Assembly: GCA_003153375.1 (NCBI GenBank)
Contig: PLYM01000133.1
Coordinates: 1 to 53,944 of the forward strand
Origin: Planctomycetaceae bacterium
GTDB taxonomy: Bacteria > Planctomycetota > Planctomycetia > Pirellulales > PALSA-1355
Length of the DNA: 53,944 bases
Direction of reading: 5' to 3'
The notes beneath the pieces were generated by a model, which was not told the DNA's origin, did no database searches, and saw nothing but the letters and a program-made list of their open reading frames with translations. The first letter of the stretch is position 1, and the number at the start of each line of letters is the position of its first letter. Position numbers and translations under genes: made by a program. This document shows, one piece after another, positions 1-53,944 of the stretch.

Positions 1-81
1 CCGAAGTTATTCTTCGGGCGGTCCTTAGTGGGGGTGCGCGCCACGAACCCGACGCGCCAGCGAGGGCTGCCGGGCCGCTTG

Positions 82-247
82 GTTTGCCACGGAAGAGACG
101 GAAGGTGGCCACCGAGGTCTCCGAGGACACGGAGTAAGAAGAAAGTCAGAGGCGCGAAAACGCGTTGCGTAGCGTGACAAGAATTGAGCCGTGATTTGAG
201 CGTTCAGGCGGATTCTCTCTGCGGTCTCTGTGTGCTCCGTGGCAAAC
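82..247. repeat. MITE/REP-like element with 12-bp terminal inverted repeats
   Basis: The 12-mer GTTTGCCACGGA (82-93) is exactly complementary to TCCGTGGCAAAC (236-247), so the two copies bound a 166-bp segment. The arms continue into purine-rich (GAAGAGACGG, GAGGACACGGAG) and pyrimidine-rich (CTCTCTGCGGTCTCTGTGTGC) tracts that are partly complementary. The GACACGGAG/CTCTGTGTGCTCCGTGG wording resembles a sequence dispersed between genes in many planctomycete genomes; that comparison is from memory. No protein is supported here. The rest of 1-361 holds only the sulfatase leader, with no clear promoter. Confidence 0.5.
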
Positions 248-361
248 TTCTTCGTCGACACTTTCAGTCGGGCGCCGCATGCATCGCGCGCCGTCGCGAC
301 GTATGATGGGTGTTCGTCGTCACTCGACGCTCGTCGTTCGTTCGGCAGACAATTTCTTTCC

Positions 362-1894
362 ATGCGCAACCCTTTTGGCGATTACCGTTGGAAGTGGCGT
401 CAAACGCTCCTCTTCTGCGCGCTGCTCTGTATCGGGCTCGGCCGCGGCCAGGCGACCCCGCCCAACGTGCTCGTGATCTGCGCCGATGACCATGCCGCCT
501 ATGTCACCGGCGCCTACGGCAATCGCCAAGTGCGCACGCCCAACCTCGACCGACTTGCCGCCTCGGGCCTGGTCTTCGATCGGGCCTACTGCAACTCGCC
601 GGTCTGCACCGCCTCGCGGCAGTCATTCCTGACCGGCCGCTATCCGCGCACGGTCGGGGTGACGCGGCTGGAAACGCCACTGCCTGAGAGCGAAATCACG
701 CTGGCCGATTCGCTGCGCGCCGCCGGCTATGACACGGCCGGGATTGGCAAGATGCACTTCAACAGCACGCTCAAGCATGGCTTTGACCTGCGCATCGACC
801 TGGGCGAGCATCGCGCCTGGCTGGCCGCGCAGCCTTCAGTCGAACTGCCGCCGGGCCTGGCCGTGCAGCCTCCGTGGCATCCCTTCCAGGATCCGGCCCG
901 CGTCTGGCTTAACAGCGATTGCCGGCCGATCGGCCAGACCGACGCTCGCATGGATGGCACCTTCTTCGCGGCCCGCGCGGCCGAGTATCTGGCCGGCCCG
1001 CGCGACAAACCGTTCTTCCTGCTGGTCAGCTTCTACGAGCCCCACTCGCCCTACCGCTTTCCCGTGGAGTTTCGCGATCGCCACGCGGCCAGCCAGTTCA
1101 CCGCGCCGCGGCCGGGGCCCGAGGACGACCAGCAAATTCCGCAGGTCTTTCGCGACCTCTCCGAGCCGGAGAAGCAAGGCATCGCCGCGGCGTACTACAC
1201 GTCGGTCGAATTCATGGACAAGAACGTCGGCCTGGTGCTCGACGCTCTCGATCGCTCGGGCCGCGCGGCCGAAACGATCGTGGTCTACCTCAGCGACCAC
1301 GGCTATCTGCTCGGGCAGCACGGCCGGTTCGAAAAGCATTGCAGTTTCGAGGAGGCCGTGCGGGTCCCACTCATCATCCGCGCCCCTGGCCAGTCGGCCC
1401 CCGGCCGCCGCACGCCGGCATTTGTCGAGCTGATTGACCTGGCGCCCACGATCCACGAGCTATGCGGCGTTGCCGCCCCGGCCACGGTGCAAGGCCGCAG
1501 TCTGGTGCCGCTGCTCAAGAATCCAGCATCCGCGCACCGCGACCACGTGATCGTCGAATATGCCCCCAACGACGAGATCATGATCCGCGACGCCGCGTGG
1601 AAACTCATTTTCGAGCGCGGCGTCCGCCGCCGCACCGACGGCTACGACACCGGCCGCCCGTTGGTGCCCCATCAGTTTCGCCTCTACGACCTCGCGACCG
1701 ATCCCCAGGAGCTGCACAACCTGGCCGGCGAGCCCGCCCACGCCGCCACCGTCCAACGACTGACCGCCCTACTGGTCGAACATCTCGTCAAAACCGCCCG
1801 CGAACCGGCCAAGATTCCGCAAACCGCCGACCCCCTCGCCCTGCTCGACGACTGCGTGCAACCCCACGACGTCACGCCCCCCGCCCGACCGTGA
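362..1894 (+). CDS. Secreted sulfatase (iduronate-2-sulfatase/choline-sulfatase-like)
   Basis: The 510-residue product is a type I formylglycine sulfatase. After an N-terminal hydrophobic signal (about residues 14-27) comes the metal-binding start of the fold, CADDHA (40-45), and the modification motif C82-T-A-S-R, where Cys82 would be oxidised to formylglycine. A downstream SDHGYLLGQHG segment followed by EKHCSFEEAVRVP is typical of iduronate-sulfatase-like members. The likely role is hydrolysis of sulfate esters of polysaccharides outside the cytoplasm. The frame is open upstream to 230, but the ATG at 362 directly precedes the signal peptide and lies outside the repeat at 82-247; no strong ribosome site is visible. 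It is followed after 101 bp by a PSCyt1/DUF1549 gene on the same strand. The exact substrate cannot be read from sequence. Confidence 0.9.
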   Translation: MRNPFGDYRWKWRQTLLFCALLCIGLGRGQATPPNVLVICADDHAAYVTGAYGNRQVRTPNLDRLAASGLVFDRAYCNSPVCTASRQSFLTGRYPRTVGVTRLETPLPESEITLADSLRAAGYDTAGIGKMHFNSTLKHGFDLRIDLGEHRAWLAAQPSVELPPGLAVQPPWHPFQDPARVWLNSDCRPIGQTDARMDGTFFAARAAEYLAGPRDKPFFLLVSFYEPHSPYRFPVEFRDRHAASQFTAPRPGPEDDQQIPQVFRDLSEPEKQGIAAAYYTSVEFMDKNVGLVLDALDRSGRAAETIVVYLSDHGYLLGQHGRFEKHCSFEEAVRVPLIIRAPGQSAPGRRTPAFVELIDLAPTIHELCGVAAPATVQGRSLVPLLKNPASAHRDHVIVEYAPNDEIMIRDAAWKLIFERGVRRRTDGYDTGRPLVPHQFRLYDLATDPQELHNLAGEPAHAATVQRLTALLVEHLVKTAREPAKIPQTADPLALLDDCVQPHDVTPPARP

Positions 1895-1995
1895 TCACCG
1901 TCGGCGCTTTGCTCGGCCCCAGCGGCTGGACTATCCTATTAGCTTCCCTCGATGGATCGAAACCCTCCCGCCTCCATCCCCCAGAGATCCCCCTC

Positions 1996-4900
1996 GTGAC
2001 CAGCCGTGGACGCACACTTCGCGGATTGTCGAGCTGGCTGCTCGCGGCCGTGGCGACCACGTCTCTGGCCGCGGCCACCGAGCCCGCGCAGGTTGATTTT
2101 GTCGCGACCGTGCAGCCACTCTTGGCCGAGCACTGTTATCAATGCCACGGGCCTGACAAGCAGGAAGGCGGATTGCGGCTCGACGTCCGCGAGCGGGCCC
2201 TGAAAGGCGGCGATTCGGGTCCGCTGCTGGTCGCCAGTCAGAGCAAAGCCAGCGAAATCGTTCGCCGCATCACGTCCGCCGACGCCGACGAGCGGATGCC
2301 CCCCGCGGCCGCCAACACCAAGTCACTCACCACGGCCGCGATCGAGGCGATCCGCCAGTGGATCGACCAGGGCGCCGTCTGGCGCGACGCCGGCGCCGCC
2401 AAGTCGAACCACTGGGCCTTCCAGCCCATCGCGCGCCCGCAACCGCCGGCCGTGAAGAACGAAGCCTGGGCCCGCGGCCCGCTCGATCGTTTCGTGCTGG
2501 CCCGGCTCGAAGCCCGCGGCTTCACCCCCGCGCCCGAGGCCGATCGCCCCACGCTGATCAAACGCCTGGCCTACGATCTGCTGGGCTTGCCGCCCCAGAG
2601 CGAAATGGTCGACGCCTTCATCAATGACAACTCGCCCAACGCCTACGAGCGGCTGGTCGACCGTCTGCTCGAGTCGCCCCACTTCGGCGAGCGCTGGGGC
2701 CGGCATTGGCTCGACATGGCCCGCTATGCCGACTCCGACGGCTATGAGAAGGACAATCCCCGGCCCGAAGCCTGGCGCTATCGCGACTGGGTCATCGACG
2801 CCATCAACCGCGACCTGCCGCTCGACCAGTTCACCGTTGAGCAGTTGGCCGGCGACTTGCTCGCGGGCGCGACGCCCGAGCAGCGGCTGGCCACGGCCTT
2901 CCACCGCCAGACGCTCACCAACACCGAAGGAGGCGCCGACCAGGAGCAGTTTCGCGTCGAGGCGATTTTCGATCGCGTGGCCACGACCGGCAGCGTCTGG
3001 CTCGGCCTCACCGTCGGCTGCGCCCAGTGCCATTCGCACAAGTACGATCCCATCTCGCACCAGGAGTACTATCAGCTCTTCGCGTTTTTCAACAACGCCG
3101 ACGAAGTCGACATCGAAGTGCCCCTCTCGGGCGAAGCCCTGGCCGATTGGTCCACGAAAAAACAAAACGCCGATCGCAAGCTGTCCGAACTGCGGCCCAA
3201 GCTCGACACGTTGCGCGCCGAACTGGCCGCACGGCTGCCGGCCTGGGAAGCCGAGCTGAAATCGGCGGCCAGTCACCCCCTGGAGTTCCATCCGGTCGAA
3301 TTGCTCGGCGCCACGTCCGCCGCGGGCGCCACGCTCAAGCAGCTCTCAGACGGCTCCTATCTTGTCGACGGCAAGAATCCGCAGGTCGACAAGATCACGA
3401 TCAAGGCCCGCAGCGATCGGAAGCAAATCACCGGCTTCCGGCTCGAAGCCCTGGCCCACGATGCGCTCGGCGGCCGCGGCCCCGGCCGCACCGAGCACGG
3501 CAACTTCGTGCTCAGCGAGTTTCGCGCCTTCGCGGCCCCGTCGGCCGAGATCAAGCCCGAGCACCAGTTGAAAATCACCCGCGCGCAGGCCGATTTTTCG
3601 CAGGCCGGTTTTGCGATCGACGCCGCGATCGACGGCAAGGAACCAACTGGCTGGGGGATCGTGCCGCAGACGGGCCGCGACCATTGGGCCGTCTTCCTGA
3701 CGGGGCAGCCCATCGATGGCGAAAAAACTCCCTGGCTTGAACTCGTGCTCAGCCAGAATCATGGCCTGTCGCACACGATCGGCCGCTTTCGCATCCTGGC
3801 CGTCACCGGCAACGATCCGCAGTTCGACATTCTCCAAACCATCCGCGACATCCTGGCCGTCGCCCCTGCCAATCGATCGCCCGAACAGACCAGTGCCCTG
3901 CTCGATTACTTCGTCGCTCAAGACAAGCAAGCCAAGGAACTCTCCGAGCAGATCGCCAAGCATCAGGAGCGCGCTGCCGCGCAGCCGGTGATGAAGGTCC
4001 GCGCGCTGGCCCAGCGCACCGAGAAGCAGCGCGCGAGCCATCTGCTGCACCGTGGCGATTTCTTGCAGCCCGAGGGCGAGGTGCAACCGCTGGGCCTGGC
4101 CGCGCTGCCGCCCCTGGCACCGCGCCGCGCGGGCGCCGCCGATCGGCTCGACCTGTCGCGGTGGCTCACGTCGCCCGCCAATCCGCTGGTGCCCCGCGTC
4201 ACGGTCAATCACCTCTGGTCCAACCTGTTCGGCCGCGGCATCGTGCGCACGGCCAACGATTTTGGTGTTCGCGGCGAGCGGCCCACGCATCCCGAGTTGC
4301 TCGACTGGCTGGCCAGTGAACTGGTCGAGCGCGGCTGGAGCCGCAAGGAGATGATCCGCCTGATCGTCTCCTCGGCCACCTACCGTCAGTCCTCGGCCAC
4401 GCGCGGCGAACTGGCCGAGGCCGACCCGCTCAACGATTTGTTTCACCGTCAGAACCGCTATCGGGTGGAAGGCGAGATCGTCCGCGACGTGTCGCTGGCC
4501 GTGGGCGGATTGCTGTCGGAAAAGGTCGGCGGCCCCAGCGTTTTCCCGCCGTTGCCCGCCGACATCGCGGCGCTTAGCTATGCCAATAACTTCAAGTGGA
4601 CCAATAGCACCGGCGAAGACCGCTATCGCCGCGGCATGTACACCTTCTTCAAGCGCACCGCACCACACCCGAACCTCACCACGTTCGATTGTCCCGATTC
4701 CAACACCACCTGCATCCAGCGGCGCACCTCGAACACGCCCCTGCAAGCGCTGACCACGCTCAACAACGAAGTCTTTGTCGAGGCTTCGCAAGCCCTGGCC
4801 AAGAGCATCCTGGCCCAGCGGCCCAATGCACAACCAGGTCCCGAGAGCGATCAGAAAACTCTGACGCTTGCCCTGCGGCGCTGCCTGGCCCGGCAGCCGC

Positions 4901-5091
4901 GCGGCGACGAGTTGCAAGCCTTTGGCGAGCTGCTCGCCGCGAATCGCCAGTGGTATGCCGAGCATCCGGCTGACGCGCCGGCCACGGTCGGCGCGTTTCA
5001 GCCCGCCGGCGTCGCTGTGCCCGAGGCGGCCGCTTGGGTGGCCACGGCCCGCATCCTGTTGAACCTCGACGAGTTCCTGACCCGCGAATAG
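1996..5091 (+). CDS. PSCyt1/DUF1549/DUF1553 planctomycete cytochrome protein
   Basis: This 1031-residue exported protein starts with a signal peptide (about 1-27) and a PSCyt1 domain with a c-type heme motif, C47-Y-Q-C50-H51. DUF1549 (PSCyt2) follows and contains a second CxxCH (CAQCH, 342-346). DUF1553 (PSD1) fills the C-terminal third, ending in the usual NLDEFLTRE-like tail. Between DUF1549 and DUF1553 is a non-catalytic insert that looks like a discoidin or carbohydrate-binding beta-sandwich (about residues 430-610). The GTG at 1996 is chosen because it opens a signal peptide; the open frame reaches back to 1462 inside the sulfatase gene, but that stretch reads as arginine-rich shadow. 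The DUF1501 gene starts 16 bp downstream, so the two are almost certainly co-transcribed. The biochemical role of this family is not established; electron transfer or heme-linked polysaccharide breakdown is a guess. Confidence 0.9.
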   Translation: MTSRGRTLRGLSSWLLAAVATTSLAAATEPAQVDFVATVQPLLAEHCYQCHGPDKQEGGLRLDVRERALKGGDSGPLLVASQSKASEIVRRITSADADERMPPAAANTKSLTTAAIEAIRQWIDQGAVWRDAGAAKSNHWAFQPIARPQPPAVKNEAWARGPLDRFVLARLEARGFTPAPEADRPTLIKRLAYDLLGLPPQSEMVDAFINDNSPNAYERLVDRLLESPHFGERWGRHWLDMARYADSDGYEKDNPRPEAWRYRDWVIDAINRDLPLDQFTVEQLAGDLLAGATPEQRLATAFHRQTLTNTEGGADQEQFRVEAIFDRVATTGSVWLGLTVGCAQCHSHKYDPISHQEYYQLFAFFNNADEVDIEVPLSGEALADWSTKKQNADRKLSELRPKLDTLRAELAARLPAWEAELKSAASHPLEFHPVELLGATSAAGATLKQLSDGSYLVDGKNPQVDKITIKARSDRKQITGFRLEALAHDALGGRGPGRTEHGNFVLSEFRAFAAPSAEIKPEHQLKITRAQADFSQAGFAIDAAIDGKEPTGWGIVPQTGRDHWAVFLTGQPIDGEKTPWLELVLSQNHGLSHTIGRFRILAVTGNDPQFDILQTIRDILAVAPANRSPEQTSALLDYFVAQDKQAKELSEQIAKHQERAAAQPVMKVRALAQRTEKQRASHLLHRGDFLQPEGEVQPLGLAALPPLAPRRAGAADRLDLSRWLTSPANPLVPRVTVNHLWSNLFGRGIVRTANDFGVRGERPTHPELLDWLASELVERGWSRKEMIRLIVSSATYRQSSATRGELAEADPLNDLFHRQNRYRVEGEIVRDVSLAVGGLLSEKVGGPSVFPPLPADIAALSYANNFKWTNSTGEDRYRRGMYTFFKRTAPHPNLTTFDCPDSNTTCIQRRTSNTPLQALTTLNNEVFVEASQALAKSILAQRPNAQPGPESDQKTLTLALRRCLARQPRGDELQAFGELLAANRQWYAEHPADAPATVGAFQPAGVAVPEAAAWVATARILLNLDEFLTRE

Positions 5092-5107
5092 CCGACGAGG
5101 AGTTTCG

Positions 5108-6604
5108 ATGTCAGCCCACGTTCACGAAGCCGGCCCCCGCAACCGCCGCGAGTTTTTGACCAGCGCCGCCAGCGGCCTGGGCCTGGCCGCGCTGGCTTCG
5201 ACGCTGGCCGAGAACGGAGTGCTGGCGCCGGCGGCCGCGCGGGGCGAATCGGCCGACATCAATCCGCTGGCTCCCAAGCCGCCGCACTTCGCCCCCCGCG
5301 CCAAGTCGTGCATCTTCATCTTCATGGAAGGCGCTCCCAGCCAGGCCGACCTGTTCGATCCCAAGCCCAAGCTCAACGAGCTGCACGGCCAGAAGCTGCC
5401 CGAGTCGATGACCAAGAACGTGCGATTCGCGTTCTTGAAAAAAGACACGGCCACGCTGATGGGCACCAAGCGCAAGTTCCAGAAGCACGGCCAATGCGGC
5501 ATGGAGCTCTCGGAGCTGATTCCGCATCTCGGCTCGGTTGCCGACGACTTGCTGCTGGTTCGCAGCATGCACACCGACCAGTTCAACCATCATCCCGGCC
5601 AGTTGATGATGCAGTGTGGCCGGGCCAGCTTCGGGCTGCCGACGATGGGCTCCTGGATCACCTACGGCCTGGGCAGCGAATCGCGCAATCTGCCGGGCTA
5701 CGTCGTGCTCACGGCCGGCCGCGGCTCCAGCGGCGGCGCGTCGCTGTGGCAGAGCGGGTTCCTGCCGTCGGTTCACGCCGGCGTGCTGTTTCGCAACCAG
5801 GGCGAGCCGGTGCTCAACCTGCAAATGCCGCCTGGCGTGCCCAGCGCGCTACAGCGCAAGGGGCTTGACGTCCTGGGCCGCGTCAATCAATCGCACTTTG
5901 AGCAGGTGCGCGATCCGGAAATCGCCAGCCGCATTGCCAGCTATGAGCTGGCCTTCCGCATGCAATCTTCGGCGCCCGACCTGATCGATCTCCGCGGCGA
6001 GACCCAACAAACGCTCGACCTTTATGGCGTCGATCGCAAGGAGCCGGACGTCACGGCCCATCGCGGCGGCGGCCCCGGCCAGTTCCGCTCGTTCGCCACC
6101 AACTGCCTGCTGGCGCGGCGGATGGTCGAACGCGGCGTGCGTTTCGTCAACATCATCCACGCCTCGTGGGATCACCACTCGAACCTCGACCAGGAGCTGC
6201 CGTTCAACTCCGAAATGGCCGATCAGCCGATCGCCGGGTTAATCAAGGATCTCAAGCAGCGCGGGCTGCTCGACGAGACGCTGGTGGTGTGGGGCAGCGA
6301 GTTCGGCCGCACGCCACTGGGCGAAAATCGCGGCGGCTCCGAGTCGGTCACCGGCCGCGACCACCATCCGTTTGCCTTCAGCCTGTTCATGGCCGGCGGG
6401 GGCATCAAGGGTGGGCAGGTCTATGGCGAGACTGACGAGATCGGCTGGTCGCCCGTCAAGGACCCGGTCCACGTCAACGATCTGCAAGCCACGTTGCTGC
6501 GCCTTTTCGGTCTCGATCACCTGCGCCTGACCCACCGCTTTCAGGGCCGCGATTTCCGCCTGACCGACGTCGGCGGCAAGGTCATCACGCCCTGGCTGGC
6601 GTGA
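5108..6604 (+). CDS. DUF1501 protein, Tat-exported
   Basis: The 498-residue product belongs to DUF1501, a family with an alkaline-phosphatase/sulfatase-like fold. It begins with a twin-arginine signal: RNRREFL at residues 11-17, then a long Ala/Leu/Gly stretch. Family landmarks include IFMEGAPSQADLFDPKP near residue 72, ARRMVERGVRFVNI mid-way and a GSEFGRTPLGEN segment before GRDHHPFAFS. The start is supported by GAGGAG at 5096-5101, seven bases before the ATG. It is coupled by a 16-bp gap to the upstream PSCyt1/DUF1549/DUF1553 gene; such pairs recur in planctomycete genomes and suggest a joint exported complex. The enzymatic activity is unknown. The stop codon lies 3 bp from that of the convergent oxidoreductase gene. 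Confidence 0.9.
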   Translation: MSAHVHEAGPRNRREFLTSAASGLGLAALASTLAENGVLAPAAARGESADINPLAPKPPHFAPRAKSCIFIFMEGAPSQADLFDPKPKLNELHGQKLPESMTKNVRFAFLKKDTATLMGTKRKFQKHGQCGMELSELIPHLGSVADDLLLVRSMHTDQFNHHPGQLMMQCGRASFGLPTMGSWITYGLGSESRNLPGYVVLTAGRGSSGGASLWQSGFLPSVHAGVLFRNQGEPVLNLQMPPGVPSALQRKGLDVLGRVNQSHFEQVRDPEIASRIASYELAFRMQSSAPDLIDLRGETQQTLDLYGVDRKEPDVTAHRGGGPGQFRSFATNCLLARRMVERGVRFVNIIHASWDHHSNLDQELPFNSEMADQPIAGLIKDLKQRGLLDETLVVWGSEFGRTPLGENRGGSESVTGRDHHPFAFSLFMAGGGIKGGQVYGETDEIGWSPVKDPVHVNDLQATLLRLFGLDHLRLTHRFQGRDFRLTDVGGKVITPWLA

Positions 6605-6607
6605 ATC

Positions 6608-7618
6608 TCAACCGTCGGCGACTTTGATGATCAGCTTGCCGGTGTTCTCGCCCTTGAAGAGCATCAGCAGCGTCTCGGGAAAGGTCTTCAATCCGTCGAC
6701 GACGTGCTCGCGGGCTTTCAGCTTGCCCTCTTTCATCCAACCGGCCATCTCGCGCGCCGCCTGGGCATAGCGATCGGCATAGTCGAACACCACCATGCCC
6801 TTCATGCTGGCCCGGTTGACCAGCAGCGACAGATAATTGGCGGGGCCTTTCACCGCTCCAGTGTTGTTGTACTGCGAGATCGCGCCACAGATCACGATCC
6901 GCGCGCCGCGCGTGATCTGCGTCAACGCCGCGTCCAGAATGTCGCCGCCCACGTTGTCGAAGTAAACATCGATGCCCTTGGGACAATGTTTCTTCAGCCC
7001 TTCCTTGACGTCCTCGGCCTTGTAGTCGATCGCGGCATCGAAGCCGAGCTCCTTGACCAGGTATTGGCACTTGTCCGCTCCGCCGGCGATGCCGATCACG
7101 CGACAGCCTTTGATTTTGGCGACCTGTCCCACCACCGCGCCCACCGCGCCGGCAGCGCCCGACACCACGACCGTCTCGCCCGCTTTGGGTTGGCCGACGT
7201 CGAGCAGACCAAAATAGGCCGTCATGCCCGGCATGCCGAGCACGCCCAGATACACCGGCAGCGGCGCGAGGCGCGGATCGACCTTGGTCACGGTCTTGGC
7301 GCTGACAATCGCATATTCCTGCACGCCCAGCGTTCCGTAGACCGTGTCGCCGACGGCAAAGGCCGCATCCTTCGACGCGATCACCCGGCCCACCCCGCCA
7401 GCCCGCATGACTTCGCCCAGGCCCACCGGTGGAATGTACGACTTCCCCTCGTTCATCCACCCCCGCATCGCCGGGTCGAGCGAGATGTAGAGCACCTGCA
7501 GCAGCAGCTTGCCGTCGTCCACTTCGCCGACGGGCTCCTCGGTGTACTTCCAATCGCTGCGCTTGGGCAGGCCTACCGGGCGGGCGTCGAGTCGAAACTG
7601 ATGATTCGTGATGCTCAT
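6608..7618 (-). CDS. NADP-dependent oxidoreductase, CurA-like MDR family
   Basis: The 336-residue product is a zinc-independent medium-chain dehydrogenase/reductase. It has the N-terminal GroES-like half (LYISLDPAMRGWM near 43-55) and a Rossmann NADPH site, SGAAGAVG at 153-160. A later FDNVGGDILDAAL segment is typical of the curcumin/leukotriene-B4 reductase group. Members reduce the double bond of enones and other alpha,beta-unsaturated carbonyls with NADPH, usually in detoxification. No signal peptide is seen, so it is cytoplasmic. AAGGAA about 8 bases upstream supports the ATG at 7618. It lies 45 bp downstream of the 1015-residue cytochrome protein on the same strand and may share its transcript, although the functions look unrelated. 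The natural substrate is unknown. Confidence 0.9.
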   Translation of the reverse strand: MSITNHQFRLDARPVGLPKRSDWKYTEEPVGEVDDGKLLLQVLYISLDPAMRGWMNEGKSYIPPVGLGEVMRAGGVGRVIASKDAAFAVGDTVYGTLGVQEYAIVSAKTVTKVDPRLAPLPVYLGVLGMPGMTAYFGLLDVGQPKAGETVVVSGAAGAVGAVVGQVAKIKGCRVIGIAGGADKCQYLVKELGFDAAIDYKAEDVKEGLKKHCPKGIDVYFDNVGGDILDAALTQITRGARIVICGAISQYNNTGAVKGPANYLSLLVNRASMKGMVVFDYADRYAQAAREMAGWMKEGKLKAREHVVDGLKTFPETLLMLFKGENTGKLIIKVADG

Positions 7619-7663
7619 GAGAATTCCTTGGTGGCGTGAATGTGTTTGATCAGGATACGCGCA

Positions 7664-10600
7664 TTAGCGGCCCGCTGGCGAACCCGGGCTCGTGGCCCCC
7701 GGGGGCAAGGGAACCTGGCGCGGCGACATCAGATAGGCGATCAGATCGCGAATTTCCTTTTCCGGCAACACGTCGAGCAAGCTATCGGGCATCAGCGACA
7801 GCTCCGACGCCCGATTCGCTTCGACGTCCGTCCGGCTGATGATCAATCGCTCGGTGGGCGTTTGAATCGACAATGTCGGCCCGCCCGTGTCTTGCACCAG
7901 GCCGCCGATGATCCGGCCGTCCGACAGCGTGACGGTCGAGATGCGATAGCCGGCCGCGACCGTTGCCGAGGGATCGACGATATTCTCCAGCAGATAGTCG
8001 AGATTCGCCCGCTGCGATCCGGTCAGATCGGGTCCGATCTTGGCCCCCTCGCCAAACAGCACGTGGCAGGTCGCGCAGCTCTGCACGAAGCGCCGCCGGC
8101 CGTTCGACGCGTCGGCCGTCGCCAGGGTTTCGCTTCCCAGCGATTGTTTCAAACGCCCGATCCGTTCTTTCTTCACGACCGAGATCGCCCGCAGCTCGGG
8201 CCACAACGCGGCGACCTGGCGTCGCAACTGCTCGTCACTCGAGGTCGACATCTGCCGCAGCTCAAAGGCCGGAATCCGCCCCCGGTCGATCTTGCCCGCC
8301 GCCACCGCATCGAGCAGCGACCGGGCCCACGCGGTGCGCGAGGTGAGCGTGACGATCGCCGCCGCTTGCCCCGTGTCGCGCAGACCGGCAAAATTCTGTA
8401 CCAGGAAGGTCGGCACTTCCGCCTCGTCGCAAGCCGCCAGCCCGCGTACGGCTTCGGCGCCGACTTCGCGCTCGCCGACCAGCGGTTGCAGCAACCGCGA
8501 GAGCCCCGCCGCCCGAGCATCGACCAGCACGCGGATCGCGTCACGTCGCGCTTGGGGATCGGCCGACTTGGCCGCCGCGATCTGCTTCAAGTCGTCGAGC
8601 GCCCGTCCGTCGCCAAACACCACCGACAGCTCGCGCACCAGCCGCTGTACGTCCTGATCGGAATTGGTTGCCATCGCATCTTTGAGTTGCGGCCAGGCCG
8701 CCGGCACCGGCGCCTTGCGCTGCCCGCGCAGGGCCTCGTCCATCCCGGCCAGGGCTTCGCGAGTCCAGGCGGTCGAATTCGACCGGGCCGTCGCGGCAAC
8801 CCACTGATTGACCGCCGCCGGATCGGTCGCCAGGTTTTCCGTCAATCGCCGGGCCACGCACCGCACCAAGAGCGGCATCTTGCTGCGCTCCGCCAGGCCG
8901 ATCGCGCGGGCCGTATGATCCGGCACCGCCGACTCGATGCCATACCAAACCATCTTGGTTAGCACCGGATCGGCCGCGAACTTCTCACCGGCCGCCAACC
9001 GTTCGGCCAGCGTCCAACGATCGGCCGGCGCGATCTTTTGCAGCGCCGAGGCCAGATAGATCTGCACCAGCCCCGACGGTTCGTCGGCCGCCAACGACGT
9101 CAGCGCCGCCACCGTCGCGGAACTTGCCGGCCCGACGTCGACCAGCAGGCGCACGACCCACGATCGCACGTGCTCATCCCCCTGGCGCAATGCATCGAGC
9201 AACCAGCTCTCGTCGGTCTTGCCAATCGCGTGCAGGCACCATAGCGCCCGCAGCTTGTGAACCGGATCGCGAGCGGTCGCGAACGTGTTTCGCAGGGCCA
9301 ACTGCACGCGATCCATCGGTCGGCCGGCCGCCGCGCGCTGTTGCAAGGCCTGGCGAGCCTGCCGCACGTACCAGTCGTTGGCATTGAAAAGCAGTGCCAC
9401 CAGGTCTAAATCTTCGAGCGCGGCGACGTTGACCTTGTCGCGCCGCGGGGGCGTGCCGTACACGATCTTGAAGATCCGGCCCGACGAGCGGTGTACGCCG
9501 TCGTTGTCGTGGCACTCGCCGATGTCGCTCCAGTCGGCCAGGTAAACGCCGCCGTCCGGCCCCGACACCAGGTCGATGCCGCGAAACCAGGGGTCGGACG
9601 TTTTCAAAAAATCCGCTGCATGGTGAGCGACGTAGCCGGCTCCCGATCGTTGGAGCGTGTCGTTGTTCAGGCGAAAGCCGTGCAAGTTGACGGTGAAGAC
9701 CGTGTCGCGATAACGCTCGGGCCAGTTGTCCCCCTGATAGATCATCAGCCCACAATGGGCATGGCCGCCGCCGGCCTGATCGGTCGAGGGCGAGACGCCG
9801 ATGTCGCGGATCGCATGCCACGATTCCTTCGTGTCCCAATGAAAGTGGTCGGCCGTTTGCCCGATCAGGCTGTACAGGTGCGGGTTGTCATCCTCGCCAT
9901 ACATCCGCTCGAAGTGGGCCCCGGGAATCGCGTGCCACAGATGGCCGATGACGGTGTTGATGAAGAACGGCTCGCCGTGCCGGTTCCAATCCAGGCCCCA
10001 CGAGTTGGTCGTGCCGTGGCACACCACTTCGAAAATCTTTTGCGTCGGATGATAGCGCCAGATGCCGCAGTTGATCGGCGTGCGACCCGCGGGCGGAGTG
10101 CCCGGCGCGCCGATCTGCGACGTCACCAGAATGCCATGCCGGCCATAGAGCCAGCCGTCGGGCCCCCACTTCAACCCATTGGAAATGTTGTGACGTACGT
10201 CGCCGGCATCAAAGCCGTCGAGCACGACCTGCGGCTCGCCATCGGGCACGTCGTCGCCATCGCGATCGGGAATGAAGAGCAATGCCGGCGGGCACAGCGC
10301 CCACACGCCGCCAAATCCGACCTCGACGCTGGTCAGCTTTTTCGCCTGGTCCCAGAAAACCTTGGTGCGATCCGCCTGGCCGTCGCCGTCGGTGTCCTCC
10401 AAGATCGTGATCCGGTCGCACTGCGAATCGTCGAAGTTCAACTCGCGCTCGGCATAGGTGTTGTTCTCGGCCACCCACAACCGGCCGCGAGCGTCAGTTG
10501 TCAGTGAAATGGGCTGCCGCACGTTCGGCTCAGCCGCGAACAGCGAAACCCGAAAGCCCGGTGGCGGCACGATCCGCTTCAGCGCTTCGGCCGGCGTGGT

Positions 10601-10711
10601 GAAGGGAATGGTTTCCTTCTGCGTGTCCTTGGCCGCCGGCGGCTCGCCCTGGGCCAAATGGCCGCCCGCGAGGATCGCGAGCGTCAGAATGATGGTCAAC
10701 GTCTTGCGCAT
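7664..10711 (-). CDS. PVC-type membrane-bound dehydrogenase-like / HEAT / heme-binding protein
   Basis: This 1015-residue exported protein has the common planctomycete layout. A signal peptide (about 1-22) leads into a six-bladed glucose/sorbosone-dehydrogenase-like propeller (about 45-430; VAENNTYAERE, NGLKWGPDGWLYGRHG). A helical HEAT-repeat region (about 470-850) follows. The C-terminus is a cytochrome c-like domain with CATCH at 879-883, GPDLTG and a distal Met-containing segment, resembling the TIGR02603 type. The likely role is a periplasmic redox protein acting on sugars or polyols, but neither substrate nor cofactor is proven for this family. The frame is open 105 bases further upstream; the ATG at 10711 is chosen because MRKTLTIILTLAIL is a good signal. 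It may be co-transcribed with the oxidoreductase 45 bp downstream. Confidence 0.88.
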   Translation of the reverse strand: MRKTLTIILTLAILAGGHLAQGEPPAAKDTQKETIPFTTPAEALKRIVPPPGFRVSLFAAEPNVRQPISLTTDARGRLWVAENNTYAERELNFDDSQCDRITILEDTDGDGQADRTKVFWDQAKKLTSVEVGFGGVWALCPPALLFIPDRDGDDVPDGEPQVVLDGFDAGDVRHNISNGLKWGPDGWLYGRHGILVTSQIGAPGTPPAGRTPINCGIWRYHPTQKIFEVVCHGTTNSWGLDWNRHGEPFFINTVIGHLWHAIPGAHFERMYGEDDNPHLYSLIGQTADHFHWDTKESWHAIRDIGVSPSTDQAGGGHAHCGLMIYQGDNWPERYRDTVFTVNLHGFRLNNDTLQRSGAGYVAHHAADFLKTSDPWFRGIDLVSGPDGGVYLADWSDIGECHDNDGVHRSSGRIFKIVYGTPPRRDKVNVAALEDLDLVALLFNANDWYVRQARQALQQRAAAGRPMDRVQLALRNTFATARDPVHKLRALWCLHAIGKTDESWLLDALRQGDEHVRSWVVRLLVDVGPASSATVAALTSLAADEPSGLVQIYLASALQKIAPADRWTLAERLAAGEKFAADPVLTKMVWYGIESAVPDHTARAIGLAERSKMPLLVRCVARRLTENLATDPAAVNQWVAATARSNSTAWTREALAGMDEALRGQRKAPVPAAWPQLKDAMATNSDQDVQRLVRELSVVFGDGRALDDLKQIAAAKSADPQARRDAIRVLVDARAAGLSRLLQPLVGEREVGAEAVRGLAACDEAEVPTFLVQNFAGLRDTGQAAAIVTLTSRTAWARSLLDAVAAGKIDRGRIPAFELRQMSTSSDEQLRRQVAALWPELRAISVVKKERIGRLKQSLGSETLATADASNGRRRFVQSCATCHVLFGEGAKIGPDLTGSQRANLDYLLENIVDPSATVAAGYRISTVTLSDGRIIGGLVQDTGGPTLSIQTPTERLIISRTDVEANRASELSLMPDSLLDVLPEKEIRDLIAYLMSPRQVPLPPGATSPGSPAGR

Positions 10712-11072
10712 GGATCGGTTCTGGTTCCAAGTGGTTGGATCGCGGCGGACGCGCGTGGCCGGGACAATCGGCCGGTCAGTTAAGATCGTCGGCGCCGGAG
10801 TGCAGCACCGACGCATGGCGATCTATCTTATCATTCAGCGTGATGCCCTGCATGCCGCATCCGACGAGTGTGCGGCTTCGAATTTCGGTCTTTTTCGTCC
10901 GGAATGCTCACGGTCGATGCTCGCAATGCGACAGCGCAGCACCCGAGCGGCGCCCCCTGCTCTGCTGAACTCGAGCGCCAGCGGATATAATCGCTTGTTT
11001 GACGCGCTCGGCAGGGACGCCCCGCGCCACAGCGGCCCCCTGCTCGCCTTCGACCGGGAAGAACAAAGTCCT
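10712..11072. other. Divergent intergenic region
   Basis: This 361-bp gap separates the leftward cytochrome gene from the rightward efflux operon, so it must hold promoters in both directions. The clearest signal is a TATAAT at 10986-10991 facing right. No convincing leftward promoter, hairpin or small gene was identified. Confidence 0.6.
10986..10991 (+). promoter_or_regulatory. Candidate -10 box of the efflux operon
   Basis: A perfect TATAAT stands out in this GC-rich sequence 82 bases before the HlyD start codon. The matching -35 is weak: CTGAAC at 10965-10970 with a 15-base spacer, or TGCTGA at 10963-10968 with 17. It would place transcription start near 10998. Confidence 0.35.
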
Positions 11073-12056
11073 ATGCCCTGGAAAAGTATCCTGTTTGGTG
11101 TCGCCCTGCTGGCAACCGCCGCGGTCGTGGTTGGGCTCGTCTATAAATTCGAGCAGCCGGCCAAGGTGGAGCTGCCGGGCGTGGTCGAAAGCCAGGAGGT
11201 ACGGCTCGGCTCCAAGGTCGGCGGGCGCGTGGACGAGGTGTCGGTGCTCGAGGGCGAGACGGTCCCGGCCGGAAAGTTGCTCGTCCGCTTCGCGGCTCCG
11301 GAGCTCGAAGCCCAACTCGTTCAGCAGCAAGCCCGCGTGGCCGCCGCCGAGGCCGATCTGGAAAAGGCCAAAAACGGTCCCCGCGAGGAAGACATCCGGC
11401 AAGCCAGGAGCGACGTCGAAAGCTCCGACGCCGATCTCAAACTGGCGCAGCAGGATTTCGATCGAGCCGAAAGTCTCTCGCCGAGCGCGCTGTCGCGTTC
11501 GGAGTTCGACGCCAAGCGGGCCGCGCTCAGCCGCACCCGCGGCCGCGTGGCCGCCAACCAGGCGCATCTCGATCTGCTGCTGGCCGGCACCCGTGCCGAG
11601 GACGTCAAGCTTTCGGAAGCCAACCTGCACGAAGCCCGCGGCAAGCTCCAGGAGATGCAGGCCAACCTGGCCGAGGCCAATGTGGTGGCCCCCGAGAAAG
11701 CCGTAGTGCAGGTGGTGTCGGTGCGCAAGGGCGACCTGGTGCCGGCCAATCAGCCCATCGTGCGCGTGCTGCGCGCCGACGACCAGTGGGTCAAAGTGTA
11801 TGTGCCCGAGACGGAACTGGGCCGCGTGCGGCTGGACGAAAAGGTGTGGGTCACCTGCGATGCCTATCCCGGCCGCCGCTTTCCCGGCACGGTGTTTCAG
11901 ATATCCAGCGAAAGCGAGTTCACGCCCCGCAACGTGCAAAGCGTGGGCGAGCGACGCTATCAAGTTTTTGGCGTCAAGGTGCGCGTCGAAGAAGGCGAGA
12001 ACGTGTTCAAGCCCGGCATGGCGGCCAATGTGATTTTCGAGCCTCGCTCCGACTGA
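11073..12056 (+). CDS. HlyD-family membrane fusion (adaptor) protein
   Basis: The 327-residue product is a periplasmic adaptor of an ABC-type efflux pump. One N-terminal membrane anchor (about residues 4-22) is followed by the first half of a lipoyl/barrel-sandwich domain ([20 protein letters not shown]). A long Ala/Glu/Arg-rich coiled-coil hairpin follows (about 80-195, heptads such as [17 protein letters not shown]). The second lipoyl half and a beta-barrel ([21 protein letters not shown]) complete it. This matches YbhG/YhiI-type adaptors. The ATG at 11073 has GGGAAGAA about 9 bases upstream; the frame is open well before, but only in non-protein-like sequence. The ATPase gene starts 13 bp after its stop, then a permease, so it is the first gene of a three-gene efflux operon. 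Confidence 0.92.
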
Positions 12057-12069
12057 CCGGTGGTCCCTC

Positions 12070-13059
12070 ATGGCCGATCTCGCAACCACTTCAGCGCCCA
12101 ACCCCTCGCCCACCAGCGACGGACCCTTGATCGACGTCCGCGACGTCACGATCCGCTTCGGCAAGTTCACGGCCGTCGAACGGGTCACGCTGTCCGTCAA
12201 CACCGGCGAGGTCTTTGGCCTGCTGGGGCCCAACGGATCGGGCAAAACCACCCTTATCCGGGCCATGTGCGGCCTGATTCCCTTTGCCGAGGGCTCGGCC
12301 ACGGTGCTGGGTTTTGACGTCGACCAGATGGCTGAGCGCATCCGAGCCACGACCGGCTACATGTCGCAAAAATTCTCGCTCTATGAGGACCTGACCGCGC
12401 GCGAGAACATGGATTTCTATGCCGGTATCTATGGCCTGCGCGCGGCCGACGCGGTCACACGCAAAGCGGAGTTGGTCGAGCAAGTGGGCATCGGCCCCTA
12501 TCTCGATCGCCGCGCGGGGCGTCTCTCGGGCGGCTGGAAGCAACGGCTCGCGCTGGCCTGCGCCCTGCTGCACCAACCGGAGTTGGTGTTTCTCGACGAG
12601 CCCACCGCCGGCATCGATCCGGTGGCGCGGCGCGACCTGTGGGACTTGCTGTTCCGCCTGGCCGCCGAGGGGGTCACGCTGTTCGTCACGACTCACTACA
12701 TGGATGAGGCGGAACGTTGCGCGCGGGTTGGCTATCTCTATCTCGGACATCTGTTGGCCTGCGGCACGCCGACCGAACTGAAAAAGATGCCGGGCGTCAC
12801 GCCGCCGGGCACCAAGCGCATCGAAGTCATCAGCCCCGAGCCCGCCACGCTGCTCGAGCGGCTGCGCCACAAGCCGGGCGTGCGACAGGCCACGATTTTT
12901 GGCCAGGCGGTGTTCGCCCTGGTCGATGCCGATCAATCGAACGAGGCGCTAGGGCTGGAAGGCTGCGAGGTGCGGCCGGCCGTCGCCACCTTGGAAGATG
13001 TGTTCGTGACGCTCTCGCGCGCCCGCGCGGGCAACGGAAATGGTCTCGCCGAGCGCTAA
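12070..13059 (+). CDS. ABC transporter ATP-binding protein (efflux, YbhF/CcmA-like)
   Basis: The 329-residue cytoplasmic ATPase has Walker A GPNGSGKT (53-60), the Q-loop near [18 protein letters not shown], signature LSGGW (152-156), Walker [11 protein letters not shown] (172-181) and a switch histidine in [11 protein letters not shown]. The C-terminal 90 residues form the accessory tail common in drug and polyketide exporters. It carries a single nucleotide-binding domain, unlike the duplicated ATPase of E. coli YbhF, so a homodimer is expected. It lies between the adaptor gene (13-bp gap) and the permease gene, whose first codon is about 10 bp past this stop. Confidence 0.94.
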
Positions 13060-13069
13060 CCAGGTCGCA

Positions 13070-14221
13070 ATGCCCATGTCCACTCTTACGGCGCCCCCGC
13101 GAATTCAGACCGGCTTTTCCTGGCAGCGCACCTTTTCGATGGCGCGCAAAGAATTCCTGCACATCATTCGCGATCCGACCACGCTGTTCTTCAGCCTGTT
13201 CATTCCGATCTGCGAGCTGTTCATGCTGGGCTATGCCATCGACATGAACGTGCGGCACGTGCCCACGATCATTCTCGACCAGGCCGGCACGCAAGAGAGC
13301 CGCATGCTGATCGATCGCTTTGCCAACACCCAAGACTTCGACATCATCGGCCAGGTCTATACCGACGCCGCGCTGAGCGAGGCCATCATCTCGGGTCGCG
13401 CGCACGTGGGCATCAAGATTCCCGAAGACTATTCGCGGCAGTTGATGGCCGGTCAGACCGCGCAGATCCTGGTGCTGGTCGACGGTTCGCAGTCGAGCAT
13501 CGCCGCCGAGGCCGTCAATGTGAGCAACGCGATCGCGCTGCGCGAGTCGCTGTTGCAGATTCTGGGCGAGCGCTCGCTGCCGGTCGAAACCCGGCCGCAG
13601 GTGATGTTCAATCCCGACACGCGCTCAGCCAACTTTTTCATTCCCGGCCTGCTCGTCGTGCTCTGTCAGATGATGGCCGTGATGTTGACCTCGAACGCGA
13701 TCGTGCGTGAAAAGGAAAACGGCACGCTCGAACAGCTCTTTATGACCCCAGTGCGCACCTGGGAACTGATTCTGGGCAAGTTGACTCCCTACCTGTGCCT
13801 GACGATGAGCGAGTTTTGCTTCATCTCGCTGTTGATGTGTACGGCCTTTCAAGTGCCGATCCACGGCCGCTACCTGACGCTGCTGGGCATCGCCTTTCCC
13901 TTCATCCTCGGCATGCTGGGATTGGGCCTGTGGATCTCGACCCGGGCGGCCACCCGCGATGCCTCGATGCAGCTCTCGATGGGCACGGTCATCCCCTCGA
14001 TCTTCCTCTCCGGTTACGTCTTTCCGGTCGAGTCGATGCCCCGATTTTTCGAGTACCTGGCCTATGCCGTGCCCACCACCTGGATGATCGACGCCTCGCG
14101 GGGCGTCATCCTCCGCGGCGCCGGCTGGTACGAACTGCGCGAGCACGCCATCGTCCTGGTCAGCATGGCCCTGGCCCTGCTCATCCTGGCCACCGCCAGT
14201 TTCCGCAAACGGCTCGCGTGA
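13070..14221 (+). CDS. ABC-2 type permease of the efflux pump
   Basis: The 383-residue product is the membrane subunit of the pump. One N-terminal transmembrane segment (LFFSLFIPICELFMLGYAID) precedes a large extracytoplasmic domain (about residues 45-190). Five more hydrophobic segments follow, with the family motif REKENGTLEQLFMTPVR in the first loop, as in YbhR/YhhJ permeases. In-frame starts exist at 13040, 13070 and 13076. AGGT at 13063 fits 13070 or 13076; 13040 would overlap the ATPase gene by 20 bp and has no site. Only one permease gene is present, so it probably works as a homodimer. The substrate is unknown. Confidence 0.92.
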   Translation: MPMSTLTAPPRIQTGFSWQRTFSMARKEFLHIIRDPTTLFFSLFIPICELFMLGYAIDMNVRHVPTIILDQAGTQESRMLIDRFANTQDFDIIGQVYTDAALSEAIISGRAHVGIKIPEDYSRQLMAGQTAQILVLVDGSQSSIAAEAVNVSNAIALRESLLQILGERSLPVETRPQVMFNPDTRSANFFIPGLLVVLCQMMAVMLTSNAIVREKENGTLEQLFMTPVRTWELILGKLTPYLCLTMSEFCFISLLMCTAFQVPIHGRYLTLLGIAFPFILGMLGLGLWISTRAATRDASMQLSMGTVIPSIFLSGYVFPVESMPRFFEYLAYAVPTTWMIDASRGVILRGAGWYELREHAIVLVSMALALLILATASFRKRLA

Positions 14222-14266
14222 CGGGGCTTGCTATTGATCAACTCCGCTCGTCCGCCTGCCCTCTCC

Positions 14267-14295
14267 GGGTGCCACTGCTGGCTTGTCCAGCAGTG
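14267..14295. repeat. REP-like palindromic repeat, single copy
   Basis: GGGTGCCACTGCTGG, loop CTTGT, then CCAGCAGTG: a 9-bp perfect hairpin. It is one of five loci of the same family in the window. It lies 45 bp after the permease stop, between convergent genes, so it could act as a transcript end. The bases that follow (AGAACTGCCGATAAACCGCC) resemble the interior of the paired copy at 15180-15266, suggesting that the distal half was lost. The rest of 14222-14491 shows no gene. Confidence 0.8.
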
Positions 14296-14491
14296 AGAAC
14301 TGCCGATAAACCGCCAAGACCCGCTGGAATCGTGACGAGCTCTCGATTCCCAAGCAAGGACGATTGGTATGCAGCATGAAAACCGTCGTCTCTGATTCGT
14401 GCGTTGCCCGACAACGACCAGGGCGCAAGAAAAGAGCGACAGGCAGCAAGAGTTTCCCCTGGCCACCTGCCGCCCGGACCACTTGAAGGTC

Positions 14492-15004
14492 CTACTTGGC
14501 TGGCTTGACAATCGGAGCCACTTCGAGGTGTTTGGCCAGCTTTTCGTGTTCTTCCTTGGCCGCCTTCAGGTGCTTGGCCATGTCAACGCAGCACGGAGCC
14601 AGCGTCGCGCTGTTGTCTTTCGCCATCTCAGCGCACTCGTCGGCCATGCCGCAGGCTTCAAGAGCCTTGGCGTGGTGTTCCTTGATGGCCGTCAGGTGCT
14701 GAGCGACTACCTTGTCGGTCTTGGCCTTTTCTTCGAGACCAGCCAATTCCTTGTTCGAGAATTCGACGTTCTGGCGGATCTGGGCGACGTGCGCCTTGAT
14801 CGTCTCCTTGGGAACGCTCTTGGCTTGCTGGGAATAGTACTGCAAGGTCTGCGCATTGTCGTAGGCGTGCTGCTGGTACACGCTGGACGAGCCGATGCGG
14901 TACGCTTCCCCCGTAATCTTCGAGCCGGCGTCACGCTGCGCGAACGCGCCTTGAGCCATCAACACCATGCCACACATTGCCAAACTGATCGTTAGTGGTC
15001 TCAT
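14492..15004 (-). CDS. Exported helical protein of unknown function
   Basis: The family is not recognised. The 170-residue product starts with a clear signal peptide (about 1-22, cleaving after GAFA). The mature part is predicted almost wholly helical and rich in Ala, Lys, Glu and Gln. Its C-terminal half holds a cluster of possible metal ligands: HLTAIKEHHAKALEACGM, DECAEM, LAPCCVDMAKH and KEEHEKLAKH. This could be a four-helix bundle, perhaps ferritin-like or a copper/iron binding protein, but no family signature proves it. AAGGAT upstream of the ATG at 15004 is a good ribosome site. It stands alone, convergent to the efflux operon. Confidence 0.75.
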   Translation of the reverse strand: MRPLTISLAMCGMVLMAQGAFAQRDAGSKITGEAYRIGSSSVYQQHAYDNAQTLQYYSQQAKSVPKETIKAHVAQIRQNVEFSNKELAGLEEKAKTDKVVAQHLTAIKEHHAKALEACGMADECAEMAKDNSATLAPCCVDMAKHLKAAKEEHEKLAKHLEVAPIVKPAK

Positions 15005-15179
15005 CGCTCTTATCCTTATTCTCCAAAGAAGCGAGTGGTCCTACTGATCGACAGGGCCCAGCATGCGGCGTGCCAAAGCTGAAAGAGGGCGAATGATGCG
15101 GCTTCTGTGCAGTGCTAACCGAGAAGCGCGCCGCAACGGCGCACCGACGTGTGCCGTGCCGCACGGGTGCCCGTGTGCC

Positions 15180-15266
15180 GGGTGCCACTGCTGGCTTGTT
15201 TCGCAGTGAGAACCGCCGGGGAACCGCCAAGATCAGGGACTGCTGGACCAGCCAGCAGTGGCACCC
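15180..15266. repeat. REP-like repeat, inverted pair
   Basis: The outer arms GGGTGCCACTGCTGGCT (15180-15196) and AGCCAGCAGTGGCACCC (15250-15266) are exact 17-bp inverted repeats around a 53-base spacer. The right copy has its own hairpin (CTGCTGG/CCAGCAG). The left copy is mutated in its inner half (TTTCGCAGTG). It sits between divergent genes, in the 511-bp gap 15005-15515, which otherwise holds only the possible promoter near 15331. Confidence 0.8.
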
Positions 15267-15307
15267 GGCGCCTAAGTATTGAGCCCCAATGCCCCCGGGG
15301 GAATAAG

Positions 15308-15336
15308 TTCCCTCCGGGCGGCTCTTGGTTTACAAT
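15308..15336 (+). promoter_or_regulatory. Possible promoter of the second PSCyt1/DUF1501 pair
   Basis: TTCCCT (15308-15313) and TACAAT (15331-15336) are separated by exactly 17 bases. The -10 matches consensus in 5 of 6 positions, the -35 in only 3. It would leave a leader of about 170 bases before the ATG at 15516. Confidence 0.25.
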
Positions 15337-15515
15337 CAATTCGGTTGACTTGCAGCTCCGGGCCCCGCCTACTACCTCCGCCCGGTGTCGCGGTCGGCCT
15401 CCGAGGCGCGGCTGCACCAGCGGTCCCGCCCGGAATCGATTGAGACAAAGCACTGCCCGCGCGTGACCCCCTGACAAGTTCCTACCGGCACCTGCTTTTC
15501 GGGAGTTTCCAAGGA

Positions 15516-18500
15516 ATGACGCGACTCGTGAACATCGCGGCCGGTCTGGCTTGCTTGGCACTGTTGACCTCCACGGCGCGGGCCGCCGAAGGCATCCAAT
15601 ACAACCGCGACATCCGACCGATCCTGGCCGAGAACTGTTTTGCCTGTCACGGTCCCGACAGCGCCGCGCGCAAAGCCGACTTGCGGCTCGATCGCCGCGA
15701 AGCCGCCATCGAATCGGGCGCGCTGGCTCCGGGCAAACCCGGCGATAGCGGTGTGATTGCCCGCATCTCGAGCGACGACCCCACGATGGTCATGCCGCCG
15801 CCGGCATCGCACAAGACGTTGTCGGCCGAACAGAAGAAGCTGCTCGCCGCTTGGATCGAAGCCGGAGCCGAGTATCAACCCCACTGGTCGTTCATCGCGC
15901 CGGTGCGTCCGGCCGTGCCGACCGTGCAAGACAAGAGCTGGCCGCGCAGCGATCTCGATAACTTCATTCTCGCGCGGCTCGAAGCCGCCGGCTTGCGTCC
16001 CGCGCCCGAGGCCGACCGTCGCACGCTGGCCCGCCGCGCCAGTTTGGACCTGACCGGGTTGCCACCTGAGCCGGCCGACGTCGAGGCCTTTGTCGCCGAT
16101 CCCGCGCCGAATGCTTATGAGCGTTACGTCGACCGGCTGCTGGCCCTGCCGACTTGGGGCGAGCATCGGGCCCGCTACTGGCTCGACCTGGCCCGCTATG
16201 CCGACACCAACGGCATCCATTTCGATAACTTCCGCGAAAATTGGGCCTATCGCGATTGGGTCATTTCGGCCTTCAATCGCAACCTGCCCTTCGATCAGTT
16301 CACGATCGAGCAATTGGCCGGCGATCTGCTGACCAACCGGGCGCTCGATCAGCTCGTGGCATCGAGTTTCAACCGCTGCAACATGACCACGAACGAGGGG
16401 GGCGCGATTGCCGAAGAGTACCTGGTGCTCTACACGCGCGATCGCACCGAGACTGTCTCGCAAGTCTGGTTGGGCATGACCACCGGCTGCGCCGTCTGTC
16501 ACGATCACAAATTCGATCCGTTCACGCAGCGCGAGTTCTACGAGCTGGCCGCGTTCTTCAACAACACCACGCAAGCCGCAATGGATGGCAACATCAAGGA
16601 CACGCCGCCCATCATCGTGGTGCCCAACGTCAACGACCGCGAGGCTTGGGAGAAGCTGCCCACGCAACTGGCCGCGGCCCAGCAGCAGATGGACAGCCGC
16701 CGCGCCGAAGCCCGCGGCGATTTCGACGGCTGGCTCAAACAATCGGCCGGCCCTGCTGTCGAAGCTCAACTCGTCAACGATGGTCTGGCCTTTCACGCCC
16801 CGCTTGGCCAAAGCGCCGACAACCAGCTGGCGGCTTCGAGCGGCGGCCAACCGCAGCCCCTGACACTGGCCGGCGAGCCCGCTTGGGATGGCGGAGTGAC
16901 CGCCGACAAAGCGTTCAAGAGCCGCGCCGAATCGGCCGTGCAGGTCGACGGCGTCGGCGATTTCGAACGCGACCAGGCCTTCACGTGCAGCGCCTGGGTC
17001 AAAGTGCCCGGCGAAAAACTGACCGGCGCCATGGTGGCCCGCATGGACGACGCCCACGACTATCGCGGCTGGGACCTGTGGCTCGATCAGGGCCGGCCGG
17101 CCACGCACATCGTCAGCAAGTGGCCCGGCGACGCGCTGAAGGTCATCGGAAAAAAGACGCTCAAGCCCGGCAAATGGCAATACATCACGGTCTCTTACGA
17201 CGGCACCGGCAAAGCCGAGGGCGTGAAGATCTATATCGATGGCGCGGCCCAGGAAGTCGAGTTGGCCGCCAACTCGCTGGCCAATTCCATTCGCACCGCC
17301 GTGCCCTTGAAACTGGCGCAGCGCGATACCGGCTCGCGGATCAACGACCTGGCCCTGCAAGATCTGCGGCTCTATGGCCGCGCGCTCAGCGGCGGCGAAG
17401 TCGCCCGGCTGTCGATCGCCACGCGCACCGCCTATCTGGTCGGCAAGCCGGCCGAGTCGCGCAGCGCCAGCGAAGTCGAGGAACTGTTCGGCTGGTGGCT
17501 CGATGGTATCGACGGCACCTACCAACAGCTCGCGGGCCGCAAGCAAGAGTTGCTGTCCACCGAAGGGGCCATCAAGGCGCGGGCCACGATCGCGCACGTC
17601 GCCCAGGAAAAAACCACCGGCCCGATGGCCTACATTTTGTTTCGCGGCGAGTATGACAAGCGCCGCGACGAGGTGAAATCGGACACGCCCGACATCCTGC
17701 CCCCCTTCCCGCCCGAGTTGCCCCGCAACCGCCTGGGCTTCGCCCAGTGGCTGCTCAAGCCCGAGCATCCGCTCACGGCGCGGGTGACGGTCAATCGTTT
17801 CTGGCAGGAAATCTTTGGCACAGGCCTGGTCAAGTCGACCGGAGAGTTCGGCGTCGCGGGCGATCTGCCTTCGCACCCCGAGCTGCTCGATTGGCTGGCG
17901 ATCGATTTCCGCGAGTCGGGCTGGGACATCAAGCGGATGTATCGTCAGCTCGTGTTGTCGGCCACCTATCGCCAGTCGGCCGAGATCACGCCCGAGAAGC
18001 TCGAAAAAGATCCGCAGAATCGGCTGCTGGCCCACGGGCCGCGGTTCCGCATGGATGCCGAAATGGTCCGCGACAACTATCTGGCTGCCAGCGGCGTGCT
18101 CGCGCGCAAGCTGGGCGGCGCGAGCGTGCGGCCCTATCAGCCCGAGGGCGTGTGGGAAGCCGTGGCCATGATCGGCAGCAACACCCGCGATTATAAGGCG
18201 GACTCGGGCGAGAGCCTCTATCGCCGCAGTCTGTACACCTTCTGGAAGCGGGCCGCTCCGCCGGCTTCGATGGAGATCTTCAACGCCCCCAGCCGTGAGC
18301 AATGCACCGTGCGGCGCGAGCGCACCAACACGCCGCTGCAAGCGCTGGCCACGCTCAACGACCCGCAATCGGTCGAAGCCGCCCGGCACCTGGCCGAGCG
18401 CGCGCTGCGCGAAGGCGGCGCCAACGACGCGGCCCGCATCGACTTTGCTGCCAAGCGCGTTTTGTCGCGCCCGCTCTCAGTCGAAGAGAGCTCTTCGATC

Positions 18501-18674
18501 GAGCGTTCGCTCACCACGTTGTCGGCCTGGTATCGCGAACATCCGGATGACGCCCGGCAGTTGATCGCGGTGGGCGAATCGCGCCCCGATGCCGCTCTCG
18601 ATCCCCCGGCGCTGGCCGCCTGGACCATGTTGTCGAACGAATTGCTGAACCTGGACGAGGCCCTGAACAAGTAG
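15516..18674 (+). CDS. PSCyt1/DUF1549/LamG/DUF1553 planctomycete cytochrome protein
   Basis: This 1052-residue exported protein is a paralogue of the one at 1996-5091. A signal peptide (about 1-23) is followed by PSCyt1 with C41-F-A-C44-H45, DUF1549 with CAVCH at 325-329 and DUF1553 at the C-terminus (RTNTPLQALATLNDP, ending NLDEALNK). Here the insert between DUF1549 and DUF1553 is a LamG/concanavalin-like jelly roll: FTCSAWVKVPG, a GKWQYITVSYDGTG segment, VKIYIDG and LQDLRLYGRALSGGEV (about residues 430-640). Such a domain would bind glycan. GGGAG about 12 bases upstream supports the start. A DUF1501 gene follows after 67 bp, repeating the arrangement of the first pair. Confidence 0.9.
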   Translation: MTRLVNIAAGLACLALLTSTARAAEGIQYNRDIRPILAENCFACHGPDSAARKADLRLDRREAAIESGALAPGKPGDSGVIARISSDDPTMVMPPPASHKTLSAEQKKLLAAWIEAGAEYQPHWSFIAPVRPAVPTVQDKSWPRSDLDNFILARLEAAGLRPAPEADRRTLARRASLDLTGLPPEPADVEAFVADPAPNAYERYVDRLLALPTWGEHRARYWLDLARYADTNGIHFDNFRENWAYRDWVISAFNRNLPFDQFTIEQLAGDLLTNRALDQLVASSFNRCNMTTNEGGAIAEEYLVLYTRDRTETVSQVWLGMTTGCAVCHDHKFDPFTQREFYELAAFFNNTTQAAMDGNIKDTPPIIVVPNVNDREAWEKLPTQLAAAQQQMDSRRAEARGDFDGWLKQSAGPAVEAQLVNDGLAFHAPLGQSADNQLAASSGGQPQPLTLAGEPAWDGGVTADKAFKSRAESAVQVDGVGDFERDQAFTCSAWVKVPGEKLTGAMVARMDDAHDYRGWDLWLDQGRPATHIVSKWPGDALKVIGKKTLKPGKWQYITVSYDGTGKAEGVKIYIDGAAQEVELAANSLANSIRTAVPLKLAQRDTGSRINDLALQDLRLYGRALSGGEVARLSIATRTAYLVGKPAESRSASEVEELFGWWLDGIDGTYQQLAGRKQELLSTEGAIKARATIAHVAQEKTTGPMAYILFRGEYDKRRDEVKSDTPDILPPFPPELPRNRLGFAQWLLKPEHPLTARVTVNRFWQEIFGTGLVKSTGEFGVAGDLPSHPELLDWLAIDFRESGWDIKRMYRQLVLSATYRQSAEITPEKLEKDPQNRLLAHGPRFRMDAEMVRDNYLAASGVLARKLGGASVRPYQPEGVWEAVAMIGSNTRDYKADSGESLYRRSLYTFWKRAAPPASMEIFNAPSREQCTVRRERTNTPLQALATLNDPQSVEAARHLAERALREGGANDAARIDFAAKRVLSRPLSVEESSSIERSLTTLSAWYREHPDDARQLIAVGESRPDAALDPPALAAWTMLSNELLNLDEALNK

Positions 18675-18741
18675 CTCGCGCGGTTCACGGCGATCGGTCA
18701 TTGCCGGCGCCGAATCGCGTGTTTTGAAATCCGAGGTTGCC

Positions 18742-20226
18742 ATGCATCCGCTCTTCGAAGATTGGGTTCGCTCCGAGACCCGCCGGCAGTTCTTTACGCG
18801 CGGCGCCAACGCACTGGGCACCGCAGCCTTGGCCTCGCTGTTGGGCGGCGGTCTGCCCCGCGCCAATGCCGCGACGGCCAATTCCCCGGGCGGAAGTCCC
18901 GACGGCCACCTGCCGATCGGTCCGCACTTCGCCCCCAAGGCCAAGCACGTGATCTATCTGCACATGGTCGGCGGTCCGCCGCAGATGGATTTGTTCGACT
19001 ACAAGCCGGGCATGCAGGAATGGTTCGACAAGGACCTGCCCGAATCGACGCGCATGGGCCAGCGGCTGACCACGATGACCTCGGGTCAGAAGCGGTTTCC
19101 GATCGCGCCCTCGAAGTTCAAGTTCGCCCAGCATGGTCAAAGCGGCATGTGGCTCAGCGAGCTGCTGCCGAACCTGGCCAAGTCGGTCGACGACATCTGC
19201 TTCATTCGCAGCATGCAAACCGACGCCATCAATCACGAGCCGGCCATCAGCTACATGCAAACCGGCAACCAGATCACCGGGCGGCCCTGCCTGGGCTCTT
19301 GGATTTCCTATGGCCTCGGTTCGCTCAACCACGATCTGCCCACCTTCGTGGTGCTGGTGGCCAAGCCGACCAATACCGAACAAGTGCAGGCCATCTCGGC
19401 CCGGCTGTGGTCGGCCGGCTATCTGCCCGGCGAACACGCCGGCGTTTCGTTCCGCGCCGGCGGCGATCCGATCCTCTACATCAACAACCCGCCCGGCGTG
19501 CCGCCCAACGTGCGCCGCGCCATGCTCGACGGCGTGCGCGAATTGAACGAGATGAACTATCGCAAGGTGGGCGATCCCGAGACCCACACCCGCATTCAGC
19601 AATACGAGCTGGCGTTTCGCATGCAGTCGAGCGTGCCGAATCTGACCGATCTCAGCGACGAGCCCGCGTCGACCTATGAGCTCTATGGCGAAACCGCCCG
19701 CAAGCCGGGCTCGTTCGGCCACACGGCGCTGATGGCCCGGCGGATGGTCGAGCGCGGCGTGCGGTTCGTGCAGGTCTATCTGAACAATTGGGACACGCAC
19801 AGCAACGTCGCCGGCCGTCTGCCCGATCAATGCCGCGACATCGACCAGCCTTGCCACGCCTTGATTCAAGACCTGAAAGCCCGCGGGCTGTTCGACGAGA
19901 CGCTGATCATCTGGGGCGGCGAGTTTGGCCGCACCATCTACTCGCAAGGCGGCCTGACCCACGACAACTACGGCCGCGATCATCATCCGCGCTGTTTCAC
20001 GATGTGGATGGCCGGCGGCGGCTCGAAGGGGGGCACTGTCTACGGTGAGACTTGCGACTTCTCCTACAACATCGTCAAGAACCCGGTACACGTCCGCGAT
20101 TTCCACGCCACGGCGCTCAAGCTGCTGGGCTTCGATCACGAGCGGCTCACCTATCATTTCCAAGGTCTCGACCAGCGGCTGACCACGGTCGAGCCGGCCC
20201 ACGTCGTGCCCGAGCTGATCGCTTAG
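18742..20226 (+). CDS. DUF1501 protein, Tat-exported
   Basis: The 494-residue product is the second DUF1501 protein of the window. A twin-arginine motif (TRRQFFTRG) near residues 13-21 is followed by a hydrophobic Ala/Leu/Gly stretch. The core shows YLHMVGGPPQMDLFDYKPGM, MARRMVERGVRFVQVY and GGEFGRTIYSQGG with GRDHHPRCFTMW. A TTG start at 18724 is possible, but GAGG at 18733-18736 sits five bases before the ATG at 18742, which also gives the better Tat leader. It is paired with the upstream PSCyt1/DUF1549/LamG/DUF1553 protein and is likely a partner in the same exported complex. The activity is unknown. Confidence 0.9.
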   Translation: MHPLFEDWVRSETRRQFFTRGANALGTAALASLLGGGLPRANAATANSPGGSPDGHLPIGPHFAPKAKHVIYLHMVGGPPQMDLFDYKPGMQEWFDKDLPESTRMGQRLTTMTSGQKRFPIAPSKFKFAQHGQSGMWLSELLPNLAKSVDDICFIRSMQTDAINHEPAISYMQTGNQITGRPCLGSWISYGLGSLNHDLPTFVVLVAKPTNTEQVQAISARLWSAGYLPGEHAGVSFRAGGDPILYINNPPGVPPNVRRAMLDGVRELNEMNYRKVGDPETHTRIQQYELAFRMQSSVPNLTDLSDEPASTYELYGETARKPGSFGHTALMARRMVERGVRFVQVYLNNWDTHSNVAGRLPDQCRDIDQPCHALIQDLKARGLFDETLIIWGGEFGRTIYSQGGLTHDNYGRDHHPRCFTMWMAGGGSKGGTVYGETCDFSYNIVKNPVHVRDFHATALKLLGFDHERLTYHFQGLDQRLTTVEPAHVVPELIA

Positions 20227-20372
20227 TGAAGAAGAATTGGTGAACGCTGGTCCGTGATTCGATCGCCATCGTGGCCTTGCAGCCGCACTTCGCCTCAATC
20301 TTGCAGTTTCTTACTAACCACCAACCACCCGTCACTAACCACTACTAGACTCTCCACCTGCCGTCAGCGATG

Positions 20373-20402
20373 ATAGTCACGTGTGACAAACGTGACTATA
20401 TT
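20373..20402 (+). promoter_or_regulatory. Palindromic operator-like site overlapping a putative -10 box
   Basis: ATAGTCACGT (20373-20382) and ACGTGACTAT (20390-20399) form a perfect 10-bp inverted repeat around GTGACAA. The spacer adds a third GTGAC half-site, giving a nested GTCAC-GT-GTGAC palindrome and a direct GTGAC-N4-GTGAC repeat. TATATT (20397-20402) overlaps the right arm and lies 27 bases before the GTG start at 20429. This is what a repressor or activator site over a promoter would look like; an RNA hairpin is the alternative. Confidence 0.5.
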
Positions 20403-20428
20403 GCCCGACGTTGCTGGGGAGTTGAGCT

Positions 20429-23400
20429 GTGAGGCGAGCTTTTTTTTCGGCCGTGCGGTTGGCTGTCGTGGTGCTCTCGGTGTCGGGCTTGCGCGCCGGC
20501 GCGGCGCCGGCCACGTTTGAGGACTTGGGCCAGGAATATGACGGCCAGGTGCGGCCGCTGATGGCCCGCGTCTGTCTCGATTGCCATTCCACCGAGAAGC
20601 AGGAAGGCGAGCTCGATCTGCAGCGGTTTGTCCGGATCGAGGACGTTCGCCAGGGAACCAAGGCCTGGCTCAAGGTTGTCGAGATGCTCGACAACGGCGA
20701 GATGCCCCCCAAGGACGCGCCGCAGTTGACGGCCGACGAAAAGAAGTTGCTGCGCGGCTGGATTGATCGCTATCTCGATGCCGAGGCCCACGCCACCGCC
20801 GGCGATCCTGGCCCCGTCGTCCTGCGGCGGCTGAGCAACGCACAATATACCTACACGGTGCAGGATCTCACGGCCGTCGAGTTGAACCCGCTGCGCGAGT
20901 TTCCGGCCGATGGCGCCGCCGGCGAGGGTTTTACCAACGCGGGCAACGCGCTGGTGATGTCGCCATCGCTGTTGAGCAAGTATTTCGCGGCCGGGAAGGA
21001 GATTGCCCAGCACGCCATGCTGCTGCCCGACGGCTTCCGCTTTTCGCCGTCGACCACCCCGCCCGATTGGACCAACGAGGTGCTGGCCAAGATTCGCCAG
21101 ACGTATCTGGAAAACAGCGACCCGCAGTTGGCCACCGACGTCAAGCTGCACGGCCTGGTCTGGCAGAGCAACGACGGCGGCAGGCTGCCGATCGAGCAAT
21201 ATATGGTCGCCACGCTCACCGAACGCGACGCAATTGCCGGCGGCAGCAAAACGCTCGCCGCCGTGGCTGCCGAGCGCCGCTTGAATCCCAAGTATCTGGC
21301 ATCATTGTGGAACCTGCTGCAAGGCAACGAGCCCTCGCAATTGCTCGATGCCATTCGCCAGCGCTGGCGCGCCGCGCAGCCGGCTGATGCCAAGGCGCTG
21401 GCCGATCAGATCGGCCTCTGGCAAAAGGCCCTTACGCGCTTTCAAAGCGTGGGCCACGAAAAGTCGTGGATGGTGCCGGTCAATCCCATCACCGCGCGGC
21501 AGGAAATTCGCCACAAGCTGACCGCGCCCACCGGCGGCAGCGAGATCACCATCTATCTCACCGCCAGTGAGGCCGGCGATGGCCCGGCGAACGACGTGGT
21601 CGTCTGGCAGCAGCCGCGGCTGGTCTCGCCGGGGCGCCCCGACTTGCTGCTGCGCGACGTGCGGGCGTTCACGCGCGAGATGACCGCGCGGCGCGAGCGG
21701 ATCTTCGCGGCCACGGCCCAGGCGTTGGCGATCGTCGACACGGTCAGCCGCACGGCCGACACCGTCGATGCCGCCGAGCTGGCCCGCCAGCACCAGATCG
21801 ATGCCGACGCCCTGTCGGCGTGGCTCGATTACTTCGGCGTGCAATCGTCGTCGGCGCTGCGACTCGACTATTTCACCGGGCGCATCGAACGCGTCTCGGG
21901 CTACGACTTCGTCAAGAGTTGGAGCAATCCCGAACTGCCCAGCCTGTCGGCCAATTCGTCCGACCAGCACGTCCGCATTCCCGGCAACATGAAACCGCAC
22001 GGCGTCGTCGTGCATCCGTCCCCCACCCTGGCCGCGGTCGTCGGCTGGCGCAGTCCCATCTCGGGGCCCGTGAAGATCGAGGGCAAGGTCACGCACGCCC
22101 ATCCCGAGTGCGGCAACGGCGTCACCTGGTCGCTCGAGCTGCGCCGCGGCAACACGCGGCAGGTGCTGGCTTCCGGAACCGCCGCCGGCAGTGGAGTCGG
22201 CACGATCGGCCCAACCGAACAGCAACTCGTGCGCTCTGGCGATCTGCTGTCGCTAGCCATTGGTCCGCGCGACGGCAACCACGGCTGCGACCTGACCGAT
22301 CTTGAGTTGACGATCACGAGCACCAGCGACGCCAGCCAGGCTTGGAGCCTGACGCGCGACGTGTCGCCCGACGTGCTGGCCGGCAATCCGCATGCCGACC
22401 GCCTCGGCAACCCGGGCGTGTGGCACTTCTATACCGAACCGGTCAAGCCCGACACGGGCCTGGCGATTCCCGGTGGCTCGGTGCTGGCCCGCTGGCAGGC
22501 CGCGGCCAGCGCCGACGAAAAGCACAACCTGGCTGAAGCCGTGCAAAAGCTGCTGATCGCCGGCCCGCCGGCCGAAGTGGCTCATCCCGATGCCGTGCTG
22601 TATCGTCAGTTGGCTTCGGTTGGCGGACCGCTGTTCGCTCGCGCCCGCACCGACGTGGCCAAGTCAACCGCCACGCCGGCCGGCGAGGGTGCCAGCGCCG
22701 ATCCCGCCAAGAACTGGGGACTCGACCGCGCATTATTCGGAAAACGTCCCGATGGCTCGCCCATCGACGCCGCCAGCCTCTGCGTGCAGGCCCCCTCGAC
22801 GATCGAGATTCGCCTGCCGGCCGACCTGGCCGCCGATTCCGAATTCGTCACCGCCGCCACACTCGATCCGCAAGCAGGCGCCGAGGGCAGTGTGCAGCCG
22901 CTCGTGCTGGTCGACAAACCGGCCGCGCTTTCCGAGCTGCGCGCCGACGCTCCGGTGCTCACCGCCGACGGCAGCGCGGCGCGCCAGCGCTTCGAAAAGG
23001 CCTGCAACGATTTTCGCGCCTGGTTTCCGGCCGCGCTGTGCTATAGCCGCATCGTGCCGGTCGACGAGGCGGTGACCCTCACGCTGTTTCATCGCGAGGA
23101 CGAGCCGTTCTGCCGTCTGATGCTCGACGATGCTCAGCGGGCCCAGCTCGATCGCCTCTGGGCCGAGCTGCACTTCGTCAGTCACGACGCCCTGACGCTG
23201 GTCGACGCCTTTGCCCAGCTGATGGAATACGCCACGCAAGATAGCGACCCCAAGCTGTTCGAGCCCTATCGCAAACCGATTCACGAGCGGGCCGCGGCGT
23301 TTCGCCAGACCATGCTCGATGCCGAGCCGCGCCACCTCGACACCCTGCTGGCCTTTGCCGCGCGGGCCTACCGGCGCCCGCTGGCCGACGGCGAAGCCAC

Positions 23401-24592
23401 CCAGTTGCGTCACCTGTACAAAAAGCTGCGCGACCAGGAGCTACCGCACGACGAGGCGCTTCGCTACACGCTCGCGCGGGTCTTCGTCTCGCCGGAGTTT
23501 TTATACCGTCTCGAAAAGGCCGCGCCGGGCACCACCCCCACCCCGGTTTCCGACACCGAACTGGCCAGCCGGCTCAGCTACTTCCTCTGGTCGTCCCTTC
23601 CCGACGCCCCGTTGAGCGAAGCCGCCGCGGCCGGGCGTCTGCACGATCCCGAAACGCTCAAGGCCGAAACGCACCGCATGCTGGCAGACCCGCGCATGCG
23701 TCGCCTGGCCACCGAGTTCGCCTGCCAGTGGTTGCACATTTACGACTTCAACGCGCTCGACGAAAAGAGCGAGCGGCACTTTCCCACATTCGTCGTCCTG
23801 CGTGGCGACATGTACGAGGAGCCGATTCGCTTTTTTGCCGATATGTTCCAACACGACGGCTCGGTGCTGGGCATCTACAACGCCGATCACACGTTCCTCA
23901 ATGAGGCGCTGGCCAAACACTATGAGATTCCCGGCGTGACCGGCCCCGAGTGGCGGCGCGTCGACGGCGTCGGCAAGTTCGGCCGCGGCGGCATCCTGGG
24001 CTTTGCCGCCACGCTGGCCAAGCAGTCGGGCGCCTCGCGAACCAGTCCCATTCTGCGCGGCAATTGGGTCTCGGAAGTCCTGCTCGGCGAAAAATTGCCC
24101 CGGCCGCCCAAGAACGTGCCCGTGCTGCCCGAGGACGAAGCCGATACCGCCGGGCTGACCGTGCGGCAGCTTGTCGAAAAACACACCAGCGACGTGCGCT
24201 GCTCGGGTTGCCACGCCCGCTTCGATCCACTCGGCTTCGCGCTCGAGGGCTATGACGCCATCGGCCGGCGGCGCGAAAAGGACTTAGGCGATCGCCCCAT
24301 CGATGCCCGGGCCCGTTTTGCCAGCGGCAGCGAGTTCCAGGGCCTGCCGGGCCTGCGAGATTATCTGCTCACGGGTCATCGCGATGCCGTGCTGCGACAA
24401 TTCAGCCGCAAGCTCCTGGGCTATGCCCTGGGCCGCGGCATCCAGCTGTCCGACGAGCCCCTGCTGGCCGAGATGCAGCGGCAGCTTGAGAAGCACGATT
24501 TTCGCGTTTCCTCCGTGATCGAAACCATTGTCACCAGCCCGCAGTTCCGCGAAATTCGCGGCCGCGACACGCAGGTGGCCGACGCCCCGTGA
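20429..24592 (+). CDS. PSD-type planctomycete cytochrome protein (DUF1587/1595/1592/1588/1585)
   Basis: The 1387-residue exported protein has a signal peptide (about 1-25), a cytochrome c motif C49-L-D-C52-H53 and a DUF1587-like block (RRLSNAQYTYTVQDLTAVE). The C-terminal half carries DUF1595 (ARAYRRPLADGEATQLRHLY), DUF1592 (ASRLSYFLWSSLPDAPL onward), DUF1588 with a second CxxCH (CSGCH near 1256) and DUF1585 (GYALGRGIQLSDEPLLAEM). Typical members have about 800-900 residues; the extra length is an insert between the N-terminal and C-terminal blocks (about 200-900) containing a beta-rich, probably ligand-binding part. The GTG at 20429 is chosen: GGGGAG at 20415-20420 lies eight bases upstream and the frame begins there. 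A DUF1552 gene follows after 112 bp, the standard partner for this family. Biochemistry unknown. Confidence 0.9.
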   Translation: MRRAFFSAVRLAVVVLSVSGLRAGAAPATFEDLGQEYDGQVRPLMARVCLDCHSTEKQEGELDLQRFVRIEDVRQGTKAWLKVVEMLDNGEMPPKDAPQLTADEKKLLRGWIDRYLDAEAHATAGDPGPVVLRRLSNAQYTYTVQDLTAVELNPLREFPADGAAGEGFTNAGNALVMSPSLLSKYFAAGKEIAQHAMLLPDGFRFSPSTTPPDWTNEVLAKIRQTYLENSDPQLATDVKLHGLVWQSNDGGRLPIEQYMVATLTERDAIAGGSKTLAAVAAERRLNPKYLASLWNLLQGNEPSQLLDAIRQRWRAAQPADAKALADQIGLWQKALTRFQSVGHEKSWMVPVNPITARQEIRHKLTAPTGGSEITIYLTASEAGDGPANDVVVWQQPRLVSPGRPDLLLRDVRAFTREMTARRERIFAATAQALAIVDTVSRTADTVDAAELARQHQIDADALSAWLDYFGVQSSSALRLDYFTGRIERVSGYDFVKSWSNPELPSLSANSSDQHVRIPGNMKPHGVVVHPSPTLAAVVGWRSPISGPVKIEGKVTHAHPECGNGVTWSLELRRGNTRQVLASGTAAGSGVGTIGPTEQQLVRSGDLLSLAIGPRDGNHGCDLTDLELTITSTSDASQAWSLTRDVSPDVLAGNPHADRLGNPGVWHFYTEPVKPDTGLAIPGGSVLARWQAAASADEKHNLAEAVQKLLIAGPPAEVAHPDAVLYRQLASVGGPLFARARTDVAKSTATPAGEGASADPAKNWGLDRALFGKRPDGSPIDAASLCVQAPSTIEIRLPADLAADSEFVTAATLDPQAGAEGSVQPLVLVDKPAALSELRADAPVLTADGSAARQRFEKACNDFRAWFPAALCYSRIVPVDEAVTLTLFHREDEPFCRLMLDDAQRAQLDRLWAELHFVSHDALTLVDAFAQLMEYATQDSDPKLFEPYRKPIHERAAAFRQTMLDAEPRHLDTLLAFAARAYRRPLADGEATQLRHLYKKLRDQELPHDEALRYTLARVFVSPEFLYRLEKAAPGTTPTPVSDTELASRLSYFLWSSLPDAPLSEAAAAGRLHDPETLKAETHRMLADPRMRRLATEFACQWLHIYDFNALDEKSERHFPTFVVLRGDMYEEPIRFFADMFQHDGSVLGIYNADHTFLNEALAKHYEIPGVTGPEWRRVDGVGKFGRGGILGFAATLAKQSGASRTSPILRGNWVSEVLLGEKLPRPPKNVPVLPEDEADTAGLTVRQLVEKHTSDVRCSGCHARFDPLGFALEGYDAIGRRREKDLGDRPIDARARFASGSEFQGLPGLRDYLLTGHRDAVLRQFSRKLLGYALGRGIQLSDEPLLAEMQRQLEKHDFRVSSVIETIVTSPQFREIRGRDTQVADAP

Positions 24593-24704
24593 TTTTGCCC
24601 GGTCCCAGTCCCTTGGCCGCCGGCCCCGTTTTCGTGTTACACTGATCGCATGGTACTTTGCTAACCGACCCCGCCCGCAACCCCAGCCTACCGCGAGCAA
24701 CCGC

Positions 24705-26009
24705 ATGAGCACGCACCAGCTTTCTCGTCGCACCGTCCTGCGTGGCATCGGCGTCACGATGGCCCTGCCCTGGCTCGAGTCGATCCGGGTCTGGGGCGAC
24801 GAGGCCCAGAAGGGCGGCGCGGGCAGCGAAGCTCCGGTGCGTTTTGCGGCTTTGTTCTCGGGCAATGGCTTCCACAGCAAGGAGTGGTGGGCCAAGGGCG
24901 CCGGCGCCCAGATGGAGCTCGGCAAAGTGCTCGAGCCGCTGACCCCGCTGCGCGAAAAGCTGCTGTTCGTTCGCGGGCTGTACAACGAAGAAGCCCTCAA
25001 GGGCAACATCCACAGCTCGCAAACCGGCAACCTGTTGTCCGGCGCGCCGCTGGCCTCGGGCGGCGACATTCGCTCGGGCACCAGCATCGATCAGGTCATC
25101 GCCCAGCAGCAGGGACAATCGACCAAGGTGCCCAGCCTGGTGCTGGGGTGCGAGAAGTCGAATCCGTCGGTCCACAAGAATTACTCGATGCTCTACAGCT
25201 CGCACATCTCGTGGAGCTCGCCGACCACGCCCACGCCGTTGGAGCTGTATCCGGCGTTGGCGTTCGACCGGCTGTTCAAGGATGAAGTGCAGAAAGGCGA
25301 TCAGAGCGTGTTGGATGCCGTGCTGGCCGACGCCACCGACATCCGCCGTCAGATCAGCACCTCCGACCAGCGCAAGCTCGACGAATATCTCGACTCGGTG
25401 CGCGAAGTCGAACAGCGCATCGAACAGGCCGGCAAGAAAGGAAACCTGGAAGGCTGGCGGCCCACGCTCGCCGCGCCCAACATTCCGCGCCCGGCAGACG
25501 GCATTCCGCAAGACATCGGCGAGCACATGCGGCTGATGTGCGACATCCTGGTGCTCGGTTTCCAGACCGACACCACACGCGTCTGCACGCTCAAGCTGAA
25601 CAACGACCACAGCTCGCTCCGGTTCCCCAACCTGGGCGTCGACTACATGATCCACCACTTGCTGTCGCACTCCGACACGGCCGACTGGCTCAAGGTCAAT
25701 CAGTTCTTCCTGCACCACCTGGGCTATCTGGCCGGCAAGCTCGACGCCATTCAAGAAGGCAGCCGCACGGCGCTCGACAACTCGGTGCTGCTCTATTGCT
25801 CGAGCATGATGACCGGCGGTCACGACGCCACGCAACTGCCCGTCGTCGTGCTGGGCCGCGGCGGCGGTAAGCTCGAAACGGGCCGCATTCTCGACTATCA
25901 AGGCCAGCCCAACCGCAAGATGTGCAGCCTGTTCCTCTCGCTGATGGACAAGACCGGCGTACACCTCAAGCAATTCGGCGACTCGCAAGAACGCCTGGCC
26001 GAAGTCTGA
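24705..26009 (+). CDS. DUF1552 protein, Tat-exported
   Basis: The 434-residue product belongs to DUF1552, a family distantly related to DUF1501 and normally encoded after a DUF1592-type cytochrome protein, as here. SRRTVLRGIGVTMALPWLE (residues 7-25) is a twin-arginine leader. Later landmarks are FSGNGFHSKEWW, LLFVRGLYNEEALKGNIHS, the GCEKSNPSVHKNYSMLYSSH region and SVREVEQRIEQAGKK. The frame extends upstream to 24528 over the end of the cytochrome gene, but the ATG at 24705 opens the Tat signal. No strong ribosome site is visible. Its enzymatic role has not been established; export and pairing point to a joint function with the upstream protein. Confidence 0.9.
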   Translation: MSTHQLSRRTVLRGIGVTMALPWLESIRVWGDEAQKGGAGSEAPVRFAALFSGNGFHSKEWWAKGAGAQMELGKVLEPLTPLREKLLFVRGLYNEEALKGNIHSSQTGNLLSGAPLASGGDIRSGTSIDQVIAQQQGQSTKVPSLVLGCEKSNPSVHKNYSMLYSSHISWSSPTTPTPLELYPALAFDRLFKDEVQKGDQSVLDAVLADATDIRRQISTSDQRKLDEYLDSVREVEQRIEQAGKKGNLEGWRPTLAAPNIPRPADGIPQDIGEHMRLMCDILVLGFQTDTTRVCTLKLNNDHSSLRFPNLGVDYMIHHLLSHSDTADWLKVNQFFLHHLGYLAGKLDAIQEGSRTALDNSVLLYCSSMMTGGHDATQLPVVVLGRGGGKLETGRILDYQGQPNRKMCSLFLSLMDKTGVHLKQFGDSQERLAEV

Positions 26010-26065
26010 ACGGGTTGCTTGCTCGTTCGTTCATGCTTCACCGTGACCGTCGGCTGGAATTGGGT

Positions 26066-26187
26066 GTGCCACTGCTGGCTTGTCCAGCAGTGATGGGAAG
26101 TCACGCGGCGGTTCGCATTGCTGGCCGACCCGCAGGACATGCTCACTCGCCAGGTTGGCACTGCTGGACAAGCCAGCAGTGGCACCC
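26066..26187. repeat. REP-like repeat, inverted pair with long spacer
   Basis: The left copy (26066-26092) reads GTGCCACTGCTGG-CTTGT-CCAGCAGTG. The right copy (26159-26187) is its reverse complement, with loop ACAAG and ending GGCACCC. Both form 9-bp hairpins and the copies face each other across 66 bases. The pair fills the first part of the 432-bp gap 26010-26441. The remainder (about 26318-26410) is unusually AT-rich for this genome and probably holds the promoter of the next gene, though no box pair is convincing. Confidence 0.8.
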
Positions 26188-26441
26188 GAGGTCAGTTTGA
26201 TGTTGCCACAGCGGCGCTGATGGCACCGGCGGCACCGCTGTCTTGGCGTCTTCTCGCCACCTCTCCTGGCGCGCCAGCATGATGGCTCTCCGTCTCTTCC
26301 ATCCCCCCCACTTCGTTCACAGATTCTTATTCGCGTGAAAATATCGGTCCTAACGATTTTGACGAAAGTGCTCGATTTGGTGGGGTCGAAACTGAAAATA
26401 GATAGCCTCCGGGTCCACAATCTCCAGGCGGGTGCCGATCG

Positions 26442-27317
26442 ATGACTGCGCAGCTAACCGTGCTGATTCCCTGCAAGAATGAGCGGCGTAACATCCGTCC
26501 CTGCATCGACTCGGTGCGCTCGTTAGCCGGCGAGATTCTGATCGCCGACTCGGGCTCGACCGATGGCACGCTCGACATCGTGCGCCAGATGGGGGGCTGC
26601 CGAATCATCGAGCGCGAGTATGTCACCCCGGCCGATTTCAAGAACTGGGCCATTCCGCAAGCACGTCATCCCTGGGTGCTGATTGTCGACGCCGACGAAC
26701 GCGTGACCCCGGAGCTAGCGGCCGAAATTCGCCAAACCCTGGTCGAGCCGCCCGAGGCGATCGACGGCTATTGGATCGGCCGCCAGAACTATTTCCTGGG
26801 CCATCACATCGCCCATTGCGGCTGGAACAGCGACGACGTGTTGCGGCTGATTCATCGCGATCGGGCCCGCTATACGCCCCGCCGGGTCCACGAGGGCATC
26901 GACCTGGCGCGCGAGCGCGTGGGCCGCTTGAACAGTCCGTTCCTGCACTACACGACCTGGAGCACGAGCGACTACGTGGGCAAGCTCGATCGCTATGCCC
27001 GCTTGGGCGCTCTGAATTTCATCGACGAAGCCCGCGATCCGGGCGTGCTGTCGATGTTCCTGAGCGCCCCGCTGCGCTTCGTGCAGCTCTATTTCCTGCG
27101 GCTTGGCTTTCTCGACGGCGTGCCGGGCTTTCAGGTGTGCATGCTCACGGCCTTCTACTCATTTCTCAAGAAGGCCAAGCTGTGGGAAATGCACTTTGCC
27201 CACGAGCAGCCCGATCCCGAGGCCGAATACGAAGCCTCGCCGACGATCTCCATCTCCGTCCAGGCCGCACGGCAGTTGCCGAAGACCGGTCCGCGCGAGC
27301 ACCAGCGTGCCGCCTGA
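26442..27317 (+). CDS. Glycosyltransferase family 2 (WaaE/KdtX-like)
   Basis: The 291-residue cytoplasmic GT-A enzyme starts with VLIPCKNERRNIRPCI and IADSGSTDG (34-42). It has the metal-binding VDADE at 82-86, and later RRVHEGIDL and FLHYTTWSTSDYVGKLDRYARLGA. This pattern fits the WaaE/KdtX group that adds a sugar to lipopolysaccharide core, so a surface-glycan role is likely, but donor and acceptor are unknown. A hydrophobic stretch near 205-235 may touch the membrane. The ATG at 26442 is the first in frame; the ribosome site is weak. It stands after a REP-like pair and is convergent with the next glycosyltransferase gene, the two separated by a perfect hairpin. Confidence 0.9.
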   Translation: MTAQLTVLIPCKNERRNIRPCIDSVRSLAGEILIADSGSTDGTLDIVRQMGGCRIIEREYVTPADFKNWAIPQARHPWVLIVDADERVTPELAAEIRQTLVEPPEAIDGYWIGRQNYFLGHHIAHCGWNSDDVLRLIHRDRARYTPRRVHEGIDLARERVGRLNSPFLHYTTWSTSDYVGKLDRYARLGALNFIDEARDPGVLSMFLSAPLRFVQLYFLRLGFLDGVPGFQVCMLTAFYSFLKKAKLWEMHFAHEQPDPEAEYEASPTISISVQAARQLPKTGPREHQRAA

Positions 27318-27407
27318 GCGAGCTCGCCGTTTGGGAATCGCACCGGTGCCATGTTTGCGCTTCGCAAGCATGCTCACGTAGCGTGGGGTCGTCCGAGAAT
27401 TGATTTC

Positions 27408-27442
27408 GGGTGCCACTGCTGGCTTGTCCAGCAGTGGCACCC
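27408..27442. terminator. Perfect REP-like hairpin between convergent genes
   Basis: GGGTGCCACTGCTGG (27408-27422), loop CTTGT, and CCAGCAGTGGCACCC (27428-27442) form a flawless 15-bp stem. It lies 90 bases after one glycosyltransferase stop and 26 before the other, on opposite strands, so it could end transcription from both sides. No U-tract follows on either strand, so a classical rho-independent mechanism is not shown. It is also the best-preserved member of the repeat family. Confidence 0.5.
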
Positions 27443-27468
27443 CAGAAGACTATGGTCAGTCCGCCGCG

Positions 27469-28503
27469 TCAGGCTGCTCGCCGACTGACCAGGTCCGTCG
27501 GCAGTGACACGCGCGGTGGCATAGTCAGAATGTCCTCGGTCGACGGCAAGGCATCATTAGCCATGTCGTTCGCCGCGTTGGCCACCTCGACCGTCGGCCG
27601 CAGCGCCGTTCGCAGCAGATGGCCGGTCATGTCGCTCGCACAAGCCAGCCGGCGCAGCATGGGCAATCGAGCGGACAGCGTGATGCGCAGATAGCGGAAG
27701 AACTGCCGCGCTGTCGGGCGGTCGATCGTGCGGAATTCGCGATGATGAAACTCGGCGAGCCGCGGCACGTCGTAGCCAAACTGGCGTTGAAAGTGCTCGA
27801 ACAGCACGTTCACCGCCAGGCGACGACGATAGACTTCGCAGCGATCGGGCTTGCGTCCGGTGAATTGGTTCCGGTCGTGGATGCGATAGCGCACCAGCGG
27901 CTTCGCCAGATAGTATTTGCGCGCCCCGGCCAGCGAACTGCCAAACACCAGGCAGTCGTCGGCCCGCGTGCGCCAGTCGGACAGAAACGGCAGCGGCAGG
28001 ATCTTCTCCAGCACGCCGCGCCGCATCGACAGGCACGACGTCGGTCCGCCGATCCACTCGCGCATATAGGCCGCCAAGATCACCGAGTAGCCCAGGTCGC
28101 GGTCCTCGGAAAATTTCACTTGCATCGTGTCGCAATGGCCGAAATTCCGATGGCCGCAGATCACGAAGTCATGGTGACGATGGCGCTCATACACGGCCAG
28201 CGATTGGGCCAGGTAATGGCGGTCATAAACGTCGTCGGCGTCGAGAAAGAACACGAAGTCGCCCGTCGCCCGCGCAAATCCCTCGTTGAAGCACGACAAC
28301 TGACCCTGGTTCTGCTTGGCCACGATCTGCACCGAGCACTGCCGGGCATAGCGGGCCTTGAGCAACTCGACCGACCCATCGGTCGAGCCGTCGTCGACGA
28401 CAATGATCTCGTCGAACGGCACCGTCTGCGCCAAGGCGCTTTCGACCGCCTGGCCCAGATACCGTCCGTAGTTGTAGTTGTTGATCAGACAGGTCGTCGT
28501 CAT
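27469..28503 (-). CDS. Glycosyltransferase family 2
   Basis: The 344-residue product is a GT-A family 2 glycosyltransferase. It shows TCLINNYNYGRYLGQAVESA, VVDDGSTDGS (35-44), KQNQGQLSCFNEGF and the metal site LDADD (87-91). Mid-protein MREWIGGPTSCLSMRRG and DDCLVFGSSLAG correspond to the acceptor and catalytic-base region. It is likely cytoplasmic and involved in exopolysaccharide or surface-glycan synthesis; no specific sugar can be assigned. The C-terminal 40 residues are low in hydrophobicity and atypical. It diverges from the GT8 gene across 252 bp, where TTTTATCGGC occurs twice (28536-28545, 28556-28565). Confidence 0.9.
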   Translation of the reverse strand: MTTTCLINNYNYGRYLGQAVESALAQTVPFDEIIVVDDGSTDGSVELLKARYARQCSVQIVAKQNQGQLSCFNEGFARATGDFVFFLDADDVYDRHYLAQSLAVYERHRHHDFVICGHRNFGHCDTMQVKFSEDRDLGYSVILAAYMREWIGGPTSCLSMRRGVLEKILPLPFLSDWRTRADDCLVFGSSLAGARKYYLAKPLVRYRIHDRNQFTGRKPDRCEVYRRRLAVNVLFEHFQRQFGYDVPRLAEFHHREFRTIDRPTARQFFRYLRITLSARLPMLRRLACASDMTGHLLRTALRPTVEVANAANDMANDALPSTEDILTMPPRVSLPTDLVSRRAA

Positions 28504-28755
28504 GGCACACCCATGGAGGGATCCGGCCCTGCTAGTTTTATCGGCCCTTATCCCTTTTTATCGGCAAAGTCTTCCCATTCGGTGCACTCGAAAACGAACT
28601 TCAGGGTTTACAAATGCCGCATCGCTTTCCGCAGTTCGTGTCCCTCAGCCAGCTTGCCCAATGCGCACGTCTCTCCGTGCTGGCACTCGAAACCGCGATT
28701 GCTCGCCAGGGCCTGGTGAAGTACACCATGCCATCAAAACATCGGAGGCGAGGCG

Positions 28756-29796
28756 ATGATTTCGACGCGTGCTAGCAGCGCGAAGCCAGCAGATCGCGAT
28801 CCGACCGTCGTGCTGGCGGCCGACGAGGCGTTTGCCATGGCCTTGGCCACCACGCTGCGTTCGGTGCTCGACAACTTGGCGCCCGAACGCCGGCTGCGCA
28901 TTTTCGTGCTCGACGCCGGGCTTCAGGCCGAAACGCGCCAGCGCGTGTTGCGCTCCTTGCCCTCGGGCCGCTTTGACCTCGAGTGGCTCGCGGTCGACGC
29001 TTCGGCACTGGCCGGCTTGCCCATCCCAGGCCACGTCAACCTGGTCGGCTACTATCGCATCCTGATTCCGCGCGTGTTGCCCGCCGACGTGCGCCGCGTC
29101 ATCTATCTCGATTCCGATTTGATCATTCGCGCCGACCTGGGCCGGCTGTGGGACACCGACCTGGCGGGCCAGCTTTGCCTGGCCGCCCAGGATTGCTCGG
29201 CGCCCTACATGGACTCGTCGCAAGTGTTGCCGAACTATGCGGCCTGCGCGCCCTACCTGGGATCGAGCCAGCCCGTGCCGAATTTCCGTGAGCTCGGGCT
29301 CAGTCCGGCGGCGCCGTATTTCAATTCCGGCGTGCTGTCGATCGATCTCGACGGCTGGCGCGCGCACGACATGCCGCGCCGGATGCTCGCTTGCCTCGAA
29401 GATCACAAACAGCATGTTTTGTTCTGGGATCAGTACGCGTTGAACGTGGCGCTGGCCGGCCATTGGGGTCCGCTCGATCTGCGCTGGAACCAGGGCCTGC
29501 ACTTTTTTCTCTATCCGAGTTGGCAAGCCAGCCCGTTCGATCGACAGACGTTCGACCAGGCGCGGCTCGATCCCTACATCGTTCACTACACGACGCGCTA
29601 TAAGCCCTGGGGCGCCTACTGCCCGCATCCGTTTCGACATGAGTTCTTCACCTATCTCGATCGCACGGCCTGGGCGGGCTGGCGGCCGCCGCGACTGAAG
29701 GTGATTTGGGAGCTCGTCAAATCGCAGGAGCGCGCCCTGCGCCGCGGCCGCAAATGGCTCGGCAAGCAAGCCCGCCAGTGGTTCGCCCGGGCCTAA
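28756..29796 (+). CDS. Glycosyltransferase family 8 (LgtC/GlgA-like retaining enzyme)
   Basis: The 346-residue protein has the GT8 hallmarks. The N-terminal nucleotide-binding strand reads VVLAADEAFAMALATTLRSV, the DxD motif lies in IYLDSDLI (D119, D121), and the substrate loop is PYFNSGVLSIDL. WDQYALNVAL and the closing VHYTTRYKPW follow. Members transfer galactose or glucose with retention onto lipooligosaccharide or protein acceptors. Between DxD and NSG is a near-duplicate of about 17 residues (APYMDSSQVLPNY / APYLGSSQPVPNF). GGAGG 8 bases before the ATG is a strong ribosome site. It is the third glycosyltransferase in a row, although the strands differ. Confidence 0.92.
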   Translation: MISTRASSAKPADRDPTVVLAADEAFAMALATTLRSVLDNLAPERRLRIFVLDAGLQAETRQRVLRSLPSGRFDLEWLAVDASALAGLPIPGHVNLVGYYRILIPRVLPADVRRVIYLDSDLIIRADLGRLWDTDLAGQLCLAAQDCSAPYMDSSQVLPNYAACAPYLGSSQPVPNFRELGLSPAAPYFNSGVLSIDLDGWRAHDMPRRMLACLEDHKQHVLFWDQYALNVALAGHWGPLDLRWNQGLHFFLYPSWQASPFDRQTFDQARLDPYIVHYTTRYKPWGAYCPHPFRHEFFTYLDRTAWAGWRPPRLKVIWELVKSQERALRRGRKWLGKQARQWFARA

Positions 29797-29821
29797 GTTG
29801 GCCGTGGCCATTTCCAATCGC

Positions 29822-30034
29822 TTACGGCTCTTGATTTCCCCGCTCGATGTGGACTTCCATCTTGCTCCGCAACCTGGCACCGTCGCTGGGATCGCTCTCG
29901 ACTTCATCCGTGGCTTTTGCCACGCCGTTCAGAATGATGCTTTCAAGGACATCGGCCACCCAGTCCTTGGTCACCACCAGACCATTGATCTTCTTGGGTG
30001 TATTCACGCTGACGGTGAATTGAAAGTTTGCCAT
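29822..30034 (-). CDS. Small conserved-looking hypothetical protein (70 aa)
   Basis: I do not recognise the family. The 70-residue product (MANFQFTVSVNTPKK, then NGLVVTKDWVADVLESII) has mixed beta and amphipathic helical character, many acidic and basic residues, no signal peptide and no membrane segment. The ATG at 30034 is supported by GGAAG six bases upstream; the frame is open to 30244, but that upstream part reads as non-coding. It is convergent with the GT8 gene (25-bp gap) and lies downstream of the giant secreted protein, separated from it by a terminator-like hairpin, so it probably has its own promoter. Confidence 0.6.
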   Translation of the reverse strand: MANFQFTVSVNTPKKINGLVVTKDWVADVLESIILNGVAKATDEVESDPSDGARLRSKMEVHIERGNQEP

Positions 30035-30241
30035 CGTATGCTTCCGGTTTGAGCTCGTTCGCGGTCGATCGGGTTGCGAAATGGCAGGCGCCGTTGAGCC
30101 GGCGCTCGGCGCCGTGTAGCGAGGCGGCCATTCTAGCACAAGGGAACGATCGGTGCCGCTTGTGGGGCAAGGCGAATGGTTGCCGGGCCGTTCGCGCGCG
30201 GCATGGACGAAAAGCCTCGTCGAAAAGCTGAGCACGGGATA

Positions 30242-30279
30242 CAAAACCGTCGGGGGTGTCCGCTTCCCGAACGGTTTTG
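30242..30279 (-). terminator. Terminator-like hairpin after the giant DMFase-like gene
   Basis: CAAAACCGT-CGGG (30242-30254) pairs with CCCG-A-ACGGTTTTG (30266-30279), a 13-bp stem with one bulged base and an 11-base loop. It starts 10 bases past the stop of the leftward giant gene. On that strand the 3' arm ends in ACGGTTTTG, so the U-run is inside the stem. Confidence 0.5.
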
Positions 30280-30288
30280 CACCCAGCT

Positions 30289-33200
30289 CTAGGACGAGAC
30301 GAACAAGGGGTCGACCCAGTAGTTGCTTCCCTGATAACTGCTGGTCGGGAAGCCGCCCTTGCCATAGAGATAGACGCCGCCGTTGACCGGCACGTGCAGC
30401 CCGCCACTCGTGTAGGTCGTGCTGAAGTATGACCGGCTGACCGAGTAGTGGCCCGAGGTGGTGTGATACGACGCGATGTACGTGACGCCGGCCGTGATCG
30501 CCACGGGCGTGCTGAAAATCACCTGCTGCCAGCCGCTGGCCGTTTCATTGACGAACGTTCCGGTGGCCAGAAGTTGCCCGCTGGCCGTCCACAGGCTGGC
30601 CGTGTGCGTGCCGGTGTTGGCCGCGCTCTTATAGAACTTGATGCCCGTGATCGTGCCGCTGGTGTCGGAGGTGAACTGCGTGCCGAGCTCGACCCCCTGC
30701 GGGTCGCCGCTGTCGACGATGCCGGGCGCCGCCGCCGTGGTCCACAGGCTCACCGGCGTCTTCGCCGCGGCCGCGGTCGTAAACGATTGCGTGACGTCGG
30801 CCGCCAAGGCGTTGCCGGCCACGTCCTTGACCCCGCTGGCGCCGCTCTTCACGACAACTGTAAAAGCAGTCGAGTTCGCCAATGCCGCGGTCGGTGCAAT
30901 GGTCGCCGTGTTCGTGGCCGCGTTGTAGGAGACGGTCGCCGCCACGGTCACATTGCTGGCGTTTCGCAGAAACACCGTGCTCGTGGTGACCGAGGCCGCG
31001 CTGACCGGTTCGCTGAAGGTTACCGTCGCCGCCGTGGTGGTCGCGACGTTCGTGGCCCCATTGGCGGGCGTGATCGCCGTCACGGTCGGCGGCGTCACGT
31101 CGGCCGCCGCGGTGGAGAACGATCGCGTGACGTCGGTCACCAGCGCGTTGCCGGCCACGTCCTTCACGCCGCTCGTGCCGCTCTTGACCACCACCGTGTA
31201 GGTTGTCGAGTTGGCGAGCGCCGCGGTCGGCGTGATGGTTGCCGTGTTCGTGGCTGCATTGTAAGAGACGGTCGCTGCCACGGTCACATTGCTGGCGTTT
31301 TGCAGAAACACCGTGCTCGCGGTGATCGAGGCCGCGTTCATGGCCTCGCTGAAGGTCACCGTGGCCGCAGTCGTGGTCGCGACATTCGTGGCTCCGCTGG
31401 CGGGTGTGACCGCTGTCACGGTCGGCGGCGTGGTGTCGACCGGGGCGCTGCTGTTCAACACCACGTCAACCCAGTAGTTGCTCGCCTGATAGCTGCTCGA
31501 GGGAAATCCGCCGGTGCCGTAGCGATAGACGCCGCCATTGGCCATGGCGTGCAACGGGCCGTTGGTGAAGGTCGAGGTGAAGTACGAACGGCTCACCGAG
31601 TAGTGGCCCGCGGTCGAATGATAGGACGCGACATACATCGTGCCGGCCGTGATCGCCACGGGCGTGGCGAAGTTGACCTGCTGCCAGCCGCTGGCGGTTT
31701 CGTTGGTAAAGGTGGCCGTCGCCAACAACTGACCGCCGGCCGTCCACAAGCTGCCCGTGTGGGTGCCCGTGTTGCCGGCCGCTTTGTAGAACCGCAGGCC
31801 AGTGATCGTGCCGTTGACGTCCGAGGTGAATTGCGTGCCCACGTCCAGCGCTTGGGCGTCGCCGCTGTCGACGATGGCCGGAGCCGTCGAAGCCGACCAG
31901 AGACTCGACGCTACTGGCTGCGAGACCGCGACCGCCGTGGTGAACGATGCCGTGGCATCCGCCGCCAGCGCGTTGCCGGCCACGTCCTTCACGCCGCTGG
32001 TCCCACTCTTGACCACGATCGTATACGCGGTCGAGTTGGCCAGCGCCGCGGTGGGCGTGATCGTGACGGTGTTGGTCGCCGCGTTATAAGTCACCGTTGC
32101 CGGCACGACCACGTTGCTCGCGGTTTGCAGGAAGACCGTGCTCGATGTCACCGTGGCCGCATTCAGCGCTTCGCTGAACGTGACCGTCGCCGTGCCCGTG
32201 ATGGCCACGTTGGTGCTGCCGGCCGTCGGGCTGAAGGCCGTCACGGTCGGCGGGGTTGTATCGGCCGCCGCGGCGGTCGTGAACGAGGCCGAAAAGTCGG
32301 CCGTCAGTGCGTTGCCAGCCAGGTCTTTGACGCCGCTTGTCCCGCTCTTAACGACGACCTTATACGTCGCCGAATTTGCCAGGGCAGCCGTCGGCGTAAT
32401 CGTCGCCGTGTTCGTGGCTGCGTTATAGGTCACGTTAGCCGGCACGGCCACATTGCTCGCATTTTGCAGCATCACGGTGCTGGTTGTAATCGACGCGGCG
32501 CTCATGGCCTCGCTGAACGTCACGGTGGCCGCCGCGGCAATCGCCACGTTGGTCGCTCCACCCGAGGGCGTGGTCGTGGTCACCGTGGGTGGCGTCGTGT
32601 CCACGGCAGCGGCGGTGGTGAACGACGCGGTGTTGGTCGTTGCCAGGAAATTCTCGCTGACATCCGCCACGCCGCTGGTGCCTCCCTGCACGATCACGGT
32701 ATAAAGCGTCGAGTTGGCCAGGTTGCTGGTGGGCGTCAGCGTCACGGTCGTCGTACCGCTGGTGTAGGAAACCGTGGCCGGAATGACCGCGTTGGTGGCG
32801 CCATTGCGCAACTGGACCGTGGTCGAAGTGACCGTCGCGGGATCGAGAGGCTCGCTGAAAGCCACGCTCACCGCGGCGTTGATCGCAACGGACGTGCCCA
32901 GCGGGGCAATGTTGGTGATCGTCGGCGGGGTGATATCGGTCGTCACGGGCAGCGACAGCACGACGTCGACCCAGTAGTTGCTCGACTGGTAGCTGGTTGT
33001 GGGGAATCCGCCATTGCCATAGAGATAGACGCCGCCATCGGCCAAAATGTGCAATGGACCGCTGCTCACCTGCGAAGTGAAGTAGGACCGGCTGACCGAG
33101 TAATGGCCGGAAGTCGTGTGATACGACGCCACATACGTGGCGCCGGCCGTCACGGCCACCGGCGTCGCGAAATTCACCTGTTGCCAACCGCTCGTGCTTT

Positions 33201-35349
33201 CGCTTGTGAACGTGGCCGTGGCCAGCAGTTGGCCACTCGAGCTCCACAGGCTGCCCGTGTGCGTGCCGGTATTGGCCGCGCTCTTGTAGAACCGCAAGCC
33301 GGTGATGAAGCCGCTGCTGTCGGAGGTGAATTTGACGCCCAGTTCCACCCCTTGTGCGTCGCCGCTGTCGACCGTGGCCGGCGCTCCGCCGCCGTTCCAC
33401 ACACTGAAGGTCGTGCCGGCGCTTCCCCCGGGGGCCGGAGGATTGATCGTGACCCCGGCCGAAGGTTGTTCGAGATTGCCGCTGTCATCGACCGCGCGGG
33501 TCATGATCGTCGTGGTGCCACTGGTCAGCGGCGTCCAGCTATATGTCCAACTCGTTCGTCCGCTGGCGGGATGCCAAGTGGCTCCGCCGTCGACCGATAC
33601 TTCGACGCCCGCCACCACGCCGCCTCCGCCGTCCACGGCGGTGCCCTGAATCGTGATCGGCACGCCAGCCTGCAGGGTCGCCCCGGAAACGGGCGAAGTG
33701 ATCGTCGACGTCGGGGCCGTGTGATCGGTCGACATCGTGGCAGGCACCAGTCCGGCCATCAACGTCGTCGGCTGCACGCCCATGTCGGCAAACAAGTTGA
33801 TCATCGCCTGCTGCATCCGCGAATCGACCTTCGTGGCCCGGCCGTCATGGTCATCGTCCAAGCCCCATGACCACTGCTGGCTGCCGGCGCTGAACACCAG
33901 CGCGCCGCTCGCGGCCCGATACAGCGTCAAGCTGTGCGTGGCCGTGCCCGCGGCATAGGTGCTGCCATAGTCTTGCAGCAACGACGTCGTGTTGAACGTG
34001 GTGCTCGACAAATCCATCAAACCGGCCGGACGAAAGCCGTTATCGACGTCCGAGTCCGACTCTTCGCCCAGCACATAGTCCGAGAGCGTGGCCGATTGAC
34101 TTGGCGACAACGTGGCGATGCTCGTGTTTCGCCAGAATCGCAAGCTTGCGTCGCTGCCCGGCACGGTGATGGCTCGGCTGGTGCCGTCGGAATTGACCGT
34201 GAACATCGTGCCCATCACGGCGTTCTCCGGTCGGCCGCCGTCCGCCGGCGGGCTGAACCGCGGATCGCGCCACGTGCCGGTCCAGATGTTGGGATTCACC
34301 GGGTCGATGATCGCGTTGGCGTGCGTCTCCTTATACGTGACCATCGTCCGATCCGGCGTGGTCGAATCGAATGTGCTCGTGGTCCAATAGGTCTTCCAAA
34401 ACATGTCGTTGCCGCCGAAGAATCCCAGGCTGACTCCGGCATCGCGGGCCGTCTCCACCGCGCTGCGCTCGGCGGCCGACCAGTATTCGTCATGCCCCGA
34501 CGACATGAACATCTTGTGATTCAGCAACAGCGAGCCGCTCTCGTCCAGATCCTTCGTGGCGATGTAGCTCACGTCATAGCCGTTCTCCTCGAGAAAACGG
34601 ACCATCGGGAAATCGGTGCCGTAATAAAAACTAACGAGGTTATAGGAACGGAGGTTGTAGTCGAAAGGCCGGTTGTAACTGACGCCGTACGCACGGCCGT
34701 CGGTCGAGCCTTCGACCCCGTCGCCTTCATAGACGCTGTTGCCGCCCCAGTCGTTGTACGCTTCCCACGTGGCGTCGGCCGTCTTGAACACGATGTTCGA
34801 ATGCGATTCGTCAGCGCGAACGATGAAGATGATCTGACTCTCGCCGGCAACGCCGTCTTGACGGATCAGATCGGCGACATAGACACCCGACGTGGCGTCG
34901 GATGGTACGGCCCATTGCGCCGACACGTTCCAATTGCCGGCGTCCACAATGCCCGTTGTTGGGTCTTCCACGGGGGCCGGCTGATTGTGGGCCAGGCTGG
35001 CGTTCGGATTGATGGTCGTGATAAAACGCGCGCCATCTCCGCCGTAGTAACCCGTGCGATAGATGTCGATGCGATAGTTATTCGAGTCGGTGTTGATCTT
35101 GAACTGCACGGTCTGGCCGTGGTTGACGCTCATCTGGGTGGCGTATCCCTCGATGTTCGTCGAGCCCGTCCCCACGTCCCACACCGATTGCGGCGTGCCG
35201 GGCAGCGCATTTTCCTGGGCGATCGTGAGCACGGCCAGCATCCGCCGGTCTTCCAGCGATTCGAGACGGGTCGAATGAAATAACGGGCGGAGGGCGCGCG
35301 CAGGGCGAGCGGTACGCCCGGGCTTGGACGACTTGCGTTTGCGAAACAT
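30289..35349 (-). CDS. Giant secreted protein: N,N-dimethylformamidase-beta-like domain, DUF4082 and Ig-like repeats
   Basis: The 1686-residue product begins with a very basic leader (FRKRKSSKPGRTARPARA) and the planctomycete surface-protein motif LESLEDRRMLA (about 29-39). Residues about 60-530 match the large C-terminal domain of N,N-dimethylformamidase beta subunits: YRTGYYGGDGARF, PSDATSGVYVADLIR, SYNRPF, HKMFMSSGHDEYWS, FFGGNDMFWKTYW, FSAGSQQWSWGLD. After a bridging Ig-like domain come three DUF4082 domains (about 645-800, 1148-1298, 1530-1686; each VDSGD...FTSD... and ending NYWVD) separated by three and then two Ig-like Big_5 repeats (DTTPPTVT...). No anchor, dockerin or PEP-CTERM end is visible. 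No ribosome site precedes the ATG at 35349, which is chosen because the leader starts there. Whether the catalytic domain is active, and on what substrate, is unknown. Confidence 0.85.
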   Translation of the reverse strand: MFRKRKSSKPGRTARPARALRPLFHSTRLESLEDRRMLAVLTIAQENALPGTPQSVWDVGTGSTNIEGYATQMSVNHGQTVQFKINTDSNNYRIDIYRTGYYGGDGARFITTINPNASLAHNQPAPVEDPTTGIVDAGNWNVSAQWAVPSDATSGVYVADLIRQDGVAGESQIIFIVRADESHSNIVFKTADATWEAYNDWGGNSVYEGDGVEGSTDGRAYGVSYNRPFDYNLRSYNLVSFYYGTDFPMVRFLEENGYDVSYIATKDLDESGSLLLNHKMFMSSGHDEYWSAAERSAVETARDAGVSLGFFGGNDMFWKTYWTTSTFDSTTPDRTMVTYKETHANAIIDPVNPNIWTGTWRDPRFSPPADGGRPENAVMGTMFTVNSDGTSRAITVPGSDASLRFWRNTSIATLSPSQSATLSDYVLGEESDSDVDNGFRPAGLMDLSSTTFNTTSLLQDYGSTYAAGTATHSLTLYRAASGALVFSAGSQQWSWGLDDDHDGRATKVDSRMQQAMINLFADMGVQPTTLMAGLVPATMSTDHTAPTSTITSPVSGATLQAGVPITIQGTAVDGGGGVVAGVEVSVDGGATWHPASGRTSWTYSWTPLTSGTTTIMTRAVDDSGNLEQPSAGVTINPPAPGGSAGTTFSVWNGGGAPATVDSGDAQGVELGVKFTSDSSGFITGLRFYKSAANTGTHTGSLWSSSGQLLATATFTSESTSGWQQVNFATPVAVTAGATYVASYHTTSGHYSVSRSYFTSQVSSGPLHILADGGVYLYGNGGFPTTSYQSSNYWVDVVLSLPVTTDITPPTITNIAPLGTSVAINAAVSVAFSEPLDPATVTSTTVQLRNGATNAVIPATVSYTSGTTTVTLTPTSNLANSTLYTVIVQGGTSGVADVSENFLATTNTASFTTAAAVDTTPPTVTTTTPSGGATNVAIAAAATVTFSEAMSAASITTSTVMLQNASNVAVPANVTYNAATNTATITPTAALANSATYKVVVKSGTSGVKDLAGNALTADFSASFTTAAAADTTPPTVTAFSPTAGSTNVAITGTATVTFSEALNAATVTSSTVFLQTASNVVVPATVTYNAATNTVTITPTAALANSTAYTIVVKSGTSGVKDVAGNALAADATASFTTAVAVSQPVASSLWSASTAPAIVDSGDAQALDVGTQFTSDVNGTITGLRFYKAAGNTGTHTGSLWTAGGQLLATATFTNETASGWQQVNFATPVAITAGTMYVASYHSTAGHYSVSRSYFTSTFTNGPLHAMANGGVYRYGTGGFPSSSYQASNYWVDVVLNSSAPVDTTPPTVTAVTPASGATNVATTTAATVTFSEAMNAASITASTVFLQNASNVTVAATVSYNAATNTATITPTAALANSTTYTVVVKSGTSGVKDVAGNALVTDVTRSFSTAAADVTPPTVTAITPANGATNVATTTAATVTFSEPVSAASVTTSTVFLRNASNVTVAATVSYNAATNTATIAPTAALANSTAFTVVVKSGASGVKDVAGNALAADVTQSFTTAAAAKTPVSLWTTAAAPGIVDSGDPQGVELGTQFTSDTSGTITGIKFYKSAANTGTHTASLWTASGQLLATGTFVNETASGWQQVIFSTPVAITAGVTYIASYHTTSGHYSVSRSYFSTTYTSGGLHVPVNGGVYLYGKGGFPTSSYQGSNYWVDPLFVSS

Positions 35350-35733
35350 GTGGGCTCGGGGGAGGGAGTGGATAGGGTGCGGGGAAGCGCGTCCTAACCG
35401 GTTGCGATGGGAGGCGGCTTCCAGCCAGAACGGCTGGACAACCACCGGCGAGGCCTCTCGGCGATGCGAGGGGAATCGCGCCGCCCTTGGAGCTGTCCAT
35501 GTCGAAGGGGTAGAATTTCATGTTGGCTAGACCCCAACGCGAAGACAATATGATTGGCGAAACTAAATGCCCTGCGAGGATTTAGATGGCCCTCGGAATG
35601 GCCTAATCCGCACATCCGGCAGGTCCGCCGACCGAGCAATCGGCACAAAGCGCAAGGGCTGAAAGCGGGCGCGCTCGAGGGCGCGAAGAGGGACTAAGAA
35701 GAGGTGCCTGGCCGGGGGCGAGCGATCCGCCGT
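35350..35733. other. Intergenic region upstream of the giant gene
   Basis: This 384-bp gap lies between the wecD-like gene and the giant gene, both leftward. It should contain the giant gene's promoter, perhaps in the AT-richer part near 35560-35620. No clear box pair, hairpin or protein was found. Confidence 0.5.
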
Positions 35734-36510
35734 CTAGAGCCAGAAATGGTAGTAGTGCTGCTCGCGCACCACGCGATAGCCCGTGCGCTCATAGAGGCGG
35801 CAGGCTGGCAGATTAGCCCCTTGCGTCACCACCCGGGCCTCGCTCGCTCCGGCGGCTTGCATCCAACGATGGGCGGCCTCGATCAAGCCGCTGCCCACGC
35901 CCAAGCCGCGTGCCGCCGGGGCCACGGCGATCAGGCCGATACTGCCCACGCGATCGGCGAGAGACACCGTCACCATGCCGGCCAACGACGGTTCGCCGCC
36001 GTTAGCGTGTGTAGGCTGATGGGCCACCAGCACCGCGTCGGCCAATTCACCGCTCACGCTGCGTTCGATCCAAATGCGGTACATGGCCGCGAATTTCTCG
36101 GGCGCAAAACGCACATCGACCTTGAACCGCGAGTACACCCCCGACGCCAGCGCAAGCTCGTACAATTCGTCCGAGACGCCGTGGCCCGCGTAGGGCACGA
36201 CGTGAATCTCGGCGGCCGAGCGGGGTTCCGCCTCGGCCACCGTCGTCAGCAATCGGCCAAATGTCACCTTGCGATCGACGAGTGTGCCGCCAAATTCGCG
36301 CAGCAGCAGCGCGGAAATTTCGCGCCCCGCGGCGGCCGGCCAGACGACGAGCCGCACGCGATCCTTTTTGGCGTGGCCCAGCGCGTCGGCCAACGCAGCC
36401 TCATCGAGATCGGCCTGGATCAACTGGGCGGCTTCCAATTGAAAGTGACCGCTCTCCCAATCAAGCCGCGCGCGTGCCGGCCGTGCGGCCAGGGTTGCCG
36501 TCGTAATCAC
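35734..36510 (-). CDS. wecD: GNAT acetyltransferase, WecD/RffC-like (dTDP-fucosamine acetyltransferase)
   Basis: The 258-residue protein resembles WecD/RffC, which acetylates dTDP-4-amino-4,6-dideoxygalactose to dTDP-Fuc4NAc using acetyl-CoA. Visible features are RLDWESGHFQLEAAQL near the N-terminus, VYSRFKVDVRFAPEKFAAMYRIWIE mid-way (compare SRFRAPWYAP...YAQWIENAV of RffC) and the C-terminal GNAT core IGLIAVAPAARGLGVGSGLI. The frame allows a TTG start at 36540, but GGGAGG lies about six bases before the GTG at 36510, which I choose; the gene then overlaps the ArnC-like gene by 50 bp. It is the last gene of the wecE/rmlA cluster, fitting the pathway order. The gene name is by motif and context, not measured identity. 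Confidence 0.75.
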   Translation of the reverse strand: MITTATLAARPARARLDWESGHFQLEAAQLIQADLDEAALADALGHAKKDRVRLVVWPAAAGREISALLLREFGGTLVDRKVTFGRLLTTVAEAEPRSAAEIHVVPYAGHGVSDELYELALASGVYSRFKVDVRFAPEKFAAMYRIWIERSVSGELADAVLVAHQPTHANGGEPSLAGMVTVSLADRVGSIGLIAVAPAARGLGVGSGLIEAAHRWMQAAGASEARVVTQGANLPACRLYERTGYRVVREQHYYHFWL

Positions 36511-37459
36511 CAGAGCCCTCCCGCGTCCGCTCGCCTGCAAGGACCTGGCGGACGCTGTATTGCGGTTTGCGATTGACGTTCAGGTGCAGCCGGCCCACAT
36601 ATTCGCCCATGATGCCCAGGCCCAGCAGTTGCAGCCCGCCCAGCACCAGAATCGACACGATCGTCGACGCGTAGCCGGGCACCGTGATGCCGCCCAGCAG
36701 ATACTGACAGAGAAAATAGCAACCCAGCACCATGCCACCGATCGCCGCGCCCACGCCGCAAAACGAAACGAACTGCAACGGCACGAGCGAGAAATTCGTG
36801 AACAGATTCAGCGCCAGCGTCAGCAGCTTGCCCAGCCGATAGCCCGAGCGGCCCTGCGCTCGCGGATGATGGGCCACCACCACCTCGCCGGCCCGCCGCG
36901 TGTTCCAGGCCAACAGCCCGTCGATGAACGTGAAGTTCAACGAGTAGGGCAGAATGGTTTCCAGCAGCTCGCGCCGCAGGATGCGAAACGCCGTCACCGA
37001 AACCGAGGACTGAAACACCCGGCGATAGAACCAGTTTACGATTCGCGACGGAATGTTACGGGCCGTGGCGTGCTGCTTGCGGTCGTACGCGCCATAGACC
37101 AAATCCAGGTCCGACGTTTCGATCGCTTCGAGCAGCTTGGGCAATTCCTCGGGCGGATGCTGCAAGTCGTCGTCCATGGTGACGATGTAACGCCCCCGCG
37201 CCTGGCGAAAGCCGCACATCAGGGCGTTGTGCTGACCAAAGTTGCGCATCAGTTGAATCGCCACGACGTGCTGGGGATCCTGGCGCTGCAACTGACCCAG
37301 CACGCGCCAGGAATCGTCCAGGCTGCCATCGTCCACCAGCACGATCTCAAACGACCGGGCCAGTGCCGCGAGCACCTTGACCAGCCGCGCATGCAGCGCG
37401 GGCAGCATGGCCGCCGAGTGATACACCGGAATGACGACCGAAATCTCAACTGCGTCCAT
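36461..37459 (-). CDS. Polyprenyl-phosphate glycosyltransferase, ArnC/GtrB-like (GT2)
   Basis: The 332-residue membrane enzyme has a cytoplasmic GT-A domain (ISVVIPVYHSAAML, LVDDGSLDDSW, RNFGQHNALMCGF) with a DDD metal site at 96-98 in MDDDLQHPPEE. Two transmembrane helices follow at about 225-250 and 262-285. The C-terminal GIMGEYVGRLHLNVNRKPQYSVRQV is diagnostic of the ArnC/GtrB/DPM1 group. Such enzymes move a sugar from a nucleotide to undecaprenyl phosphate for use outside the membrane. Given its position between wecE and wecD, the sugar may be Fuc4NAc (inference). AGGAGG nine bases upstream fixes the ATG at 37459; an earlier GTG at 37480 would put that site inside the gene. It starts 17 bp after the wecE stop. 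Confidence 0.88.
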   Translation of the reverse strand: MDAVEISVVIPVYHSAAMLPALHARLVKVLAALARSFEIVLVDDGSLDDSWRVLGQLQRQDPQHVVAIQLMRNFGQHNALMCGFRQARGRYIVTMDDDLQHPPEELPKLLEAIETSDLDLVYGAYDRKQHATARNIPSRIVNWFYRRVFQSSVSVTAFRILRRELLETILPYSLNFTFIDGLLAWNTRRAGEVVVAHHPRAQGRSGYRLGKLLTLALNLFTNFSLVPLQFVSFCGVGAAIGGMVLGCYFLCQYLLGGITVPGYASTIVSILVLGGLQLLGLGIMGEYVGRLHLNVNRKPQYSVRQVLAGERTREGSGDYDGNPGRTAGTRAA

Positions 37460-37476
37460 GGCTTGCCGCCTCCTGA

Positions 37477-38640
37477 TCACGCAGCTGCGCGGCGCGTCGA
37501 TACGCCCGCGGCAAATTCCTTGATCCGCGCCACGACTTCGCTCTGTTCGAATTCCGAAAGCTCATAGAACAGCGGCAGTCGAATCAGCCGCGCGCTCAGG
37601 TCCTCGGTCACCGGCAGATCGCCCGGCCGATAGCCGAAACGCAGCCCGACCGGCGAGGTGTGCAGCGGCACGTAGTGAAACGGCGCCGTGATCTCGTGCT
37701 GCTTCAGGTGCGCGATCAAGGCGTCGCGCTGCTGTGCGTTAGGCAGAAGTGCGAAGAACAAGTGGGCGTTGCCCTCGCAGCCCTCGGGTATCGTCGGCAG
37801 CCGCAGCCAGCCGCTGTCGGCCAGCGGCGCGAGCTGATCGCGATAGAAGTTATAAACCTCGCGCCGCCGCTCGTTGATTTCGTCGAGCAGCTCCAACTGG
37901 GCGCACAGAAACGCGCACGACACCTCGCAGGGCACATAGGACGAGCCGACGTCGACCCAGGTGTACTTGTCGACCATGCCGCGCAAAAACCGGCTGCGGT
38001 TCGTGCCCTTGTCGCGAATCACCTCGGCACGCTCGGCGTATTGGGGCGCGTTGACGCACAACGCGCCGCCTTCGCCGCAAATGTAGTTCTTGGTCTCGTG
38101 AAAGCTGTAGGCGCCCAGGTGGCCGATCGAGCCCAGCGACCGGCCGCGATAGTTCGCGTTCACGGCCTGCGCGGCGTCTTCGACCACGATCAGGCCGTGC
38201 CGCCCGGCGATCTCCATGATGCGGTCCATCTCGCAGCTGACGCCGGCATAGTGGACCGGAAAGATCGCCCGGGTGCGCGGCGTGATCGCCCGCTCGATCA
38301 GCTCCTCGTCGATGTTCAACGTGTCGGGCCGGATGTCGACAAACACCGGCCGCGCGCCCAGCCGCACCACGGCGTTGGCGGTCGAGACGAACGTGTAGGA
38401 CGGCAAAATCACCTCGTCGCCCGGCGCCAGGTTGCAGAGCATGGCGGCGATTTCCAGAGCCGCGGTACACGAGGGGGTCATCACCGCCTTGGCGATGCCG
38501 AACTCAGCCTGCAACATCGCCGCGCACCGTTTGGTGAACGGACCGTCGGCTGCGATGTGACCACCGGCCACGGCCTGGGCGATGTAGTACATCTCCTTGC
38601 CGGCAATGTAGGGCTTGTTGAATGGAATTCGTACCGCCAT
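37477..38640 (-). CDS. wecE: dTDP-4-amino-4,6-dideoxygalactose transaminase
   Basis: The 387-residue PLP enzyme of the DegT/DnrJ/EryC1 family closely follows E. coli WecE/RffA: IPFNKPYIAGKE, TPSCTAALEIAAM, PSYTFVSTANA, VDIRPDTLNIDE, PVHYAGVSCEMDRIM, VVEDAAQ (D155 contacts the PLP nitrogen), SFHETKNY with Schiff-base Lys184, and RDKGTNRSRFLRGMVDKYTW. It converts dTDP-4-keto-6-deoxyglucose and glutamate to dTDP-4-amino-4,6-dideoxygalactose. The ATG at 38640 matches the family start and has GGGAG upstream; a longer frame to 38718 reads as leader. It sits in one leftward run with rmlA, a polytopic protein, the ArnC-like enzyme and the WecD-like acetyltransferase. Confidence 0.93.
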   Translation of the reverse strand: MAVRIPFNKPYIAGKEMYYIAQAVAGGHIAADGPFTKRCAAMLQAEFGIAKAVMTPSCTAALEIAAMLCNLAPGDEVILPSYTFVSTANAVVRLGARPVFVDIRPDTLNIDEELIERAITPRTRAIFPVHYAGVSCEMDRIMEIAGRHGLIVVEDAAQAVNANYRGRSLGSIGHLGAYSFHETKNYICGEGGALCVNAPQYAERAEVIRDKGTNRSRFLRGMVDKYTWVDVGSSYVPCEVSCAFLCAQLELLDEINERRREVYNFYRDQLAPLADSGWLRLPTIPEGCEGNAHLFFALLPNAQQRDALIAHLKQHEITAPFHYVPLHTSPVGLRFGYRPGDLPVTEDLSARLIRLPLFYELSEFEQSEVVARIKEFAAGVSTRRAAA

Positions 38641-38777
38641 GCGTTCCGCTCCCTCGCTAGCTGCCAGCGGCCGGCAACGCCCCGGCTTCGCACAGGGATT
38701 TATCGCGTCGCGAGCCACTCGAACTTGCGGATTAGTTCGACTTTTCCGAAATGGAAAAATAGGAAGGGCTGCTGTCT

Positions 38778-38859
38778 GGGTGCCACTGCTGGCTTGTCCA
38801 GCAGTGCTGAATTCTGGGGCGGGTAAGAATCACTGCTGGACAAGCCAGCAGTGGCACCC
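38778..38859. repeat. REP-like repeat, inverted pair inside the sugar operon
   Basis: The left copy (38778-38806) and right copy (38831-38859) are reverse complements, each with a 9-bp hairpin (loops CTTGT and ACAAG), across a 24-base spacer. It lies between the polytopic gene and wecE. Within a run of leftward genes it may act as a partial terminator or mRNA-stability element, so wecE and the genes after it may have a separate promoter. Confidence 0.8.
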
Positions 38860-38892
38860 AGAGGTGGGCGGCAGCATAGTTGCTCGGTCGAA

Positions 38893-40170
38893 TCAGCCCA
38901 AGCCGCGGCCGATGGCCTGCCGTGTGATCCACACCAGACCGCTGGCTGCATGCGCTGCTAGCAACCACCAGGGCACTTGCGCCAGCGCGCGTGAAATGCG
39001 CCCCGTGCTCGCGTGCTCGGCGACGGCCGGATCTGCGGCCTGCTGATCGAACAGGTCGATCGCCGTTACCAGGAAGAGGATGAACAGACTCAGGTGCGCA
39101 CCCCAGGAGAAATTGAACTCGGCGTCCACCACACCGTCGGCGTCGTGTACCTCGGCGAACCCGGCCATCCACACCAGCGCCGACAGCATCACGCCCCAGG
39201 CGAACAGCAGCATCTCGCGATATCGCAGGCTGCGGCGATAGATGACCAGATAGGACAACGGAAACGCCAGCGAGAACAGCAGCGAGACCGTGATCCAGTT
39301 CGAGTACACGCGCCACGCCGCCAGCGGCATCCAGGCAACGTGCTGGCCGGGCCTCATCACCCGCGGACCGCCGAACGAGGCCAGCCATTGCCATCCCAAC
39401 AACAGCACGGCCGGCGCTAGCGCGGCTATCGCCAGCAGCCCCACTCGCGACACGCCCAATCGCCGCCAGGCCAACACACCATACACCGGCGCGAACGCGA
39501 GGAAGTAATTCGGCTTGGCCAACACACTCACGGCCGTCAACACGCTCACGGCCACGAGCAGCCGCGCCTGTCGCGTGCGCAGAAACTCGACGGCCGCGAA
39601 GAACAACAGAATCGCCAGCGGCCAGCAGACCAGGCTCGTTGGGTTGTGCCAGATGTTGGGCGAGACTTGTCCCAAGTAAATCCGACTGGTCCACCACGGC
39701 CGTATGATGGGGCCCGACAACATCAACTCGCCCGTCACCACCGCCAACAACGTTGCGTGCGAGAGCCAAGTGCTCCTCTCAGCGCTCGTCGGTGGCAACT
39801 CCGGACAATATCGCACCAGCAGGCCATAGCTCAACCACGCTTTGGCAACCACGCATGCGGATAGCAGCGCTAGCGCCGTCCAGGCCAGCGCAACAAAGCC
39901 GGTTTGAAAGCCCGACAAGGTGTAGATCAGCGCCTGGAGCAGAAAGTGAGCCGGCCAAACGCCCTCGGCGACTCCCCGCTGGGCAAAGCGCACGTGAGCC
40001 GCGTGATCGGCCACGATGCGATCGAACAGGCCCCAATAAAACAACGGCGCGCCGACCGCGAGCACAACGATCGCCAGCCCGCACAGGTGGGCCGCGTGCC
40101 GCCGACGGCCCTCGACCGCGAGTTCGGACCTGGGCAATCGCTCGGCGGCGTGAACGTTGGCAATCGACAT
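38893..40170 (-). CDS. Polytopic membrane protein of unknown function (possible GT-C transferase)
   Basis: The 425-residue product has about nine to ten hydrophobic segments. After the first (CGLAIVVLAVGAPLFYWGLF) comes a loop with DRIVADHAAHVRFAQRG, placing acidic and His residues at the membrane face, as in GT-C-type glycosyltransferases that use lipid-linked sugars. A larger polar loop follows the fourth segment (IIRPWWTSRIYLGQVSPNIWHNPTS). No known family signature was recognised, and a flippase or polymerase (Wzx/Wzy-like) remains possible. It is 26 bp downstream of rmlA and surely co-transcribed with it. Placement in the wec-like cluster suggests it handles the ArnC-like enzyme's product. 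Confidence 0.8.
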   Translation of the reverse strand: MSIANVHAAERLPRSELAVEGRRRHAAHLCGLAIVVLAVGAPLFYWGLFDRIVADHAAHVRFAQRGVAEGVWPAHFLLQALIYTLSGFQTGFVALAWTALALLSACVVAKAWLSYGLLVRYCPELPPTSAERSTWLSHATLLAVVTGELMLSGPIIRPWWTSRIYLGQVSPNIWHNPTSLVCWPLAILLFFAAVEFLRTRQARLLVAVSVLTAVSVLAKPNYFLAFAPVYGVLAWRRLGVSRVGLLAIAALAPAVLLLGWQWLASFGGPRVMRPGQHVAWMPLAAWRVYSNWITVSLLFSLAFPLSYLVIYRRSLRYREMLLFAWGVMLSALVWMAGFAEVHDADGVVDAEFNFSWGAHLSLFILFLVTAIDLFDQQAADPAVAEHASTGRISRALAQVPWWLLAAHAASGLVWITRQAIGRGLG

Positions 40171-40196
40171 GGTTGCGTGGCTTTCTCCGCGTGCTC

Positions 40197-41123
40197 TCAG
40201 GCCGCGGCCCGCAGATGCTGGGGCGCGGTTTTTGCTTTTTGCTCGTCGGCCACGACCTGCCGCAGATAATCGCCGTAGTCGTTCTTCAGCCCGCGGGCCA
40301 GCGCCTCGAGTTGCTCGACGTCGATGAAGCCCATTTGCAGGGCGATCTCCTCGATGCAGGCGATCTTCAAGCCCTGCCGCTCTTCGACCGTCTGCACGAA
40401 GCTCGTGGCCTGGCTAAGCGACTCGTGCGTGCCCGTGTCGAGCCACACGAATCCGCGTCCGAAGGACTCGACGTGCAGCTGTCCGCGCTCCAAGTACGTC
40501 CGATTGACGTCCGTGATTTCCAATTCGCCCCGCGCCGAGGGCTTGAGTCCCGCGGCGATCTCCATCACCTGCGGATCGTAGAAATAAAGCCCGGTGACGG
40601 CCAACCGCGACTTCGGCTGCCGCGGCTTCTCCTCGATCGAAACGGGCGCGCCCTGCGCATCGAGCTCGACGACGCCAAATCGCTGCGGATCCTTGACCGG
40701 ATAGGCGAACACCGTGGCTCCCGCGTCGCGGCACACCGTGCGGGCGAGCATCGGCAGGAAGTTCGGCCCGTAATAGATGTTGTCGCCCAGCACCAGCGCC
40801 ACGTGCTCGTCGGCCGCGAAGTCGCGTCCGATCAAAAACGCCTGGGCCAATCCGCCCGGGTGCGGTTGCACGGCATAGTGCATGGCCATGCCCAGGTCGC
40901 GGCCGTCGCCGAGCAGCCGTTGAAAGCCGGCCAGGTCCTGCGGCGTCGAAATCACCAGCACCTCTCGGATGCCAGCTTGCATCAACACCGCCAATGGATA
41001 GTAGATCATCGGCTTGTCATAGACCGGCAGCAATTGTTTGCTGACGGCCAGCGTCAACGGGTGCAACCGCGTTCCCGATCCGCCGGCCAGGATGATGCCC
41101 TTGCGATAGTGCGACGTTTGCAT
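40197..41123 (-). CDS. rmlA: Glucose-1-phosphate thymidylyltransferase (RmlA/RffH)
   Basis: The 308-residue nucleotidyltransferase shows the complete RmlA pattern: [15 protein letters not shown] (10-24), [79 protein letters not shown] and [12 protein letters not shown]. It makes dTDP-glucose from glucose-1-phosphate and dTTP, the first step to dTDP-4-keto-6-deoxyglucose used by WecE. The next enzyme, RmlB/RffG, is not in the window. It is the first gene of the leftward cluster and diverges from a polytopic gene across 249 bp. The ribosome site is weak. Confidence 0.95.
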
Positions 41124-41372
41124 GCTGCTTACTCGCGAAAAGCGGAATTCGAAATGGGTGGTCGCTCTCGACGTCGATTGGGGTGCTTTCGACCATGGCG
41201 GTCATGGGCTCGCAACCGTTCGACGGGAGAAACGCGTGTCGCAAGTATCGGAAGCCGACAGCGACCAGGTTGAGAAAGGTTCTGACCGTGCGCGGAACAG
41301 CACGATTCGCCATTGCTCCGCTCCACGGAATGCGGGATCATACTCGCCCCCGTTTCCGAGGAGGAGACCGTT

Positions 41373-43214
41373 ATGTTCGCCCTGCAAGAGCTGCCAGCTT
41401 CCCGTCGCTGGACGTCGGCCTGCCAGGCCGTCGAGCGATTCGCCACGCGCCAGCCCCTGCGATTTGCCTTGCTGGCAGTGCTGGCCCTGCTGGCAATCGC
41501 CTTTGTCGTGTTGCGGCCGAGCTACGACACGAACGACGACGTCTTCATGACTATGATCGCCGCCGGCCAGGGCTTCTCCCCTGCCCCCGACGAGCATCTC
41601 GTCTTCACGAACATCCTTGTTGGCCAGGCCCTCAAATGGCTCTACATCCACGCCCCGCAAATTCCCTGGTACGGCTGCTACCTGCTGGCCATTCACTATC
41701 TCGCGCAAGTGGCTCTGTTGTATTGCGCCCTGACCATCGACCTGCCGTCGCCATCTCGCGCCGACCGTCGCGGCGAATCGAGTGGCGCTCTGAAACGTTT
41801 CGCGCTTTACCTGCTCAGCTTTGCCTTGGTCGAGTTGGTGCTGCTGAACAACATGCAGTTCACGACCACGGCATTTCTGGCGGCCGAGAGCGGGATCTTC
41901 CTGCTGCTGCTCGCCGCGCGGCGCTGCGCGAGCCAGCCCCGCTCGGCCGTGTTCGGTCCGCTCGTGGCGGCCGTGTTGCTCATGGTGGTCGCGGCGCTGG
42001 TGCGGTTCGAAAGCCTGTTGATGGCACTATTGATCGCTGCGCCGCTGGTGGTTCTCGTTCCGTGGCCCGCGATTCGCAAAGCTCTCGTCCCGCTGGGATT
42101 GGCCACGACGACGGCGGCGCTGCTCGTCGGACTGGCCGTGGCCTATGACCAGGCGGCCTATGCGGCGGATCCCCAGTGGCGCGACTTTATTTCCTACAAC
42201 CGGCTGCGCGTGAAGTTCAACGACTATGGCTGGACTTCCTACACGCCGCGAACGGCCGACGTGTTCGCCGCTGTCGGCTGGAGCGAAAACGATCACGCGA
42301 TGATCGCCCACTGGTTCTTTGACGAACCGGAGCTCTATAGCGAAGCCCGCCTGCGAGCGGTGCTCGAGGCCCACCCTTGGAAGACCGAGCGGCTGTCGGC
42401 CGCCTATCTGTGGCAGAACTTTCGCAGTCCGCTTCGCGATCGGTCCGTTTGGGCCGTACTGGCCGTGCTCCCCTTCTTCTTCTATCGTGTCCAACCTGGC
42501 CGCCTGGGCCGCATCGCCATCCTCGGTTCTGCCGTCGTGGGCCTGCTGCTGATCGGCGTGCTCACCTGGAACAACAAGGTGCCGCCGGCCCGCGTCTACT
42601 TTCCCCTGCTGTCGTTCCCGCTGTCGGCGACCTTGTTGTTCGCGGCCAATTGGGCTCAGGCAAAGATCCTGCCCGTCTGGACTGGCGTGACCGCACGTCC
42701 GCGATGGGCCCGCGCGGCCTTGGTGCTGCTCGTGGTCGGCGTCGTGATGGGCGTATATCACCAGGGCCGGCATAGCCTGCTGGTGCGCCGCGATCGCCGC
42801 GCGCTCGACGCCTTTCTGGCCGAGCTCGAGCCGTCGGGTCGCGAACTTTACGTCTGCTGGGAAGCGGCCATGCCATTCGAGCTGATCTCACCGCTCGATA
42901 ATTTGAGCGCCTGGGCCCGCATGCCGCTGGTCAACCTGGTGTGGACCCAGCGAGGTCCCTGGCAGGAAGAAACCAAGCGGCGCTTCGGCGTCTCGAATCT
43001 GGCCGCAGCCCTCTGCCAGCGCGACGACCTGGTGCTGATCGCCACGCCCGAGCATCGCGAGCTGTTTGCCCGCTTCGCGAAAGAACATTGCCAGGCCGAC
43101 GTCGAATTCGTGCCCACCGCCACGGCCGGCAAGAAACTCGTCGCCGGCCGCTTCCGGCCGCTCGCTTCCGACGCCACGACCGTGGGCCAACAGCCGTCGC
43201 TCCCACCACGTTGA
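41373..43214 (+). CDS. Large polytopic membrane protein (possible GT-C glycosyltransferase)
   Basis: The 613-residue product has roughly eleven hydrophobic segments and a C-terminal soluble domain of about 130 residues (RRDRRALDAFLAELEPSGRELY to the end). Directly after the first membrane segment comes PSYDTNDDVFMTMI, an acidic motif placed like the catalytic loop of GT-C transferases; later loops carry DFISYNRLRVKFNDYGW. No exact family is recognised. GAGGAG about eight bases upstream fixes the ATG at 41373; an in-frame start at 41313 has none. It is divergent from rmlA and convergent with the DUF11 gene (16-bp gap). A role in surface glycan transfer is inference. Confidence 0.8.
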   Translation: MFALQELPASRRWTSACQAVERFATRQPLRFALLAVLALLAIAFVVLRPSYDTNDDVFMTMIAAGQGFSPAPDEHLVFTNILVGQALKWLYIHAPQIPWYGCYLLAIHYLAQVALLYCALTIDLPSPSRADRRGESSGALKRFALYLLSFALVELVLLNNMQFTTTAFLAAESGIFLLLLAARRCASQPRSAVFGPLVAAVLLMVVAALVRFESLLMALLIAAPLVVLVPWPAIRKALVPLGLATTTAALLVGLAVAYDQAAYAADPQWRDFISYNRLRVKFNDYGWTSYTPRTADVFAAVGWSENDHAMIAHWFFDEPELYSEARLRAVLEAHPWKTERLSAAYLWQNFRSPLRDRSVWAVLAVLPFFFYRVQPGRLGRIAILGSAVVGLLLIGVLTWNNKVPPARVYFPLLSFPLSATLLFAANWAQAKILPVWTGVTARPRWARAALVLLVVGVVMGVYHQGRHSLLVRRDRRALDAFLAELEPSGRELYVCWEAAMPFELISPLDNLSAWARMPLVNLVWTQRGPWQEETKRRFGVSNLAAALCQRDDLVLIATPEHRELFARFAKEHCQADVEFVPTATAGKKLVAGRFRPLASDATTVGQQPSLPPR

Positions 43215-43230
43215 ACGCAGGACTCTCGGC

Positions 43231-46200
43231 TTAGTAGCGGCCGAGGAACTGGGCCTTCGACAGCGGCGGCAGCGGATCGACCGTGTCGGTGTCCGTCGCC
43301 GTGTTGTTGTTGAGGTTCGTGTCCGTGAGTCCCTCGGGCACGCTGGCCGTGACGGTATTGGTCAATGTGCCCGCCTTGGCCGAGATCGGCATCGTGCCGG
43401 TCACCGTATAGGTGATCGTGCTGCCCACGGGCATCGTAACGTTCGTGTCGTCGATCGATCCGGTGCCGCTGGCAGTGAAGCCGGTTGCTCCGCCGGTGGC
43501 CGTGGCCGTAAAGGTCACGCCGGTCAAAATCGCCGGCACCGTATCCACGATGCTCGCTCCGGTCGCCACGCTGGGGCCGGCGTTCGTGATCACGATCGTA
43601 TAGGTGGTCGAGTTGCCGGCCTTGATCGTCGTGATGCCATCGGTCTTGGTAACGACCAGATCGACTTGCGGTGTCATCGTGTCGGTGTCGGTCGCGGTGT
43701 TGTTGGCCGGCGTCGGGTCGGTCGTGCCCTCCGGAGCGGTGACCGTGGCCGTGTTGACCAACGTTCCCGTGGCCGCCGCGTTGACCGTGCCGGTCACAAC
43801 GTAGGTGATCGTGCTATTGACCGGCATGTTGACGGCCGTGTCGTTGATGTTGCCGCTGCCGCTGGCGGTGAAGCCGGTCGCTCCGCCGGTGGCCGTGGCC
43901 GTGTAGGTCACGCCCGTGTAGGTCGACGGGAAAGTGTCGGCCACGGTGGCGCCGGTGACCACGCTCGGACCGGAGTTCGTGACGACGATCGTATAGCTAT
44001 CCGTCGTGCCGGGCACAACCAGCGTCTTGTTGTCGGTCTTGGTGATGCTCAGATCGGCCTGCGGCGTCAACGTGTCGGTGTCGGTCGCGGTATTGTTGGC
44101 CGGCGTCGGATCGGTCACACCTTGCGGGGTGGTGACCGTGGCCGTGTTAACCAGCGAGCCCGTGGCGGCCGCGCTGACCGTGCCGGTGACCGTGTAGGTG
44201 ACCGTGCTGCCGACCGGCATGTTCACGGCGGTGTCGTTGATGTTGCCGCTGCCACTGGCCGTGAAGCCCGTGGCTCCGCCGGTCGCGACCGCCGTGTAGG
44301 TCACGCCGGTGAAGGTGGCCGGGAAGGTATCGGCTACGGTGGCCCCGGTCACGGCGCTCGGGCCGGTGTTCGTGACCACGATCGTATAGGTGTCGCTCGT
44401 GCCCGGCACCACCGTGGTCTTGTTGTCGGTCTTGGTGATGCTCAGATCGGCTTGCGGCGTGAGCACGTCGGTATCGGTGGCCGAGTTGTTGGCCGGCGTC
44501 GGATCGGTCGTGCCTTGCGGCGCGGCGACCGTGGCCGTGTTGACCAGCGTGCCGGTTGCCGACGGGCTCACGGTTCCGGTCACGGTATAGGTGATCGTGC
44601 TGCCGACCGGCATATTGACGGCCGTGTCGTTGATGTTGCCGCTGCCGCTGGCAGTGAAGCCGGTCGCTCCGCCCGAGGCCACGGCCGTGTAGGTCACGCC
44701 GGTGAACGTCGCCGGGAAAGTATCGGCCACGGTCGCGCCGGTCACGGCGCTCGGACCCGAGTTGGCGACCACGATCGTATAGGTGTCGCTCGTGCCCGGC
44801 ACCACCGTGGTCTTGTTGTCGGTCTTGGTGATGCTCAGATCGGCCTGCGGCGTCAACGTGTCGGTGTCGGTCGCGGTGTTGTTGGCCGGCGTCGGATCGG
44901 TCGTGCCTTGCGGCGCGGCGACCGTGGCCGTGTTGACCAGCGTGCCGGTTGCCGACGGGCTGACCGTGCCGGTCACGGTATAGGTGATCGTGCTGCCGAC
45001 CGGCATGTTCACGGTATCGTTGATCGTGCCGCTGCCGCTGGCCGTGAAGCCCGTGGCTCCGCCGCTTGGCACTGCCGTGTAGGTCACGCCCGTCAAGATC
45101 ACGGGGAACGTATCTCCGACCGTGGCTCCGGTCACGGCGCTGGGGCCCAGGTTGGAGACCACGATCGTATAGGTGTCGCTCGTGCCGGGCACGACGCTCG
45201 TCTTGTTGTCGGTCTTGGTGATGGTCAGATCGGCTTGCGGAGTGAGCGTGTCGGTGTCGGTCGCGGTGTTATTGGCCGGCGTCGGATCGGTCGTGCCTTG
45301 CGGCGCGGTGACGGTCGCGGTGTTGACCAGCGTGCCGGTGGCCGACGGGCTGACCGTGCCGGTCACGGTATAGGTGATCGTGCTGCCGACCGGCATGTTC
45401 ACGGCGGTGTCGTTGATGTTGCCGCTGCCGCTGGCCGTGAAGCCCGTCGCTCCGCCGGTCGCGGTGGCGGTATAACTCACGCCGGTGAACGCGAGCGGGA
45501 AGCTATCGCCCACGGCCGCGCCGGTCACCACGCTGGGCCCCGAGTTGGTGACTACGATCGTATAGGTGTCGATCGTGCCCGGCACCACGGTCGTCTTGCC
45601 GTCGGTCTTGGTGATGCTCAGATCGGCCTGCGGTGTAAGGATGTCGGTGTCGGTCGCGGTGTTGTTGGCCGGCGTCGGGTCGGTCAGACTCACGGGCACG
45701 GCCACGGTGGCGGTGTTGACCAACGTGCCGGTGGCCGAGGCACTTACCGCTCCGGTCACGGTGTAGGTGATCGTGCTGTTCAACGGCATGTTCACCGTGT
45801 CGTTGATGTTGCCGCTGCCGCTGGCGGTAAAGCCCGTGGCTCCGCCGGTCGCGACCGCCGTGTAGGTGGCGCCCGTGAAGATGGCCGGGAAGGCGTCGAC
45901 GACGCTGCCGCCCACGATGTCGGTGGGGCCGTTGTTCGTGACGACGATCGTATACGTATCGTTGGTGCCCGGCACGACGGTAGTCTTGCCGTCTGTCTTG
46001 GTCACGGCCATGTCGGCCAGGTTGGTGATCGTGTCGGTGTCGGTGGCTGAGTTGTTGTTCGGGTTCGAGTCAGTCGTGCCTTCCGGCGCGACGACGGTCA
46101 CCGTGTTCGAGATCGTGCCAGTGGCTTGAGCGCTGATTGTGCCGGTGACGATATAGGTGATCGTGCTACCGACCGGCATGTTGACGCTGTCGGTGATGTC

Positions 46201-48312
46201 GCCGCTGCCGCTGGCCGTAAAATTCGTTGCCCCGCCAGTTGCCGTGGCGGTATAGGTGGCGCCTGTGAACGTCACCGGGAAGAAGTCCGACACACTGGCG
46301 CCCGTCACGACGCTCGGACCCGAGTTGGTCACGACGATCGTATAGGTATTGCTCGCGCCCGGCGCAACGAACGTTTTGCCGTCGGTCTTGGTCACGCTCA
46401 GATCGAAGGTTGGCGTGACGCGGTCGGTGTCGATGGCCTGGTTGTTTTGCGGATTGGTATCGGTCGTGCCCTGCGGCACGTTGACATTCGCCTGGTTCGT
46501 CAGGTCTTGAGTCAACGCAGCGCTGACCGTGCCCGTCACGGTATAAGTAATCGTGCTGCCCACCGGCATGTTCACGGTGTCGTTGATGTTGCTGCTGCCG
46601 CTGGCCGTGAAGCCGGTGGCGCCGCCGGTGGCAACGGCCGTGTAGGAAACGTTCGTAAATGCCGCGGGGAAGAAATCGGTCACCGTGGCGCCGGTCACCG
46701 CACTGGGGCCACCGTTGCTGACCACGATCGTATAGGTATCCGTCGTTCCGGGAATGACCGTCAGCTTGCCGTCGGTCTTCGTGATCCCTAGATCAGCCTG
46801 CGGCGTCGGGTTGTCGGAGTCGGTGGCCGAGTTGTTGGTGAGATTGGGGTCGACAATGGTGTTGGGCGCCGTGACCGTGGCCGTGTTGACCAGGGTTCCG
46901 GCCAGATTCGGGCTGACCGAGCCACTGACCGTGTACGTGATGGTGCTGCCGACTGGCATGTTCACGGTGTCGGAGATATTGCCGCTGCCATTGGCCGTGA
47001 AGCCCGTGGCGCCGCCGGTGGCGACTGCCGAGTAGACCGCGCCCGTGAATGCCGCGGGAAACGCATCGGCCACGGCTGCGCCGGTCACCGCGTTCGGACC
47101 GGCATTCGTCACCACGATCGTGTAGGTGGTGTTGGTGCCTGGCACGATGTCCGTTTTACCGTCGGTCTTCGTGATTTGCAGGTCGGCCTCGGGCGTGTTG
47201 TCCAGGTTATCGACGAACGGCGTGGGCGCGAACGTGTCGATCGACGCGACCTGTCCATTCAAGCCGGCGACGCCGCCGCCGATCGCCAGCTGAATGGCGT
47301 CGACCGAGGAGAAGTCGCCCGCGCCGGTGCCGCCGCCGTTGCCGAAGCTGGAGAACGGTATGAACACCGGCAGGTTCTGGGTGGCGCCGCCGATGCCGTC
47401 GCTGGGGCCTGGCACCGGAACCGTGACGATCGAAAAGTTCGAGGCATCTTTGTAGATGGTGAAGGTGGCCGTGGCGCCGTCGTGGTCGGCGCCCAGCGAC
47501 AAGGTGATCCCAGTCGCGCCGCCGGTGATCAGGCTCACGCCGTTGAGTCCAGGAAAATCGAGAGCCGGCGGCGTGCTCGTCGACGAACCGTCCCACGAAA
47601 CCGTGTAGGTGCCGATACCGCCGTTGCCCAGCGTGTCGAAATGCAACAGGTGAACGCCAGCCGGGTCGAAATTCGGATGCACCGCCAAATCCAACTGCCC
47701 CGATGCGGACGAAACATGGACGGCCAGGTCGCGGTGCCCGCCAATTGCCTCGGGCGCGGCGATCGTCGAGCTGGCATCGACCGTACTCTGATCGGCGCTG
47801 ATCGACTGTTGAGTCGTAAAGGTGTCGATGGTCGTCTCGGTGATGCCGTTGAGAGCGGACGCGCTGACCACGATCGCCGTCGGCGTAGGAGCGACATAGC
47901 CCGATGGCGCCGTCTCCTTCACGAAGTAAGTTCCCGCCGCCGACACGGAGAAGTTGTAGTGTCCGGTTCCGTCGGTCGTGGTCGGCGCGCCGACTTGCGT
48001 ATCGTCGGCGCCCAGGCCCACGCCGCCGTCAAATGTGCCATTGCCGCCGTCCTTGAAAAGCGTCACCGTCACGCCCGTGAGCACCGGTTGGCCCGTCGGG
48101 TTGTGGTTGCCCGAAACGTCGGCGAACGCGACGCCCGAGATGAGCGCTCCGGGACTCGCCGACAACACCACGCGGCCTTCGAGCGATTCGAAACCCAAAT
48201 GCCGTCGGCGCTCCCGTCCCTTGCGCGCCACGGATTGCTTGGGCCGGCTGATCCACCGGTCGGCCAGTCCGAGGTTGCTCAATAGATCGCGGAACAATTG
48301 TTTGCTGGGCAT
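43231..48312 (-). CDS. Giant surface protein with SdrD-B-like domain and ten DUF11 repeats
   Basis: The 1693-residue product starts with a basic leader and the motif FESLEGRVVLSA (about 41-52). A B-type (SdrD/Cna-B-like) domain follows (about 56-145: ISGVAFADVSGNHN, GTYFVKETAPSGY). A beta-rich domain (about 165-350, many Gly and Asp) precedes ten tandem DUF11/TIGR01451 repeats of 130 or 131 residues (about 374-1680), each reading ADLSITKTDxKT, PGTxDTYTIVVTN, TGATVADTFPA and NTATVxxPxGTTDPTPANN. A Pro-containing linker leads to the end LSKAQFLGRY, which might be a short sorting tag. It is presumably a cell-surface fibre or adhesin. The ATG at 48312 precedes the leader; an upstream frame to 48402 is not protein-like. 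Confidence 0.85.
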   Translation of the reverse strand: MPSKQLFRDLLSNLGLADRWISRPKQSVARKGRERRRHLGFESLEGRVVLSASPGALISGVAFADVSGNHNPTGQPVLTGVTVTLFKDGGNGTFDGGVGLGADDTQVGAPTTTDGTGHYNFSVSAAGTYFVKETAPSGYVAPTPTAIVVSASALNGITETTIDTFTTQQSISADQSTVDASSTIAAPEAIGGHRDLAVHVSSASGQLDLAVHPNFDPAGVHLLHFDTLGNGGIGTYTVSWDGSSTSTPPALDFPGLNGVSLITGGATGITLSLGADHDGATATFTIYKDASNFSIVTVPVPGPSDGIGGATQNLPVFIPFSSFGNGGGTGAGDFSSVDAIQLAIGGGVAGLNGQVASIDTFAPTPFVDNLDNTPEADLQITKTDGKTDIVPGTNTTYTIVVTNAGPNAVTGAAVADAFPAAFTGAVYSAVATGGATGFTANGSGNISDTVNMPVGSTITYTVSGSVSPNLAGTLVNTATVTAPNTIVDPNLTNNSATDSDNPTPQADLGITKTDGKLTVIPGTTDTYTIVVSNGGPSAVTGATVTDFFPAAFTNVSYTAVATGGATGFTASGSSNINDTVNMPVGSTITYTVTGTVSAALTQDLTNQANVNVPQGTTDTNPQNNQAIDTDRVTPTFDLSVTKTDGKTFVAPGASNTYTIVVTNSGPSVVTGASVSDFFPVTFTGATYTATATGGATNFTASGSGDITDSVNMPVGSTITYIVTGTISAQATGTISNTVTVVAPEGTTDSNPNNNSATDTDTITNLADMAVTKTDGKTTVVPGTNDTYTIVVTNNGPTDIVGGSVVDAFPAIFTGATYTAVATGGATGFTASGSGNINDTVNMPLNSTITYTVTGAVSASATGTLVNTATVAVPVSLTDPTPANNTATDTDILTPQADLSITKTDGKTTVVPGTIDTYTIVVTNSGPSVVTGAAVGDSFPLAFTGVSYTATATGGATGFTASGSGNINDTAVNMPVGSTITYTVTGTVSPSATGTLVNTATVTAPQGTTDPTPANNTATDTDTLTPQADLTITKTDNKTSVVPGTSDTYTIVVSNLGPSAVTGATVGDTFPVILTGVTYTAVPSGGATGFTASGSGTINDTVNMPVGSTITYTVTGTVSPSATGTLVNTATVAAPQGTTDPTPANNTATDTDTLTPQADLSITKTDNKTTVVPGTSDTYTIVVANSGPSAVTGATVADTFPATFTGVTYTAVASGGATGFTASGSGNINDTAVNMPVGSTITYTVTGTVSPSATGTLVNTATVAAPQGTTDPTPANNSATDTDVLTPQADLSITKTDNKTTVVPGTSDTYTIVVTNTGPSAVTGATVADTFPATFTGVTYTAVATGGATGFTASGSGNINDTAVNMPVGSTVTYTVTGTVSAAATGSLVNTATVTTPQGVTDPTPANNTATDTDTLTPQADLSITKTDNKTLVVPGTTDSYTIVVTNSGPSVVTGATVADTFPSTYTGVTYTATATGGATGFTASGSGNINDTAVNMPVNSTITYVVTGTVNAAATGTLVNTATVTAPEGTTDPTPANNTATDTDTMTPQVDLVVTKTDGITTIKAGNSTTYTIVITNAGPSVATGASIVDTVPAILTGVTFTATATGGATGFTASGTGSIDDTNVTMPVGSTITYTVTGTMPISAKAGTLTNTVTASVPEGLTDTNLNNNTATDTDTVDPLPPLSKAQFLGRY
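43240..47195 (-). repeat. Ten-copy tandem DNA repeat (390/393 bp) encoding DUF11 domains
   Basis: The marker ACGATC, within the codons for TYTIVV read in reverse, recurs at 43592, 43985, 44378, 44771, 45161, 45554, 45944, 46334, 46724 and 47114. Spacings are therefore 393, 393, 393, 390, 393, 390, 390, 390 and 390 bp. The 3-bp difference is an extra Ala codon (DTAVNMP versus DTVNMP). Copies between about 43850 and 45600 are the most alike, suggesting recent duplication or gene conversion. Confidence 0.9.
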
Positions 48313-48555
48313 GGTCGCTCTCTGCGGGGAGTGCTGCGGAATGCAAGGACGGGACAGGTGGCACGCGCCGTGCGTTGGCGAGCTCTGGGGCGTGCTCGTC
48401 ACCTCGCCGTTGCCTAGGCCGGGGGTGCCTGGCAGCGCGCGACGCGGGTTCCTTGGTCCTTATCGTCAACCGGCGGCGCTACAATCAGTGTAGGTCGCAC
48501 AATCGGTAGCATAGGCGCTCCAGATCGCCTCGGCGAGTGGCGATCGGGGGGTAGA

Positions 48556-48582
48556 CCAAAGCCTTATGCCCACAAGGCTTGG
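48556..48582. terminator. Possible hairpin terminator
   Basis: CCAAAGCCTT pairs with AAGGCTTGG around ATGCCCAC: nine pairs with one bulged A. It is about 160 bases after the BBP7 stop on that strand. No U-run follows. Confidence 0.3.
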
Positions 48583-48600
48583 TGCTCACCACCACGCAAA

Positions 48601-48657
48601 CGCTAGCCGCCGCGCGAAACGATTAAAATCCGTTTCGGCGGCGGCGCGTTGCTAGCG
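48601..48657 (-). terminator. Long imperfect hairpin downstream of the BBP7 gene
   Basis: CGCTAGC (48601-48607) pairs with GCTAGCG (48651-48657), CGCCGC with GCGGCG, and GAAACG (48616-48621) with CGTTTC (48631-48636), closing on an AT-rich 9-base loop. It lies about 90 bases past the BBP7 stop, so a transcript end is plausible, but there is no proper U-tract. Confidence 0.4.
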
Positions 48658-48742
48658 GAAAATTGCCGGAAAATGCCAGCAATCAGGGCGATCGCCGGCC
48701 ATTTGCCAGCAGAAAGCGCGGCGGTGTTACCAGCGCTGGGTG

Positions 48743-50536
48743 TTACCAGCGATAATCGAGCCCGGCGCTGATGCCCTGGGCCCAGAAGTCGGTTTCTTGA
48801 AACGCGAACGCCGGATGCCGCGTGTCGCCCGCCAAGGGGCGCGTGTCGTTGGGCAGCAGGCGGCTGTTCACGTCCAGATCGATCTGGTCGCCGGGCCGCA
48901 CCACGCGGCTCAAATACAGAAACGTATAGCCAAACGTCGCCCGCAATCGCGGGGTCAGTTGATAGCCCAGGTTAGCGCCCAATTGGGGCATCACCGCGAA
49001 CTGGTTGCGCGAGTAATTGCCGATGTTCGTGCTCTGCGCCAGCAGACCTCCGGCCGAGGTCGTCGTGGTGCCGAACTGCGTGGTCGTGGTCGACCCGTCG
49101 ATGCTCACCATTTCATTGACGGTTCCCATCGCCAGTTTCGACAGCAATTCGATCGTCCAGCGATTACGATTGGCCTGCAACGAGGTGCCGAATTCGACGC
49201 CGTTGAAGGTGTTCTGCGTGCTGAAGCGGTCGTTGACCAAAAACGTGCCCGGGTTGTTCGCCACGAGCGACGTCAGGTTTTCGTTGATCGCCAGGTTGTC
49301 GCTCAGCCGTGCATAGCGATAGCCGACCAGAAAGTCCAAGCGATACCAGCCGGGACCACTCAGGCTGGGGCAGCACGAGTCATAGCAACTGTTCGAACAG
49401 CACAAGTTGAACAGCGCCCGCAGACCCGCCGATTGAAAGCGCGTTTGCGCGGCCACGCTAACCGTACCGGCCAACGACCCCGGCGAGCTGACCTGCTCGA
49501 TGTTCTGACCCACGATCTGCGAAGGGTCGGCTTGCGTCGGGCTGAGATCGAAGAACGGCCGCGAAATGATATCGGTGCCGTTCGAGCCGGCCGCGAAATT
49601 CGTCGTCGCGGTCGACAGCGCGAACCAATCTCCTTCCACGCCCACCGTCTGGCAGGCGTTGAGCCACATGCCACTGGTCAGCCGCACGCCCGAGCGGCCA
49701 AAGCCGTTGATCCGGTCCTGGCCATAAAGAATCGTCGTGCCGGGCGTGTCCAGATAGCCGGGCTGCGCCGTCGACGGGCCGGTTGTGACCAGCGGCGGAA
49801 TGTGCATGCCCGAGGTCCACCAATACAGATACTCGGCGCGAGCCCAAAAGATTCCCGGGGGTCCGCAGCCGCAGGCCGAGCAGCCGCAGCCACCGCAGGC
49901 GGAACAACCGCCGTCGGTGCCTTGCCAGGGAATCTCCTCGGAGTAGTTGTCGTCGGGCACCGGCACTGGGCCCGGAGCGGCCGCGGCCTGGGGCGCGTCG
50001 TGATTGACCGGCTGGATGTCGCCCGATGACTCGACTTCGGCGTCGGCATCGGTGATGCTGCCGCGTCGCCCCGGTTGTTTGACTTGATAGGCCACTTGCT
50101 GCGTCGCGCCGGCGGCCAAGGCGCCCTCGGCGCTGGCCGCGTCGGCCGGACCCGCGGCGCCCGTGCGCGAGGCGGTGTTCTCCGGCGGGCCGACTTGCTT
50201 CACTTCCATCACCGGCATCGAGTCGCCCGGCGTTTCGACTTGCTTGCCGCTGACGTGCACGCGCCGATTGACATAGCGATCGAGGCTCATGCCCGGCGCG
50301 GGCCGCAAGTAGTACAAGATCGCGCCCGAGTGATCGACGACCACGTAGGGCGTATTCGTGTTCTTGCGAGATTTGTTGGGGCGAATCAACCCGGTGACGT
50401 CGCCCATCTGCTGCAGGACCGCGGGCTGCTCGGTCAACTCGGCCGGTTCGGCGGCCGCGCAAGGCACGATGGCACTCAAGCAGCAAGGTACGAAACCAGC
50501 TAGCAGTGCGAACGGACAGAATCTTGATCGAATCAT
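48743..50536 (-). CDS. BBP7-family outer-membrane beta-barrel protein
   Basis: The 597-residue exported protein has a signal peptide (about 1-29), then a small beta domain (VTGLIRPNKSRKNT, YVVVDHSGAILYYLRPAPG, RRVHVSGKQVE; about 45-115). A low-complexity linker leads into a Cys/Gly cluster CSACGGCGCSACGCG (about 210-225). The BBP7 barrel follows: FWARAEYLYWWTSGMHIPPLV, GVEGDWFAL, GPGWYRLDFLVGYRYARLSD, MPQLGANLGYQLTPRLRATFGY, ending in LDYRW with the terminal aromatic expected of BAM-inserted barrels. BBP7 proteins are abundant in planctomycetes and are probably outer-membrane components; function unknown. The ATG at 50536 begins the signal; an upstream frame to 50605 is less likely. No ribosome site is obvious. 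Confidence 0.88.
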   Translation of the reverse strand: MIRSRFCPFALLAGFVPCCLSAIVPCAAAEPAELTEQPAVLQQMGDVTGLIRPNKSRKNTNTPYVVVDHSGAILYYLRPAPGMSLDRYVNRRVHVSGKQVETPGDSMPVMEVKQVGPPENTASRTGAAGPADAASAEGALAAGATQQVAYQVKQPGRRGSITDADAEVESSGDIQPVNHDAPQAAAAPGPVPVPDDNYSEEIPWQGTDGGCSACGGCGCSACGCGPPGIFWARAEYLYWWTSGMHIPPLVTTGPSTAQPGYLDTPGTTILYGQDRINGFGRSGVRLTSGMWLNACQTVGVEGDWFALSTATTNFAAGSNGTDIISRPFFDLSPTQADPSQIVGQNIEQVSSPGSLAGTVSVAAQTRFQSAGLRALFNLCCSNSCYDSCCPSLSGPGWYRLDFLVGYRYARLSDNLAINENLTSLVANNPGTFLVNDRFSTQNTFNGVEFGTSLQANRNRWTIELLSKLAMGTVNEMVSIDGSTTTTQFGTTTTSAGGLLAQSTNIGNYSRNQFAVMPQLGANLGYQLTPRLRATFGYTFLYLSRVVRPGDQIDLDVNSRLLPNDTRPLAGDTRHPAFAFQETDFWAQGISAGLDYRW

Positions 50537-50783
50537 ATGTGCGACGACCGTCGATTTGGAGATGTGGAGATGAGAAATGGGCCGCTCTCTTACCAGCGGC
50601 CGCAACCACGCGTCAAGGCCAGCTTGTCGAGGGTCTCAGCAAATTGGGCAGCAATTCGCTGGCCGATCGCGCGGGCCTATCTCACGGCCACGTCACGAGT
50701 TGAGCGGGCGCTCGGCCGGCTTGCTAGCACGTCGCGAGAAAAAAATGTGCCAGAAGCGCCCTGGCAAAAAAAGCAGGGGCGAA

Positions 50784-52043
50784 TTATTTGCCGGCCGATT
50801 GCGGACCCACGCAGTAGAGAAATTTGGTCGAGCGGATCAGCAGTTGCCCCTGGCTGGGCACCAAGGCGGCGCGAAACAATTCGTCGCTCTCCGATTCGAG
50901 CTTGCTCTTGGCGACGATCTTCATCTGCTCACCCGGTTCGACGACGATCGTTTCGCCGGCGTCGCTTTGAAAGTAGGCGCGCCCCTCGGCCACCAGCGGC
51001 GAGGACGAATACTTTTCGCCCACGCGCTCCTTCCACAGCTCGCGCCCCGTTTCGCAGTCGTAGCAGATCATGATTCCGTTCATGCTGGCCGTCAACAGAT
51101 ACTTGTCGATCACGACCGGCGAGGGCAGATCGCGGCCCCCCTTGCGCGGCGTGTGCCAGACACGATGCGTCGCGCTCACGTCGCCGCTGCCGCCGGGCCG
51201 CACCGCATAGATGTCGCCCGCCAGGCCGTTGACCACGTACAACTTCCCATGCGCGAAGGCCGGCACCGGCTCGCCGCGCCCGGCGTAGCTCTTGCAGCTC
51301 CACAGCTCCTGCCCGGTCTGGGGATCATACCCGCGAACCGCGCTGTGACCGTTGACGACCAGCTCTTGACGTTCCGCCGTGCGGATCAGCACCGGCGTGC
51401 TCCAGCCGATTGCACCCTCACGCGGGGTCTGCCAAACGGTCTCGCCCGTCAGCGCATTGAGCGCCGTTAGCGACGCGTCCTTCGATAAACTGTCACCATT
51501 CAAAATCACCGTGTCGCCAAAGAACACGGGGCTGGCCGCAGTGCCCCAGGGACCTTCGAACTCCCCCAGGTCGCGCGACCAGAGAGGCTTGCCGTCGAGC
51601 GCATAGCCATGCACGCCGCCGCGGCCGAAGAAGGCCACCACGATCTTGCCGTTGGTGGCGCAGGTGGCCGATGCCCAGCCGTTCATCACATGCGATTTCT
51701 CGGGCTCGCCCGTCCAAGCCACGTGCTCCCACAGGGTTTTTCCATCGCGGCGATCGAGCGCGAACACCACGCGTTGCCGCCCGTCTTCGAGCGCCGTGGT
51801 CAGAAAGATCTGATTGCCCCACAGCACCGGCGTCGATTGGCCGGTTCCCTTGAGCGGCGCTTTCCAGACCACGTTCTTCGTGGTCCAGGTGAGTGGCAGG
51901 CCGGTTTCGGCCGTGTGCCCCGTGCCGGTCGGCCCACCCCAACCGGGCCAATTCACTTCGGCCTTGGCCGCGGGGCTCACGGTAAGAATCAGAAAGCTCG
52001 CGCTAGCCAGCGCGCGGATCGAACGGCGGCAAAAGTCTCGCAC
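50784..52043 (-). CDS. PQQ-binding-like beta-propeller repeat protein
   Basis: The 419-residue exported protein has a signal peptide (about 1-28) and repeated propeller blades, each ending in a Trp-containing turn: GKTLWEHV, GKPLWSRDL, GETVWQTPREG, GQELWSCKSYAG and GRELWKERVGEKY. The start WPGWGGPTGTGHTAETGLPLTW is typical of planctomycete PQQ-like proteins found near Gfo/Idh oxidoreductases. No PQQ-dehydrogenase catalytic Asp/Ca site is seen, so it may be a structural or binding propeller (BamB-like fold) rather than an enzyme. The start is a GTG with GGAG about eight bases upstream. It follows the DUF1501 gene by 99 bp on the same strand. Confidence 0.88.
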   Translation of the reverse strand: MRDFCRRSIRALASASFLILTVSPAAKAEVNWPGWGGPTGTGHTAETGLPLTWTTKNVVWKAPLKGTGQSTPVLWGNQIFLTTALEDGRQRVVFALDRRDGKTLWEHVAWTGEPEKSHVMNGWASATCATNGKIVVAFFGRGGVHGYALDGKPLWSRDLGEFEGPWGTAASPVFFGDTVILNGDSLSKDASLTALNALTGETVWQTPREGAIGWSTPVLIRTAERQELVVNGHSAVRGYDPQTGQELWSCKSYAGRGEPVPAFAHGKLYVVNGLAGDIYAVRPGGSGDVSATHRVWHTPRKGGRDLPSPVVIDKYLLTASMNGIMICYDCETGRELWKERVGEKYSSSPLVAEGRAYFQSDAGETIVVEPGEQMKIVAKSKLESESDELFRAALVPSQGQLLIRSTKFLYCVGPQSAGK

Positions 52044-52142
52044 CGGGATACTCCAGCAAGGGTGAGTCTCAACAATCGATCGCGTGCGGATTGTCTTCGT
52101 GCGGTGCCCCGGACGCCCAGGGACTGGCCCAGGCGCATCGGC

Positions 52143-53447
52143 TCAAACCAGCTCGGGAATCGGCGCGCCGTCTTCCAGCATATAAACTGGGCGGCCGGCC
52201 TGATTGACGAACTGCGTGTGGGGATCGGCGCCCAGCACGTGGAACACCGTGGCCATCAGGTCCTGCGGCCGAATCGGCTTGGTCTTCGGCATGTCGCCCT
52301 TGGGGGCCGACTCGCCCACGACCTGTCCCATTCGCAAGCCGCCGCCGGCCAGGGCCAGCGTGCTCAGCGGCGCCCAGTGGTCGCGACCGGCGTTGCGGTT
52401 GATTTTGGGCGTGCGGCCGAATTCACCGGTCACCACCAGCAGGATGTTGTCGCTCAGGCCGCGCTGGGCGACGTCTTCCAAAAACGCCGACACGCCGCGA
52501 TCCACTTCGCCGCTGCGCTTTTCCATGTTGGTCTTGATCTGCTGGTGCATGTCCCAGCCGCCGTAGGAGAGCGTGACGAACCCGCAGCCAGCTTCGCACA
52601 ACCGCCGGGCCCGCAACAATTGCTCGCCCAGCCCCTTGCCATACTGCTCGATCAGCTTCGGATCTTCGCGCTTCAGATCGAACGCGTCGGGCGCGTTGCC
52701 CAGCACGAGATTGAAAGCCTGATCCTCGAACCGATCGAGCCCTTCCATCAACCCGCTGCGGTCGACGGCGCTATTGAGCTTGTCCAAACTGGCCAGCAGC
52801 ATGCGGCGATCGTCGAGACGCTTCTGCGGCACGGCCAGCGACAAGTTCTTGAGCGCTTGTCCCGAAGGATCGAACGGCGCGAACGGCGTGCCGAGGAAAG
52901 CCGGTCCGTCGGAGCCGATGCGGCCCAGTCGCACGAAGGTCGGCATGCCCGTGATCGGATGATTGGCACCCCGCACGCGCGACACGATCGCGCCCACCGA
53001 GGGCCGCGTGGGCACGCCGCCGTTGTCGACCTGGCGATTGTCATATCCGGTCATCACGAAGTGCGTGCCGCCGGCGTGGCCGCTGTTGTTGTGCGCGAAC
53101 GAACGCACGAAGGCCATCTGCCTGGCCTTCGCCGCGATTTTTGGAAACGTCGAGCCGATCGTCACCCCCGCTAGTGCCGTCTTCACCTCGCCGGTCACGC
53201 TGCGATACTCGACCGGCGCGTTCATGTGCGGGTCGAAGGTTTCGATGTGCGTCGGTCCGCCACCCAGCCACACCCAGACCACCGAGGTGTTCTTCACCGG
53301 CTTGCCGGCGGCAGCCGCCTGCGCCCGGGCCGAGAGCAACCCCGACAGCGTCAGGGCCCCCGCCCCCAGCGTGCCCACCCGCAAGAACTCGCGGCGCGTC
53401 GTGCCCTGACAATCTCGATAGCGGCGATCGGTTTCGAGGTTCAACAT
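52143..53447 (-). CDS. DUF1501 protein, Tat-exported (no cytochrome partner in the window)
   Basis: The 434-residue product has a twin-arginine leader (TTRREFLRVGTLGAGALTLSG, about 16-36) and DUF1501 landmarks: WVWLGGGPTHIETFDPHMNA, AFVRSFAHNNSGHAGGTHF, SYGGWDMHQQI, VVTGEFGRTPKINRNAGRDHW and LALAGGGLRMGQVVGES. It is a shorter, distinct subfamily from the two DUF1501 proteins at the left. GGAGG about nine bases before the ATG fixes the start. Unlike those, its upstream neighbour (higher coordinates) is an oxidoreductase and its downstream neighbour a PQQ-type propeller; a PSCyt1/DUF1549 partner could lie beyond the window. Confidence 0.9.
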   Translation of the reverse strand: MLNLETDRRYRDCQGTTRREFLRVGTLGAGALTLSGLLSARAQAAAAGKPVKNTSVVWVWLGGGPTHIETFDPHMNAPVEYRSVTGEVKTALAGVTIGSTFPKIAAKARQMAFVRSFAHNNSGHAGGTHFVMTGYDNRQVDNGGVPTRPSVGAIVSRVRGANHPITGMPTFVRLGRIGSDGPAFLGTPFAPFDPSGQALKNLSLAVPQKRLDDRRMLLASLDKLNSAVDRSGLMEGLDRFEDQAFNLVLGNAPDAFDLKREDPKLIEQYGKGLGEQLLRARRLCEAGCGFVTLSYGGWDMHQQIKTNMEKRSGEVDRGVSAFLEDVAQRGLSDNILLVVTGEFGRTPKINRNAGRDHWAPLSTLALAGGGLRMGQVVGESAPKGDMPKTKPIRPQDLMATVFHVLGADPHTQFVNQAGRPVYMLEDGAPIPELV

Positions 53448-53611
53448 GGCCCTGTTCCTCCCTAATCCCCACGCACCCAGAAATCGGATCGGCAGCGGTT
53501 GATCCGTCGCGCAGTATAGCGCTAACTATTAAACCGAGCAACTTTTTGATCGGACCGCCGAATCCCGCTCGATTGGTCTAAAAACCGCCCCGTGAGAACC
53601 TAGGCAATTTT

Positions 53612-53944
53612 TCAGACCTGCTCAGGCACGACAAACGGGCTGCGATAGGGGCGAGTCAGCAGCGGGTTGGCCGTCTCGGCGCCCGGTCCCACAAACTTTT
53701 CCGTCTGGGGGTCGAGCTGCAAGCTGCGTCCTAGCTGATAGTTCGACTCCTCGAGATTCATCCCCACCACCCGCAAATTTTCGCGCAGGTTGTTGAAGGT
53801 CTCGACCACCTGCTTGTTGTCGCCCAGCGTGCCGGCCGGCTTGTTGAACGGCACCTGCTCGCCCAGGCGGTAGGAGATGTTGGCCAAGTGGCACAGCGCG
53901 GCCGAGTAGTGGGCCACCTCGGCGCTGGCGTTGTTGTCCTTGGG
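53612..53944 (-). CDS. Gfo/Idh/MocA-type oxidoreductase, C-terminal fragment (runs off the window)
   Basis: Only the last 110 residues are present; the gene enters from beyond the right edge. The text DNNASAEVAHYSAALCH followed by ANISYRLGEQVPFNKPAG, and the ending LTRPYRSPFVVPEQV, are typical of the C-terminus of planctomycete Gfo/Idh/MocA NAD(P)-dependent oxidoreductases. The nucleotide-binding domain cannot be seen, so identification rests on this tail. It is followed after 164 bp by the lone DUF1501 gene. Confidence 0.75.
   Translation of the reverse strand, partial: PKDNNASAEVAHYSAALCHLANISYRLGEQVPFNKPAGTLGDNKQVVETFNNLRENLRVVGMNLEESNYQLGRSLQLDPQTEKFVGPGAETANPLLTRPYRSPFVVPEQV

Follow-up and report, generated by a model that had tools for sequence, protein, structure and literature searches.

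Operators of dimeric HTH repressors may overlap σ70 promoters, and a dyad lying over a promoter in front of a gene pair is naturally compared with them. The genes concerned here belong to the planctomycete cytochrome families. In Rhodopirellula baltica, the PSD1 and PSC2 domains of these cytochrome genes each occur 41 times, an ECF sigma factor has been proposed for one PSD1/PSC2 gene, and two GntR genes were up in heat shock on microarrays (PMC2754498). The sections of that paper covered here do not tie GntR to PSD1/PSC2 genes. Likewise, the titles and abstract openings searched, with subscription journals outside the coverage, contained no planctomycete GntR/FadR operator associated with these families. 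The literature therefore leaves the odds of the readings discussed below unchanged. Control of individual cytochrome pairs is poorly covered in the searchable literature, and a working operator, if real, would be a handle on one such pair.

The window, the whole stretch of DNA analysed, comprises bases 1–53,944 of one contig in a 6.7-Mb assembly with an estimated completeness of 96%. Its Pfam families include PSCyt1, DUF1549/1553, DUF1501, DUF1587–1585 and DUF1552, a set indicative of a planctomycete. Direct reading and a zero-mismatch pattern match revealed a perfect 10-7-10 palindrome, ATAGTCACGT-GTGACAA-ACGTGACTAT (20373..20399), a putative operator with fully complementary arms at 20373–20382 and 20390–20399 and the spacer GTGACAA at 20383–20389. 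A third GTGAC lies inside the spacer (20383..20387, + strand), the right arm overlaps a TATATT (20397–20402), and 29 bases (20400–20428) separate the end of the palindrome from the GTG start at 20429. An earlier note had described the 10-bp inverted repeat, the third half-site, the TATATT overlap and the spacing to the start codon, all of which were confirmed. At 40% G+C, the arms are poorer in G+C than 33 of the 35 repeats that reach an arm length of 10 in 833,944 sampled bases of the same genome.

The gene that starts at the GTG (20429..24592, + strand) encodes a protein of 1387 aa with Pfam matches to PSCyt1, DUF1587, DUF1595, DUF1592, DUF1588 and DUF1585. The second gene of the pair encodes a DUF1552 (HXXSHH) protein (24528..26009, + strand); its ORF start was called mechanically and the true start is probably later. 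On the other side, a cytochrome pair precedes the palindrome; its DUF1501 gene, assigned by Pfam (18724..20226, + strand), ends 146 bases before the palindrome. The earlier note's claim that the site is unmatched at the window's other cytochrome/DUF1501 pairs holds, the sole other perfect inverted repeat with arms of at least 10 (loop 3–12) being a REP-like element at 27408.

The palindrome spans a σ70-like promoter candidate, TAGTCA-17-TATATT (20374..20402, + strand), called by consensus match only (9 of 12) and with a weak −35-like TAGTCA (4 of 6). A scan of 20000–20800 (801 bp) gave two σ70-like matches, compared to a mean of 0.1 in shuffles. The second match is on the − strand of the same palindrome and is taken as a by-product of its symmetry. 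A Shine-Dalgarno-like GGGGAG, inferred from the sequence, is positioned before the GTG start (20416..20421, + strand). An operator over a promoter remains its best single reading, given that the palindrome covers a promoter-like −35/−10 pair and that its position suits a short leader containing a Shine-Dalgarno-like element. We suggest, with a probability of roughly 0.45, that the palindrome is a lineage-specific operator over the promoter of the PSCyt/DUF1587–DUF1552 pair and the site for a dimeric repressor. A putative dimeric DNA-binding protein would occupy 20373–20399, covering the −35-like TAGTCA through the −10-like TATATT, and would bar RNA polymerase from the promoter of the pair until a signal releases the protein. 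Transcription is predicted to start at about 20408–20411, giving a leader of about 20 nt that would hold the GGGGAG. The operator reading is favored by an exact palindrome that spans a promoter-like pair of a kind rare in shuffles, by the excess over shuffles of long perfect arms in upstream regions described below, and by the full complementarity and low G+C of the arms. In addition, related operons carry an operator-like palindrome over a −10-like sequence (the −10 assigned by eye), which makes control of such pairs by promoter-overlapping operators plausible in the order.

Conservation was assessed by protein searches with the window PSCyt sequence, which covered 296 genomes from the order as well as the genome collection. 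Of 92 loci entered (L036–L126, L147), 91 matched and 88 went into the comparison. A usable start was lacking in L088, L091 and L110, L126 had no match at E 1e-20, and L071, L094 and L087 appear to duplicate L040, L056 and L047. GTCAC-N3..15-GTGAC within 150 bp upstream was confined to the window locus and occurred in none of the 87 others, of which at least three are duplicates, and GTCAC-N0..15-GTGAC likewise picked out only the window locus among the 88. The earlier note had held that absence of the palindrome from orthologous upstream regions would count against its proposal, and this comparison ran against it. The closest full-length relative shares about 63% protein identity, partial matches or fragments share 65–71%, and G001, the only further genome from the genus, yielded one match to the window PSCyt protein (E 2.9e-78). 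Since the nearest full-length relative is only about 63% identical and no sister species is among the genomes, the site may be young.

Further copies were sought in the genome itself, as the earlier note had proposed, and with up to 3 mismatches the palindrome matched only itself in the whole genome. Allowing 4–6 mismatches and gaps of 4–10 gave 38 matches in 834 kb versus 30 in one shuffle. In 57 relatives, up to 3 mismatches returned the palindrome's own copy and one 3-mismatch match (in G020). GTCAC-N0..14-GTGAC occurs at 96 places in the genome versus 31 for the reversed control, an excess over that control, and none of the places listed, which exclude the window contig, resembled the 10-7-10 site. 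There is no clear sign of a regulon, and a single-target regulator would need no further sites. The proposed specific regulation by a dimeric factor is partly supported: the palindrome over a promoter-like pair speaks for it, and the 0 of 87 other loci, the single genomic site and the weak −35 speak against it. Separately, GTCAC-N13-GTGAC with near-constant letters, perhaps a conserved coding motif, is found at C15:11793, C31:4645, C57:79457 and C121:28215.

Candidate regulators were also considered. A Pfam scan of 36 window ORFs revealed no regulator; likely genes outside that set include those at 30289–35445, 42027–42773 and 43231–48402 on the − strand. Four GntR proteins were found in the genome, all on contigs other than that of the window. 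Both results speak against the operator reading. The 210 bp upstream of one of them, a GntR/FCD gene on contig C165 considered as the factor, contain no inverted repeat (arms of at least 6, loop 0–12). On the same contig (L168), the GntR/FCD regulator adjoins a gene resembling DUF1501 by eye.

The palindrome could instead have arisen by chance in an intergenic stretch and have no binding protein, which we consider less likely than an operator, though the strongest of the alternatives. Its frequency was estimated from a sample of 833,944 bases, made up of the window and 39 segments of 20 kb each from its genome (loops 3–12, three shuffle rounds). Arms of exactly 10 were observed 14 times against a shuffled mean of 8.7, and arms of at least 10 were observed 35 times against 14.7. 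Arm length by itself hardly exceeds chance, as a chance origin would have it, and the single genomic copy and the lack of conservation in the loci examined point the same way. A second count was restricted to the 150 bp before 381 of 566 longest-ORF gene calls, each having 50 bp or more of intergenic sequence (loop 0–12). Five rows were obtained and reduced to four distinct cases, one row being the window palindrome viewed from the opposite ORF call; 20 shuffle rounds averaged 0.8 and never exceeded 3. Within the sampled portion of the genome, upstream arms of at least 10 are therefore about 5 times as frequent as in shuffles, and about 20% of the cases (0.8 of 4) are expected at random. Palindromes of this kind at gene starts are uncommon, with about four in five unexplained by base composition, yet far from extreme. 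However, the site falls on the sole promoter-like pair called in 20000–20800, and the third GTGAC would be an added coincidence. Both features were picked after the fact; together they reduce the odds of chance further.

Less probable still is a role at the RNA level, either as a leader hairpin masking the Shine-Dalgarno sequence or as a 3′ hairpin that would curb readthrough out of the DUF1501 pair before it. Folding of the 121-nt stretch is more favorable than that of its shuffles (z −3.67, 1 of 200 as good), and the predicted fold pairs a flanking CUCUCC with the GGGGAG region. When the palindrome was fixed and only the flanks were shuffled, however, the z-score moved to between −1.7 and −2.3, with 6, 14 and 17 of 300 shuffles as good for three choices of ends. 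The predicted folding thus lends Shine-Dalgarno masking weak support. An intrinsic terminator scan (hairpin followed by U-tract) called no terminator-like site, no Rfam match reached gathering scores in the window, and the promoter call, if right, would leave the hairpin outside its transcript.

The related operons offer a comparison for the operator reading. A GntR-HTH plus FCD (FadR-type) gene lies upstream and co-oriented in 15 of 88 PSCyt loci (L038, L044, L045, L049, L052, L054, L057, L073, L081, L083, L084, L092, L108, L111 and L147), and the regulator in G002 matches PF00392 and PF07729 (GntR/FCD, FadR type). Upstream of the FadR-type gene is a palindrome, ATTRTCNGATAATCTA or ATTGTATGACAATATA, that overlaps the −10 by eye. 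Some of these promoters show, again by eye, TTGACA or TTGACG 16–17 bp before TAATCT. Of the 15 FadR-linked loci, 12 have the pattern TTRTNNGAYAA no more than 1500 bp upstream of the PSCyt start; the count for the other 73 loci is 5, of which two represent one and the same locus. A FadR-like protein was found in 42 of 296 genomes, and 30 of the 44 listed places were fetched (L172–L201), at least 8 of which overlap the 15 linked loci. The 250 bp upstream of the FadR-like gene contain TTRTNNGAYAA in 24 of these 30; three more have it with one mismatch, two have none and one has its start beyond the contig end. Mononucleotide shuffles contained the pattern in 11 of 6000 cases (0.18%). The match to the window PSCyt protein begins within 175 bp downstream of the FadR-like gene in 11 of the 30, and two other neighbors are PSCyt1/DUF1549 proteins by Pfam. 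By-eye reading of the remaining flanks showed, among others, permeases and a protein resembling a gluconolactonase, some of them encoded on the opposite strand. The FadR-linked motif looks like the operator of an autoregulated FadR-type repressor, to which the repressor would bind.

We built a FastTree of 57 proteins, leaving out those with coverage below 1250 residues and the three duplicates (L071, L094, L087). The window gene falls within a supported set of four, one member of which is FadR-linked. The FadR label requires 9 changes on the tree versus a shuffled mean of 11.8 (17 of 500 shuffles as low), indicating that FadR linkage was gained or lost repeatedly. In the genome of the window itself, a search for the FadR-like protein came back empty at E 1e-5, which alone shows nothing. 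This genome, 96% complete as assembled, also has no ATTRTCNGATAATCTA, and the strict pattern is present in just 4 of 57 genomes, so this absence alone says little.

One scenario that would join the two kinds of site is regulator turnover, which we regard as improbable. A FadR-type repressor and its operator would have been lost from the PSCyt/DUF1552 operon in the window lineage, and a new regulator would have taken the same promoter position. The palindrome would then act as a three-half-site element, the extra GTGAC permitting either of two overlapping dimer registers. Far less credible is that the palindrome represents the FadR-linked operator in degenerate form or as a relic. It has a comparable place over a −10-like sequence, and 20381–20389 reads GTGTGACAA, near the GTATGACAA of some relatives by eye. 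However, a matrix from 26 operators scored at best −8.0 on the palindrome plus TATATT, compared to 13.6 to 31.2 for the operators themselves, and its best score in the intergenic stretch, −1.7, was reached by 106 of 500 shuffles. The relic reading was rejected on the matrix score, and the absence from this genome of a FadR-like match or of ATTRTCNGATAATCTA also speaks against it.

Least probable of all is the end of a small mobile element or dispersed repeat: the genome does hold palindromic repeats such as CACTGCTGG-N5-CCAGCAGTG, but the reading is disfavored by copy number, as the window palindrome is single at up to 3 mismatches, unlike a multi-copy REP or MITE, and in a DNA search with 20227–20640 the other matches in the genome (12 of 62 candidates scored) cover only query positions 84–119, a CACTAACCAC tract off the palindrome. 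A tract of this CACTAACCAC type, at 20310–20349 in the window, recurs in closely matching form at two further sites of the genome, and several related genomes also contain close matches. The REP-like palindrome CACTGCTGG-N5-CCAGCAGTG has 42 copies in the genome. A search of 39 genomes detected it in 22, at up to 201 copies; the reversed control gave none. Its window copies are at 14273, 26070, 26159, 27408, 38784 and 38831, the longest form being GGGTGCCACTGCTGGCTTGTCCAGCAGTGGCACCC; several lie shortly 3′ of gene ends, and two pairs are oppositely oriented. A paper on palindromic repeats mentions Planctomycetes, and its main text does not contain CAGCAGTG (PMC3733652).

At present the window palindrome is of little consequence, being a lone candidate without conservation. 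The FadR-linked motif of the relatives is the stronger handle on control of such pairs, and together with the widespread REP-like palindrome it may merit more attention than the window palindrome.

Compared with known systems, the window site resembles REP-like elements in being a short intergenic palindrome, but those elements are repeated and this site is single. Relative to operators of dimeric HTH repressors, the putative site has no second copy, no conservation in the loci examined and no assignable regulator, and shares with them a dyad, here extending over the candidate −35 to −10, near the start codon of a gene pair. The FadR-linked motif ATTRTCNGATAATCTA and the window palindrome both lie over a −10-like sequence, in operons that partly have the same gene type. 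They differ in sequence and in architecture: the FadR-linked motif has a 5-1-5 arrangement and a linked regulator gene, whereas the window palindrome is 10-7-10.
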